From Kingdonia uniflora (Eukaryota; Streptophyta; Magnoliopsida; Ranunculales; Circaeasteraceae), in assembly GCA_014058105.1 (NCBI GenBank), contig JACGCM010001594.1, forward strand, positions 124,001 to 188,000: DNA of 64,000 nucleotides, in the 5' to 3' direction. The first letter of the stretch is position 1; every line of letters begins with the position of its first letter. Positions 1 to 64,000 of this stretch are shown here, one piece after another. The notes beneath the pieces were generated by a model, which was given only the letters and a program-made list of their open reading frames with translations, was not told where the DNA came from and searched no databases. A program made the position numbers and the translations under genes.

Positions 1-452
1 CAAGTCAAAACCACCTGTTTCTCACGAACTCAACAGTTACTCAGTTAATAGCCACTAACCACATTGTTCGGAGAACGTGCTCCAGCACGATAAAGAACTG
101 CGGAAGAGGCCTATATAATGAAAAAGTTCCAAAAGAGTCAAGGACTAGAAATAGATACGAGAAATCACTAGAAGGACTATATTTTATAATTTTCTCAACA
201 CTCCAAACTTTTTATTCACAAGATCAAATATTTTTAAGTCCAAAAATAACTTATAATAAGATATCATCAGCCTCAAGCAATAAAAATTAATATTACGGAA
301 CCCTCAACGCGAGGTCATGGTTTTTAACTAATTTATAGGTTTTCCACGCTAAATACCTGTGTCATTTCTTATTTACTAGATTGTAGCCACATGTACATTG
401 GTGTAAGGACTAATTCTAGGCCACGTCGAACTCATGAAATTATGCCATTATA
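1..452 (+). repeat. Element A 5' LTR, first ~165 bp outside the window
   Basis: It aligns base for base with 18085-18526, the inner and 3' part of A's 3' LTR, with about 10% differences by eye. The 3' copy is 608 bp, so about 165 bp lie upstream of base 1. It ends gccattata immediately before the PBS, where the 3' LTR copy ends gccattaca. Confidence 0.85.
112..118 (+). promoter_or_regulatory. TATA box of element A 5' LTR
   Basis: The tatataa follows a gaagaggcc block that is conserved in the LTRs of A (18195), C (complement of 35388-35396), D and the solo LTR. This is the expected site of the element's own promoter (U3/R boundary region). Confidence 0.7.
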
Positions 453-454
453 TT

Positions 455-470
455 TGGCACCGTCTGTGGG
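455..470 (+). other. Primer binding site of element A
   Basis: tggcaccgtctgtggg starts three bases after the LTR end with the required TGG (complement of tRNA CCA). Element C carries the matching site on the other strand at 35048-35060 (tggcaccgtctgc). I do not assign the primer tRNA because I cannot verify it. Confidence 0.75.
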
Positions 471-559
471 AAATAAATTATTTTCACCGTATCCTAAGAT
501 ATTCAATCACTCGATTACAACATTTCAATCACGGTCACATCCAGGCGATCAACTACAAG

Positions 560-2155
560 AGCTCAGCTCGATCTCTCAATCAAGCTGGAACAACTTTCAG
601 AGTTCCGAGTGAATCTCAACACTGAAGCAGAAAAGCGCAATGAGCTCGAACAATAATTAACTCGCGACCGAGATCTCTGTGAGAAAGAGATCGACGCCGA
701 ACGACAACCTCATTTGACAATGCTCAAATGAACCAAAGATCAAATGATAACAATACAGACTGCCATATAAGCTCTGCGGAACATTCAGCAGTCTCCTCCA
801 ACACGAGATCGTGATCAGGTGCTAGAAGCCTTCCGAATTTATGTATGGGAAAGATTAGGACCTCAAGGTGCCACTAACAAGGCTATTTACAGACATATTC
901 AGAATGAACCTCAATCTTCCATTCATTTGGGGGGGGGGGGGGCAAAGATTTAATCTAAAATCAGCCAATGTCACCGATGTTTCATCTGTCAAGAGGATAA
1001 ACAGAGACCTCTGCTACGAGTTCCAGCGCGAGATCATTTGTGCAAAGGTACCGGTACTCATAATCCGCAACCTCCTCTTCAAGCCGCTTAACCGATTGTC
1101 ATTATGTCACACAAGAGCATATGGACTAGCGTATTAAGGAGTTGATCAAAGTACAAGTTCTGGGTACTACCGACGACCTTACCAAGTTACAAGGAATTCT
1201 AATTGCCAAAGAACTATTTGATATGAATATTCCGAAAGGTTTCCATACTCCAAAAATTCACAAATACAAAGGTACCTATCCCAAGGAGCACATTCAACAA
1301 TACCGTGATTCGTTGGGATTGTACTTTAATCTCAGCCATATTCTCTACCGTCTGTTTGCCACAAGTCTGCAGGAGGAACCACTCCGATGGTTCTATTCTC
1401 TGCCTGAAGACTCCATATACACATTCGACTAGTTGCAGAAACAATTCATCAAGACATATGCTCACAACAGAGACAAAGAATAAAATTTGTATTCTCCTAT
1501 CAGTCTCAAGCAATCTAGCAGAGAGAAGCTTGAGGCATTCGCAAAGAAGTTCTTGGAGCTCGCGCGTAAAGTGGATAATCTTGATCAGAAAATTGTTGTT
1601 ACTGCTTTCACCAACGTACTCCAACTAGACTGCAAAGCCAAGGAGTGCCTCTTCCTCAATAAACTTGCGACCTTGGAGGATATGATCACCAAGGTTAATT
1701 GTTACGTCAACTTGGAAAGGATGATGTCTAAAAGGCATAAATCTACTAAATCTGTCCTTACCACGAAAGGTCTCTCTATAGATCGAAACACAGAACCTAA
1801 GGAGGACTAGGGTGACAAAAAATACGCCAAGGGAAGCACTGGTAACCCTCGGAAAGGCAGATCACATGTCAAACTGGTCCTCCCAAAGATTAATATTCGA
1901 ATCTCCAAAAAATTTCTAATCCTCACAAGGGATAAGCTCTACCGTCTCTCCCAACCATTGGAACCAATTGAGAGCCGACCATACTGCATGCACCATAAGG
2001 TAAAGCATCATTCTACTGACAATTGCTATGCTTTATTGAGGTTGCTCGAATACATTTTTAAAGCGGGACGGATACTCGAATATATTATCGACCTGGAATC
2101 ATACAAGGATGGCAACTATAAGAAGAAGCTTAAAGTTGTCCAGGTCGAAGATTAA
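560..2155 (+). pseudogene. gag: Element A gag, broken
   Basis: Gag is the capsid protein that packages element RNA. The leader part (about 560-720) reads as a charged, coil-like segment with stops. The core gag region (1142-1810, one frame with stops near 1432 and 1483) shows the WFYSLPEDSI motif and the family LxxxF pattern seen in plant retrotransposon gag proteins. A variant zinc knuckle follows at about 1985-2030, YCMHHKVKHHSTDNC, spaced C-x2-H-x4-H-x4-C. Odd point: a run of 14 G at 929-942 lies in the leader where element C has ordinary sequence. Element C gag (minus strand, 33560-34990) aligns throughout. Confidence 0.8.
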
Positions 2156-2386
2156 GCTGAGGAGAAGCATCTTTACCATATGCGCCACAACAACATGATC
2201 GATATCAATCAGATCACCAACTCAAGCAGATTTAAATATAGGAGAGTGTCAGAATGTTGCAATCTTATACCTCAAGATAATTAAGCTAAACTTTTACCTG
2301 AGTCGAGCAATCACCGGCTCAGAATATCATTCAAAGATTGCGATACTTGCCATGTCAAATTTCCCCATCATAATGTATTAGTCATA

Positions 2387-2815
2387 ATGCTCAAGATGAA
2401 AAAGTTTGTCATGCACACAATGATGATTGATACTGGCAGTGGTATTGAGATCCTCTTTCAGAGTACTATCGACCAAATGGGATTTCCGGATCAAGTTATT
2501 CAAAGCGACACCGATATTAGTGGATTCAATGGTTCTAAAGAAGAGCAAGTAGGGAAGATCATCTTACCTATTACTACAGGACCAACCACCATCAACGTCA
2601 TCTTCTATGTGATCAACGCCAAATCTCGTTATCTCGAGATTATGGGTCGCTGTTGGATTCATAATATGGAAGCAATTGCTTCCACCTATCATCAAGCACT
2701 CCACTTCAAACACAACGATGGTATCTATGAAATCAGGGGTAGTCAAAAGTTTTCTCAAGCTTCCAAAAATAACGTCTTTGCAGTTCTAGTTATCTTCGAC
2801 AAATATGATGCATAA
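2387..2815 (+). pseudogene. Element A aspartic protease region
   Basis: Retroviral-type aspartic protease that would cleave the Gag-Pol polyprotein. The catalytic DTGSG motif is intact near 2429 (MMIDTGSGIEILF). Downstream, the stretch YLEIMGRCWIHNMEAIAS matches the GR.WL.....ST.H pattern that follows the protease in plant gypsy elements, and it aligns with B (about 6960-7090) and C (about 32850-33340). The segment is open for 142 codons and ends at a stop before the RT linker, so it is a remnant of a longer polyprotein. Confidence 0.75.
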
Positions 2816-2854
2816 TAATTACAACAAGCTTATCACCCCGTTGATCAGCCTTCA

Positions 2855-4417
2855 ATGGAGGAGCCCACCGAATACATCAACATTGATGGACCAAGCAGAG
2901 GTACTTTTATCTATACTAAGCTAGTTCAACACAAAAAATATACTTTCATTCAGTTCTTACAACTAAATAAAGACATTTTTGTGTGGTCTTTCGAAGAAAT
3001 GCTTGGGGTCGATCCGGCTAAGGCATGTCACAATTTGGCAATCAACGTCAACGCCACCATAGTCAAACAGAAAAAGAAATGCCTATCACCATGACTGTGA
3101 AATGAAGTTAGCATGGAGCTTGAGAAATTGATTAAAGTGGGATTCATTCAAGAAGCTAAGTATCCAAATTGGATATCTAACATCGTCGCTGTCCCAAAGA
3201 AGAACGAAAAGGTTTGTGTTTGTACAGATTTTGCCAATCTCAGCAAACATACTCCAAAGGACAATTTTCCTCTTCCAAACATTCATCAGATCCTTGATTC
3301 TACAACAGGTCATGAAGTCTTATCTATGATGTACGCTATTTCAAAATATAATCAGATTTCACTCTTAGATGAAAATCTAGAAAAGACCACTTTCATCACT
3401 GATAGAGGACTTTATTGCTACAAAGTCATGCCCTTCGGACTCAAGAATGCAGGTGAAACTTATCAACGATTGATGACTACTATGTTCAAAACAGACCTTA
3501 GGAAAGTTGTAGAAGTATACATTGATGATCTCTTGTATAAGAGCGCACAGTCCATCAATCACATTTCAGATCTCAACATAATATTTAACATACTTCGATC
3601 TTACAGGATGCGTCTCAATCCCGATAAGTATCAATTCGGAGTATATTCAGGTCGATTTCTAGGCCACCTCAACAGCAAGAAGGGGATTGAGGCTGACCTA
3701 GATCTGATTCAGGCTCTCCTCAACATGCCATCTCCAAAAATAACAAAAGACGTTCAGAAACTTGCCATCAAGATTATGGCTATCAACCGTTTCATTTCAA
3801 AATCTTCAGAGTGCTGTCGTTGGCTGTTCCTATTACTCTGCGGTTGTACCATACGATGAAAATTTTAGCCAAATATAGAGGTTCAATGGAATTCAAAATG
3901 CGAGGCAGCTTTTCAAGATCTCACAACCAATTTGACGAAGTCTCCCATCATGAGCACCCCAATAGATAATGAGGAACTGATTATCTACCTCACAGTTACA
4001 TATACTTTACTCAGTTCGGTTCTCATTTGACTTAAAGGGAAAATTGAGAAGCCAGTCTACTTCATCAACAAAACCCTCACTTTAGCAAAAATGAGGTACT
4101 CTAAAATGGAGAAACTTCTTCTCACTCTTATTTATACTTCACAAAAGCTCAAACACTACTTCCAAGCTCATTCAGTCAAAGTCATGACGAACTACCCACT
4201 TCGGGAAGTTCTATCCAAGAAAGAAAAATTAAGAAGAATCCAACAATGGTCAGTCAGCTTGGGAGAACATGATATCAAGTTCGAACAATGTCATTCCAAA
4301 AAAGGGCAGGCCGTGGCCGATTACCTCCAGAATTTTCCAGTGGAAGATCCCGAGTGGGAGGACCACGATCTTGACCTTTTAGAGGAAGTTACAGAAGATC
4401 CACCCCAAATCATTTAA
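2855..4417 (+). pseudogene. Element A reverse transcriptase and RT-linked RNase H
   Basis: Copies element RNA into DNA. One frame runs through 2855, 3113 and 4091, broken by stops near 3092, 3857 and 4028. Visible motifs: VDPAKACHNLAI linker, WISNIVAVPKKN, MPFGLKNAG and the active site VYIDDLL near 3511 (catalytic Asp pair kept). FLGHL and a thumb region follow, then the first RNase H (4091-4417) with HSKKGQAVADY near its end. The usual CVDFTDLN palm motif is changed to CTDFANLS. It aligns along its whole length with B and with the damaged C copy. Confidence 0.85.
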
Positions 4418-4439
4418 CGAGCGAGCAGAATAGATTACA

Positions 4440-4820
4440 AGGAAGGGGTGAAGACTTCTTACTGATGGATCAGAAGGACCCGCAGGGTCAGGAATTGGAA
4501 TCATACTGATTACTTCTTCCAATGAAAGAATTGAAAAATCAATCTGCCTAGATTTTGAGGGCTCAAATAATGTTACCGAGTACAAAGCTCTCATTCATAG
4601 ACTCGATCTCGCCCTCGAGGTCGGCGTCCTCAAACTCTTCGTTTATACAGATTCACTACTCATCGTCCACCATTACTCTAGGCAATACAAGAAGAATAAC
4701 AAGATGATCAAATATGAAGCCCTCATTGCAGATAGGATGAGCAAGTTTGTGCAAGCAACTCTTAATCAAAGTGATTTTAGAATAGGCAAAAATAGACATG
4801 CCGATTCCTTGCCATAGGTA
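4440..4820 (+). pseudogene. Element A second (archaeal-type) RNase H
   Basis: A second RNase H after the RT-linked one is a hallmark of Tat-lineage elements (established knowledge). Visible: LLTDGSEGPAGSGIGI with the DGS start, EYKALIHRLDLALEVGV with the expected Glu, and FVYTDSLL with the next acidic residue. RHADSLP closes the domain. There is a frame change near 4440 and a stop near 4817, so it is not translatable as it stands. Confidence 0.7.
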
Positions 4821-4829
4821 GCGGGGGTT

Positions 4830-6064
4830 TTGGGCACAGAAGTTCGATATCTCAGAATCGAAGTGATTTTAACCCCCAACATTAATCGTATTTTTGTATG
4901 CGCGATCAACACTGGGGGCGATAAAGGGGGAGACGATGACTGGCAAAAGCCTTTCTTAGTTTATCTCAGCATCAACAATAAATGTGAAGGACCACTTTCA
5001 GCAGATCTGAAGATGCGCCGACAGCTGATTGACAACTCGAAGTGCTACACCAATCAAAATGGTACCTTGTACTGCCGTTCAGTCACGGGGCCTTACCTTA
5101 AGTGTATCTTCAAGAAGAAAGAGGACGTGATGCTCTGCAATTTACACGAAGGTACTTGTGGCTCACATGCTGCAGGTCGATCATTAGCAAATAGAGCCAT
5201 TGCACAGGAAGTATTCTGGCCTGGTATGCGCAAGCAAGCAGAAGAGTACTCACGCAAATGTGATGCATGTCAGCGATATGAAAAGATGATACGCTCCCCT
5301 GCGCTCGAACTCCATGCAAGAAAGGTGTTTTGGCCATTCAAAAGATGGTCACTCGATCTCGTCGACAAATTTCCTAATTCTTCAGGTAACCGCCGCCACC
5401 GCCTCGTAGCTACCAATTATTTTACAAAATGGGTAGAAACAGTTCTACTCAATTGAACTAGAAAAGAAAATGTTATCTCTTTTACCTGGGAATACATCAT
5501 CACTCAGTTTGGGCACCCCCACCAAATTCGTATCGATAATGGGCCTCAATTTGTAGGAGAAAAGGTCGCAGCTTTCCATAGCCAACACAACATCATTCAC
5601 TCACCATCCAGAAAAAAGGGAATTGGGTTCGCGAACTCCCTCATTTCTTATTGGCATATCGTACCACTCAACGATAGTCGGCAGGCTGCACTCCATTCCT
5701 CCTTGCTTATGGCATTTAGACCATCATTCCTTCTGAATATCATCACTCAGTCAAAGATCACGAGCTAACTGACGAGGAAAATGAGTTTAAATTGGCCTAT
5801 AATCTTAATTGGATCGATATAACCAGGGAACGCACAATCGCTAACCTAGGTCGATATCACCATATGCTAGCCAATTTGTACATTAAACGAGTCAGAAGCT
5901 ATACATTCCAAATTAATGATCTTGTACTCAGAGAAATACCTCAACACTACAAAAAGTCTCATGCTGGGAAACTTGCAGACAATTGGGAGGGTCCATTCCA
6001 TATCACAGGTCTCTCAGGCCTGAGATCATATTATCTCATGATAGAAGATGGCGTCCAAATCTAG
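4830..6064 (+). pseudogene. Element A integrase, catalytic Glu block deleted
   Basis: Integrase joins the cDNA to the genome. The N-terminal zinc finger keeps its His/His/Cys/Cys pattern (LHEGTCGSH ... KCDACQRY, about 5140-5280). The first catalytic Asp is in WSLDLVDKF and the second in IDNGPQF (about 5536). After HNIIHSPS the sequence jumps straight to the KKG segment. The PYYPQGN...E block carrying the third catalytic residue, present in B and E, is missing. A stop near 5456 and frame changes follow. The C-terminal part (5792-6064) keeps the GKL...WEGPF motif and has no chromodomain. Confidence 0.8.
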
Positions 6065-6269
6065 AGTCCTTGGAACACTAGGAGACCAAAATAATATTAT
6101 CGTTAGGTCCCTCACTACTCCATTTCAGTTTCTCGTTTCTCATTCCAAAAGTGTGATTTCTATCTCCATCTAATGTACATCCTTTTTCTAAAATCAATGA
6201 ACCTTGCAAGTTTTCTTCATACATTTCTCTACTTTGAAGACATTACATAGATTAAATCATAGATAATAC

Positions 6270-6780
6270 TAGCTTTCAATCGACATCACTGTAGTTAAAT
6301 CAATAAGACACTTGGTTTGGCTGACTCTACTAAATCTCCTACGATTAGAGCAAGGTAGCACTTGTTTTTAATTAACAGACTCTACCAGACATAAGATAAA
6401 GTAAAGGTAACACTAGCTTTCATCACTTTCAATATGTCTGCGACATCATACCAATTAAATAAATAATACACTTGGTTTGGCTGACTCTACTAAATCTCCT
6501 GCTATTAGAACAAGGTAAAACTTTTTTTTACTCAAAAGACTCTACCAGACATAAGATAAAGCAAAGGTAAAACTAGCTTTTATCTCTTTTAATATGTCTG
6601 CAACATTCTATCGGTTTGATCAAGGTTATGCTTGATTGACTGACTCTACTCAACTCCTTGATTAAAATAAAGGTGATACTAGTTTTTAATCGAAGAGATT
6701 AGCCAGGCATAAGAAAAAGCATAGGTAAAACTAACTTTCATCTCTCTACATGTCTACGATACATATTATTCCTTTTTCAG
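6270..6780 (+). repeat. Element A 3' tandem repeats, ~160-bp unit, about 3 copies
   Basis: The block cttggtttggctgactctac recurs at 6311 and 6471 and, diverged, near 6630. The partner gactctaccagacataag recurs between them. The array starts about 200 bp after pol. It shares short motifs (gactctaccagacataagataaagcaaagg) with the differently sized array of element C, in the equivalent place. Repeat-bearing 3' regions are known in Tat elements. Confidence 0.8.
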
Positions 6781-6795
6781 GTTTATATGCAACCA

Positions 6796-6950
6796 CTACA
6801 ATGCAGTTTTTTCTATTATGGGGGTGTCCGCTTTGCTTACCATTATAGCAGAAGGTCAACTAGCCATGAATTCTTGAGCTCAAGCAATTACAACAGTCCT
6901 GCCCTCCTCTATCATTTTAGCAGTTTGAGGGCTAGTCACACTCCAAACCA
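6796..6950 (-). pseudogene. Element A: last ~50 codons of the large antisense gene
   Basis: Read on the minus strand this aligns with the C-terminal tail of the large antisense gene in C (to 29198) and D (to 58383): a GR(T/V)xV segment, a FMA motif, and a tail ending just before the tandem repeats, with the stop at 6796-6798. The rest of the gene is absent because the sequence changes to element B at about 6951. The reading includes in-frame stops. Confidence 0.6.
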
Positions 6951-6954
6951 GCTT

Positions 6955-8704
6955 TCTTGCCATCGACAAGAAATTTGAATACCTCGGCATCCTTGGCCGC
7001 GACTGGCTCCATGCCATGCGAACCATAACTTCGACTTACCACCAAACCCTTTGTTTCATTACCCCCTGTGGTACGTGGAAATTGAAAGGTTCCCAACGCC
7101 TTGCCCACTCATGTGAGCATCCAGAGATCGATCAGACCAGAAAACTTGTCAAACAACCATAGCAATCAATGCCTCTCTTCACCCCCATACCCTCGACACC
7201 AGCTACCACACCCATCAAACCCACTGTTTATATCGAACTCGACGGTCCTGGTCGAGGGACATTCATTGGTACTTTTCTAGAATAGGCCGAAAGTCCCAAA
7301 CTCGCAAACTTCCTTCGATTAAATAAAGATGTATTCGCCTGTAATTTCCATAAGATGCCTGGTATCGACCCCTTCCTAGCCTGTCATCGCCTCGATCTCA
7401 CCCCTCACTCTATAACAGTAAAGCAGAAGAAGCGCACATTGGCCCCACGAATTCACGATGCCATCAACCTTGAAGTAGACAAACTCCTAGCCGCGGGGTT
7501 CATCAGGGAAGTCAAGTACGCTGACTGGATATCCAATATTGTTGCGGCCCAAAAGAAGAACGGCAAGATCCAAATCTGTGTCGACTTTACAGACCTCAAC
7601 AAGCACACGCCAAAAGACATCATCCCCATACCAATCATTTTAGTACACCTGGATGCCACTGCCAGACATGAGTGACTATCAATGATAGACGCGGCTTTGG
7701 GTTACAATCAGGTACCCCTCATCCCTGAGGATCAACTTAAAGCTTCTTTTATCACTGAACAAGGCCTTTATTGTTTTAACGTAATGCCTTTCGGCCTCAA
7801 AAATATGGGGGCCACTTACCAATGGCTTGTTACAACCATGTTCAAACATTTGCTTGGCAAGTTAGTTGAAGTTTACATCGATGACATGTTATTCAAAAGC
7901 CTTTAAAAACATACCCACATTCAAGACCTAACCGAAATTTTCTCGATACTTTGAACATATAATATGAAACTTAACCCAGACAAATGGCAGTTCGGTGTTA
8001 CCTCTGTCAAATTCGTAGGTCACCTCATTAGAAAAAGAGGTATCGAGATCAACCCTACTTATATCCGACCCCTCAACGATATGCCTTCTTCCCGAACCAA
8101 AAAAGATGTCCAAAAGGTAGCTGGTAAGATAACAGCCCTCAACCGCTTTATTTCAAAATCCTCAGACCGATGTGCTTGGCTTTTCTCCCTCTTACGCGAC
8201 AAAGGTGCCCACAAGGCCAAAAATAAAAACAACCTTGATATCAATTGGTCACCCAACAGTAAATATGCCTTCCTCGAACTTAAAACATACCTTTGTCGAC
8301 ATCCCATTATTAGCACCCCCGTCGAAGGTGAAACGCATTCTTTATACCTCGTTGTTACCGACACTTCTATCAGTTCACTCCTCATTTAACTCGAATCTAG
8401 CATCGAGAAACCTATATACTTTATCAACAAAACTCTGACATCTGCAGAGACTCGATACAAATAACTTATGTGTTTGTTCCTCACCCTGATCTACACTTCT
8501 CGAAAACTCAAACCATATTTTCAAGCACAACCTATCTGTGTTATTACAAGTTACCCCCTTCAAGAAGTACTCGACAAGAAAGAAAAATCTAGATGGGTAC
8601 AGCAGTGGTTTATTTATCATGGTGAACACCACATCATGTTTGAGAAGCAGATATCCCACAAAGGCCAAGCAGTCACCGATTTTCTTGCCGACTTTCCAGT
8701 ATAA
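6955..8704 (+). pseudogene. Element B protease tail, reverse transcriptase and RNase H
   Basis: It begins with FEYLGILGRDWLHAMR, the post-protease segment. The RT follows with WISNIVAAQKKNG, ICVDFTDLNKHTPKD, SFITEQGLYCFNVMPFGL and the intact active site VYIDDML (about 7870). The first RNase H ends with HKGQAVTDFLADFPV. Single stops break it near 7677, 7904, 8387 and 8463, mostly in a frame that can be followed, so this is the best preserved RT in the window. A stop also lies near 7160 in the linker. Confidence 0.85.
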
Positions 8705-9200
8705 GATATTGACTGGGAGGATCACAAAGATGACCTACCCGAAGACCAACCCGAACAGATCGACCCCTAGAAGCCTAACACAGGTTAACACCTCTTTACA
8801 GATGGATCCCCTAGACCTAATGGTTCAAGGATCGGAGTTGTCCTGGTTACCCCTACCAATGATTGAATTAAAAAAAACCATCAAGTTAAACTTTGAATGC
8901 TCTAACAACGAGGCTGAGTATGAAGCCTTGATCCATGGCCTTGACCTGGAACACGAACTTGGTGTCCCTAAACTTATAGTATTTACAGACTCCCAACTTT
9001 TGCAAATACAATACACCGGTGAAAATCAGGCCAATGGTCGTATGGCTGAGTATGTTGCTCTCGTCCGCCAGCGCATGAACTGTTTTCCAAAAAAATATTC
9101 TATTACTCATTACCCTCGAGGTATAAGTAGACATGCCGATGCCCTCACCTACATAGCAGCCATGTTAGGCCAATCCAAATCTCGAACACTGCATATTGAA
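8705..9200 (+). pseudogene. Element B second (archaeal-type) RNase H
   Basis: The order is HLFTDGSPRPNGSRIG, then NNEAEYEALIHGLDLEHE, then IVFTDSQLL and SRHADALTYIA. These carry the acidic residues of a second RNase H in the same order as in A. Stops lie near 8768 and 8790. The long open stretch from 8538 to 9341 covers most of the domain. Confidence 0.75.
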
Positions 9201-10550
9201 GTACACGAACGCCCAAGTATCGACCAGATGGAAGTCAATGCCATTAATACTAGGGGCGAGAGTCTCGATCCAGACAACTGGCAAACACCATTTCTTGCTT
9301 ACTTTAATAGTTCTACTATCCCAGAGGACCCCAAAGCTTAATGTTTATTACTAGAAAACTGCCGCAGATACACTATCCTCAAAGGCAAGTTACGTCGCAA
9401 ATCCCCAAACGACGTTTACCTCCGGTGCATCTCTCAAAACAGAGCCACTAAAATTCTTGCCAAACTTCATGAAGGCACCTACAATGTTCACACTGCTGGT
9501 CGATCTATGACCCTTCGAGCCATATCCCATGGTTTGTTCTGGCCCAATATGAAGAAATAGGCTGAAGAGTACGCCAAACACTATGACAAATGCCAACGCC
9601 ATGCCCACGACATCCATAACCCTTTGCAAGACTCCCATTACAGTTAAGTCTCTTAGCCATTCAAACGGTTGGCCATCGATCTTGTGGGTCTCTTTCACAA
9701 AGCCTCGGGTAGCGGAGAAAATATTCTTGTGGCAACAGATTACTTTACCAAATGGGTTGAAGCCGTGCCTTAATGTCTAACCAGAGGGGAAGAAGTCATC
9801 AAGTTTCAATGGGAAAATATCATTACACGCTTCGGCTACCCTCATATGATCTGATGTGACAATGGCCCACAGTTCATTGGAAATAAAGTGTACAATTTCC
9901 TTAAAAAGTACAACATCATCCTCTCCCTTTCAACACCTTACTATCCTCAGGGGAATGGTCAGGTCAAAGCTATTAACAAAACTATAGTCGACGGTCTTAA
10001 AAGGCGGGTCAATGAGAAGAAAGGATACTAGGTCTAGGAACTATAACATGCACTCTGGGCTTATCAAACTATATTACGAAAGGCAACGGTATGCACACCG
10101 TTCCTTCTAGCCTATGGTACCAAAGCGGTTCTACCTACTCAATTTGAAGTACCAACACACGATCCCAGCCTCCCAAATGAAGATAATGAGTTTAAACTCG
10201 GATACAATATGCTATGGATCGACGAGACTGGAGACTGAGCCTTCGTAAACCTCGGTTATTACCATCTCTCTCTTCAGAAGTCATACAACAAATGATTTTG
10301 TCCACGCAGTTTCAATATTAGAGATTTGGTACTTCGGCGAGTCACACCCTCGACAAAGCCTCACAATGCCGGTAAGCTAGCCAAATCCAGGGAAGGACCT
10401 TATGTCGTATATGATAAAACCAACAAAAGATCCTATTATCTGATGACCGAAGCAGAAGAGACTCTACCCAATCTGTGGGACACCATGCAGTTAGCATCAT
10501 ACAACAGGCCATGGCCTCCATCTTGTTCAACTGATGTAAATAAAGTATAA
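9201..10550 (+). pseudogene. Element B integrase with Glu-to-Lys change at the third catalytic site
   Basis: The zinc finger has LHEGTYNVH and then HYDKCQRH, so one zinc-binding Cys appears replaced by Tyr. The catalytic core shows LAIDLVGLF (first Asp) and CDNGPQF (second Asp). The third position reads YYPQGNGQVKAINK where relatives have Glu, a Lys substitution. The C-terminal GKL...REGPY motif is present near 10370. Stops lie near 9340, 9560, 9650, 9772, 9850, 10030 and 10235, so it is inactive. Confidence 0.8.
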
Positions 10551-10589
10551 TTAATGAACATGTTTTTCCTCTGAACTTTGTATCCTGTC

Positions 10590-11240
10590 TTCCAGTGAAT
10601 TTCTTGGCCTAACCTAATTATTACGTCAACCCTTCGACCAAACTGATACTTGGGGGTGGCCTTGAAGCTTTTAAAGTCTCCAAGTTCGAGCAAACTCGAG
10701 AGGTATGAATGGTCGACATACCGGACCCTCAGGAATGCATTAGGGGCGACCACATTATGCTTTATTTAGGCTCAGGCCTTCGAAGTCCATTGAATTTCTT
10801 GGCCTAACCTATGTATCATGTCAATACTTCGACCAGACTAATACTTGAGGGCGACCTCAAAGTTTTCCAAGTCTCCAAATTCGAGCAAACCCGAGGGGTA
10901 TGAATGGTCGACTAACCGGACCCTCAAAAATGGATTGGGGCAACCACGTTATGCTTCGTTTAGGCTCAGGCCTTTGAAGTCTAGTAAATTTCTTGGCCTA
11001 ACCTAAGTATTATGTCAACTGTTCGACCAGACTAATACTTAGGGGCGACCTAGAGTTTTTCAAGTCTCCAAATTCGAGATAACTAGAGTGGTACGAATGG
11101 TCGAAATACTGGACCCTCAGGAATGCATTGGGGATGACCACATTATGCTCCGTTTAGGATCAGGCCTTCGAAGTCCAGTTAATTTCTTGGCCTTACTGGT
11201 ACTTGGGGGCAACCTCGAAGCTTCTCAAGGTTCTAGTTCA
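10590..11240 (+). repeat. Element B 3' tandem repeats, ~194-bp unit, about 3.3 copies
   Basis: aatttcttggcctaacct recurs at intervals of 195, 194 and 194 bp (starts about 10597, 10792, 10986, 11180). Between them run tacttgggggcgacct and aaccggaccctcaggaatgc. It lies directly after pol, in the same place as the unrelated arrays of A, C and E. Confidence 0.85.
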
Positions 11241-11569
11241 AACCCTATTGCAAACAATCTATACCTCCAATATACACAAATACAAGTGTTCAGGAATATA
11301 AACAATTCAACTACAGTCAACTCAAGTCTATTACATTTGAACAATTCAAATCAAACACAGACATGCAGTTCAAGCTCAAAAAAGTTACAGCACGTTTAAA
11401 TATAAACCATTACTCAAAGTATTCCAACACCACAACGAGATCAGAGAAAAGAGTCTTTGTTACAGCAAGATAACAACTATAGTACCTCATACAGGAATGG
11501 CCACATCACCTCCTTCCACAGTCTCTTCCGTAGCAATACCTCCATTAGCTGCAATATTAAGATTTGGCC

Positions 11570-13646
11570 TCAAAGGGTCAGCCATGCCAGCCACACCCGT
11601 AAAGCAGTAGCATCTTTAGGCACATGAGGTTCTTCCTCACCTCTACCAGCAGGATCCACGTCCATCATTTCTTTCTGCGCGACTCCTTCGATAGGAGGCC
11701 CTTCGTGTGTAGGAAAGCGCTGTAGAGTTATGGGATCATACCCCAAATCCTCAATGAAGATCTTCAACCTGGAACTCGCCTCACACTCCTCGTCAAATTG
11801 CCTCTGGAAGGTCTCCCTCTGTTCTTTCATCTCTGTCTCCTTCTTATCAAGCTTTGAATCCAGCACCTTCAGCATTTGAGTATGGTTGTTACGTTGAGCT
11901 TTTGAGTTCCCTCCTATAATCAGCTCTGATTCTCAACTGAACTCACTTTAGCGTATTAACCTTGGATACCAGCGACAGTTTGGTACCTCGAGCAAGCTTC
12001 AGATTTTCAACCGCCTGTCTCAACTGCCATATTATTACCTTTTGGGCCTTAATAAAAGCTTGAGACCAAGCATGTGACTACTTGAATACTTGAACCATAA
12101 GTACTTCTCAAAGCATGGTAAACGTTAACAAAATATCAGGATTTCATAATACAGTTATCTGATGAACAACCTTATTCATCTGCCACCTAGCCTTTTTAGG
12201 GTCATTCAGCAGAGAGTTGCCATCGAAGCAGCCGTGGTTCGAGCATGCTCCTCTAGTTCAGCTTCTGCTTGTGCTTTATCCACATCTTCCGCATCATCAT
12301 CCCCTAGCTCCCTATGCCTCTTACGCTGAATTACCTTCGGCTGCAGGACCTTTGAAGATTTGGGAATGGCCTTGCCCTTCCCCTTGTTCGCCTACATCGA
12401 CGCCTGCTTCGATGCCTGCTTTGGCATATCACGAACTACTTCGGGCACTGGCGCTGTTTGCTGCCCTCTTGGAACATAATTTACTTTCCGCGTCAATCTT
12501 ACCTTCTCCATTTCTTTGACCCCTCTCGAAGCACCTTTGTCTCCCCTCTTCCTTGAGGGCTTATGAACGACAGGATTGTTTCGAAACAATAAATTTGTTC
12601 TCTTCCACCTCTTCTTCTTAATCCCTAGCTTCCTGAATACACGGTTTATCCACTCCTCGTTAAAGTCAATAAGGTTGTCAATGTACCTCTGCGGATTCTA
12701 CAAAGTTCTCATACCTGGTTTTGCAAAACAAAAACAAAAAACAAACATGGTTAACAGTATATTCAACGACCATTTTTTAACTATCTTCGACTACGAACTT
12801 ACTTGGATCATAGATCCTATGTTGCAGCATATAAGCGTCCTCCCCTTCGGCATTCTCATAATTACCTCGCACTACAACCAAGTCTTTATCCTACCATTGA
12901 TCCGTCGAGCACAAATCAAATAGCCACGGCTTATCTACATGGCATTGAATATGGTATGTGTCCACCTTCTTGTTGGCCTTCTTCGAGTAGAACGATACAA
13001 TATCAAACCACTCGATTAAACCCCTCTTCTCACGTCTCAGCTCTACATTCATGCCCTCGACCACCCTCATCATCTCATAGAAGTTCCCATTCATTTGGCA
13101 CGGGGCAACTTCTCAGAAGTTCAACACCTCCTTTACCAGCCTTCGAAGGGGTAGTTGCATCCTTAGGCAAATCTGGCCTATAAATGCCATGAAGCCCTCT
13201 CGAGGGATAGACTTGAAGGAATACGTAGACCCTACTGCATATAATACCACCCCTACCTTCGATAACTCCAGCTTAACTATAAATTGATCCAGTCTCTGCT
13301 TCTATCGAGCCGAGACTGACCCTGCAGGTCCCCCCAAACCTGTCAAACTCTCACTACTGCCACTCTCTTCTCTTTCATTTCCCGAAGGCTCGACACCTTT
13401 GTATTCCCTTCTTTCTCCTCCCACTATCTTCTCTTCATCCCTCTCCTCGGTCACTCGAGTCTTACGGCATTTCCTACACGAAGTCCCACCTTCGGGTACC
13501 ACTAGAGCTAGAGGGACATTTATTGTTATATTTAACACCTCAATATCACTACTCTCATCCCTAGAGCCACGACCGGACACACTCGTCTCAATTACCTTGG
13601 TCTCTTCATCTATCAGCCTCAGTCTCGAAGATTGACAGGTACGCAT
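11570..13646 (-). pseudogene. Element B large antisense gene, broken
   Basis: On the minus strand, from ATG at 13646: an acidic, Ser/Glu-rich N-terminus; then a domain matching the D copy (LRMQLPLRRLVKEVL; CQMNGNFYEMMRVVEGMN; CHVDKPWLFDLCSTDQW), in the form of the putative gypsy-type transposon domain of plants; then a basic Lys/Arg-rich linker (about 12590-12220); then a coiled-coil tail ending at 11570. B is a different family from A/C/D/E by LTR and pol, yet the same block order is kept. Stops and frame changes occur about every 100 codons. The function of the protein is unknown to me. Confidence 0.65.
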
Positions 13647-14878
13647 TATACCCTATAGAAGAAGAGGCATGCACGAAATTAGATCGATATATTCGACTAT
13701 TACATTTTAATAACTTATTTTGCTCTTCCCCCTCCAAACATCTCAACCCACAATTAAATATTTGACCCCAAGCCCGGTCGAACCCTCAATGCCCTCAAAA
13801 TCCCAATAGGCCAGACCCTCTAGCCAAACGGGTTACCCCCTTTTCTCGGTTATATCATCGAAAATATAAACCCCAGCGGCCTCTACCCTACTATGAATAA
13901 CACTTACAGAAACAGAAGACGAAGCATCAGGGCTGAAAGGAAAATCAGATATCATTCACAAGAAGTTAGACGACATATCCATTTGAATGGCTCTAATCTC
14001 TCAGTAACAACCCAGTATTCTTCTCTCTCTGCAATGACCAAGCGTCACCTCAACAATGGAGTATACTTTCATCTCTGACTCTCTATTTTTCTTTGTATAT
14101 GATAAATTGGGAACAGTTGTTTCTTTCTCCCTCTATAAATACCTCTTCAAAATATTAAAAAACTACCTCAATTTCTAAAACCGCCATCATTACCACTCCG
14201 CCACTCCCCCTAATTTTTGGCTGAGTGGTATTTTGATTCCTTTACCCTCAACAACTCCCTCATGCGCCTCCCATGCACACATTTAAGCAATTTTATATTT
14301 ACCGAGTCAAACCCTCTGGTACCCTGCCCGAAGTTGTCAGGTCAAACTCATATACCATATCATCCTTTTTCCCATACCCCAAGAAAATGTTATGATGACC
14401 TACAGTGCACTCTGCCCTGGGAATAGTACTGCTTCTGACATGCCAGCTATTTAGGTCGTCAGGCTTTACAGTTGAATCCCATCTACCATCAACACAAGGA
14501 AATTTCCAAACCACTCCTGGACCCACCTACGAACCATCGTCTACAGTTTATGTCAAACATTCGTCTATACATACTTGATATTTGATACGTCGGCCTAAAT
14601 TTTTTGGTTATTTGATTTTATCTCAGTTGGTTACAGTTTTCTAATCATTATTCCGATAAGATCGACATTCAACAAGTGGTTATTGTGCTTAATTTACCAT
14701 CGTCTATCGTGTGTGTCATACTTATACACAAACAGTTAAATATCACACCTAGACAATTGTTTCAATACATTCCATTTCATTCGAGCAACTGTCCTTAGAC
14801 CAATTCAAAAAAAAAAAACAAACAACAAATAACATCAACAAAAAACTAAAAGCCTTCTTTACCACAACCAAGAAGCCC
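13647..14878. other. Element B stretch between antisense genes, no recognisable gene
   Basis: No family is recognised. A minus-strand open stretch of 75 codons (14299-14526) has no match elsewhere in the window. By position it could correspond to the anonymous antisense ORF of C and D, but I see no convincing alignment. A ctataaatacc TATA-like string on the plus strand lies near 14131. Confidence 0.4.
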
Positions 14879-15201
14879 CTATTTATAGATAGGGTAATTC
14901 TTGCAAATCCTAACCTCCTCATCAACTTGGTCTTCTTCAGTTATTAAATCTTTAGCTAGACGCAGTAGAAAGTAGAACCGGTTGTTGGCAAGTGGATTCA
15001 TCCATTGTAACACCCTCCACTAGTGAGCATACGACATCCCAGAGATCAGCTCTTCTAGTTCAAGTTCTACCAAGTCAGGTATCACCAGTCTAACTTATGG
15101 TGCCCAAAGAATTTCTCAATAAGCTCCTGCATCTTCTCCTCTACTCGACGCTCTCTGGCTTCCATTCTTTTATGATATCGCGTATTAGGAGTGGTGTCCA
15201 T
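14879..15201 (-). pseudogene. Element B small antisense ORF, second copy, broken
   Basis: On the minus strand, ATG at 15201 opens a reading that matches the neighbouring copy at 15825-16154 from start to stop: MDTTPNTRYHKRMEARE, then IEKFFG, then NNRFYFLLRLAKDLI, ending YPIYK and a stop that overlaps a TATAAATAG string. Frame changes in the middle break it. The upstream TATA box seen in the other copy is degraded here (about 15283-15292). Confidence 0.6.
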
Positions 15202-15824
15202 AGTTTAACTATTAAGAAAAGAAGAGGCAAACACTTTACTCAGAGAAGACAGTGCAGATGTTTAAGAACTCTCCTAACACCCCTACTTTTACTTGAAGGC
15301 AACTATATTTAAACCATCCTTAATCACAACCCATATTTATCACAGCCTTCAGTTGCCTTTCTTGGAATTACAGCAGTCAAACTTTTCAACTTCCCAGACT
15401 CAACCATTTTCTCAGAACGCGACACCTACACCAATTTCTAAGGTCTTGCAGTCGACACATCTCTATCCTCAAACCAACGACACTTCTTTACACTCTGTCA
15501 CAACATTTTCCACATAGTACTTCAAGAATTTGGGTTCATTTATTCATTCCAAGGTCAAAAGTTAACCTATGGTTTCGATCACTACATTATCGATTCAAAG
15601 TAACTCGCCCCAAGAAGATTACTATCTCTACTCGTTCGAAGGTGGAAGTTTGATCCCGCACCTAGAATCTATTTGTCTATCATACTTGTAAAATAAAAAC
15701 TAATAATTTCATTGAACAATTCTTTCATTACGATGGTTCGACAATACCAAAAAAAGGCAGACGTACAGCATTATTAAAGCAAAAAAAGCCACCACCACCC
15801 TACTACCACATTGCGAGGAACCCC
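15202..15824. other. Element B spacer between the two small antisense ORF copies
   Basis: About 0.6 kb of AT-rich sequence without a recognised gene. The degraded TATA-like string for the second small ORF lies at its low-coordinate end. The two copies of ORF plus flank look like a diverged duplication with a period near 950 bp. Confidence 0.4.
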
Positions 15825-16154
15825 CTATTTATAGACGGGGCAGTTCTCTTTGAACATCACTGGCTCGTCCTCCAGCAGTTGGTCCTCCTTTTCCATAATA
15901 CGCTCGGCTAAGCTCTGCAGAAAGTGGTACCGGTTGTCAGTCATTTGGAATGACCACTGCAAGACCCCCCACCAGTACGCATACGGCTGCCCATTGATAA
16001 GCCCTTCTGGCTTTAGCTCGACCAGTTCTGGCATGTCCCTTCCCAACCCCTTGTTGCCAAAAAACTTTACCTTCAGCTCTGCAGTCTTTCGTCCTATGCG
16101 ACGGTCCCGCTCAGCCATTCTCCTCTGGTACTAGGCGTTTGGTATGGTTTCCAT
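15825..16154 (-). pseudogene. Element B small antisense ORF (KxKFFG protein), one nonsense codon
   Basis: On the minus strand, ATG at 16154 gives METIPNA, one TAG codon, then an open reading to 15825: about 109 residues in all. Motifs: ELKVKFFGNKGL, QWSFQMTDNRYHFLQSLAER, and the end ENCPVYK with the stop inside ctataaatag. The A, C and D small ORFs share K-x-K-x-F-F/Y-G and the FHxxx...W...L pattern at the same place next to the 3' LTR. A TATA box lies 72 nt upstream (16226-16234). No known family is recognised. It is the least damaged copy. Confidence 0.65.
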
Positions 16155-16225
16155 GCTGCGTGTTACTCACCAAGGAAGAAGAAGAAGCAGAAGAAGATTG
16201 TGGGGATTTACCTCCTGCTAACTCC

Positions 16226-16234
16226 TATTTTATA
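16226..16234 (-). promoter_or_regulatory. TATA box of element B small antisense ORF
   Basis: The minus strand reads ggtataaaatagg, and its inner edge is 72 nt from the ATG at 16154. The same spacing (68-72 nt) holds in A, C and D although the surrounding sequence differs. Confidence 0.6.
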
Positions 16235-16414
16235 CCACTATTAAGGGTATTGATTACCCCATAATCACCAATAAAACTCAATTGCCCGCATTAATTACCC
16301 CCCCTCAGAACTACCACATTCGACAGTCAGCCCCTCAACTTCTAACGCCTGACTACTTTTCTTAGCAAGCGCCCTCTACACCAATTTTCAAGGCCCCTGC
16401 TGAGAGGGAGCGAA

Positions 16415-17101
16415 TGTAATAGCCTATTCGCAGCCTTCTAACACTGGCCGAACACTCGAAGGCTACCTGATGACTTGAAGCCTAGTAAGTCAATAATCAA
16501 AACCCACAAAACCTTCTGAGACTATTCAAATACTCGAAGGAAAGGTTGAACAAGAAATACTTCGACCATGTACGCAGATGGTTGAAGGGGAACATGACAG
16601 GCAGCCAGCTCACCAGATAGAATAGTGAAGTACGACGCTCAATAACTACGATGCCAAATCCAACAACTACAATGTCAAAACCAACAGCTACAGTATCAGA
16701 CTCAACAAATTACAGCGTCAGAACCGACTCTGGGTACAAGTCAGTTGTCCCTAGAGGATACAGATGTAACTTGACCTCCCATGGTGACTCAGCCTATCCT
16801 ATGTACTATAAATAGGAGGGAGGAGGAACTATGAAGGGGTTAGAAAAACTCTCCCGATAGACCTCACAAGTTTACCTTCGAATACCCTGTAAATGCCCTA
16901 TGCTCGATACTTTGACTACTTGATATTTACAACAGTACTTTTAAAAATCCTCATAAGAGGTCATGGAGTGACCAATTCTAGGCCTCCACACAAGTATATT
17001 ATCAATAGATTAGTATTGATTATATGTTTAAATCCTCTGCTAGAGGATAAAATTCATAGTGTAAAAGTCAATTTCTTTTCTCGAGAAGTTAGGCCCCTAC
17101 A
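16415..17101 (+). repeat. Element B 3' LTR
   Basis: It starts tgtaatagcc after a purine tract (gagagggagcga, 16402-16413) and ends ggcccctaca. The length is 687 bp. A TATA box (tataaata, 16807-16814) sits inside. The sequence is unlike the LTRs of A/C/D, apart from the ends. Confidence 0.75.
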
Positions 17102-17278
17102 CTAACCCTTTAAACTGAAGGTCTTCTTAGCACAAAAGAGTGATGTAAATGCAGAAGCAAACTTCCACTTTTGTTACCCTCCTTCACTACCATCACCTCC
17201 TCCTCTTAAACCACCACCTTTGTAGAGTTGGTAAAGATGAAGAGGACCCGACCATATAATCCATTGTGACAGAAGAAA

Positions 17279-17581
17279 TTAACATAATTGCCTCGCAGTC
17301 ATGCCTATCCCTACATCTGTCTCCCCAACTTTGTCTTCCGCTAGAATGCAGAGAAAAACCCAACGTTGTTCGTCTATTAAGATAATATGGTGAAATCTTT
17401 ATCTATAGCAAAATTCCTCCTCATCTTCAGCTGCTTCGTTCGCCAACATGCCTCTATACGTTGAAGGGACAGGAGCAGGAACAGGATCCACCAAAGGGTG
17501 GTCCGCAAAAAATCTCAACTTCAACCTTTGCATTTTTGAAACAATTTACTCTTCAAGGACCATCCTACGAGTCTTCACCAT
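17279..17581 (-). pseudogene. Element A small antisense ORF, two nonsense codons
   Basis: The minus strand opens MVKTRRMVLEE at 17581 and ends at TAA 17279-17281: 101 codons with TAA at codon 12 and another in the middle. Shared blocks with the D and C copies: QRLKLRFF, STYRG, RFHHIILIDEQRWVFL, EDKVGETDVGIGMTA and the final QLC-stop. The coding length and the stop position equal those of D. The function is unknown. Confidence 0.65.
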
Positions 17582-17652
17582 CTTCATATACTTATAGAGA
17601 ATTTTGTAATAGACTACAGCATACTTTGTCACAATCTTTGGTACAAGTACCC

Positions 17653-17660
17653 TTTATATA
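17653..17660 (-). promoter_or_regulatory. TATA box of element A small antisense ORF
   Basis: The minus strand reads ggttatataaagggtact, with the inner edge 72 nt from the ATG at 17581. C and D have ggttatataaata at the same distance. Confidence 0.65.
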
Positions 17661-17918
17661 ACCCTATATTTATTGTGTAGGTACATTTTCCCAAGTGCCA
17701 TCATTCAGTATGACGTAACTCTTCAAACCCTAACTGTCACGTCCATCAATTCCCATCAACATTTAATGCACATACATCCTCCTTCGACACGCATATTTTC
17801 TATGCAGTCAACACACATCATTACTTCTTTCACAATTCAAATTTCCAGCCCGAATACCAATATATCAAAATCTTTTCTCAATCAAAGCCACTCATAACTG
17901 CGGCTGCGAGGGGGCGAT

Positions 17919-18526
17919 TGTAGGGGCCTATCCCTCAATCTGACCTAAAATCAAGTTATCCCCAGTTCGAATTATCTCCATATCAGGCTTACGCATTCTC
18001 CATATGACTTCTCCAATCAACATTACCACATACTCCACGAACTGATGAAGAACGTTGGTCGAGCTCAAACCGATAAACCTGAATAAGTCAAAACCACATG
18101 TTTCTCACGAATTTAATAGTTACTCAGTCAACAGCCACTAACCATATTATTCGGAGGACGTGCTCCAGCACGATGAAGAGCTGCGGAAGAGGCCTATATA
18201 AAAAAAAGGTCCTAAAGAGACAGGGACCAGAAAAAGATATAATAGAAGGACTATATCTTATAATTTTCTAAACGCTCCAAACTTTTTATTCACAAGATCA
18301 AACATATTTAGGTCTAGAAATAACTTGAAATTAGATATCATCATCCTCAAGCCATAAAAGTCACTATTACAAAACCCTTAATACGAGGTCGTGGTTTTTA
18401 ACCTATTCATAGGCTTTTCATGCTAAATACCTATGTCATTTCTTGTTTACTAGATTATAGCCACAGATACATTCGTGTAAGGACTAATTCCAGGCCACGT
18501 CGAGCTCACTGAATTAGGCCATTACA
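17919..18526 (+). repeat. Element A 3' LTR
   Basis: 608 bp, tgtaggggcc ... ggccattaca, immediately after the polypurine tract. The TATA box tatataaaa is at 18195. It aligns with the 5' LTR at 1-452. Confidence 0.85.
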
Positions 18527-18943
18527 TTACCCAGTCAACCCCCACTAACCATATTATTCAGAGAATGTGCTTCAGTATGATGAAGAACTACGGAAACGAC
18601 CTATATAAAGAAAAAGTTCTTGAAGAGACAAGGACCAAAAAATTATACGAGAAATTACCAGGAAAACTATATTTTCTAGATTCTCAAAACTTTAAACTTC
18701 TTATTCACAAGATCAAACATTTCTAAGTCTAGAGATAACTTGTAATAAGTTATCGGCCTCAAGCAATAAACATCACTATTACAAAAAATCCTTAACCCAA
18801 GGTCGTAGTTTTTTTACCTATTCATAGATTTTCTACGCTAAATACCTGTGCCATTTCTTACTTTCCATTAGATTTTGTCATAGGTACATTGGTGCAAAAG
18901 CTAATTCCAGGCCACTTCGAGCTTACAGAATTAGGCCATTACA
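18527..18943 (+). repeat. Partial LTR joined directly to A's 3' LTR
   Basis: Begins ttacccagtcaaccccc, equal to LTR position about 202, and runs to a second gaattaggccattaca end. It carries its own cctatataaag TATA (about 18600). It is an extra 3'-terminal two-thirds LTR in the same orientation with no internal sequence between. Confidence 0.8.
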
Positions 18944-21704
18944 GTGGTCAATTAAGACCTTGACTCTAGTACCATTATGATGTAATTATAAATACTAAGA
19001 ACATCATTAAATTTGAACTTTAAACTTTCTCTCTTAATGAATAATCAAATAACCTAATTAAGAACCCCAAAATAACCAATAACCTAAAAATATCTAAAAT
19101 AATAAGTGAAGAAAAACTAATCTAAGGAGGCTTTTATAGAACTAGGAAGCATCTAGCCCTAATTCTACTAATATTAGGCTTCAGCTAAAGATACCTTCTC
19201 CAATAGTTACCCTTTACATCAAATAAATTAAATTAAGTTAAAAACGTAGAGATAGTGGTGTCGACTAGGTGTCCTTGAGAGAGACGCCATCTTTTTAACT
19301 ATACACACACGGCTGTGAGAATTGTGATACATCAGTTTAACTCGAGTATAAGAGAAGTTGGATAAATTCTTTAAAGTAAACCCAGAAAAAGTGATTGATC
19401 TTAAAGGTGATAAAAGTATGTATGGCAATGAGGTAGGAGAAACAATAAATCAAGATTTAGCAGGTAAAAATATCATATTGCAAAACCTTCCACGGAAGAC
19501 CGCAAATTGTAAAGGTGGCCGTATAAAAAGTTCTTTAAAAAAGGGCAAGGGAAAAAGAAAAAGAGTACCATCACAAAGTGGTTGGTAAAGGAGCCTATAC
19601 AATATTCTACCATTTATTTTGATCATGTGTATTAATTTTATTGAATTCATGATTAGGTACCAAAGGTGGAAATAATCACGCGTTAAGGCTACGAAGGGTG
19701 GCACCGAAAAATAATTTTTTTGACTATGAAGGTATTAATAGTTCATAAATACATGAGGAACATCATCCTCATGATAATATGGGGATCGCAGTAATGTCAC
19801 ATGTTCATCCAAATACTTATGACGTAGATAATGTCGGACTCCTCAGCAACCATCAAAGCTTTTAATACAAGTAAGATACCCTGGAAGTTTTGAAGAAAGT
19901 GAAGGCACATACTCACATCCATACAAGCAATTCGTTGCAACTCAACCGGAGAGAGGCAAATTTCTCGGCAGACACCACAGCTAAGAGAGGCTCCCGAGCT
20001 GACCTACCAAATGAGGAATGGGTTGAGGGTAGACTGGAGTTTCTAACAAGAATTGAAGACCCTCATACTGAGTACTTTCAATTTAGCTGATCAAGACATC
20101 TCTTGGATTTCAATTTCTATTGGAATAAATCCTTTCCTATTCGAATACACTCTAGACTGAGTGTTTTTTATTCAAATAAAACTTATCCTATTCGAATACA
20201 ATATATACTGAGTGTTTTATTCGAATAGAATTCTTTCTGCTCGAATAGATTTATGCCTTGGCAATTTTATTTGAATAGATTTATACTTTATTCCAATACA
20301 TCTTTATTCGAATTGACTGTTAGTCTATTCGAACAGAGGCGTGATCAACTCTTCTTTTGAGTGTTTGAGGGCAAATGTGTCCATGGGTTATAATTATCAT
20401 GTAATCTTTAATTGAGCATATATAAATAATCTAAACTTTTTTCTAAAAAAAATGGTGTGTAGGTTTATTGTTACGTAAATAGTATGTTTGTTTCATTTAA
20501 GATGATGCTTAACTAGTTATAATTTTTGTTTTAGGATATGGCCGGGGGAATGCTTGAACATCCATTACAATTTAACAGTAACATTATGCAACCCCAAGTA
20601 AGCCTTGTTTATTATTAGATTTTCTTGGAATGTTGCATAGTTTATTTGACTATCTCTTTGATTGTTTTATAGGGATTTGTTAAACTTCTTACTCAACAGT
20701 CTATTTATGACGAGTAGCTTTGCTTTGGAAATCTTTCAACACAGTGGAAGGTAATAAAATTACAATTTTTACCATTTTATTTTGCACAAATTATATTGTA
20801 TTTTCTATGAGCTTTGCTTTACTATATGTGGGAATCAATTTCATGTATAAATAATAGGAAATTACCTTGTTTACATGCAAAAAAAGTTAGCAAAGATGTT
20901 GAAGCATTAAGTAGTATGAACATGTTATTAAAATTTAGTACTATGGCATATCAAGTTGAACTCATTTCCTAAAAAGTATTCTGATTTTAAAGTTTTGCTA
21001 TATTTAATTGATCTAATGAACTTTTGGATGTCTTCTTACTATAAAAGATTGATTCATGATTCGCTCCATATTTTGTGAATTTGAGATGGTATATAGAGAA
21101 ATATTTAATTTGTTTACTTTTCTTTTATTGAATATTTGGGTAAATGATTTTTTCTCTTCAAGAGTTGGGGAGCAAAAAAAGTAGTATTGGTTAATCAAAG
21201 ATTTCAGTTTTGATTCTTTTGATTCAAAGATTTTACAAGTTACATTGTAGAGGATGCCATATTTCTCAAATTCTGCACAATATACACTGAGTACAAGTAT
21301 TTATCAAATTTATTACTCATCATCAAAGAAGGTCTTTTGTTGAAGCTCAATAACTTCTTATGAACATTACAAAGAGTATGCCACTCATAATTTTTTTAAA
21401 GTGATTACAACATAGGTTTTAGGAATTTGAATTTGTAGATCTTCTTGATGAAACATATCTATTAAATTAAATTTAAATCATATGCTTTCTCTCTCTCACT
21501 TTCCTTAAAAGCTCAAAGAATTCTCCCGTTAGTTAGTAGGAGATTTGTATCCTCTATCACATGACATGTGGCCATAAGTGGAGGGTGAAAGTTCAATTTT
21601 AGCTCTCTCCTGAGAAAGTAAATTTCCCCCCCTTACTTTTGATCTAATGACATGATGACCAATCCGTCATCACTTTTACTTCATTTTTGTAATCTTCTAT
21701 AATA
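18944..21704. other. Unassigned AT-rich stretch
   Basis: No family is firmly recognised. Contents: a Lys-rich plus-strand reading ending at 19588; a 66-codon reading at 19890-20090 with VKAHTHIHTSNS, which weakly recalls plant En/Spm-type transposase tails; short AT-rich repeats at about 20130-20330 around cctattcgaataca (two copies 51 bp apart, then looser copies); and two exon-like blocks bounded by tttag/gtaagc and tatag/gtaata (about 20536-20597 and 20673-20750). The last 20 bp match the end of the copia LTR interrupted by element C. Confidence 0.35.
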
Positions 21705-21709
21705 CTTAG
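21705..21709. repeat. Target-site duplication of element C, left copy (CTTAG)
   Basis: cttag lies directly before the LTR end tgtaatgg and is repeated at 35673-35677 directly after the other LTR end. The length, 5 bp, is that of Ty3/gypsy integrases. Confidence 0.85.
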
Positions 21710-22327
21710 TGTAATGGCCTAATTCCATAAGCTCGAGATGGCTTAAAATTAGCTCTTACACTAATGTTTCTGTGACTAAAACTAACATGAAATAAGAAAT
21801 GACAAAGTTGATTTAGCGTGTAAAACCTCTAAATAGGTAAAAAACCACGACCTCGGGTTGAGGGTTTTTGTAATAGCGACTTTTATTACTTGAGGCTGAT
21901 ATCTTATTACAAGTGATCTCTCGACTTAGAAATACTTGATCTTGTAAATAATAAGTTTTGATGTGTTGAGAATCCAAAAAATATTATTTTCTTGGCGATT
22001 TCTCGTATATTTTTTTGGTCCCTATCTCTTATGAAACTTTTTTTTATATAGGCCTTCTCCGCAGTTCTTCATCGTGCTGAAGCATGTTCTTCGAATAATG
22101 TGGTTAGTGGTTGTTGACTGAGTAACTATTCAGTTCGTGAGAGGCAGAGGTGCCTTTGATTTGTTCATGTTTTTCTATTTGAGCTCGACCCACGCTCTTT
22201 ATTAGTTTATGAGGTAGGTATCAATACTGACGGTTAATGTCACGTGTAGAATGTGTGAGTCTCATATGAAGGTATTTCAAACTGGAATTAACTCGAATTG
22301 GGTTAGATTGAGGGATAGGTCCCTACA
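21710..22327 (-). repeat. Element C 3' LTR
   Basis: 618 bp. On the minus strand tgtagggacc ... ggccattaca. The polypurine tract complement atcgccccctcgc follows at 22328. Confidence 0.9.
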
Positions 22328-22587
22328 ATCGCCCCCTCGCAATCAAAGTCACGAGTGGCTTTGGCTGAGTAAGAATTCATAGATATATGGGTATTAGGGT
22401 TTTGAAAATGAAGGAAATAATGATGTTTATTTGACTGCATGGAAAATGCATATTTTTTATGAGGGGATATTTGTTTATTGAATGATAATGGGAATATTGA
22501 TATACGCGGCAGTTAGGGCTTTGAGAGTTTCATCTGCATTGAATGATAACGTTTGGGGAAAGGTACATGTAAATTAAATATCGGGGT

Positions 22588-22597
22588 TATATAAATA
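22588..22597 (+). promoter_or_regulatory. TATA box of element C small antisense ORF
   Basis: ggttatataaatagtacctataccaa: the inner edge is 69 nt before the ATG at 22666. D has nearly the same string at 51914-51923. Confidence 0.65.
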
Positions 22598-22665
22598 GTA
22601 CCTATACCAAGAATTATGGCAAAGTAAACTATTTGTTAAAAAATTATCTGGAAGTCTTAGTGATG

Positions 22666-23097
22666 ATGGTGAAGACCTAGAGAATGGTTCATGAAGAGAG
22701 GATCTCAGTTGAGATGCAGAAGTTGAAGTTGAGATATTTTGGTGATCCGTCTTTGGAGATGCCTACCCCCGTGTCCATTTTATCGACGTATCAAGGTATG
22801 TCATAAGAAGAAGCGACTGAAGCTGAGGAAGATTTTAACTGTATGTGGATATTTCATCACGTTGTCTCGATAGGCGAGCAATGTTGGAGGTGTCTCAACA
22901 TCCTTGTGGAGGACAAGGTTAAGGAGACAGATGCGGGGGTTAGCGTAACTGCAGGGCAGTTACGCCTATGTATTACATGGGATTGGATTTTACGGTCGGG
23001 CCTTCTTTATCTCTGGCAATTCAGTGGAGGTGGTGGCTATAAAGGAAGCAGCGGTATAAGTGGTGAAGGGAGACGAAAAATGGAAGTCTGCTTCTGA
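22666..23097 (+). pseudogene. Element C small antisense ORF, broken
   Basis: Antisense to the element. ATG at 22666 reads MVKT, a TAG, then RMVHEERISVEMQKLKLRYF, STYQGMS, a TAA, then an open reading with IFHHVVSIGEQCWRCLNIL and EDKVKETDAGVSVTAGQL. The family stop after QLC is lost here, so the frame runs on to 23095-23097. It aligns with A, D and, more distantly, B. Function unknown. The conserved Lys/aromatic-Gly block and the Trp suggest a folded small protein (inference). Confidence 0.6.
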
Positions 23098-23989
23098 ACT
23101 TCTATCATTTCTCGGCTCTAAGAAGACCTTCTATTTGAAAAGTTGGTTCAAGCATTGAGTCTTCTACTTTTATGTCCAGACTTCCTCCAAATCCAATTTC
23201 TGGTCATAGTAAGATGGCATGAAGAGAGAAGGATGGATGGTGACTTCCAATGCCTATTTTGCCTCAGAGGTTTCTTTGAGTGAAACATCACTAAATTCAT
23301 ATGAACTGAAGGATTTGATGGTTTGGAGTGCCTAAAAAACTTGTTATTTGCAAAGTACTTGAAAATCATATTATCTATAAAGTACTTGATGTCAGAGTAC
23401 TTGAAAGACTTGTTATCTGTAAAGTACCTGAAAGGTTTGTTATCTGTAAAGTAATTGTAATATATTTAAGCTTAATAAAAAATTTTATTCGAACTCTCTG
23501 TTGATATATATATAAAATAACTCTTGAAATCGAACTATTAGATGATTGATAAGATAGGGGATGAAATGTTATGTAGAAATTTAGAACTTTAGAATCTGTT
23601 TATAATAATCGAGCTATAAAAAATAGGTCTTGTAATATAAAATATGTGTAAGGAATGATGTTTGACCTGGGGGATGAAATTTATTGGGGGAGAGAGAAAA
23701 CTATAAAAGCTTTAGGTAGGGCAATTCGTGCTCAAAGAGGTCATTTTGAAAAATTAGAATTGGAAAGAATAAACTCGATATGGAATAGGTCGAAATGACA
23801 TAGGTCGATAGGGAAAGATATGTTTAAATAAGTTTTCTCAAGATACTAGGGTTTTCTGTTATGAAAGAACAGGATAATATTATAAAATATGGGGGATCCG
23901 CAGCAATCTAAAAATTGCATAAAATAGGGGGAAATGAGCTTTAAACAAGTGGCAGCGAGTAGAAATGATATAGACTCGATCTGATAGAA
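23098..23989. other. Element C spacer between the small antisense ORF and the next
   Basis: No coding pattern is recognised. It contains short repeats of the type acttgttatctgtaaagtacctgaaa (about 23340-23460), also present in D at about 52640-52760. Confidence 0.5.
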
Positions 23990-23990
23990 T

Positions 23991-24330
23991 TCATTACGCC
24001 ACTGAGGGGCGGTTGACGATAAAGATAGCTGAAGTGTGGGAGCGGATTTTTGGCTTGTTGGACTATGATGCTAAATAGCCAGTGAGGGAGTGTCAATTTG
24101 AAGGTTTAGATTTGATGGGTAGGGAACATGAGTACGAACGTCGCTTCTATGAGGAGCTATTTTGGGAAGTGATGGTGGAAGCTACAGCTCGAAAAGTTCT
24201 GTGAGATTAATTGCTAAAGAAGAGATCGAATTAGAAGATGTGAGGATTGTTGGAGGCAAACTGATTGGATGTGGTTCTCTTCGACATCAGGGATGTTTTA
24301 GATGTGATTATATATAAGGAAGTGAATTGT
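23991..24330 (+). pseudogene. Element C anonymous antisense ORF with Cys-rich end
   Basis: A plus-strand reading that matches D at 53278-53620 codon by codon: RIHYATEGRLTIKIAEVWER, DYDA, EYERRFYEEL, then after a frame change EEIELEDVRIVGGKLIGC and HQGCFRCDYI-stop. Three Cys near the end recall a metal-binding knuckle, but the pattern is not a known one. Stops interrupt it. The start is not defined. It could be a separate protein or an exon of a longer transcript. Confidence 0.5.
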
Positions 24331-24530
24331 GGTGAGAGGTTAATGATAATAAAGTGAATGTATATAGGGGTGGTAAGAGTATATATAAATATATTAGCTC
24401 GAATAATTGCCAATAAAATGAAATGAAAATAAAGTTTGAATCTGCCCTCTATTGTTGCGAATGCTATTTGTGACTGCTATAAAAAATAAATTTGAATATT
24501 TTCTTTTTGAAATTTTAAGAGCTTTAGAAG

Positions 24531-24553
24531 TGACGTCTTTACTTCTATAAGTA
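24531..24553 (+). promoter_or_regulatory. TGACGTC element plus TATAAGTA, candidate promoter of the large antisense gene (element C)
   Basis: tgacgtct starts at 24531 and tataagta at 24546. D has tgacgtca at 53753 and tataagta at 53768: the same 15-nt offset. TGACGTCA is the palindromic core bound by plant bZIP factors (established knowledge). Regulation is inferred. Confidence 0.5.
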
Positions 24554-24739
24554 GAAGAAGCAAAAAAATAAATAGAAAAGACAGGTAACTTTTGATTTTG
24601 CCTCTTGTACAAATAGCAGGAAAGTTTGTCTGTGTGTAAGTATTGATTCATCATGAGTGTGGGGAGGTCAGAGGGACATATAGAAAAGAGAGATGAAAAT
24701 AGATTAATATATAGGGCAAAGGGCAATGATGGGAAAACA

Positions 24740-27700
24740 TTTTAATCGAAAAGGTACAAGACGTCTGACATTGATTATAGAGGGGATGCCTCGGTTCCAA
24801 AACCATGGACGGCTCGAGCGAGGCACCATAACTGCCAGCAGTTAGAGAAAGAAAATATAGGCAATGTTTCATCTTTGTCATTCAAAGGTTTCTCAACTTC
24901 TAAAAACCTGAAGAGCAGTGAGAGAGGAAAGAGGAAAAATAGTAGAGAATTTCATGAGAAATTAATTGAGAGTGATTTACAGTCAAAGCGTGAGAGAGTT
25001 GCAGAGACTGAGTCACGAAGGTGGTTATACAGTAGCGTTATGAGGGAAAGATTTAGCGTTATGTCAGATTCACACTCTAACATAAAAGGTTAGTAGAGGA
25101 TTTGTAATATTTTGAACGTGTTGCTTTTGAAAAATCATTTTTTGTGGTAGGCAAATCTAAAAATTACCATTGCCAGCAATCTATAAAAGCTTGTTTGATA
25201 TATTTGTAAACATGATATGTGAAAGATATATGTATATGGGTGATGCATGTGTAAAAGATAATAATGGATACCTAGACCTGCATGCACGTCGAACGTGAGG
25301 AGTGTTGTGTAGGATCAAACCTTCATCTATAGATTATTAGTTGATATGGAGACTTTTCCTGTTAATAAGGAGTCAACCTATGGTCGATCGGTTGAGTCCG
25401 AGACTATAATGTATGATAGGGAGGAAGAAGTAGGGGTTATTCAATTTCTAGATTTACCTAGAAAGTTAGTATCCTATCCTCCGAATTCTGATATTTTCAA
25501 AGAGTTTTGTAAAACCAAGACTACTGTAGGGGAAAGATGGGGTAATTGTGTAAAACATACCGATATGCATTTTAGGAGTTGTATTATAGCAACTGGAGAT
25601 GAACACTTTTGTTTGTTGGTTAATTTGGGGAAGGAGAAATGAGATGATTTAGACAAATTGATCTCCTTGGAGTACTTTGATGGAAACATCTAAAGTGACC
25701 TGGCAGAGGGTTTTTTGTGTTGCCTATCTCAGTTGGAGTACTGGTTGAGTCTTCCCCTTAGCAATTTGGTGAAAGGGATTATAAACATGATCAGGACATG
25801 TCCCGTTCAGTTGAACGGGAACATGTGGGAGGTAATAAACGTTTGTGAATTTTTGAATAAGTTGTGGGAGGAGGATAAGACTGAGAGGATGATATCTTTT
25901 GAGGATGTCTTATAGTTTTATGGGGTAAAAACTTTTCTGCAAGTGGAGGGGCATATTATTTCACGAGTTTGACTCAGTCTCGTTTCTTTGATCTGAAGTC
26001 AGCAGGTCGAACGTGAAATGATAATATAATATGGGTGAAGGGTGATTGCTTTCAGAGAGATGATGAAGAACCCATGGAATTTCTGTGTAGAATTGTGAAA
26101 CAATGTAAGTATAACAATATGTAATGTATAAGATTAGTATGTTGAAATTGTATATTGCACTGCTGATGAAATGTGTTGCTCATTGACAAGTCCTTACTTA
26201 AAGGTGACAAGGAAGGAGTCTATATTGGGCATTGTTGCTCAGGAAGGGACCGAGCTCGAGGCTATATTGAAAGAACTCGGTATTAGTAGATCGAAACGTG
26301 TTAACAGCCGGTCTGAGAAAGTTCAAAAGTCTTAAACAACAAGGCTAATTACGGGTGCTGATGACAACAAAAATAGGGGAACTGATGGGGAGAGGCGAGT
26401 GAACTTGTCCAAGGCCTCTGGAGTAGACTTCGCGGTGTGCTGGAGTCTACTTCGTCGAGCAAGCTTGCTCAGGCATTTCCAAAGATGAAGATGCTGAAGC
26501 GTGGTTTGACCTCTGGAACTCTATACAGAAAGTGGTGAGGTTGAAGGAGGGACGAAAAAGCGAAGGGTTGAGCCTTCTGAAATGATAGGGGTGAAGGTCG
26601 TAGAGGATCGACCTGTTATAGATGACGATTCGAAAGAGGCGGAGGAAAGGGCGAGGGTTGCAGTTCTCAATTGGGAGGAGGAGATGAGAAAAATGGTAAG
26701 TTCATTTACTTGAATATGTGATTTTGAATGTTCATTTGCTTTAATTTGTAGGCTACTCGTTTGATGAAGGGGATATGCCTCAGAGTTGAGGAGGAGAAAG
26801 TTGAGCTGAAGAAGGCAAAAGTTGAGCTTGAGAAGAAGGTAGCTCGACTGAAAGCTAACTTGATTAAGGAGAGAAAGTGGCTGGAGGTCCTAAATGTTTC
26901 TCAGAAGGTGGAGATTAATGATCTATCGGGGGAAGAGAGAAGGAATATGGAAGGGGTATTCCGAAGATGAGGTGAATGCCATCATGGCGGACACCTATGT
27001 TGAGGAAGAGGAAGATAATGTGGTGGAAGATGTTGCTATTGGAGTGGTGGGCAGGTTGGATGGTGTCTCTCCCCAAATGGTGCGAGACAACTAGGGTGAT
27101 GACAATGAGCGTCCTGAAGAAGAAAATGAGAAGGTAGGGTAGAATGTTGACTCTGTGATTGAATGAATGTTTTGTAATGTTATAATCTAATGGAATATTG
27201 TTTGTTGGATAGAATTCTGTAGGTTAAGATGTTCATGTAAACCTTGTTGTAGGAACTTAAGGAAATGCACCTCATAATAAAAGATTTAGAGATTGAGCTC
27301 GCTAAGGAGTGAGATGCCTCAGCAACCCTGCTGTCTTCGCAAATGGAGCTACAGGTTAGAAAAGTGTAAGAAATATTTGACTTGTATGCTTCATTAGTCT
27401 AAAGCTACAAAGTAAAAAATAGAGTGTAGAGACAGACCAAAAACTTGCTATCACTTTAGGAGCTATGGCACTCAATGGTGTATAGAAAATATCAAAATAT
27501 TGACAAATAAAAATATAGATAATGTGTACATTAGAATTCGAATTATGTGTTATTGTTCATCCGACTAGGATTGTACTTCGACCTTAAGTTTAGAAGTTAT
27601 TTCACACAGTAGATGTCAAAAAATAGAAATTTTGTTAGAAATGAGATGTATGTATTGAGTGAATATCCTGAATCAAACTTGATATATTGAATCTGTGATG

Positions 27701-29198
27701 GCTAGGTTAAATTATAGTCAGCTCGCTTGATCGAAGATGAGATACGCCATTGTAACCATGAATTTGTGGCAGAGTTTAATAGAATGAGGGAGGAAAATGA
27801 AGATAGATTAACATGTAAAGGTACACTTCAAGTTTGTTGAGGCAACCCAAACTGCTGACGATGTACTCGGAAGATCAAGGAGAAGGATGCCAAAATTAGT
27901 AAAGGGTAAAAATAGCTCACGGAGATGAAAGAAAAGGCAACGAAGCTCAAAAACAAGAATGATGTGCTGTTGGTAAAGAGTAGGGATGCTGATATGGCTC
28001 GATATTGTATAAAAGCTTTAGAAAAGTCAGAGAAAGGGTTATGCCGATCTACGGTAAGTTTAAAGGATCAAATGATCAGTAAAATGGTTGAAGAAGAAAA
28101 TGGTTGGGAAAGATAGCGAGCTGATGAAAACTCGAGATGACCTATCTACCTCTGAAGTTGTGTTTAAGCAGTTGAATATAGCCTTACCTGCTAAGGATAT
28201 AGAGTTTCGGACGGCGCAAAGGAAGTATGATGAGTTGAATGAGAGGGTGGCGCAATTAAAGACTGATTTGGCTCAGGCCAATTTGGGTGCCAGAAACACC
28301 GAGGCTAAAGAATGCTCGTGAAAGAATAAAAGTGACGTCAAGAACTCCCTTGTTCCAAGGGATGTAGTTAGCCTATCAGCTCAAATAAGAGACCAGATGG
28401 GAAATATAGCTCGAATTCAAGGTCATGTGCAAAAAGGAAATGAGCGGTTAAGGGAGTGCCAAAGTTAGTTGGACGGTGCTCTTACCAAAGAATAGGAGTT
28501 AGAGCGGGTTATTAAGGGTAAGGATATTTTGATAAAGAAGAAAGATGAGTTATTAAGGAAATCTCTTGCCGGGGAAGATTTAAATAGGGAGCTTGAGTAA
28601 CTTCGTACTCAGGTAGTAGATTTGAGGGCGATAAACCAGACTGAGCCAGCTAAAACTGCTGAGAAGGTGAGGGAGAACATCAAATTCACTTCCCGCATAG
28701 ATAGTCAAATAAAATGGCAAGATGCACGGTATAATAGGTTAAAAGAGTACCTAAGAATGGCAAGAAAGAATTTCTCTAGGATGGTTGTGCCACAAGCTCT
28801 GAACTCAGAGATGTTAATGGCAGTGATTGCCTATTTTGTTGATAAAATTAGAAATCTCGAGTTAGAGAGGAATACCTAGCACGACTGTTTGTCGGGTAAA
28901 GGATACATCTACAGAGTTGAAGTAAATCGAGGAAATTGTATGAACTCCATGGAAACGGAGTTAGGTCCTCGACCTGCTGAAATGGCAGAGCATGGCAGGG
29001 TGCATCTGCAGAGTAGAAATAGATCGAGGAAACTGTATGAACTCCATGGAAATAGAGTTAGGTCCTCGACCTGCTGAATTGGTAGAGCATGGCAGGGTCA
29101 CTGTAGCTACCCGAGCTTGAGATTTTATGGCTGATCATCCTCCTATTGTAGGGGAAAGCATGGCTGACCTCCCAACAAGAAAAAAAAATTCTCTATAG
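24740..29198 (+). pseudogene. Element C large antisense gene, six exons inferred, broken
   Basis: Inferred exons: about 24750-25088, 25341-26104, about 26195-26695, 26752-27133, 27253-27354, 27718-29198. Introns start GT and end AG, and joining exon 1 to exon 2 keeps the frame (into MET at 25346). Exon 1 has WLYSSVMRERF. Exon 2 holds the N-terminal domain: YPPNSDIFKEFCKTK, LEYWLSLPLSNLVKGI, CPVQLNGNMWEVINVCEFLN. Exon 3 is basic and acidic. Exons 4-6 are Glu/Lys-rich heptads (coiled coil). The tail has a 97-bp duplication (about 28926-29098). Several stops and frame changes occur. The best family guess is the plant putative gypsy-type transposon (Transposase_28-like) protein. Cellular role unknown. 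Confidence 0.65.
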
Positions 29199-29219
29199 TT
29201 GTTGTAAATGTGATCTGAA

Positions 29220-29880
29220 AAAGTATCTGTCGCAGACATATTGAAAGATGAAAGCTAGTTTCACATATGCTTTATCTTATGTCTGGTAGAGTTCTTTGAT
29301 TGAAAACTAGTATTACCTTCATTTTAATCACAGAGTAGTAATGTCGTAGCCATATTGAGTGGGATGAAAACTAGTTTTACCTTTGCTTTATCTTATGTCT
29401 GGTAGAGTTCCTCGATTGAAAACTAGTATTACCTTTGTTTTAATCTCGAAGTAGTAATGTCGCAACCATATTAAGGTAGATGAAAGCTAGTTTTACCTTC
29501 ACTTTATCTTATGTCTAGTAGAGTTCCTCGATTGAAAATTAGTATTGCCTTTGTTTCAATCTCGGAGTATAATGTCGCAGCCATATTGAGGTAGATGAAA
29601 GCTAGTTTTACCTTTACTTTATCTTATGTCTGGTAGAGTTCCTCGATTGAAAACTAGTATTACCTTTGTTTTAATCTCGGAATATAATGTTATAGCCATA
29701 TTAAGTATGAAGAAAAAACTAGTTTTACCTTTGCTTTATCTTATGTCTGGTAGAGTTCCTCGATTGAAAGCTAGTATTACCTTTGTTGTAATCTTGGAGT
29801 ATGTATAGAGTTGATCAAAGCGAGTATTATCCTTGCTTTAATCGGAATAAAGGTTGATTAAAAGCTAGTATTTACCTTTG
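29220..29880 (-). repeat. Element C 3' tandem repeats, ~116-bp unit, 5 or more copies
   Basis: tctggtagagttcctcgatt recurs about every 116 bp (near 29282, 29398, 29514, 29631, 29747), each followed by gaaaactagtattacctttg. The array lies between the ends of pol (minus) and the antisense gene (plus). Confidence 0.85.
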
Positions 29881-30009
29881 CTTGAATCTATGTATTATCT
29901 ATATAAGTAGAGAGTTGTGTGGGAAAAAACTTAGTAGTTTTCATTGAATAGAAAAGGATATACATTGGATAGAGATGAAAATCTCACTTTTGGAATAAAA
30001 AAAAGCAGG

Positions 30010-31417
30010 AATTTTAAATTAAGTGGTGAGGGACTTAACGATAGTACCGTTTCGGTCACCTAGCATTCCAAGGATTTGAGATGTAAACTCCCTCTTCTGT
30101 CATGAGGTAATATGATCCCAGGCATGTAAGACCAGTGATAAGGAATGGACCCTCCAAGTTTTCTGCTAGTTTACTGGCATGTGGTTATTTTCTGTGCTGA
30201 GGGACTTCTCTGAGGATGAGATCATTAATTTAGAAAGTATGGTTTCTGGCACTCATCTGTTATATAAACTGGCCAGCATATGGTAATATCGACCAAGGTT
30301 AGCAATGGTTCGTTCCCTGGTCTCATCGATCCAATTGAGGTTGCAGGTCAATTTAAACTCATTTTCTTCATTAGTTAGCTCGCGATCTTTGACTAGATGA
30401 TGGTATTCAGATGGAATGGCGGCTTTGGTCCCATAGGCAAGAAGGAATGTGGTGCAGCCGATTGATTGACGAGGAGTAATACGATATGCCCATAAGATGT
30501 AAAGATATTCTCGAACCCATTTCCCTTTTTTCTGTGAATGAAGGCTTTTTTGGAGTCCATCCACGATTGCCTTGTTGGTAATTTTTGCTTAGCCATTGTC
30601 GTGAAGGTAGTAGGGTGGATAGTGAGTGGATGATATTATGTTTGTTAAGGATGGTTATGACTTTTTCTCCAACGAATTGTGGCCCATTATCGATATAAAT
30701 TAGGTAGAGGCATCCAAACAGAGAGATGATATGTTCCCAGATAAAAGAGATGACCTCTTCTTCTCTGGTTCGATAAAATGGAATTACCTCAACCTATTTT
30801 GTAAAATAATATGTAGCTATGAGTAGGTATCAGTGGTTACCTGGAGAATTAGGAAATTCACAAACAAGGTCGAGTGCCCATCTTTTGAATGGCCAAAATA
30901 CCTTGATTGCATGTAGTTCGAGCGCTGGAGCACGTATTATTTGTCCATGCAGTTAACATGTATCACATTTGAGTGAGTACTCTTCTGCTTGCTTGTGCAT
31001 GCCTGGTCAGAATACTCCTTGTACAATAGCTCTGCTTACGAGTGATTGACCTGTGGCGTGGGAGCTATAAGTCCCTTTATGTAAATCGAGGAGCATCTCG
31101 TCCACTTTCTTTCTAGAGAGGTACATTAGGTAAGTCTTCGTCACTGAACGGTGATATAAATAACCGTTTTGATTTGTGTAGCGCTTTGAGTTGTCGATCA
31201 GCTGCCGGCGCTCCTTTTGATCAGCTGGAAGGGGTCCTTTGTATTTGTTATTGATACCAAGGTAGGCTAAGAAGGGCTTTCGCCAATCATCGTCTTCTCC
31301 TTTATCGCCCCCAGTGCTGATCGTACATACATAAATGCGATCAATGTTGGGGGTTGAAATTACTTCGATCTGGAGATATCGAGCTTCTGTTCCCAAGACC
31401 CCAGCTAGATATGCCAA
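30010..31417 (-). pseudogene. Element C integrase, broken
   Basis: Minus strand: the spacer ARYLQIEVISTPNIDRIYVC leads to a zinc finger LHKGTYSSH ... KCDTC, then ALDLVCEFPNSPGN (first Asp) and IDNGPQFVGEK (second Asp). The third catalytic block is frame-shifted. It then reads VDGLQKSLHSQKKGKWVREY, ENEFKLTCNLNWIDETRERT and a damaged GKL-type C-terminus near 30160. It aligns with A and E along its whole length. Multiple stops. Confidence 0.8.
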
Positions 31418-31780
31418 AGAATCGGCATGTTTGTTTGCACCTCGAGGAAGATAATCGAGAGTTGCTTTCGGTTATTTACTCATCCTATCTGCAACAAGGG
31501 CTTCATATTCAATCATCTTGCCATTCTTCTTGTATTGTTCAGAGTAATGGTGGACAATGAATAGTTAATCTGTGTAAACTTAGAGTTCTCGAACACCGAG
31601 CTCAAGTACGAGGTTGAGTTCATAAATGAGAGCTTCATATTCGAAATGACCCTTTTCAGAATGACGTTGTTCGAACTTCATGACGTTGTTTGAACATGAT
31701 ATTATGAGTTCATAAATGAGGTACCGTTTTAGAATGACGTTGTTTGAACATGATATCATGTTCAAACTTCCAATCCTCTC
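31418..31780 (-). pseudogene. Element C RNase H region: deletion scar with reshuffled fragments
   Basis: Only the tail of the second RNase H is recognisable (YEALIYELNLVLELGV, EYEALVADRMSK, near 31450-31640). Between it and the RT (31780) the first RNase H is reduced to a patchwork: a piece coding for the EHDI...FEQRHS motif occurs two to three times, ctcatttatgaactc occurs twice, and a 26-bp perfect palindrome lies at 31742-31767. Confidence 0.65.
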
Positions 31781-32700
31781 AAAATAGGTTTTAAAATCCT
31801 AAAAAGCTGCTTCGCATTCTTATGTCCATTGGACCTCTGCATTTTACTGAACATTTTCTTATTTGGTACAACTGTAGAGTAGTAAGAACGGCTAATAACA
31901 GTGGTCTAAAGATTTTGAAATAAATTGATTAATAGCGGTAATCTTGCTGGTAAGTTTCAGTACGTCTTTCGTCGTATTTGGAGATGACATGTTGAGGAGA
32001 GTCCAAATTTGATATGGATCGGCCTTAATCCTTTTCTTACTGATGAGATGGCCAAGAAATTAACCTGAAAGTACTCTAAATTGACACTTATCATGATTGA
32101 GATGTATCCTATAAGGTCAAAGAATGCTAAATATTGTGTTGAGATCTGTAATGTGGTTGGTTGACTGTATGCTCTTGCACAAGAGATCGTCAATCTAAAC
32201 TTCCACGTCTTTCCTAAGATGTGCTTTGAACATAGTAGTTATAAATTGTTGATAAGTCGTGCCTTCATTTTTGAGTCTAAAGGGCATGACTTTGTTGTAG
32301 TAAAGTCCTCTTTCAGTGATGAAAGTGGTCTTTTCTTGATCTTCTTCCAAGAGTAAAATTTGATTGTACCCAGAAGCAGCTTCTATCATAGATAGGAGTT
32401 CGTGACCTGCAGTAGAATCAAGAATTTGATGGATATTAGGGAGAGGGAAACTGTCCTTTGGAGCGTGTTTACTTAGATCTGGGAAATCTACGCAAATTAG
32501 GACTTTTTCATTCTTCTTTGGGACAACAACGATGTTGGATATCCAATCTGGATATTTGGCTTCTCAAATGAATCCCACTTTGATCAATTCTCAATCTCCA
32601 TGTTAACTTCTTCTTGAAGTCAAGGTGATAGTCGCCGTTGTTTATGTTTGACTGTCATGGCGTTTATGTTGATGGCCAATTTGTGACACGCCTTGGCCAG
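31781..32700 (-). pseudogene. Element C reverse transcriptase, broken at the active site
   Basis: Minus strand: AASGYNQILLLEEDQEKTTF, ITERGLYYNKVMPFRLKNEG and MFKAHLRKDVEV, then a stop codon exactly where relatives have Tyr of YIDD, then IDDLLCKS (about 32185). Frame changes occur upstream in the palm and downstream in the thumb. It aligns with A 3113-3859. Confidence 0.8.
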
Positions 32701-32839
32701 ATCGACCCCAAGCGTCTCTTTGAAATTCCATGTAAATACGTCTCAATTTACTTGAAGAACTAAATGATAGCATCCTTATCATGCTGGATTAACTTGGTAC
32801 CTACGAAAGTACCTCTGCTAGGTCCATCAATATTAACAT

Positions 32840-33340
32840 ATTCTGTTGGCTCTTTTGTTGAAGGCTGATCATCAAGGTAATCAGCTTTCTGTAATTGCTA
32901 TACAGCGTATCTATCTGAGGTATCTAGAATTGCTGAGACGGTGTTTTTGCATTCCCGAGAATGCTTTTGACGACCCTTTATTTCATAAAACCATCATTGT
33001 GTTTGAAGTGGAGTGCTTGATGATAGGTGGAAGCGATTGCTTCCATGCTTTGAATCCAGCAGCGGCCCATAATTCCAAGATAATGAGATTTGGCATTGAT
33101 TACGTAGAATATGACATCGATGGTGGTTGGTCTTGTGGTAATAGGTAAGATGATCTTGCCTACTCACTACTTTTTAGAACCATTAAATCCACTGATATCA
33201 ATATCGCTTAGAATAACTTGATCGGCCAATCCCATTTGGTCGATAGTGCTCTAAAAAAGAATCTCAATACTGCTTCTAGTATCAATCATCATTGTGTGCA
33301 TGAAAAACTTCTTCATCTAGAGCATTATGACTAATGCATC
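32840..33340 (-). pseudogene. Element C protease, active-site motif changed
   Basis: Minus strand: the catalytic motif reads DTRSSIEILF (about 33245-33290) where A has DTGSG, so the essential Gly after Asp-Thr is Arg. The downstream domain (QMGLADQVILSDIDISGFNG, then the segment before the RT) aligns with A. A stop and frame changes are present. Confidence 0.7.
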
Positions 33341-33399
33341 ATGATGTGGAAATTTGACATGACTAATGTCATAATCTTTGAATGAGATCCCAAGCCGAC

Positions 33400-34990
33400 G
33401 ATTGCTCGACCCAGGTAGAACTTGGCCTCTTTGTCTTGAGATGTAAGATTGCAGCATTCTGACAGTCTTCTACACTTGAATTGGTAAGAGTTGGTGATTT
33501 GATGGATTTCGAACATGTTGTTGTGGTGCATATGGTAGATATGCTACTCTTCAGCTTGATCTTCGACCTGGATGACTTCTAGCTACTTTTTATAGCTGCC
33601 ATCCTTATATAATTGTAGGTCAAAAATGTATTCGAACATCCGTTCCTCCTTGAAAATGAATTCTAGCTACCTCTGTAAAGTAGTGTAGTTGTTAGTAGAA
33701 TGATGGTTTACCTTATGATGCATGCAGTACGGGAGATTCTTGATTGATTTCAATGGTTGAGAGAGACGGTATAGCTTATCCTTGGAGAGGATTAGAAAAA
33801 TTATGGATATTCGAGCATTCATTCTTGGGAGGACCGGTTTGGGTAATGAGCCACCTTTTTGAGGGTTACCAATATTTCCCTTATAGCGCTTTTGATCACC
33901 CTGAACCTCCTTTGGTTCAGTACTTTGATATTTGGATGGACCTTTTATGGTTAGGACAGATTTAGTAGATTTATACCTTTTAGGCATCATCTTTTCTAGG
34001 TCGACGTAACTATTAACCTCTGTGATCACATCTTTCAAGGTCACAGGTTTTTTGAAGAAGAGGTGTTCTTTGGCCTTGCAGTCGAGTTGGAGTGTGTTGG
34101 TAAAAGCAGTTACAGATGTTTTCTGATTGAGATTGTCTATTTTACGCACAAGCTCCAAAAACTTCTTCGTAAAAGCCTCGAGCTTCTTTCTGTATGATTG
34201 TTCAAGACTGATAAGAGAATATAAATTCTCCTCTTTATCACTATTATGAGCATATGACTTGATGAATTATTTCTACAGCTAGTCGAATGTGTTTATGGAG
34301 TCTTCAGGTAAAGAGTAGAACCACCGGAGCGGTTCTTCCTGCAGACTTATTGTGAACAAACGGTAAAGGATGTGGTTGAGGTTGGAATATAACTTCAATG
34401 AATTACGGTACTGTTTAATGCGCTCCTTTTGATCGGTACCTTTATATTTGTAATTTTTATGAGTATGGAAATCTTTCGGTATTTCCATATCAAAGAGTTC
34501 TTTGGCAATTTGACTCCCTTGTAACTTGGTAAGGTCGTCCGTAGTGCCCAGAACTTGTGCTTCGATTAACTCCTTGATACACTGATCCATATGCTCTTGT
34601 AGAACATATTGACGTGTCAATTGAGTGGCTTGATGTGGAGGATGAGGATTGTGAGTACCGGTACCTTCACTCAAATGATTACGTACTAGAACTCGAGGTT
34701 GAGGTCATTGTTCTTCCTCCTGATGTTTGGACAATCAGTGACCTCGGCTGACTTGAAACTAAACTTCACCACCTAAATGAATGAACTGTTGAGGTTCGTG
34801 CTGATTATTTCTGTTGAGGCTTTGAGCTCCTTCTCACAGAGCTCTTGGTTAAGAGTTAATTGACATTTGAGCTCACTGCGCTTCTCTGTTTCGGCGTTGA
34901 GATACGCCTGTAGCTCTGTAAGTTATTCTTGCTAAACTGAAAGATCAAGCTGGATTCCAGTTGCTGGTCATCTGGAAGTTACCATGATTG
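33400..34990 (-). pseudogene. gag: Element C gag, broken
   Basis: Minus strand: coil-like leader (34800-34990), then VLGTTDDLTKLQGSQIAKEL, LRWFYSLPEDSINTFD and KKLEAFTKKFLELVRKIDNL. The zinc knuckle reads YCMHHKVNHHSTNNY, so its last Cys is Tyr. It aligns with A gag throughout, including the basic segment TKSVLTIKGPS. Stops lie near 34275 and 33666. Confidence 0.8.
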
Positions 34991-35047
34991 AAATTTGTAG
35001 CAGAACGAATATATGACTTAGGATATCGTGGAAATATCTTCTTTCCT

Positions 35048-35060
35048 GCAGACGGTGCCA
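35048..35060 (-). other. Primer binding site of element C
   Basis: Minus strand tggcaccgtctgc, two bases inside the 5' LTR end. It matches A's site at 455-470 over 12 of 13 positions. Confidence 0.75.
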
Positions 35061-35062
35061 AA

Positions 35063-35672
35063 TATAATGGCCTAATTCTATAAGCTTGAGATGGCTTAGA
35101 ATTAGCTCTTACACCAATGTTCCTGTGATAAAATCTAATATGAAATAAGAAATAACACAGGTAATTTAACACCTCTGAATAGGTAAGAAACCACGACCTC
35201 GGGTTGAGGGTTTTTGTAATAGTAACTTTTATTGCTTGAGGCTGATATCTTATTACAAGTGATATCTCGACTTAGAAATACTTGATCTTGTAAATAAGAA
35301 GCTTTATGTTTTGAGAATCTAGAAAATATAGTTTTCTTAGTAATTTCTTGTATATTATTCTGGTCCCTGTCTCTTCTGGAACTTTTTCTTTATATAGGCC
35401 TTCTCCGCAGTTCTTTATCGTGCTGAAGTACATTCTCCTAACAATGTGGTTAGTGGCATTTGACTGAGTAACTGTTGAGTTCGTGAGAGACTGGTGTCTT
35501 TGATTTGTTCATGTTTATCTATTTGAGCTCGGCCCAGGCTTTTCATCAGTTTGTGGGGGTTGGTGTTAATGTTGACTGCTGATGTCACGTGTAGATCGTG
35601 TGAGTCAGATATAGAGGTATTTTGAACTGGAATTAGCTCAAATTGGGTTAGATCGAGGGATAGGTCCCTACA
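35063..35672 (-). repeat. Element C 5' LTR
   Basis: 610 bp. On the minus strand tgtagggacc ... ggccattata. The TATA box is the complement of 35388-35396. CTTAG follows at 35673-35677. Confidence 0.9.
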
Positions 35673-35853
35673 CTTAGTCAATATAGAGAGTAGTAAAGAT
35701 ATTATATTAAGGCTCCAAAAGGCCAAATATGTGAGTATGTTCAAGAGAACATTAGTGTTACAAAGTAGGGGAGTCTCCCTATATTTAAGTGGAAACTCCT
35801 AGGTCTCTCTCTCCCTAGCCGAACCCTAGGGGGTTAGTAGATCAGTGGTTGCC
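35673..35853 (-). repeat. Element F 3' LTR fragment carrying element C
   Basis: caatatag...gggggttagtag aligns with 44128-44310 at about 80% by eye. The few bases on the other side of element C (21690-21709, cttctataatacttag) complete the match to 44112-44127. Confidence 0.75.
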
Positions 35854-35859
35854 CAACTC

Positions 35860-36125
35860 AGGAAAATGTACAAAGCACATATGTCCTATCAGTTAAAGTA
35901 ATGATGGGGAATCTCCCTCGAGAGAAGATTCTGCCTCTAAAACAAGTAGACTCAGCTTTCGTATTCCAATGCAAGGAACCAATTTTAGGAATGTTTACTT
36001 CGGTAGTGCCTTGGTGATCAAATCTTCCATGGAGCGCAACCAAACACTTCTCTTCCAACTTCATGTAGAGCAATGATCTCTGAGTGGCTCGAGGATGTCG
36101 CAGCCATTGCCTATTTGACAAAACA
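35860..36125 (-). pseudogene. Element F RNase H C-terminal fragment
   Basis: Read in mixed frames on the minus strand the segment shows SWKRSVWLRSMEDLITK, like the E-C-VWLRSM block that closes copia RNase H. It lies directly after the RT in the expected order. It is strongly degraded. Confidence 0.5.
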
Positions 36126-36329
36126 CCAAGATATCAATGTACCTCTATAAGTGAAAACATATCCTATATATGAATAACCTTTGTGTGGATCTGATAAAAA
36201 TCCTACATCTGTATAAGTAACTAGATCTTGCTTGCCTATGACATTATTCAAAAAGAATAATCTCATATCAACTGTATCAAGCAGATAACAAAATATGTGT
36301 TAAACTCCATTCCAATGTCTCAGCGTCAG

Positions 36330-37566
36330 CTAGGAACAGTGGCAAGCCAACAAGTTTACTGCAAATGAAATGTCATGTTTAGTACAACTTGCATGATATA
36401 ACAAAGTACCAATAGCTCCTAAATATGGTATTTCAAGACCAAGGAGTTTTTCGCCGCCATCCAAATGTCTAATAACCATTGGTGTACTCAGCAGGTGAAC
36501 AACATCGATGTAAAAGTGTTTCAACACTCTTTCTGTATATGTCACCTGGTGTACTAGAATTCTACCACAAAGATGTTCAATCCAGAGACCAAGATAAAAC
36601 TTAGTTTGACCGAGGTCTTTCATCTCGAATTCCTTCCCCAGATATATTGTAGTGCAGTTTATCTCCTCAGGAGTCCCGATGATATTTAAATTATCTACAT
36701 ATACATCTATGATAAAAATTTAGTGACAGACTTCTAAATGAAGATGCATGGGCTAATCAGGCTATTCGAGAACTCTTCATTCTTGAAATATTTTGTCAGC
36801 CAATTATGCCACATCAGTCATGATTTCTTTAGACCATAAAGTAATTTATCCAATTATACACCGTACATACCTTTAGTATGCTTGATGCTACTGTATCGAC
36901 GGTACTCTGTGTGCTGGCAAACTATTTATTTTTAGTTACTTTCAGCAAACGAAATCCTTCAGGAATCTGCATTTTTATCTCGGTAATTATTTTTCCTTAT
37001 AGATAAGCTGCGACTACATCCATTAGATACATGTCCAGTATTTCTGAGGGTGATAGACTAATTAAGAGGTGGAATGTTATAGTATCCATCATAGGAGACT
37101 AGGTTTTATCATAATTGATGTCAGGTCTATGAGAGATACCTTGGGTGATGAGGCTCGCTTTATACCATACAACATTCCTGGATTCATCATGTTTCTTTAC
37201 AAATACTCACTTGTATCCAACTGGTCTTATGATATTATTACATCAGTCTACCAGTCCAAATACCTCATACTTTACTAGAGAATATAACTCTGTCTGAATC
37301 GCATGTTCCCACTTTGGCCAATCTTGTCTACGACGATATTCATCAATGGACTGTGGGTCGAGATTATCATTTGCGACGACAATTGCAGAGACGAATATGA
37401 ATATTTCATCGACGACTACTTTCGAATGATTAAACTTAGATCCAGTACAGAGATAATAGACTGGTATTTTGATATTCGAGTCAAGTATCGTGCCAGTGGC
37501 TGCCACTATAGGGCTTGTCTCCATAGGGACAATCCGCTTGGGTAATCGAGTAGCTAATATTGCCAA
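36330..37566 (-). pseudogene. Element F copia reverse transcriptase
   Basis: Minus strand: RQDWPKWEHAIQTEL at the start of the domain (about 37300), the active site VYVDN near 36690-36720 where YVDD is expected (second Asp to Asn), then MKDLGQTKFYLGLWIEHL, VTYTERVLKHFY, PLSTPMV and AIGTLLY...DISFAVNLLA. These are the standard plant copia RT blocks. Stops and frame changes throughout. Confidence 0.85.
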
Positions 37567-37879
37567 GTTATCGGGTGGTAACTCTCAACGAGTCTTGAAT
37601 AAGCCAGGAGTCGGTTGAACCTTCTGTACTCTTTTTCAAGGACTATTTTTAGATCCTTTAGGACGACCTTATAATCTTTGAGCTATAGGCTCATTTGCTT
37701 GTACAACCATAACATTTCCTTTAAGGACCTCGATTATAGAGTATTTACTGATGGGATATGTGACTTTGTCACTTTAGCTGCGTAATTGAATGCATCCAAC
37801 ATTTCATGAGCAATCTGTTGAAAGTTAAGGATCCTTTAAATTTATCTATTACGATGACAATTTGGCGGGTCCAAGTGAG

Positions 37880-39000
37880 ACATAGTTGGTGTATTCCAAG
37901 TTATTCCAAGTCGTTCACTTTGAATAAAACTTCTATTATCTTCCCGTAACAGTAGAAATACTGTATCTTCAAAGTGAGAGTATGTAAACCTTGCAGTAAA
38001 AAATCACCTATCATGGGTTCTATGTATTGGATGATCGATGGAGAATCATATCCCATGCGTAAATCGTAAAGTGTCTCTAGGGACCCATCTTGTTATATTG
38101 CAGTGGTACAATAGGCACCCCGTACAACCAAAAGTGTCCAGATGGTGATCTAATAGCTGCTGGGTAGTTACTAGTTGCAATAGGGAAAAATAATGATAAA
38201 CTGTTTGTCACAGTCTAATGAGCGTAGTGGCGTGTAAGACTGCATGGCCTAAAGCGCTGACCGGGTGTCTTCTTCGCAGTAACATAGGTCGAACGATCAT
38301 TTGAATCTTCTTGATTAGATTTTCAACCATATTGTTCTGGGTATGCACATGGGGTACATGATGTTCAACATCAATTCCCATGGACAAGCAATAATCATCA
38401 AAAGTGTGGAGGTGAACTCACCAGCTTTGTCAAATCTGATAGACTAAATAGAGTGGTCAGGGAACTGTGCCCTTAGCTTTATAATCTGTACTAACAAGTG
38501 TGCAAAAGCCATGTTCCTAGTCGAGAGCAAGTATACATGCGACCATCTATAAGATGTGTTGATGATGGCCATAAATTATCTGAATGGGCCTGAAGGTGGA
38601 TGGATAGGATCAGCGATATCTCCGTAAATGCGTTGGAGAAATCTAGGGGATTTTTCCTTGAGAATATGCTATCTTTGGTCTAACTCGGTCTCGTAACAAG
38701 TTTTCCTTGAGAATATTCTTGACACGACTGGTTCTTGAGAATTAGAACTTTCTATTCCTTTAAGGAATGGCCTCATGAGTTCTTGATTATTTTGTTCAGC
38801 ATGTCATATCCACGATGAGAGAGACGATCATGCCATAGTTGGAAAAGGTTTTTACTATACATGGGGACGTGTGAAATAGTATAAGTATCTATCTTTTGAA
38901 TATGGGTCATATAAAGACCTGATGAGTACATTAAGATTACTCCAACACTAGCTTTTGACCATCTACCTAAGATGTGATACGCAGGAATGGATTTCTATTA
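37880..39000 (-). pseudogene. Element F integrase and pre-integrase region
   Basis: Minus strand: HDRLSHRGYDMLNKIIKNS matches the GAG-pre-integrase HxRLxHxG pattern (about 38780-38830). Downstream pieces recall the plant copia integrase core, including the catalytic Glu surroundings (PEQYG.KSNQE near 38300). It is heavily frame-shifted and no long reading remains. Confidence 0.6.
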
Positions 39001-39059
39001 TCATTCCAAGTTTCAAACTGATTTCCATTGGCATAAATATCCCTGAAGTTGAGTAAATT

Positions 39060-39293
39060 CTAACCAGACTTACTACTATTAAGGGCATTCTCGATATGGA
39101 GGATTGTGCCTCTAGGAAGGAAAAGAGAAGCTCTACCAAAGCCCTCTACCATACTAGTTGTACCAATGGTGTTTATAGCATTTAAGTTACCCATGGTTAG
39201 TTTCAAGAAAAATCCTTTCTCCTGAAGAATCAAATGTATTGCCCCACTGTCAATAAGACATGAATCCACAGAGATGATCCGGGTAGTAAGCAT
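39060..39293 (-). pseudogene. Element F copia protease
   Basis: Minus strand, 77 codons: CLIDSGAIHLILQEKGFF carries the D-S-G-A active site of copia proteases, followed by GFGRASLFLPRGTILHIENA, the usual glycine-containing second half. It is only a piece of the polyprotein. Confidence 0.75.
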
Positions 39294-39699
39294 GCAAATC
39301 CATACTCGATTTCGATTATTGCTTCCGGCAACGCATAGGATTAAGCATTTTAGTTATTATCTATATAATAATTTTATTCTAAGAAAATAGATATGCACAT
39401 AATCAACCATTAAAAATGTCAAGAAACGCATATATAGATAGAAGTAGATGTTCAACACAATAAGTTGTAAAATGGAAACAAGTTGCACTTCCTCCCCGAA
39501 AGGCTTATTCAATACTACTTCAAACTACGAATAATTAAATACTAGTCGAAAACATAAAATTAAAAACAACTTGTGGTGACATCATAATATGTTGCTAATT
39601 ACACCCTCTTTAAATACTTCAACGTGAAGTCATTGTGCCCGTCGGCATAGAAGTCTGACGTGGAAAAATGGGTATAGTCTATAACCTCTTCAGCATCCA

Positions 39700-40757
39700 T
39701 AGTTATTGTGACGGATTTATACTTGATTTGTGCATGGTGAGCTTAAGGCTTCATTCTCGACAGGTATTCTTCCACGAGTTGATTAAAGGAATGAGAATTT
39801 CGTGCCCAATATCCAGATTTAACACATTGTTGACAAACGTCAATGAGAGATGCACCACCTCTGTCAGTCTTCAGCTTATAAACCCTTTAGTTCCTTCCTT
39901 TTTCTGTATTTGGTTGCCATAGGGTTTTTGGTTCCCCTAAAACTTTTGGTTTTACTAGCGGCGACCCCTAGTATCTGCTTTGTTGATATTACCCTTACCA
40001 CAGCTACCTCGATCGTGTTTTTCCTTATTCAATACAGTATAATTTACCTCGGGCACTGGCGGGCTACCTGGGAGCCTACAATTGTGATTCTTCAATAGCA
40101 GTTTGTTGTTCTGTTAAACATGTAATAGATAAGTAATCAGATCTGATTTCTCCTTAAAGTTACATTTCCAATATTGCTCAGCTAACATCGAGTTAGAATA
40201 ATGAAACCTAGGCAACATCTTCTCAAGAATATAGATTTTTGTCACCTTTTTTCTACATAAAGTCAGAGTGGAGGTGATACAATAGACCGCTAAGTTATAT
40301 TCCCTCACACTCTAATAATCCTACATATCCACAAGTTCAACCATCAAAACTTTACGCTAGGAAGAAGAATGGTGTTTTGATGTATGGATCGCTTGTCAAG
40401 TTTGTTCCACAAAGAAAGTGGATCACTCTTAGAAATGCATTCCATTTTCAAGTCTTCCTTAAGGTGGGGCCGTATAAGAACTAACGCCTTTGATTTGTCC
40501 AAAGATGGCACAGGTATGATAGTTACAGCTTTTGATTGCTTATCCTTATATGATTGTGTATCAACAAGTTACGCGATGCATGGCTAATTCTAAACTATCA
40601 TTAGCTAGATGGATCTCCGCGTCTATCATCTATGAAAGGTAATTATCTCAAGAGAGATTGAGTGGAGCGAACTTGAAATTAGACAATTTTACCATCTGCA
40701 TGATACACAAAAGTAAGGTAAGATTATTTACATAAGATATTTCCAAAGAAGCCATAA
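39700..40757 (-). pseudogene. gag: Element F copia gag
   Basis: Minus strand: starts MASLEISYVNNLTLLL-like at about 40757, continues FKFAPLNLS and then LPRFHYSNSMLAEQYWKCNF with SDLITYLL, blocks typical of plant copia gag. A degenerate zinc knuckle CQQCVKSGYWARNS near 39790-39840 has His to Tyr and the last Cys to Ser. Stops interrupt it. Confidence 0.7.
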
Positions 40758-43700
40758 TATAATGATATATCAATATGCATAATATGTATTATCCAGTAAT
40801 GGGTAGGGTGATGTGAAAAAAGAAAAACACATAATCCCTCCTTCTGTTTTAGAAAAAACAGAGGATATATACAAGCTGGGAAAGATAACAATGGAAAACA
40901 ACCAAATTAACCAAATTTGTTTTGAAGGATAGCAATGTTCACACCATACACACAGATTAATACCGAGGTAAAATCCTTTCCCTATTTTTGATTTTCCAAA
41001 CCTATTTAGAGACTGTATCTAACATAGGTTTTACTCTTGCGATATAGTTTTATACTAAAGTTAGGTGACCAGGGATAACATTTAGGGGGCGACCTTGTAG
41101 TCACGTGGGCTATTTTTATCAAATCCTTAAGGTATAGAGAAATTAACCCAATTCAGTTCCAATATAAGACCAAAAACAAAAAAATGTGGCTTTAGCAGAA
41201 ATTGGTACTAAACGAATAAGCTATGACATGGCCAAGGAGTGCTTCATTACATGTCCTGCAAGAAGGAGATAGTATGTGCGAGTTGAGAGAGTTGGATGCT
41301 AGTGAAGATTGGTTAAGCTATTTGGGACAGGATCATATCTGTGTTCCACTATTATCTTAAATATAGGGAAGCCCATTGACTGGATCCAAGAGGGTAATGA
41401 GTCCTCAATTAATAACCTAGATTATCAGGTGGAGAATAAACAAAGATATGGGGAATAATTAATTCCAACCAGATAAGTAGAAGTCTATCTATCGGGGGTA
41501 TAGGTTAAGAAATGTTTAAACAAATCTGATAAGTCACGTGTATATCATAATACCCACGTAGGTGATCGTCTCTCCACCTTGCAGAACAATTATTCCTATT
41601 TTAGTTTATTTTTAATTCGTTTATTTAATTTGCATTAAAATTAGGAAAAAATTCTTAACTAAAGTCTAACAATGGTTTCTATTTGTGTTAGGTCTCTTCT
41701 CCTATAAAAGAGGGCCTAAGCTTAGTTTATTTCTTATGTTGGTTCTGAGTGAGGGAGAGGCTTAGCATTAGAAAGGTATGTAGAGTTTTGGGTAAAATTT
41801 ATAAACCTTAGGTCTTTAACCTTTAATTTATGCAATTTAAGAGATTTTTGTTTAATTGAGATTTGTTTTAGCTTCCGCGAATATAGTTTCTAACAAAATC
41901 TGTTTCCTAGAGATGCAATTATATGCGTCAGACGCTAAACCACACATTCGTTATTAATCTTTAGACTGTGTAAACACAGAACCTTAGGGTAGGCTTCGAG
42001 AAAGCCTAGGTCAATGTTGCCTAAAATATTAATACACGAAGGAGAGCGAACTCGTCTAAAGACCTCTAGTAAAACAAATGGAACCAAGAGATCAAAAAAC
42101 TAAGGTGTATGGTTGAGTTAGAGTTGACGTAGGCTACCAGTATGTAGTCAGGTTAACTCTGTCTAAACCTAGTCTAAGATACGCCTTATTCCTGATCAGT
42201 GTACTCGGCTCAAGTTGATGTCCACAACACTTGAGACCAAGCTAAGTGTGTGAATTGTGATAAAAAGTCAAGTAGAAGTCGTTAAGGTGGGCACAAATGT
42301 GGCCCTTAGAGTTTTAACACTGGGTTGGAACTCTAGAGATCAAGGATTCAGGCCATAAGTCTCATATGCATAAGCTTAAGTTAGAGCTTAGAGCTATTAG
42401 GCCCTAGTCCAGGAGTGCTCAGGTCAGCCTTTAAGCTGGGTCAGGGCTACCTGCCCAAAAACAATCTCAAGATCATATCGGATCAGGTCAGACAGGATTG
42501 GGTTTATACTAGAGGTCTAACCTAGATTAAGGTTGGATACTAGGATTTGGTTTGGATCAGGTAAGGATAGGGTCTCATCAAGACATGTTGGACCTGATCG
42601 GATTAGCCAAAGTCAACCTTAGATCGGGTTTACAACTATTACTCGATAGAGTAGGGGTGTCGACAAGGTCGGCCTTGGCCAACCTAGAGTCTGCAGGACT
42701 CGGTTGGCTTGGGCTTAGCCAAGTCTGCCTAAACACATCTATTGAGGTAATGCATGCAAACACACCAACATACACCCACACACGTATGTGGTCTACACAC
42801 CGCACACACGTGCCTGTCACGCGGGTTACACACGCACATAACATGTGCACCTCACTCAGGTTTACACTCGGTTCACAGGCTGCACACATGTGAATAACAT
42901 GCGGGACGCTGAGGTCAGCACTTACCACATGCACACGTGCCAGTCACACGAGTAGTGGTCACGGGGTCACACGCACGCACTGTGCACTAGTACACAACAT
43001 GCAGGAACACCTTACATGAACCACATGCCTCACATACGTGCACATCATATGGGTTACACTTGCGTCCAATGCTGCATATATGTGCATGGTCAAGCAGGCC
43101 GTGATGCAAGTTAGGCTTGGGGCTCAAGGCCTTAGGCCTAACCGAGTGTGGGAATTCCACCGGTTGGGCATGGCTTGGAGCATTACTCAACAAGGCTGAT
43201 ACACATAATAAAATTATGTGGACCCTCAACTTAGGAGCTTGGCTTGACTAAGGTGTGGTGGGGTCAATATTGTTAGTGCAAAAACTAACCAAAGTCTAAA
43301 GAATATTTTTGTGTACACCTCTCCATAGCAAATGCATACACATACGAGCCTACATGTACATCTAACCTAACTAGGTCTAGACCCCACAGGTCAACTCACA
43401 TAGGAGATCCTATCAAGGAGTTTCCAAAATTATTGGGTCTTCCTAAAATAAGAGATAGAGACTAGAAATAGAAGGATGCATCTAAGATACTTATCAAATC
43501 TAAGCTTCCCAAAAAAAGGAGATATTATCTCACTTAAAATTATTCTTTATTCTAAAAATATTAATAAAATAAATCCGAATATAGCCTAATAATTAAGGAA
43601 AATATTAGGGTTTCTCGAAACACGTAAAAACACGATTTATGGGACAATTTTGGATCAAACCATATGATCTATGATGAATATACTGCTAAAAACCATAATG

Positions 43701-44103
43701 AACATGGAAAAAAAATTCATATTCAACATATTTTAAGGCTAAAAATAGAAAAACCCTAGACTAACATATAGATTTAATCATGCAAACCTTAATCACATGT
43801 AATAAGAAATTTAATCACATAGTCTATATCATGAATCAAGATTAACCAAATCAAGCCTATGCATCATATTCAAGGCATTAGTATGTAAAAATTGTAGAGA
43901 TAAAAAACAACTCTACCAAAAATCACTCTAACATATAAGATCTAAGCATGGATATTATAAGATCCAAAATTTTGAACCTTAAAATTTAGAGGATTTTTTA
44001 GGGTAACGTCTATCCAAAGCTATGAATAACAAGAGATTCCAACCCAAGATAAGCTCCAATACCGAGAATTTGTACTCGAAGGAAGAATAAGCATGCTTGA
44101 AAG
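40758..44103. other. Unassigned stretch with a degenerate CA/GT-rich block
   Basis: No gene is recognised. 41690-41750 has a cctataaaagaggg TATA-like string that may belong to an old LTR. 42760-43060 is a degenerate block rich in cacac/acatg/cacgtg words, giving spurious open frames on both strands. The remainder is AT-rich. Confidence 0.4.
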
Positions 44104-44351
44104 TGTACAATCATCTATAATACTTAGCCAATATAGGGGGTAGTAGAGAGATTCTATTAAGGCTCGATAAAGCCAAATATGTGAGTATGTTCAATTAAAC
44201 ATTAGTGATACAAAATATGGGAGTCTCCCTATATTTATAGTGGAGACTCCTCGGTCTTTCTTTCCCTAGCCAAATACTAGGGGGTTAGTAGTTCGGTGGT
44301 AGCCTTACCCACTCCATGTGGGGGTCCCATCAAATACCGTGGACTATAACA
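44104..44351 (-). repeat. Copia-type LTR related to element F
   Basis: Minus strand begins tgttatagtccacggtattt and contains a tataaatataggg TATA (about 44233). The end is placed at ...gattgtaca (44104), but it could extend about 35 bp further, to where a PBS-like cggtattggagctt lies (about 44050). It matches F's 3' LTR across the element C insertion point. Confidence 0.65.
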
Positions 44352-44639
44352 AATTTCTTCTTTTTTGAGCATAAAAAAATAACAATAATAACCTTTTTTC
44401 ATTCTAAGTGATCATTTTTGGTTTTATTAATCAAGAAAAAAATATAGATTTTCTTATTTTTATCAATGAAAAAAAAAGTATTACAAAAGTTTGGATTAAC
44501 ATAAAAAAATAAAGAATTACCATGACATCCCAACTATGTTTGCACCCGCCTCACAAATCATGTGCTACTTTTTGAAATCCCTATTACATTTGAAACGTAA
44601 AATACTCCACAAAAGGGAGTTCAATGTTTGCAGTAAACT

Positions 44640-45590
44640 CTTGCCTACCATCCAACCATTGAAGATCTCCAACCCATTGAACTTACACAAAATACTCCCC
44701 TAAAATTTTGCTCCCTCTACCTTTCATATTCAGGGAGGTATGAAGGTCTTTTTGATGAATCTCCAGTTATCTAATAGCTGCACATGAATCACACACTACC
44801 CATACTTCTTTGTATCCCCTTAAGTAAACTCTATTTAAGGTATACAATTAAGACATTCAACACAATATGATGTTGTGTAAGCAATGTTCATTGTCAAGAC
44901 CCGAATGGCTTCACAATTGTGATTCCTAAATACTGCACCACATCCCCCTAGACCAGGGTTACCATAAAAGGAGCCATCACATGATATTTTATTTTTATTA
45001 GGTGTAGGACGTATCCAACACATGAATTTCTAGTTAGGGATTCCTGTACCTTATTTGAACTCTCAGTATAGGGAGGATATGCATGTTAAAATCAGTATTA
45101 CTACCAACTTTTGTGAGCAATGAGTTGTTCTAGATCTCTTGTATGACCTTCCTTTTGATCCAATTTAGTACGCTGATATAAGAGTAAAGGTGCTCCACAA
45201 GTCATTAATTAGTGGACTCAAGTTACTTGTCAGCTTCAACCAATCCTTCTAATCTTATATATGAGAGTTGGTAAAATTAAACGTCATTTCCCCATTCTCT
45301 TCTCTAATTTTGACTGCCCAAACACTCCCAAAATAAATTATAGGAGTCTTCATCCTGTTGTTTACAAGAGAAGTACATTGAGATGGTTTTAATCTTCTTT
45401 GCAGTTCAGCTGAAGTAGGGAGATTTCCCTACATTAACCTCTACCCAAAAACCCTATGTCAGACCGTAAAGGTGTATTCCACAACCAGTTGTTCTACCAT
45501 GTGTTTAGCCTTCTTTCTATGTGGGTATTTAAGAAAATTTTAGTTGAGAAGTAGCCTTGGACACCTATCATCCAAATGGATGTAACCTCC
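44640..45590 (-). pseudogene. LINE (non-LTR retrotransposon) 3' end: zinc-knuckle-like and RNase H domains
   Basis: Minus strand: EDSYNLFWECLGSQN (about 45320) recalls the zf-RVT block that follows plant LINE RT. It is followed by a linker and WIRPTPNKNKISCDGSFYGN ... GLGGCGAVFRNHNCEA (44835-45023), a type-1 RNase H start with its catalytic Asp in CDGS. Further pieces run to 44640. Many stops. No poly-A tail is identified with confidence. Confidence 0.6.
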
Positions 45591-47408
45591 ATTTTTGTTT
45601 TTGATCAAAATAGGGGTTTTATTGATACATGCAAATAGTTACAAGGGGAGGACATAAAGTTTAGCCAATACAAGTGAAAGGAACACAGAGAAGCAACTTA
45701 TTTCCCTGTACCCTCCTTTAAATATCTTAATAACATTGTAATAATATTTGCTACAGGACCTTGCTGTACCCTAGTGGGTATTGCTAGAGTTTTACCATTT
45801 TTATGGCTCCAGACCTTTCTAAAAACCCACCTAGGTCCTCAGATGTAATCTTAATAAGAACTTATACAACTAGTTGTCAACTGAGTAAGCTAGGAAATGG
45901 CAAGCCTACGGAGAATACCACCATCCCGAGTCTCTTTCGCAGAAGATGTTGAGACCCGACTAATCTTACAGGAGTATTCTCTTTGAGGGGTGAACCCCTA
46001 TCCCTCGTTAGCCCTTAGGATGGGCTAGGAATATAGATTAATCTTACTTAAGAGTGTTAATCATCCTAGTCCCTCCCTTTGACCTCTGAGGTGGAGGAGT
46101 TTCTAAATCTCCTAGCATACCTTTTCATAAAGGCGTACTCCTATGCCTTTAGGGTCTTAAGGAAGGACACTATGAATATGAGCTAGACATAATTAAGAGT
46201 ATTAGCCCTCCTAGACCCTCCCTCAAACCATTATGGGGAAGACCAAAAGGTGACCCAATAGCTAGACTTAACTAATAGTTACGCAGGTAGGCTAGCTTCC
46301 TCCCTAGTCATAGCTAAGGAGTGTAGCCGGCTATACCTGGGTCTGTGCCCAAACAAGTCTAAAACTAAGCACTTAATTATGCTTAAATAAAGAGCTCCCT
46401 CCTTAATTTTATTCCTCTGACAAATGATTACTATAATTGAGGAGAGTTTTCTTTTATAGCTGAAGAAACCAATGCCCTTTTATTATATAAGCAATATGGG
46501 ACTAAACAAAACAAATTTTTTTCTTTCACTTCTATCGCAGAGAGGGGTATCACAGTCATTTGGCTAAAACTTGGGGACCTAGCCACCCATATAACCCACA
46601 AAAATTAATATTCTAAGGCTTGGGGGGCCATGATTGCGGGTCTATAGAGGCCCCTGGTCTTGATCTTTGGCTGGAGTTCTCCATAGCCTCTTTTGGATGT
46701 AAGCCTTTACTCAGATCTGGCCATGTCATCCTGGATCGCGTGAAATAAATTGTGGTCACTCTTTGGAGACTGGGAAACTGCCTGAACTGCTAAAACTGAT
46801 CTCTAACACTTGGTGTAGCTTCAGGCTTGATCTACTGTACTTTTGCAATGTTTTGGCACCTCAAATTACCTCTAGAATAAAAAATGTATAGAGAAGGCTT
46901 CTTAAGGCTTTTTACTCTTGCTTTGTACCAAGTTATCTTTGGACAGTCCTTAATTCTGAAAATAGGAAACATAGACATTAATCATACTTATTAGTAACTC
47001 AGAACGGCTAAAATGACTTGGTTTAGGTGATTTAAAATGTAAGATTTGGATACTAATCACAACCCTAAACTTATCATTTTGCTCATCTTCAAGTAAAATA
47101 AATTGAAATGAAATTATACTAAGTCAATTTTGTAGTACTCACAATTACATTTAGCGTATGCAATAAGCTGTTATACCCTCAAGTACCCCTGGTGGATTAG
47201 TGCTGTTTCGTGAGGGTTTACGGTAAAAATACCCAAAAAATTATGAAGTATCTTATCAATTATAATTGTTCAGCATTTTAGCGTAAAGTGTATTTATAGT
47301 AGCAATACATGCATTAGTGCTAACTCTGTGTAATATTAAACAAACTATTCATGACAATCTTAGTACATTGCAGAGTTATCACGGAAAATTATGTAAAATT
47401 GCCAAATT
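45591..47408. other. Unassigned stretch
   Basis: No gene is recognised. Two diverged copies of a ttaagagt-ttaatcatcctag-ccctccct block lie about 140 bp apart (near 46045 and 46190). Confidence 0.4.
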
Positions 47409-47997
47409 GGTATTGTAATGGCCAAATTCTGTAAGCTCGATATGATTAGGAATTAACTATCACACCAATGAACCTGTAAAAGTACTCTACTATAAAGTAA
47501 GAAATGAAAACAGGTGTTTTTAGCGTAAAAAACCTCTGAACATGTAAAAAACCATGATCTCGTATGGAAGATTTTTGTAAAAGTATATTTATTGCTTGGA
47601 GTGGATTTTTTTATTACAAGCGATCTCTAAAATATAGAAATTCTTTTGATCTCGTAAATAAGAAGTTTGAGTAATTTTTCTGGTCCCTGTCTCTTCTGGA
47701 ACTTTTCCCTTATATAGGCTTTTCCCACAGCTCTTCATCGTGCTGGAACACGCTTTCCGAATAATATGGTTAGTGGCGGTTGATTGAATAACTGACAAGT
47801 TCATGGGAGACAGGTATCTTTGACTGGATAATGTTTTCCAGGTTTAGCTCAATTCACATTCTTGAGTAGTTCGTGGGTCTGGTTAGAATGTTGACTGGAG
47901 TGTTAGGTGCTAAAATTGCGTGAGCCTGAGATAGAGGTAAATTAAGCTTCGCGAGCTCGATTTTAAGTGAGATCGAGGGATAAGTCCCTACAGGTAT
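47409..47997 (-). repeat. Solo LTR of the A/C/D family with GGTAT target duplication
   Basis: The LTR is 47414-47992 (579 bp), complement of tgtagggact ... ggccattaca. ggtat lies on both sides (47409-47413, 47993-47997). There is no polypurine tract or PBS beside it, so it is the product of LTR-LTR recombination of a complete element. Confidence 0.9.
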
Positions 47998-48013
47998 GTA
48001 TGTGTATGTATGT

Positions 48014-48053
<40 letters not shown>

Positions 48054-48063
48054 GCGTGTGCGT

Positions 48064-48134
<71 letters not shown>

Positions 48135-48151
48135 TGTGTGTCTATGTGTGC
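47994..48151. repeat. TG microsatellite
   Basis: (TG)n with a CGTGTG segment in the middle and TATG/TCTG at the edges. Open frames across it are artefacts of the repeat. Confidence 0.95.
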
Positions 48152-48949
48152 TCAATGAAAATATAGTAAAGTTTTTAATTTTAAAATTTGGTCATAATTT
48201 CGATTACTAGCATTGGAAATTAACTTTGACTTGTTGCTTCACATAGATTTTTTTTTTAAATAATCGATGATATTTTTTAGGTTTTTCTCTCAGGTATAAA
48301 AATATGAACGAATCGATTGTAAGTCAAGCGAATGCTCTTAATTACTAGAGGCATCAGATGTTTTTCTAGATAGATAACATGAACAGAAGTTCAATTATCA
48401 TTGAAGGAGCCGATCGAGTTAATATTACCAGAGACTTTCTATATTTTATCTCCGCCAAACTGACCATACTAAACTCTGGACCAAGAAGATCTTTTAAACG
48501 TTGTAATGTATAAAACAAGGGTATTTTGTTGGTATGGTCTTATCTTTTGTTTTACTTATTCACCTTTTTCTTCTACTTTTCATGGTTTTTCTATATGACA
48601 TAGCTTGTTCATGCACTTTTATTCCCGAGTCTTTTTTGCTTGATAATCGCCTCTTTGATGCACTTTTTCTTTCTTTTTATATTTCTAGGGGGGTTTTTCT
48701 TGCTCAATAATTTCATGGTATATTTAAATTAGGCTACCTTACATCTAGATGTGGGTATACAATTCATTTTATACTAAACATTGGTAAAAACTCTAATGCT
48801 GTCAGCTTTGCACTCTCAACTTGAACAAATTTTAGAGATCGGGGAATAACGAATTGATAAAAACTGAAAATTTATAGCTGTAGATAATTGAATCCTCTTT
48901 CTATAAAAACTTGTGTCATTCAAATCTGATTTAAATTGATGGAGATATC
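48152..48949. other. Unassigned stretch before the Athila-like remnant
   Basis: AT-rich, with no coding pattern recognised. It may be the decayed gag part of the Athila-like element that follows. Confidence 0.3.
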
Positions 48950-51028
48950 AATGGTTTACCCAACAACAGTGAGTGATGTACGAAAAACTTTGCAGCCATA
49001 TGTTTCACAATTTTTTAAGTTGTTGGAACATGATTTTTGATTGAATCTTACATTCACATTCAAGAGGATATGTTGAATGTAGCTAAAGGGATTCCCCTTA
49101 TCCTAGGCATACCATTCTTAGACCATCCAAAACATGTTTATGTGAAATCTAAAGGTTAGCCTTAATGTGGTCAACAATAATAGACAAGTCTCAGACAAAG
49201 ATGACCACACATGCATCAATGCCATTCCAACCTGCATGTATCCTTTCATGAACATATTCAGAAGACCCATTGAATTTTTATCGTACACACATAGGGGAAA
49301 ATTTGGACGAGGTGGAGGAACTTGAGGAAATAAAGAAATATCGAGATTTAACTACTCCACATAAGAAATTCTAACCTAGGGTAGAAGCTCATATCCCTAC
49401 AACAACCTTACCCAAACCCTCCATCATCCAACCTCCACAGCTTTAACTTATGACCTTGCCAAAGACCCTCAAATATGCCTACCTAGGTAACAATGAGAAT
49501 CACCTGTTATCATAGCTTCCAATCTAACTGCCATCCATGAAGACATGCTCTGAAGTGTTCTAAAGATAACTAAGATAGCAATAAGTTAGTCCATAACTCA
49601 TTTAAAGGGAATTAGTCCCACCATTTGTATACATTTCATATACTTAGAAGACGGTGCTTAAAATTCTTACGAAATGCAAAGGCGACTAATCCTAATATGA
49701 TGGAGATGGCCAATAAATAAATTATCAAATTACTTATGACAGTAAATCAATCAGCCCGGTTCAAGTTTTCCCAAAGAATTTGGGAATCACGATAATTGAA
49801 AATGAGAAAAAAAAAGTTAGTGCCTACTCGCACGTCCACATGGTGCTATCTATACATCGACTATGGAAAGATATGCACGGTCACACATAATAATCACTTT
49901 CCTCTCCCATTATTGACCAAATACTGAAACGACTAGGCGGCAAGTTTCCTTATTGATTTTTAGACGGCTACTCAGGGTATAACCAGATTGCAATAGCACC
50001 AGAAGATCTGAAAATAGCCACATTCAGTTACCCATACGAAACCTATGCATACGCATGCCGTTTAGACTATGCAATGCTAGGGATGGAAATTTGACCTGCC
50101 CCACAGGGGATTGGCCCCACCATGAATGAGGTCGATTTGGGATGGGATAACCGGGTCTGGGGGTGTGTATGGAAAAAGCTGCCCAAATCTCATTAAGGAT
50201 CGGGGCAGATTTGAAACTAGTTAAAATTAATCCGTTATCTGCCCCGCCATCCCCCATATAATACCCACTTAATCTTTTTACAATTATACCCTATATATAT
50301 ATAAGAAAATAAACCAAACCCTATTACTCATTGTTTTTCAAGTCTCAAATCCTCTTATCTTCGTCTCTCCCCAAACCCAACCAAGAGGACCAAATGAAAG
50401 TGAAGATGCCATTATGAAATGGAAACCAAATTATTCTCACCAATTCATCTCTTAAATCTTCTTATCACTTTGTTTTCATTTTAGGAACTAGCAAAATTGA
50501 GGAATCAATTGAGTAATATTGAGTATCCTAATTGTAATCAAGTATCACCAATTCTTCTCAAACCTAGTTTTGATTTTTTTTAATATGTTTTCATCTCATG
50601 TTTATCTGTGGGGAGGTTAGGGAAAAAATTGGTAATTTTTTTTGTTTCATTAGTTAAATGGGGTGGGGATGGGGCGGGTCTGGGATTAGGCTTTACAATG
50701 TAAGGCAGATTTGGGGATCCCCATTTAATTTAAATAGGTTTTGGGGTAGGGATGGGAGGCGGGAGACAAGGCGGGGATGATGATGGTATTAGCTCTCTTG
50801 CCTCGAATCCACCCCATTGCCATCCCTGTGTAATGAACCTGTTACTTTTCAGCGGTGTATAATAAGTATTTTTTTTGATATGGCAGAATAATTCCTTAAA
50901 GTCTTCATGGAAAATTTCTTAGTATTTGGATCCACATTCAATTAATGTCTCACCCACCTCGACCTTGCTCATCAATGATGCTCAGAGACTGATTTAATTC
51001 AGAACTTGGTAAAATGTTATTTCATGGT
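48950..51028 (+). pseudogene. Athila-like Ty3/gypsy protease and reverse transcriptase remnant
   Basis: Plus strand, in several frames: AKGIPLILGIPFLDHPKH (post-protease block, about 49090); a linker with YAYLGNNENHLLS; SPVQVFPKNLGITIIENEK; then IDQILKRLGGKFPY, LDGYSGYNQIAIAPEDLK and ATFSYPYETYAYA up to the MITE at 50078. After the MITE it resumes with CNEPVTFQRCIISIFSDMAE, VFMENFLVFGSTF (catalytic MDD changed to MEN) and ETDLIQNLVKCYFM, where element D is inserted (51029). This is the Athila type of RT. It is the oldest layer here. Confidence 0.8.
50078..50828. mobile_element. hAT-type MITE, 751 bp
   Basis: Ends tagggatggaaat ... attgccatccctg form imperfect terminal inverted repeats of the cagggatggcaa type. 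Flanking 8-bp sites tgcaatgc (50070-50077) and tgtaatga (50829-50836) match at 6 of 8 and split the RT reading, which resumes beyond. G-rich subterminal blocks flank an AT-rich middle. No transposase. Established pattern of non-autonomous hAT elements. Confidence 0.75.
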
Positions 51029-51651
51029 TATAATGGCCAAATTCCGTAAGATTGAAATGGCTTGGAATTTGATATCACACCAATGAACCTGCGAAAATTT
51101 TCTAATAGAAAGCAAGAAATGACAGAGGTGATTTTATTGTGGAAAACCTCTGAATAGGTAAAAAAAACTACGACCTCGATTGGAAGATTTTTGTAAAATC
51201 ATCTTTATTGCTTGAGGCGGATATCTTATTACAAGTGATCTCTAGATTTAGAAATGCTTGAACCTTGTAACTAAGAAGTTTAAATGTTTATGAGAATCTA
51301 GAACAAGTAGTTTTGTTGGTAATTTCTCGTATAACTTTTTGGTCCCTGTCTCTTCTGGAACTTCTTCTTTATATAGGCCTTCTTCCCAGTTCTTCATCGT
51401 GCGGGAGCACGTTCTCTAAATAATGTGGTTAGTGGCAGTTGACTGAGTAACTGACGAGTTTGTGAGAAACAGTTGTCTTTAACTGGTTAAGGTTTTTTGG
51501 TTTGAGTTCGACCCATGTTCTTCACCAGTTCATGGAGTAGGTTGAAATTTTGACTGGAGAAGCCATGTTAAAAATGCCTAAGTCTGAGATAGAGGTAATT
51601 TGAACTGGCGATAGCCCAATTTTAGGTAAGATCGAGGGATAGGTCCCTAGA
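51029..51651 (-). repeat. Element D 3' LTR
   Basis: 623 bp. Minus strand ends ggccattata against Athila sequence. The other end is mutated (ccctaga for ccctaca) against the polypurine tract. A conserved tatata TATA lies near 51370. Confidence 0.85.
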
Positions 51652-51913
51652 ATCACCCCCTCGCAACTGAAGTCACGAGTGGCTTTGGTTGAGAAAGGAT
51701 CTGTGGGTAATTGGCATTCGGGTTAAAGTCTCTTATAATTGAAATCGAGTAATGATGGCTTTGACTGTATGAAAGTTGTACGGGTTATGGGGAAATGATG
51801 TGCCTTAAATAAAGATATGGATGCTAATGTATGCGACGGTTATGATTTGAAGAGCCGCGTCTGTAATAAATGATGACGTTTAGAAAAACGTACCTGCACA
51901 ATAAATGTACGGT

Positions 51914-51923
51914 TATATAAATA
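51914..51923 (+). promoter_or_regulatory. TATA box of element D small antisense ORF
   Basis: ggttatataaatattacctataccaa, inner edge 68 nt before the ATG at 51991. Nearly identical to C 22586-22611. Confidence 0.65.
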
Positions 51924-51990
51924 TTACCTATACCAAATTTTTGAAGCAAAGTATCCTTGTAAGTTTTCAAATTCTCTAAATTTTTTGAAG

Positions 51991-52293
51991 ATGGTGAAGT
52001 CTTGGAGGATGGTCCTCGAAGAGAGGATTGCTTCTTAAATGCAGAGGTTGAAGTTGAAGTATTTTGGCAACCAATCCTTGGAGATGTCGATACCTGCTCC
52101 TGTTCCTCCGACTTATCAAGGTGTATCGGAAGATGAAACGGCTGAAGTTGAGTATAAATTTTACTGCAGTTGGAGGTTTCATGTCGTCGTCTTGACAGGC
52201 GAGGAACATTGGGCTTGTCTCCGTTCTCTTACGAAGGACAAGGTTGGGGGGATATATGTAGGGATAGGCATAACTTCAGGGCAGTTATGCTGA
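51991..52293 (+). pseudogene. Element D small antisense ORF, one nonsense codon
   Basis: ATG at 51991 reads MVKSWRMVLEERIAS, TAA, then an open 84-codon reading from MQRLKLKYFG to ITSGQLC-stop at 52291-52293: 101 codons in all, the same length as A. Motifs KLKYFGNQSLEM, PPTYQGVS, WRFHVVVLTGEEHWACL and TKDKVGG. If the inner Met (52039) is the true start the protein is intact at 84 residues. In A and C the first part also carries stops, at other codons. Family unknown. Confidence 0.6.
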
Positions 52294-53277
52294 TGACTTG
52301 TATTGAAATGGATTCTAAGGTCAGGCCCTCTTCATCTCTACCAACTTTGCGAGGGTGGTGGTTATAAGGGAGGCGGTGATGGTAGTGGAGGAGTAGGATG
52401 GGAAGTGGAAGTCTGCTTCAGCATTTCTATCACTATTTTACGCTAAGAAGATCTTCAGTTTGAAGAGTTTGGTCCATAATTGAGTCTTCTGCTTGCATAG
52501 TTCCATTTGAAGCTCGACTAAACTTCGACCAAACTCATGTAAGGGAAGCTTTTTGTTGTTTCCAATTTTTGCTTTGTATCAGGGTAAAAAATTATTGAAG
52601 TAGAACAAACTGAAGGACTTGTTCTTGGGGTGCTTGAAAGATCTATTTTCTGTAAAGCACTCTAAAAACTTATTATCTGTAAAGTACCTGATTTCATAGT
52701 AATTGTAAGACTTGATATCTGTAAAAGTATTTAATCTCTGAGTACTTTAAAAGACTTGTTATCTATAAATGTATCTATAATCTAATTCAAAATGAATAAT
52801 ACTTGTTATCCAAACATTGTGTTGATATAGAATAGAATGTCTCTGGAATCGAGCTAAGAATAATGTTATGTGTTTGCCAAGATACTGATAAAATGATATG
52901 TATGACATGAAAGTTATTATTATCATAATCGAACTGTTAGAAATATGTTTTCATGTAGATACCATAAGGTCGACCTGGGGATGGATAAAAATATAGAGGA
53001 AATGAAGTTATACAAATTTTGGAATGGTAGGTCGATCTGTGACAGTTTGTTTGGAGCAATCAGGTTGATATAAATAGGACAAAATAATATAGCTCGATAG
53101 AAAGAGATTTGTTCAGATATAACTTCTACCAAGATTCTATGGTTTCTGTTATGAGATAATAGGAGAACATCCCGAGCTGCGCAGAATATATGGCCAGATA
53201 GGGTATTAAATAATGGGGGGATTGAGAAGGGATAAATAGGTGGAAGGATAGAAAAATATGGTGGACTCGTTCTGAGA
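52294..53277. other. Element D spacer between antisense ORFs
   Basis: Equivalent to C 23098-23989. Contains acttgttatctgtaaagtac-type short repeats (about 52640-52770). No gene recognised. Confidence 0.5.
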
Positions 53278-53680
53278 GAATCCATTACGCCGCTGAGGGG
53301 CGATTGGCTATTAAGATAGCCAAAGTGCATGAACGTATTTTTGGGTTATAGGATTATGATGCTGAATTGCCAGTGAAGGAGGTGAATGTTGAGGATTTGG
53401 ATATGATTGGGATAAAGCAGGAATATGAACGTTGTTTTTACGAAGAGATGTTATGAAAAGTAATTGTGGACCCAGAAGTTCCAAAGGAAGTAGTGAGATT
53501 GCTTGCTGTGGAGGAGATCGAGTCTGAAGATGTGATCATTGCTAGAGGATATCTGATCGGATGTTGTCGCCTAGGTTATCAAGATTGTTTTAGGTGTAAT
53601 TATATGCAAAGTGCTATCATAAATAAATGTAATTTTTTTAATTTAACGGAAAAGACGAAAGTCAAATTGATCCTCTAAAG
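53278..53680 (+). pseudogene. Element D anonymous antisense ORF with Cys-rich end
   Basis: The reading RIHYAAEGRLAIKIAKVHER, DYDAELPVKEVNVEDL, EYERCFYEEM, DPEVPKEVVRLLAVEEIESE and GCCRLGYQDCFRCNYM aligns with C 23991-24310. Two in-frame stops. The Cys cluster C-C-x6-C-x2-C is striking but not a pattern I can name. The frame continues to 53676-53678 in D but stops directly after in C, so the end is uncertain. Confidence 0.5.
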
Positions 53681-53752
53681 TTGCAAATGTTGTTTGAGAC
53701 TACTTTGATAAACAATTTTGAATAACTTTGAAAATTTTGTTAGCTTTAAAAA

Positions 53753-53775
53753 TGACGTCACTAGTACTATAAGTA
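53753..53775 (+). promoter_or_regulatory. TGACGTCA element plus TATAAGTA, candidate promoter of the large antisense gene (element D)
   Basis: tgacgtca (53753-53760) and tataagta (53768-53775) with the same 15-nt offset as in C. The first conserved coding exon begins about 180 bp downstream. Confidence 0.5.
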
Positions 53776-53959
53776 TAAGAAACAAGAACAGAAAAAAATA
53801 GGAGCTTCTAGCTTTGCTTTTTATGTAAAACTGCAAAAATCTGATATCGTGTGTGTGTGAGTCATCAAGAGTGTGGGAAGGTCAGAGAAAGATTTGGAAA
53901 CAAGAGAGAAAAATAGATTAAAACATGAAGGGAGGGGCAATGATGGAAAGACAGCTTTT

Positions 53960-56900
53960 TATTGAGAAGGTACAAGACGTCTGACATGGATAGTAGAAAG
54001 AACGCCTCGGTTCCAAAACTGAGGACGACTTATGCGTGGCACAATAATTGCCAGCCATTAGAGAGAGAAAGAATAAATAGTACTTCTTTTTCATCATTCA
54101 AATATTTTTCAACGTCTGAAAACTTGGAGAGCACAGAGAGAGAAAGGGCGAAAAAATTATAGGGGATTTGGTAAGGATTTATTTGAGAGTGATCAACAGT
54201 CGAAAAGAGTTGCAGGAACTGAATCACGCATGTGGCTATACAGCAGCGTTTTGAGGGAAGGATTTGGCGCTGCTTTGGATTCTCATTTTGACACAGAAGG
54301 TTAGTAGGTTAGTAGAGACGTGAGCTGCATGTTTGTAATTTTTTTTTACAAATCGTAATCTATTTTAAGAAAATCTTTAAAAAATCACTATTTATTGTAA
54401 TCTACAAAATTTAAAATATATATAGAATATATGAAAGATATTTTGTATGTGCATGATTGATGTGTATGAGATAATGATAGATACCTGAATCTGTATGCAG
54501 GTCGAACGTGAGAGGTATTTGTGTAGAATCAAACCTTTGCCTGAGGAATTGTAGTTGAGATGAATAGTTTACCTGTTAATGAGGTGTCGACCTCTGGTCT
54601 GACGGCAGAGTCTAAAATTGAAATGTCTGACAGTAAGGTTGAAGTTGGGTTTAAACAATTTCCAGGTTTCCCTGGAAAATTAGTGACCTATCCTCCCTGT
54701 TCGGACGCATTTAAAGAGTTTTGTAAAGCCAAGGCTGCTGTATGAGGGACATGGGGTAACTGCGTAGAATGCGTCGGTAGGCTATTTAGGGTGTGTACTG
54801 TAGCGATGGAGGAAGAGTATTTTTATTTGTTGGCCAACTTGGAGGAGGAGAAACGAGATAGGGGTATAGATGAATTGACCTCGCTGGAATATTTAAATGA
54901 GAGTATTCGAAGTGACATTTCATAGGGCTTTTTGTATTACCTGTCACAATTGGAGTACGGGTTGAGTCTTCCCCTTACCAATTTGGCAAAAGGGATTATG
55001 AATAAGATTGGGGCATGTCCTGTTCAATTGAATGGGAACATGTGGGAGGTAATAAGTATTTGTGACCATCTGAATGAGAAATGGGAGAATGAGGGGAAAG
55101 TGAGAAGGATATCCCCTGAGGATGTATTACAGTTTTATGGGGTGAAGAATTATCACGCCAGTGGTGGGGCATATTTATTTGCGAGCGCAAATCGGCCTCG
55201 TTTCTTCGATCTAAACTCAACAGGTCGAGCTTGGAACGATAGCGTAATATGGGTGAAGGGTAATTACCATCAGAGAGATGATAAAGAACCTTTGGATCTT
55301 CTGTTTAGAACTGCAAAACAAAGTAAGTATAACAATGTATAGCGTATAATATTGATATGTTTGAACTGTATGATCTTTTGTTGATAATAAAAATGTAGTG
55401 CATGGCAGGCCCGAAGTCCTAGGTGGAGAGGAAAGATTTTTTATTGGACGAAGTTGCGGAGGAAGAGGTTGAGCTCGAATTTGAGTTGGAACAACTTGGC
55501 CTTAGCAGAAAGAAACGGGTTGGGAACAAGTCCAAAAAGGTTCAGAAATCTCAATCGACCAAGCTGATGGCGGGTGTTGATGATGGAAAGAAGAAAGGAA
55601 CTGGTGGGGAAGGGCGAATGAACTTGCCCAAGATCCCGGGAATAGATAGTTTGGTTCAGTCGGAGTCTATTACCTCGAGTTAATTAGCTTGAATGTTTCT
55701 AAAAAAGTAGATGTTGAAGCGCCTATCGGCCTCTGGTACCACTGGAAGTGGTGAGGTCGACGAAAATGAAAAAAAATGAGAAGGATTGAACCTTTTGGAA
55801 ACTCGGGGGAGAAGGTCGTTGAAGAGCTACCTACTGTTGAGGACGATCTTAAAGAGGTGGAAGAAAGGGCCAGGCTGGCGGCTCTTCACGGGAAAGTGGA
55901 CATGGGCAAGATGGTTGGTCTTAACACTCGATTATGTAAAATATACTTATGTATTGCATTTCGAGCTCAGGTTGAGGTAGAATTGTGCTTTGCAGGTTGC
56001 ACATTTGGTGAGGGGGAATAGGCTCGGAGTTGAAGAGAAGAAATCTGAGCTGAAGAAGGGGAAGATCAAGCTTGAAAAGAAGGTAGCTCGAGCGAAGGCT
56101 GATGCTCTCAAGGATATAAAAAAGCCTGGAGCCCCTAAAGGCTTTCCACGTAGTGGCGATTGGCCATCAACAAGCAGAGGCGATAGCAAACCTGGAGAAG
56201 GTGGTAGCGGAGCGCAAAAGACTCGGGCACCACCTTATGCTGAAGGGGTATTCTGGGGATGAGGTAGATGCTATTAAGGTAGACACCTATGTCGAGGAGG
56301 GAGATAATGAAGAGGTTACGATTGGAGTTGTTGATGGGTTGGATGGTGTCGCCCGCCAGACGGTGCTAGACAATCAAGAGGATGTCACCGAGCTCCCGAA
56401 GGAGGAGCATGAGAAGGTGGGGTAAAGAAATGACTTTGTATGAATATTTTGGAAGTATTCTGTAAATTTGTTGGATTGTGTATATTATAATAGATTTTTG
56501 TAGGCTGAGTTTCTTTTTTTTGTAACCCTTTTGTAGGCACTTAGAGAAATGAGTCTCAAAATAAAAGATTTAGAGACCAAGCTTGCAAGGAAAAGAAAGA
56601 TCTCCACATCCTCGCTGTCTTCGCAAGTGGAGATGCAGGTTAGATCAGAATAATACTTTTGATTTGTATGCTATATTGACATAAAGCTACCAAGTAAATA
56701 AGACAACATAGAACGTAGAGGCAGACCAAAAACTTGATATCAGTTTTAGGAAAATGATACTAAAATAGTGCATAGGAAAAATCAAAGTTTTAGACAAAGT
56801 AGCATATAGAGAACATGTACCTTAGACCTTGAAATATGTCATGTAGTATCCATCTAAGATCGTACTTCGACCTTTAAGTCTAGAAGTAGTTGCACACAGT

Positions 56901-58383
56901 AGATGTTAAAAATTAGATATCTTGTTAGAAATGAGATATTTATATGTATGCTGATGGGGTATTCTGAATTGAACTGTATATAATATATTTATATTGTGCA
57001 GGTCAAGATGTATTCAGCTCACTCGCGAGAAGATGAGGCACTCTAATGTATCCAAGAATTTGCAGAGGAGTTAGATAGGGTGAGGGATACGAATGAGGAT
57101 AGAGAAGACCAGCAGGTAAAGGTGCACTTCAAGTTTGTTGAGTCAACCGAGACTATTGTCGACCTCACTCGTAAGATTGAGGATAAGGATGTCGAAATTG
57201 ATAAGGGGCTAAAAGAGCTTATAGAGATAAAAGAGTACGCAGCGAAGCTTCAAAGTCAGATTGACACACTGATGATAAAGAGTAGGTATGCTGACATGGC
57301 TCAATACCGTATTCAAGCACTAGAAAGATCGGAGAGACAATTTTGAGCTGATTATCAAAATTATAGAAGCGAACTGAAGTGACTGAAAAAGAAAATGATT
57401 AAAAAAGATAACGAGCTGAAGATAGCTCGTGAAGATCTATCGGCTCCAGAAGCTGCAGTCGAGCATTTGCATACAGCCCTACCCACCAAGGATATGGAGT
57501 TTTAGGCAGTACAACAGAAGTGTGATGAGTTAAATGAGAGGGTGACACGATTGAAGACCGAATTCCCTCAAGCCATTGCGCGTGTCAGGAACGTCGAGGC
57601 TGGGGAGCGCTCGAGGAGGAGTAGAAATGATGTTAAGGTTCCTCTAGTCCAAGGGGATGTAGTTAGCCTGTCAAGTCAAATTAGGGAGATGGAAGGTAAC
57701 GTAGCTCAAATTTAAGGGCATGTACAGAAAGGGAATATAAACTTAAGGGAGTGGCAACATAATTTGGATGCTGCTCTTGTTAGGGAAAAAGTCTTGGAAG
57801 GGGAAATCAGGTCGAAGAAGATTCTGATGAAGAAGAAAGATGATATGTTAAAGGTCACTTCGGCCAGGGAAGAGTTGAATACAGAAATAGAGAAACTTTG
57901 CGCACAGGTGGCAGACTTAGAGGCCATTAATCAGGCAGAATCAGCTAAAGCCGTCAAAAAGTTGGAAGAGAGTATAGCTTTTGATGTTCTTACAGAAATA
58001 GAAATGGCACATCAGAAGAGACTGTATGTGAGGTTGGAGCCATGCCTCGAGAAGGTGAGGTCTTTTCGAAGATAGTTGTATCTCATGTATCACGCACAGA
58101 CCTGTTAAAGTCGATCGTTGCTTATTTTGTTGAAGAAGTAAAAATACTTGAGTTAGAATGAGATACCTTGTTCAAGAGTCTGTTAGACAAGGGTTATATT
58201 TGTAGATTTGATATAAATTGAGGGAACTGCATGGCCTCCATGGAAATGAATTTTGGCCCTCGATCTGCTGATCTGATAGAGAGGGGCAGGGTTGCTGTAA
58301 CTCGCGAACTAAAGTCATATCAACCTCCTACTATAGGGGAAAGGACAGCTGACATTCCAACAGCAGAAAAGAATCCAATGTAG
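53960..58383 (+). pseudogene. Element D large antisense gene, six exons inferred, broken
   Basis: Inferred exons: about 53955-54299, 54555-55322, 55409-55913, 55996-56416, 56537-56638, 57002-58383. Exon 1: RRYKTSDMDSRKNASVPK, HNNCQPLERE, WLYSSVLREGF. Exon 2: MNSLPVNEVSTSG, YPPCSDAFKEFCKAK, LEYGLSLPLTNLAKGI, CPVQLNGNMWEVISICDHLN, NRPRFFDLNSTGRAW, a region resembling the plant putative gypsy-type transposon domain. Exon 3: FELEQLGLSRKKRVGNKSKK, basic. Exons 4-6: coiled coil. Exon 1 to 2 and 2 to 3 junctions are phase 1, the rest phase 0, and each joins in frame. Defects: stops in exons 2, 3 and 6 and frame changes in exons 1, 3 and 4. Not a host gene: it lies between a 3' LTR with polypurine tract and the element's repeats. 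Confidence 0.65.
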
Positions 58384-58453
58384 TTGTTGTGAATGCAACC
58401 TAAAAATAAATAGCATCTCTCGCAGACATAACGAGATAGATGAAAGCTAGTAT

Positions 58454-59042
58454 TGTAGGGACCAGATTTTGTAAAGCTCAAAATAGCTTGAAATCGATCC
58501 TTACACCAAGAACTACTATGCCAAGAATTAAATAAGAGATAATACTTAACACATGGGATTTAGCGTGGAAAACCTGTGAATAGGTAAAAACTACGACCTC
58601 GAGTGGAGGATTTTGTGAAAGTAGTATTATTGCTTGAGAGAGTAAGAGAATCTGATTATAAGAGTTAATCTAAGAAAAAATAGCTAGATACCAGATAATT
58701 ATATGTATAGAATTGTCTGTTGAACGTCCTGTTTCCTTAGGAGCTCTACCCTTTTATAGACCATGCTCTCAGCTTGACATCGTACTTGAAGCAGATCTCC
58801 TGAAAGTGGGAGTCATGGGTACTTGAGTGTGTAACTGCAAGCTCGTGAGAGACAGGTGTATGTTGACTTGTTTAACTTACATCTATTATGGACGACCCAC
58901 GTTCTGCTTGAGTTCGTGGTCGATGTTTAACTGCTGACGTGTCTATTTATGCGTGAGTCTGGTACTGGATAAGATTGAATCTTCTGAAGCACGAGGCATA
59001 GATGAGATCGAATGTCCGCAGCTCAAGGGATAAGTCCCTACA
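58454..59042 (-). repeat. Element E 3' LTR
   Basis: 589 bp. Minus strand tgtagggact ... ggtccctaca. The polypurine tract complement follows at 59043. D sequence agtat lies just before 58454 and would be the target duplication if repeated beyond the window. Confidence 0.8.
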
Positions 59043-59219
59043 ATCGCCCCCTCGCAACTGAAGTCACGTGTGACTTTAGTTAAGAATAAACCCTAACCTG
59101 GACCCTTTTGATGACGTAAGCGAGAGTATGAAAACCGGAACGTCTGTATTGATGAGTGTACTATCATTATGATGCGTGAGTGTTATGGGTAGACTTGTGG
59201 TCGTATTTTAAGGTTAAAG

Positions 59220-61539
59220 CTGGTCTCCTTGAGGAACAGTGTTGAGCTAAAGCTCGAGAGAAGATTATTGTTGTTGTGGATGATGATTTTAAGAAGGTTA
59301 GTAAATAGTTGGTTTTGTCGAGCTATTTTGTTGCTCAAGCTGGCTTATTTCTTTTTGCAGTTTGCTTGTGCTCTGAGGGGGGTTCAGCTTGGTCTCCAGG
59401 ATAGGTCGATTGAGTTGGAAATGAGGATCTTCCAGCTTGAGGGAGAGAAAAGCCAGTTTGAAGAGAAACTGACTCGGGAGAGGGGAGTTTTTCAGTTGAA
59501 GCTGGAGAAAGAAAGGAAAGCTGCTGCCCTAAAGCTGAAGGAAGTTAGGGCCAAAAGTGTAGCTGAAGCGGAGCGATTGGTTACCGCGTCTGCTACTTCT
59601 CGGAACAACCTTGCAGGGAAACTCTACCAGCTGAGGTATACAAAGGCGGAGATTTTTGCATTTGGCGAAGGGAATTATGAGGAGAAGGAAATTGTGGATG
59701 AAGAGGAGGCTGAGGAAATGGAGGATGGTCTGAATATTGCTGAAAAGACCACTGCCGATAATCAGGAAACTATTGATCAGGTAGGATGATCGTGTAATGT
59801 AACATTTGTTGTGAAACATGAACTCGAGCTTTGTAATATTTTACTGCTGTTTGATGCCAAAAACGTTTTGCTTATGAAACTCCGTATTGTAGGAGATAGC
59901 AAGCTCACGCCTCAGAGTTGCGGACTTAGAGGGCCTGCTTGAAGTGGAGAAAAAATCCTCTTGTAAGTTTATTCTAGTTCAGGATGTTTGTGTATGTACA
60001 CTCTGTCTTGCAACCAAAACTTATTTCTTGGTCGGTAGGCCAATGAGGCATTGGCTGTCTCAAACTTGCTCTGTTCTGCAAGTTTGTCAGTATGCTTCTG
60101 TCGATCTGTTTCCCAATTAGGTACTGATGTTGTGAGTCCCTACTAACTGTTATGCAGAAAGAGCTAGACATTGCTAAAGAGAGAGAAGAACAGACTCTTT
60201 TGTATAATGCTGAGTATACAGACGAATATGAGGCTTTGATCTCTTAGTATGAAGATCGATTGAATGATAATGTGAAGCTTTCTTTAAAGTTCGAAGAAGC
60301 TAAGAGACAAGCCGAGGATAAGAATGCAACAATTTTGAGCAGGGATTTGGCTTTGAACCAACTTACCAGGGAACTTGCTGAGTTGAAGGAAAAGGCTACG
60401 TCAGGTTCTTGGAACGAGCTTGAGTTAGCCAAATACCGTATTAGAGCGTTAAATGACGAGATATCTGATATGAAATATAACATTCGTGCTCTGAACGAGC
60501 AGTTGTTGAAGAGAGAGATCGACCTGGATACTGCGCGAACTAACTTGGCTATGTCTGAGGCCGATTTTGAAAAATTGAGTAGTAGTATTATGGGAAAAGA
60601 TCTAGAATTGCTTAACTCTGCACAAATAAGTGATAGTTTGATTGCAAGGTTAGATCGTTTGAAGGCTGATTTACATCGTTTAAAAGGGAGAGAGGCTCAG
60701 AGCAGGGATGATTTAGGAGAGGTTCAAGCCAATAACAAAAGTTTGGTGGACGAGTTGGCCCATGCTCGTGGAAACGTGAGGAGGGCTGTGCAACATGATA
60801 AGGAGATGAAGGAAAGAATTAATTAACTCTGTGCTCGAATTTCTAAATTGGAGCGGAAATTACGTATACGTGAAATAAGGTATCAAAATAATCTCAAATT
60901 TGAATTGGATAAAAGGGATGGTGAAATTGCTTCTAGTGAGGGGAGTCGAGAGATGAAGGAATTTCTTTGTCGAAAAGAAGAGTTAGTAGAGAATATGCGT
61001 ATTGATCTCACAAATTCTTGGCAGAAGTCGATAGATCTTACAAGGCAGATGAGTGAACGTATTGATCAATTAACAGCAGAACTGGCTGAACCGAAAGCTT
61101 GTCGCTTGAAGGATAACAAGTGCGCTGATTTTACTCACCAATCCTTTAAGGAACTAGTAGCTCATGAACAAGAAAAATGTGATGGTGAAGCTTTGCACCA
61201 ATGGAAATTAAGCGCATTGGTTACATTTTTTGTTAAGGAAATAAAATTCCTGCAGGTTGAGAGAGATTTGATGCAAGATTGCTTCTCTGGGAGGACTTGT
61301 GTATGTAAACTCGATATCTTGAGCATAGATCCAATTGGGGTTATGGATCGTGGTATTGGGACCACGACGGCTGAACAGATAGCTCGAGGGAGAGAAATTA
61401 TTGCTGAACGAGCTCCATAATATATGGCATCCAAGACTGAAATAGGAGAAGCTCAAGTGCAGTCTCACCTACTCCTATTGTGGGAGGAAGGTCGACTGCT
61501 CTCCCATCAAGAAAATTCAGCAGAATTAAAAAGAAATAG
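59220..61539 (+). pseudogene. Element E large antisense gene, 5' part deleted, two to three lesions in the rest
   Basis: Exon 3 end (to 59296), exon 4 (59361-59780), exon 5 (59893-59962) and exon 6 (from 60158), separated by GT-AG introns of 64, 112 and 195 bp. Exon 4: FACALRGVQLGLQDRSIELE and a heptad region. Exon 6 is about 420 codons of coiled coil with only TAG at 60245 and TAA at 60824. The frame closes at 61420, with a further family-like tail to 61539. Exon 5 is 70 bp, not a multiple of three, against 102 in C and D. The small ORF, anonymous ORF and N-terminal domain are missing, deleted between about 59160 and 59220. Confidence 0.65.
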
Positions 61540-61769
61540 ACTTGAATTCAGATAACGAGTGCCTTTTGTAATTAGCAGATGTTGATGCTTCAGTGCTCGA
61601 TGTAGGCCTTTGAGAGGAGCGTTGTAATTTGAAATGTTGATATGAGAAACTAATATTTCCACACCTGCAGTAGATGTTATTCTCTGGTTTGACCCATTGA
61701 ATTAGAAGAAGTCCATGGGTGTAGAAGTAAGTATTATTTGTGCTTAAACCCTTGGACTTTAGGGAGGCT

Positions 61770-62390
61770 TAACGGCACCGAGCAAGTTTTTTCCTCACTC
61801 GTGCTTTAGGCGTGTTATCTTCAGGCTAAGAGGTTTGTTATGGCCCCTACCTTCGGATGTATGAGTATCCTCAGGAGTTAGGCTGGTATTATATATGCCA
61901 TTACCAATGTTGGATGTTGGAGCTTATCGGCAGTGAGCAAGTTTTTTTCTCACTCGTGCTTTAGGCTTGTTATCTTTAGGCTAAGAGGTTTGTTATGGCC
62001 CCCGCCTTCGGATGTATGAGTATCCTCAGGAGTTAGGCTAGTATTATCTATGCCATTACCAATGTTAGATGCTGGAGCTTATCGGCAGCGAGCAAGTTTT
62101 TTCCTCACTTGTGCTTTAGACTTATTATCTTCAGGCTAAGAGGTTCGTTATGGCCCCCGGCTTCGGATGTATGAGTATCCTCAAGAGTTAGGCTAGTATT
62201 ATCTATGCCCTTACCAATGTTGGATGTTGGAGCTTATCGGCAGCGAGCAAGTTTTTTCCTCACTCGTGCTTTAGGCTTGTTATCTTCAGGCTGTGAGGTT
62301 CGTTATGGCCCCCGCCTTCGGATGTATGAGTATCATCAGAAGTTAGGCTAGTATTATATATGCCATTACCAATGTTGGATGTTGTTTACC
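61770..62390 (-). repeat. Element E 3' tandem repeats, 155-bp unit, 4 copies
   Basis: gagcaagttttttcctcact starts at 61780, 61935, 62090 and 62245: three intervals of exactly 155 bp. Each unit also has ggcccccgccttcggatgta. The first copy is the most diverged. Confidence 0.9.
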
Positions 62391-62559
62391 TTTAGGGATC
62401 GAGCTAGTATAAACTGTGTTTTTATCCTTGGGTGGAGATGGATGAAGTAGAACTGTATTACAGGGATTCTTGTGATAAAAAAGAGATTTCATTGATTGAA
62501 AAGAGTTTGTACATACATTGGATGTGAAATCTCGAGGTGGATTGAATGTTCCTGAGCAA

Positions 62560-64000
62560 CAGAGGAGCTTTTCAACGTCAATATAACGTCAATTTTCTTG
62601 TATTCCATGGATTTGGAATTTTGTCACCAAATTCTGTCATGAGATAGTATGAACCCATACCAGTTCGACCTATGACCATGAAAGGACCCTCCCAGTTTTC
62701 TACTAGTTTCCCAGCATATGGATCTTTTCTGTTATCTGAGATTTCTCGAAGGACCCAGTCGTTGATAGCGAACTCCCGAGTGCGAACTCATTTGTTGTAT
62801 AAATTTGCCAGTGTTTGATGATATTGACCAAGATTTACGATAGCTCGATCTCGTGTTTCATCGATCCAATTGAGGTTGCAAGCCAATTCGAATACATTAT
62901 ATTCTTCTGTGAGCTCGTGGTCCCTCACAGGATGGTGGTACTTTGTTGGAATGACTGCTTCAGTTCCATAGGCAAGTAGAAAAGGAGAGCATTGTGTTGA
63001 CTTCCGGGGCGTAGTTCAATAAGCCCATAAGACGTGAGGTAATTCACGTATCCAGTTGCCCTTCTTCTGTAACATAAGATACTTTTTGAGACCATCCACG
63101 ATGATCTTGTCTGTGATCTCTTCCTGTCTGTTTCCCTAGGGGTAGTACGGGTTTGATGGAGAATGGATTATATTGTGTTTGTTGAGAAAAGCTACGACCT
63201 TGGCTCCAACGAACTGAGGACCGTTATCGATACGGATCAAATGTGGACAGCCAAATCTTGTGATGATATACTGCCAAATGAAAGAAATGACCTCTTCTTC
63301 TCGAGTACTGCATAGAGGAACTGCTTCGACCCATTTAGTGAAGTAATCTGTGGCAACAAGGAGAAATTTCCTATTACCCGGAGTATTGGGGAATTCACCA
63401 GCCAGATCGAGTACCCATCGCTTGAACGGCCAGTACACCTTACTGGCATGGAGCTCGAGGGTAGGGTCCTGAATTTGATTCCCATGACGCTGACATGCGT
63501 CACATTTCCATGAGTATTCTTCAGCTTACTTCCGCATCCTTGGCCAGATCACTCCTTGGGTAATAGCTCTGCTAGCAAGAGCTCGCCCTGCGGTATGGGA
63601 TCTGCAGATACCTTCATGTAGATCTCGGAGGTATGGACCAGTGATTGAATGTTTGTAGAGATTGCCGTTTGGTTGGACTGTGTGGCGGTTTGAATTTTTG
63701 ATGATGTGTCAGGACTGTTGTGGATCATCTGGTAGTGGCCCGTTGTATGAGTTATCCGGACCGAGATAAATAACGAATGGTTTCCTCCAATCATCTTCCG
63801 CCATCTCATCGCCCCCAATCTTAATCGCATATATTGTAGTACGATTAATACTGGGACTAGAAATAACTTCGATTTGAAGGTGTCTTGTGGATCCTCACAA
63901 TGAATCCTGGAAACGTTTGTACTATGTACCTTATGTGGCCCTAAGCTCTCGTGAATGGAAACCCTTGAGATTGTTGGTACTGTTTTGCGGTCTCTCAAGG
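62560..64000 (-). pseudogene. Element E integrase, catalytic triad kept, a few stops
   Basis: Minus strand: QIEVISSPSINRTTIYA spacer; zinc finger LHEGICRSHTAGRALASRAI ... KCDACQRHG (His, His, Cys, Cys all present); VLDLAGEFPNTPGN (first Asp); IDNGPQFVGAK (second Asp); then PYYP, one TAG, GNRQEEITDK with Glu at the third catalytic site. The C-terminus has AGKLVENWEGPF and ends IPNPWNTRKL near 62570. A few single stops (near 63527, 63140, 62990). The best preserved integrase here. Confidence 0.8.

Follow-up and report, generated by a model that had tools for sequence, protein, structure and literature searches.

Can a retrotransposon carry a gene that is split by introns? The reverse transcription cycle removes introns from the sense strand. 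The window considered here, a stretch of 64,000 nucleotides from Kingdonia uniflora, contains four elements that hold the same gene (C, D and E) or a piece of it (A), and in three of them it is interrupted. The host elements are many-copy LTR retrotransposons, likely of the Tat/Retand type, a lineage that their layout points to. We argue from the DNA alone that the gene is very probably an antisense accessory gene between pol and the 3' LTR. It would have five coding exons, a likely coding exon 1, and five GT-AG introns that are predicted to be spliced. Copy D is arranged as follows.

53226..53606, plus strand: upstream open segment of 127 codons, perhaps a small ORF or one more antisense exon
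53768..53773, plus strand: TATA-like TATAAG motif, putative core promoter for the antisense gene
53986..58383, plus strand: copy D gene, six coding blocks and five GT..AG gaps
53986..54299, plus strand: exon 1 (start codon ATG at 53986 for the D family)
54300..54554, plus strand: intron 1, phase 1, 255 nt (GT in 26/27 and AG in 27/29 other copies)
54555..55322, plus strand: exon 2, TRP28-like region (sub-threshold PF04195)
55323..55408, plus strand: intron 2, phase 1, 86 nt (GT 31/33, AG 28/33)
55409..55913, plus strand: exon 3, open and constrained in copy alignments
55914..55995, plus strand: intron 3, phase 0, 82 nt (GT 30/33, AG 31/33)
55996..56416, plus strand: exon 4, open and constrained in copy alignments
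56417..56536, plus strand: intron 4, phase 0, 120 nt (GT 31/31, AG 28/33)
56537..56638, plus strand: exon 5, 34 codons
56639..57001, plus strand: intron 5, phase 0, 363 nt (GT 24/31, AG 27/32)
57002..58383, plus strand: exon 6, ending in TAG at 58381-58383; long coiled coil predicted

An earlier note had proposed the five gaps of D, and they stand as proposed. All five borders are GT..AG, and the joins are consistent in frame (phases 1, 1, 0, 0, 0) despite stops and frame shifts within the exons of D. Since intron 3 is 82 nt long in D, its retention would shift the frame. Across 33 D copies, 283 of 315 splice dinucleotides are intact, against a background of 0.735 for GT and 0.771 for AG; in the C copies the count is 75 of 87. 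GC content is 40-51% in the exons of D and 28-37% in the introns. The donor of exon 1 in D sits within an 8-nt direct duplication. Upstream of the gene, TATAAG is kept in 32 of the 35 copies that have this stretch, which is absent in 8 of 43. The open segment further upstream has no majority stop in frame 0 (D plus 22 copies), and P0018 is among the gene models that match it.

The two LTRs of element C are 85% identical, so much of the change between C and D is likely to have followed insertion, given this 15% difference. We therefore relied on shared stops and fixed differences and not on plain similarity. A test requiring introns to be less similar than exons was dropped, as intron 5 is 75% identical between C and D and exon 6 is 67% identical. 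We aligned D with 33 close copies of its family (34 in all) and likewise 9 C-family copies. They were chosen as the highest-scoring matches to D and C with broken ones dropped, a choice that favours complete genes. Each of the 33 D copies besides D itself carries 10-22 in-frame stops and is thus decayed.

In the spliced frame of the D family (n=34) only 1 of 1,137 codon columns has a stop shared by the majority, versus 76 of 1,131 and 90 of 1,128 in the other frames. The C family (n=9, part of exon 3 omitted) has none in 1,107, and none in 161 for a fuller exon 3; its other frames have 85 of 1,100 and 100 of 1,099. Among copies with the full codon at that place, the terminal stop is present in 24 of 27 from the D family and in all 8 from the C family. 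Exon 1 has no majority stop among its 99 codon columns in either family, and shared stops lie directly upstream of its start in both. Its start is ATG in 23 of the 29 D-family copies with letters there and in 0 of 8 C-family copies, 7 of which have ATT. Since the start codon of D has no counterpart in the C family, the coding status of exon 1 is less sure; part of it may go untranslated in that family, given the ATT and the C-like gene models, e.g. P0006, that begin in exon 2. A many-copy alignment was the check that the earlier note had suggested. Most borders in the 34 and 9 copies read GT..AG. Exons and gaps differ there: the exons are open and codon-constrained, while the AT-rich introns either cannot be translated through or break the frame.

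Fixed differences between the D and C families run at 0.144, 0.139 and 0.282 in codon positions 1, 2 and 3 and at 0.214 in introns (Fisher, positions 1+2 vs 3, p=2.5e-19; positions 1+2 vs introns, 7.8e-6). Introns fall below third positions when transitions are counted (0.214 vs 0.282, p=0.0016). For transversions they match third positions, with 0.060, 0.059 and 0.099 in the three codon positions and 0.104 in introns. The exon-by-exon comparison proposed before came out as expected: between families dN/dS is 0.35 over all exons and 0.30-0.49 in single exons, versus 0.70-0.91 for all introns read as codons. Exon 1 is an exception, with one wrong frame (0.47) equally as low as the true one (0.49). 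Taken singly, exons 1 and 5 are non-significant in the codon-position test (p=0.23 and 0.10). Within the family dN/dS is 0.50 in exons and 0.64-0.80 in intron 1 read as codons, so low values are partly composition or mutation bias. Purifying selection nevertheless appears to have acted on the gene between families.

The other elements of the window bear on both the structure and the orientation of the gene.

24720..29200, plus strand: homologous gene of element C
30065..34814, minus strand: pol of element C, on the strand opposite the gene (PF00078, E=3e-14; PF00665, 5e-7, sub-cutoff)
51029..51649, minus strand: LTR of element D (blastn to the C LTRs 21712-22327 and 35065-35672, same orientation)
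59156..61549, plus strand: truncated homologous gene of element E, introns 59297-59360 and 59781-59892, the third altered by deletion
12813..13220, minus strand: fragment resembling exon 2, from a diverged copy in element A (tblastn, 27% identity, 5e-13)

All five gaps recur in C at the places claimed for them. The claimed length of intron 5 needs correction, being 351 nt (27355-27705, from motif positions) and not 363, and the acceptor of intron 2 is AA where D has AG. The E family is a third family, with introns 3-5 at places homologous to those of D and the same junctions despite low protein identity. The copy of E in the window was said to repeat the last three introns, which is right for introns 3 and 4; the third, of 195 bp, is a deletion artefact. 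Four of the five fetched E-family copies retain the end of exon 5 and its donor, both missing from the window's E (L053 is not colinear there). The 195-bp gap was thus rejected as the ancestral intron 5, the GTAAGT that it uses sitting at the deletion edge. Among E copies, the donor of intron 5 is GC instead of GT in 2 of 4 and the acceptor of intron 3 is broken in 1 of 4.

The antisense orientation also proved correct. Element C reads LTR, gene (plus), reverse transcriptase and integrase (minus), LTR, so the gene is antisense to gag-pol and is flanked by pol and the 3' LTR. The orientation of pol similarity in elements A and E agrees with this placement. Pol of element D is absent within the window; if D is ordered like C, its LTR at 51029..51649 would be the 3' LTR. 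The piece in A is 71% identical at 12861-13160 to GenBank model P0034.

An own promoter within the element likely drives antisense transcription, and the host is predicted to splice the transcript to an mRNA for a protein of ~1,160 residues. Donors and acceptors are readable on the antisense transcript only, so the genomic RNA would carry the introns as plain sequence. Reverse transcription would then pass them on, in a cycle where sense-strand introns would be lost. The idea that antisense introns survive retrotransposition fits what we see across copies: introns are present in all 204 scorable intron-by-copy cases, five broken copies lying outside the scoring. When junction probes were compared with the fetched loci, 35 rows cross a junction by at least 10 nt, and 34 of them fall short of having 25 nt on both sides. 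The other, from L039 at junction 2, has at least 25 nt on both sides; we rejected it as an intron loss, since it is a deletion of 55298-55381 whose ends differ from the splice sites. By analogy with the GENE23 protein of Grande, which is reportedly nuclear, the product would be a nuclear protein that regulates or assists the element.

One could suppose instead that the blocks are separate antisense ORFs with starts of their own and that the gaps are non-coding spacers. An ORF Finder survey does report 104 antisense ORFs in 63 clusters (PMC11963269). We consider this quite unlikely here. All five gaps run GT..AG, whereas 388 of 400 controls, in which the five D intervals were slid by 1-200 nt either way, have no such interval and the maximum is two of five. 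The junction phases suit one frame, and one stop common to both families closes it. Exon 5, with only 34 codons, is no gene by itself, and the E family retains these junctions at low protein identity.

That a host gene with its introns was recently captured by one element and is decaying unused seems very improbable. By general reasoning, intron-bearing genes are normal in the host and antisense capture would preserve their introns. However, three or more diverged families have the gene, three of them with homologous intron positions, and purifying selection is indicated between families. In three protein searches the matches listed (34 of 34, the best 120 of 208 and the best 120 of 361) are Kingdonia models of the same repeated kind, with no other-plant relative or distinct host homologue among them. 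A third idea is scarcely credible: that there is no antisense protein, and that the frames are open owing to base composition or to a demand on the sense strand such as RNA packaging or a sense ORF. Opposite strands do share constraint, and within-family dN/dS is below 1 even where neutrality is expected. Yet the codon-position signal follows the plus-strand frame in exons 2, 3, 4 and 6, and the wrong frames of that strand over all exons have dN/dS of 0.75 and 0.90 and are full of shared stops.

A spliced antisense gene has partial parallels. RIRE2, Grande gene23 and Retand ORF4 also represent one or more antisense ORFs in the interval from pol to the 3' LTR (Vicient 2025, PMC11963269; Vicient and Casacuberta 2020, PMC7264820). 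The likeness to the Retand lineage includes the TRP28 region, here a candidate and there in some cases joined by an Smc-like domain, nearby tandem repeats in about half, and a long internal region. Antisense ORFs occur in 97% of clusters in the Retand survey, which describes them as plain ORFs (Vicient 2025, PMC11963269). Introns in Retand antisense genes are unmentioned in that text, and our literature search found no report of them. The Kingdonia gene differs from those ORFs in being one gene with six exons and five introns, and in a TRP28 match under the Pfam cutoff. HBZ of HTLV-1 is likewise an antisense protein gene of a retroelement with a spliced transcript; its transcripts begin in the 3' LTR and have two splice variants (PMC1459196). 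The Kingdonia gene has five introns, its predicted promoter is internal to the element, and we claim no shared sequence. Ogre and EVADE are plant LTR retrotransposons with introns, which give subgenomic RNAs via alternative splicing, other plant elements being generally intron-free; the excerpted review names no antisense intron-bearing element gene (PMC12786077). HeT-A of Drosophila is a retrotransposon with spliced antisense RNA, unlike ours in that the excerpt of PMC3235214 discusses this RNA as a possible HeT-A regulator and does not mention a multi-exon protein gene.

We offer a wider reading tentatively, and would lean slightly against it. The multi-intron gene may be an ancestral selected module of Retand-type elements, carried as a split gene through reverse transcription by its antisense placement, and its exons may be what surveys of flowering plants list as several antisense ORFs in one element. 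ORF finders catch only parts of such a gene. If the selected five-intron gene is real, antisense placement shelters split genes, the broken or multiple look of antisense ORFs in such elements is explained, and there is a full-length protein of ~1,160 residues for testing TRP28 function.

In the predicted protein, exon 2 would supply a TRP28-like part and exons 4-6 would form a coiled-coil tail. PF04195 matches exon 2 of D at 17.5 bits (E=0.0049), below the cutoff of 26.2, and 4 of 6 domain pieces at 13-17 bits, also below cutoff. Among gene models it reaches E<=1 in 9 of 28 and 2 of 19 (best 0.012), none above cutoff. A whole-genome search with the profile was silent, as were its controls. GenBank gene models, which may be pure predictions, were counted as matching a D junction within 6 residues. 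D-family models share the exon 2/3 join in 19 of 24 cases, 3/4 in 10 of 11, 4/5 in 3 of 7 and 5/6 in 1 of 2; E-family models share 3/4 in 24 of 63, 4/5 in 66 of 74 and 5/6 in 41 of 73. None of 9 models joins exon 1 to exon 2 exactly where D does. Read by eye, P0004 and P0032 have 3 extra residues there, and other models skip parts. Structure predictions of E-family models give long helices, with the N-terminal part mostly at pLDDT <70. In model P0023 a piece of exon 2 is fused to pentatricopeptide repeats.

In D, one of the LTR retrotransposon copies in the window, the antisense gene has six predicted exons:

53986-54299, plus strand, exon 1
54555-55322, plus strand, exon 2
55409-55913, plus strand, exon 3
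55996-56416, plus strand, exon 4
56537-56638, plus strand, exon 5
57002-58383, plus strand, exon 6

All five introns are GT..AG, with phases 1, 1, 0, 0, 0, which confirms the five gaps with GT..AG borders claimed in the earlier note. An 8-nt direct duplication, GTTAGTAG, sits at the exon 1 donor (54300-54315). It is missing from the other aligned copies having that stretch.

D carries stops and frame shifts of its own within the exons. A single copy therefore proves little, so further copies were fetched from the genome (1.003 Gb, 2,693 contigs). A first look gave 3,213 candidates with the D probe, 3,683 with the C probe and 660 with the E probe; 40 of each were scored. For the D family we fetched 39 other copies, the best-scoring of the 3,213 candidates for the exon 6 probe. 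Five broken copies (L003, L013, L025, L037, L039) were excluded, and L028 (77% identical) was aligned and kept out of the family counts, leaving 33 copies and D. For the C family 8 of the 39 other copies listed were fetched and all were used (n=9 with C). The 5 of 39 fetched for the E family are short stretches.

The spliced frame is open in both families. A majority stop occurs in 1/1,137 codon columns of the D family, against 76/1,131 and 90/1,128 in the two other frames. The C family has 0/1,107, against 85/1,100 and 100/1,099. These counts omit columns beside D's own frame shifts; more of exon 3 is omitted for C, and a fuller exon 3 still gives 0/161. The sole majority-stop column of the D family, 55708 in exon 3, is near short indels of the copies relative to D. 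Shared stops interrupt the read-through frame in introns 1, 2, 4 and 5. Intron 3 has none in the D family (0/23), and at 82 nt in D its retention would shift the frame. The terminal stop is present in 24/27 D-family and 8/8 C-family copies. In the D family an ATG opens the frame, downstream of shared stops, in 23 of the 29 copies with letters there. The same codon is ATT in 7/8 C-family copies, so the start must differ there; it is perhaps in exon 2.

The introns and most of their borders hold across copies. Of the splice dinucleotides GT/AG scored in the 33 D copies, 283/315 are retained. The background, taken from D's remaining GT and AG dinucleotides, is 0.735 and 0.771; the gap may come partly from D's own derived dinucleotides. 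The C copies retain 75/87, with the weakest acceptors at introns 2 (AG 5/8) and 4 (AG 5/9). Most borders are GT-AG in both alignments. Among the 43 aligned copies besides D, introns are present in 204/204 scorable cases; 11 cases were unscorable and the five broken copies were left out. One of these, L039, has an imprecise deletion across parts of exon 2 and intron 2.

The comparison of exons with introns by dN/dS on a family alignment, proposed in the earlier note, gave 0.35 for exons between families, and 0.70-0.91 for all introns read as codons (0.64-0.80 for intron 1 alone). Wrong frames gave 0.75 and 0.90. Within families the values are 0.50 for D (200 sampled pairs) and 0.49 for C. Fixed differences between the two families, in which each is fixed for a base of its own, occur at 0.144/0.139/0.282 of sites at codon positions 1/2/3 and at 0.214 in introns (transversions alone: 0.060/0.059/0.099 and 0.104). 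Fisher tests gave 2.5e-19 for positions 1+2 against 3 and 7.8e-6 for positions 1+2 against introns. Position 3 against introns gave 0.0016 for all changes and 0.75 for transversions. In the D family, the variants that copies share are mostly transitions, with little signal. Taken exon by exon, the codon-position contrast reaches significance in exons 2, 3, 4 and 6; it is not significant in exons 1 and 5. It must be noted that dN/dS falls to 0.47 in one wrong frame of exon 1, so the case for this exon is its open frame and not dN/dS.

The claim that E repeats the last three introns holds in part. Introns 3 and 4 of the window's E are at homologous positions in phase 0, but the exon end preceding intron 5 is missing from it. 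Four E-family copies are colinear; L053 is not colinear across exons 3-5. In these four, intron 3 has GT 4/4 and AG 3/4, intron 4 has GT 4/4 and AG 4/4, and intron 5 starts after the exon end that the window's E is missing. The intron 5 donor of the E-family copies is GT in two (GTTAGAT, like most D copies) and GC in two; its acceptor is AG in 4/5.

A protein search with D exon 2 found 34 relatives, all Kingdonia uniflora gene models. Two further searches matched 208 and 361 models (120 listed of each). Where D-family models have both pieces, they are joined at the exon junction in 19/24 for E2/E3, 10/11 for E3/E4, 3/7 for E4/E5, 1/2 for E5/E6 and 0/9 for E1/E2. E-family models are joined in 24/63 for E3/E4 and 66/74 for E4/E5. 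At E5/E6, 41/73 are within 6 residues and 1/73 within 1 residue, the latter because the exon 5 end is missing from the window's E. At the join where D-family models read ...AELQ followed by VELDASR, E-family models read ...AELQ followed by KELDVAREREEQ. Some models omit parts of exons. They are annotations of unstated method, so they are weak support for the junctions. Some of them also fuse exon 1 to an upstream stretch at 53226-53606 (plus strand). Its 127 codons show no shared stop in D and 22 copies, and it may represent either a second antisense ORF or additional 5' exons.

Exon 2 of D weakly matches Transposase_28 (PF04195), below cutoff; 4/6 typed pieces do so, none above cutoff. Structure models predict long helices for the protein tail and are of low confidence for the head. 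PMC11963269 describes antisense ORFs, via ORF Finder, in all Retand clusters (TRP28 in 97%), and a word search of it did not find "intron". PMC7264820 calls for examining antisense and spliced transcripts, and PMC12786077 describes plant LTR elements as generally intronless, with Ogre and EVADE as exceptions. Titles and abstract starts among the open-literature matches listed hold no report of introns in these antisense genes; the Grande gene23 paper, possibly relevant, was outside this scope.

Self-comparison of the window places E right of D and gives:

1-18528, element A, an inverted relative
21712-22327 and 35065-35672, LTRs of element C, pair identity 85%
51029-51649, LTR of element D

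The minus strand of C encodes a reverse transcriptase (PF00078, 3e-14) and has an integrase core match slightly below its cutoff. Its antisense gene, on the plus strand, begins close to the left LTR and heads toward pol. Judged by similarity, A and E are arranged in the same way. The pol end of D is outside the window, and an LTR-like fragment at 58531-58638 comes next. Tandem repeats lie between antisense gene and pol beside E (61612-62531, 155-bp units) and beside C (29228-29802, ~115-bp units). Element A carries a strongly diverged exon-2-like piece at 12813-13220 (minus strand); comparison with Kingdonia models recognised no further exons in it. A short near-LTR stretch at 51991-52242 and 22666-22914 (both plus strand) matches the N-terminus of gene model P0001, and is a possible third antisense coding piece.
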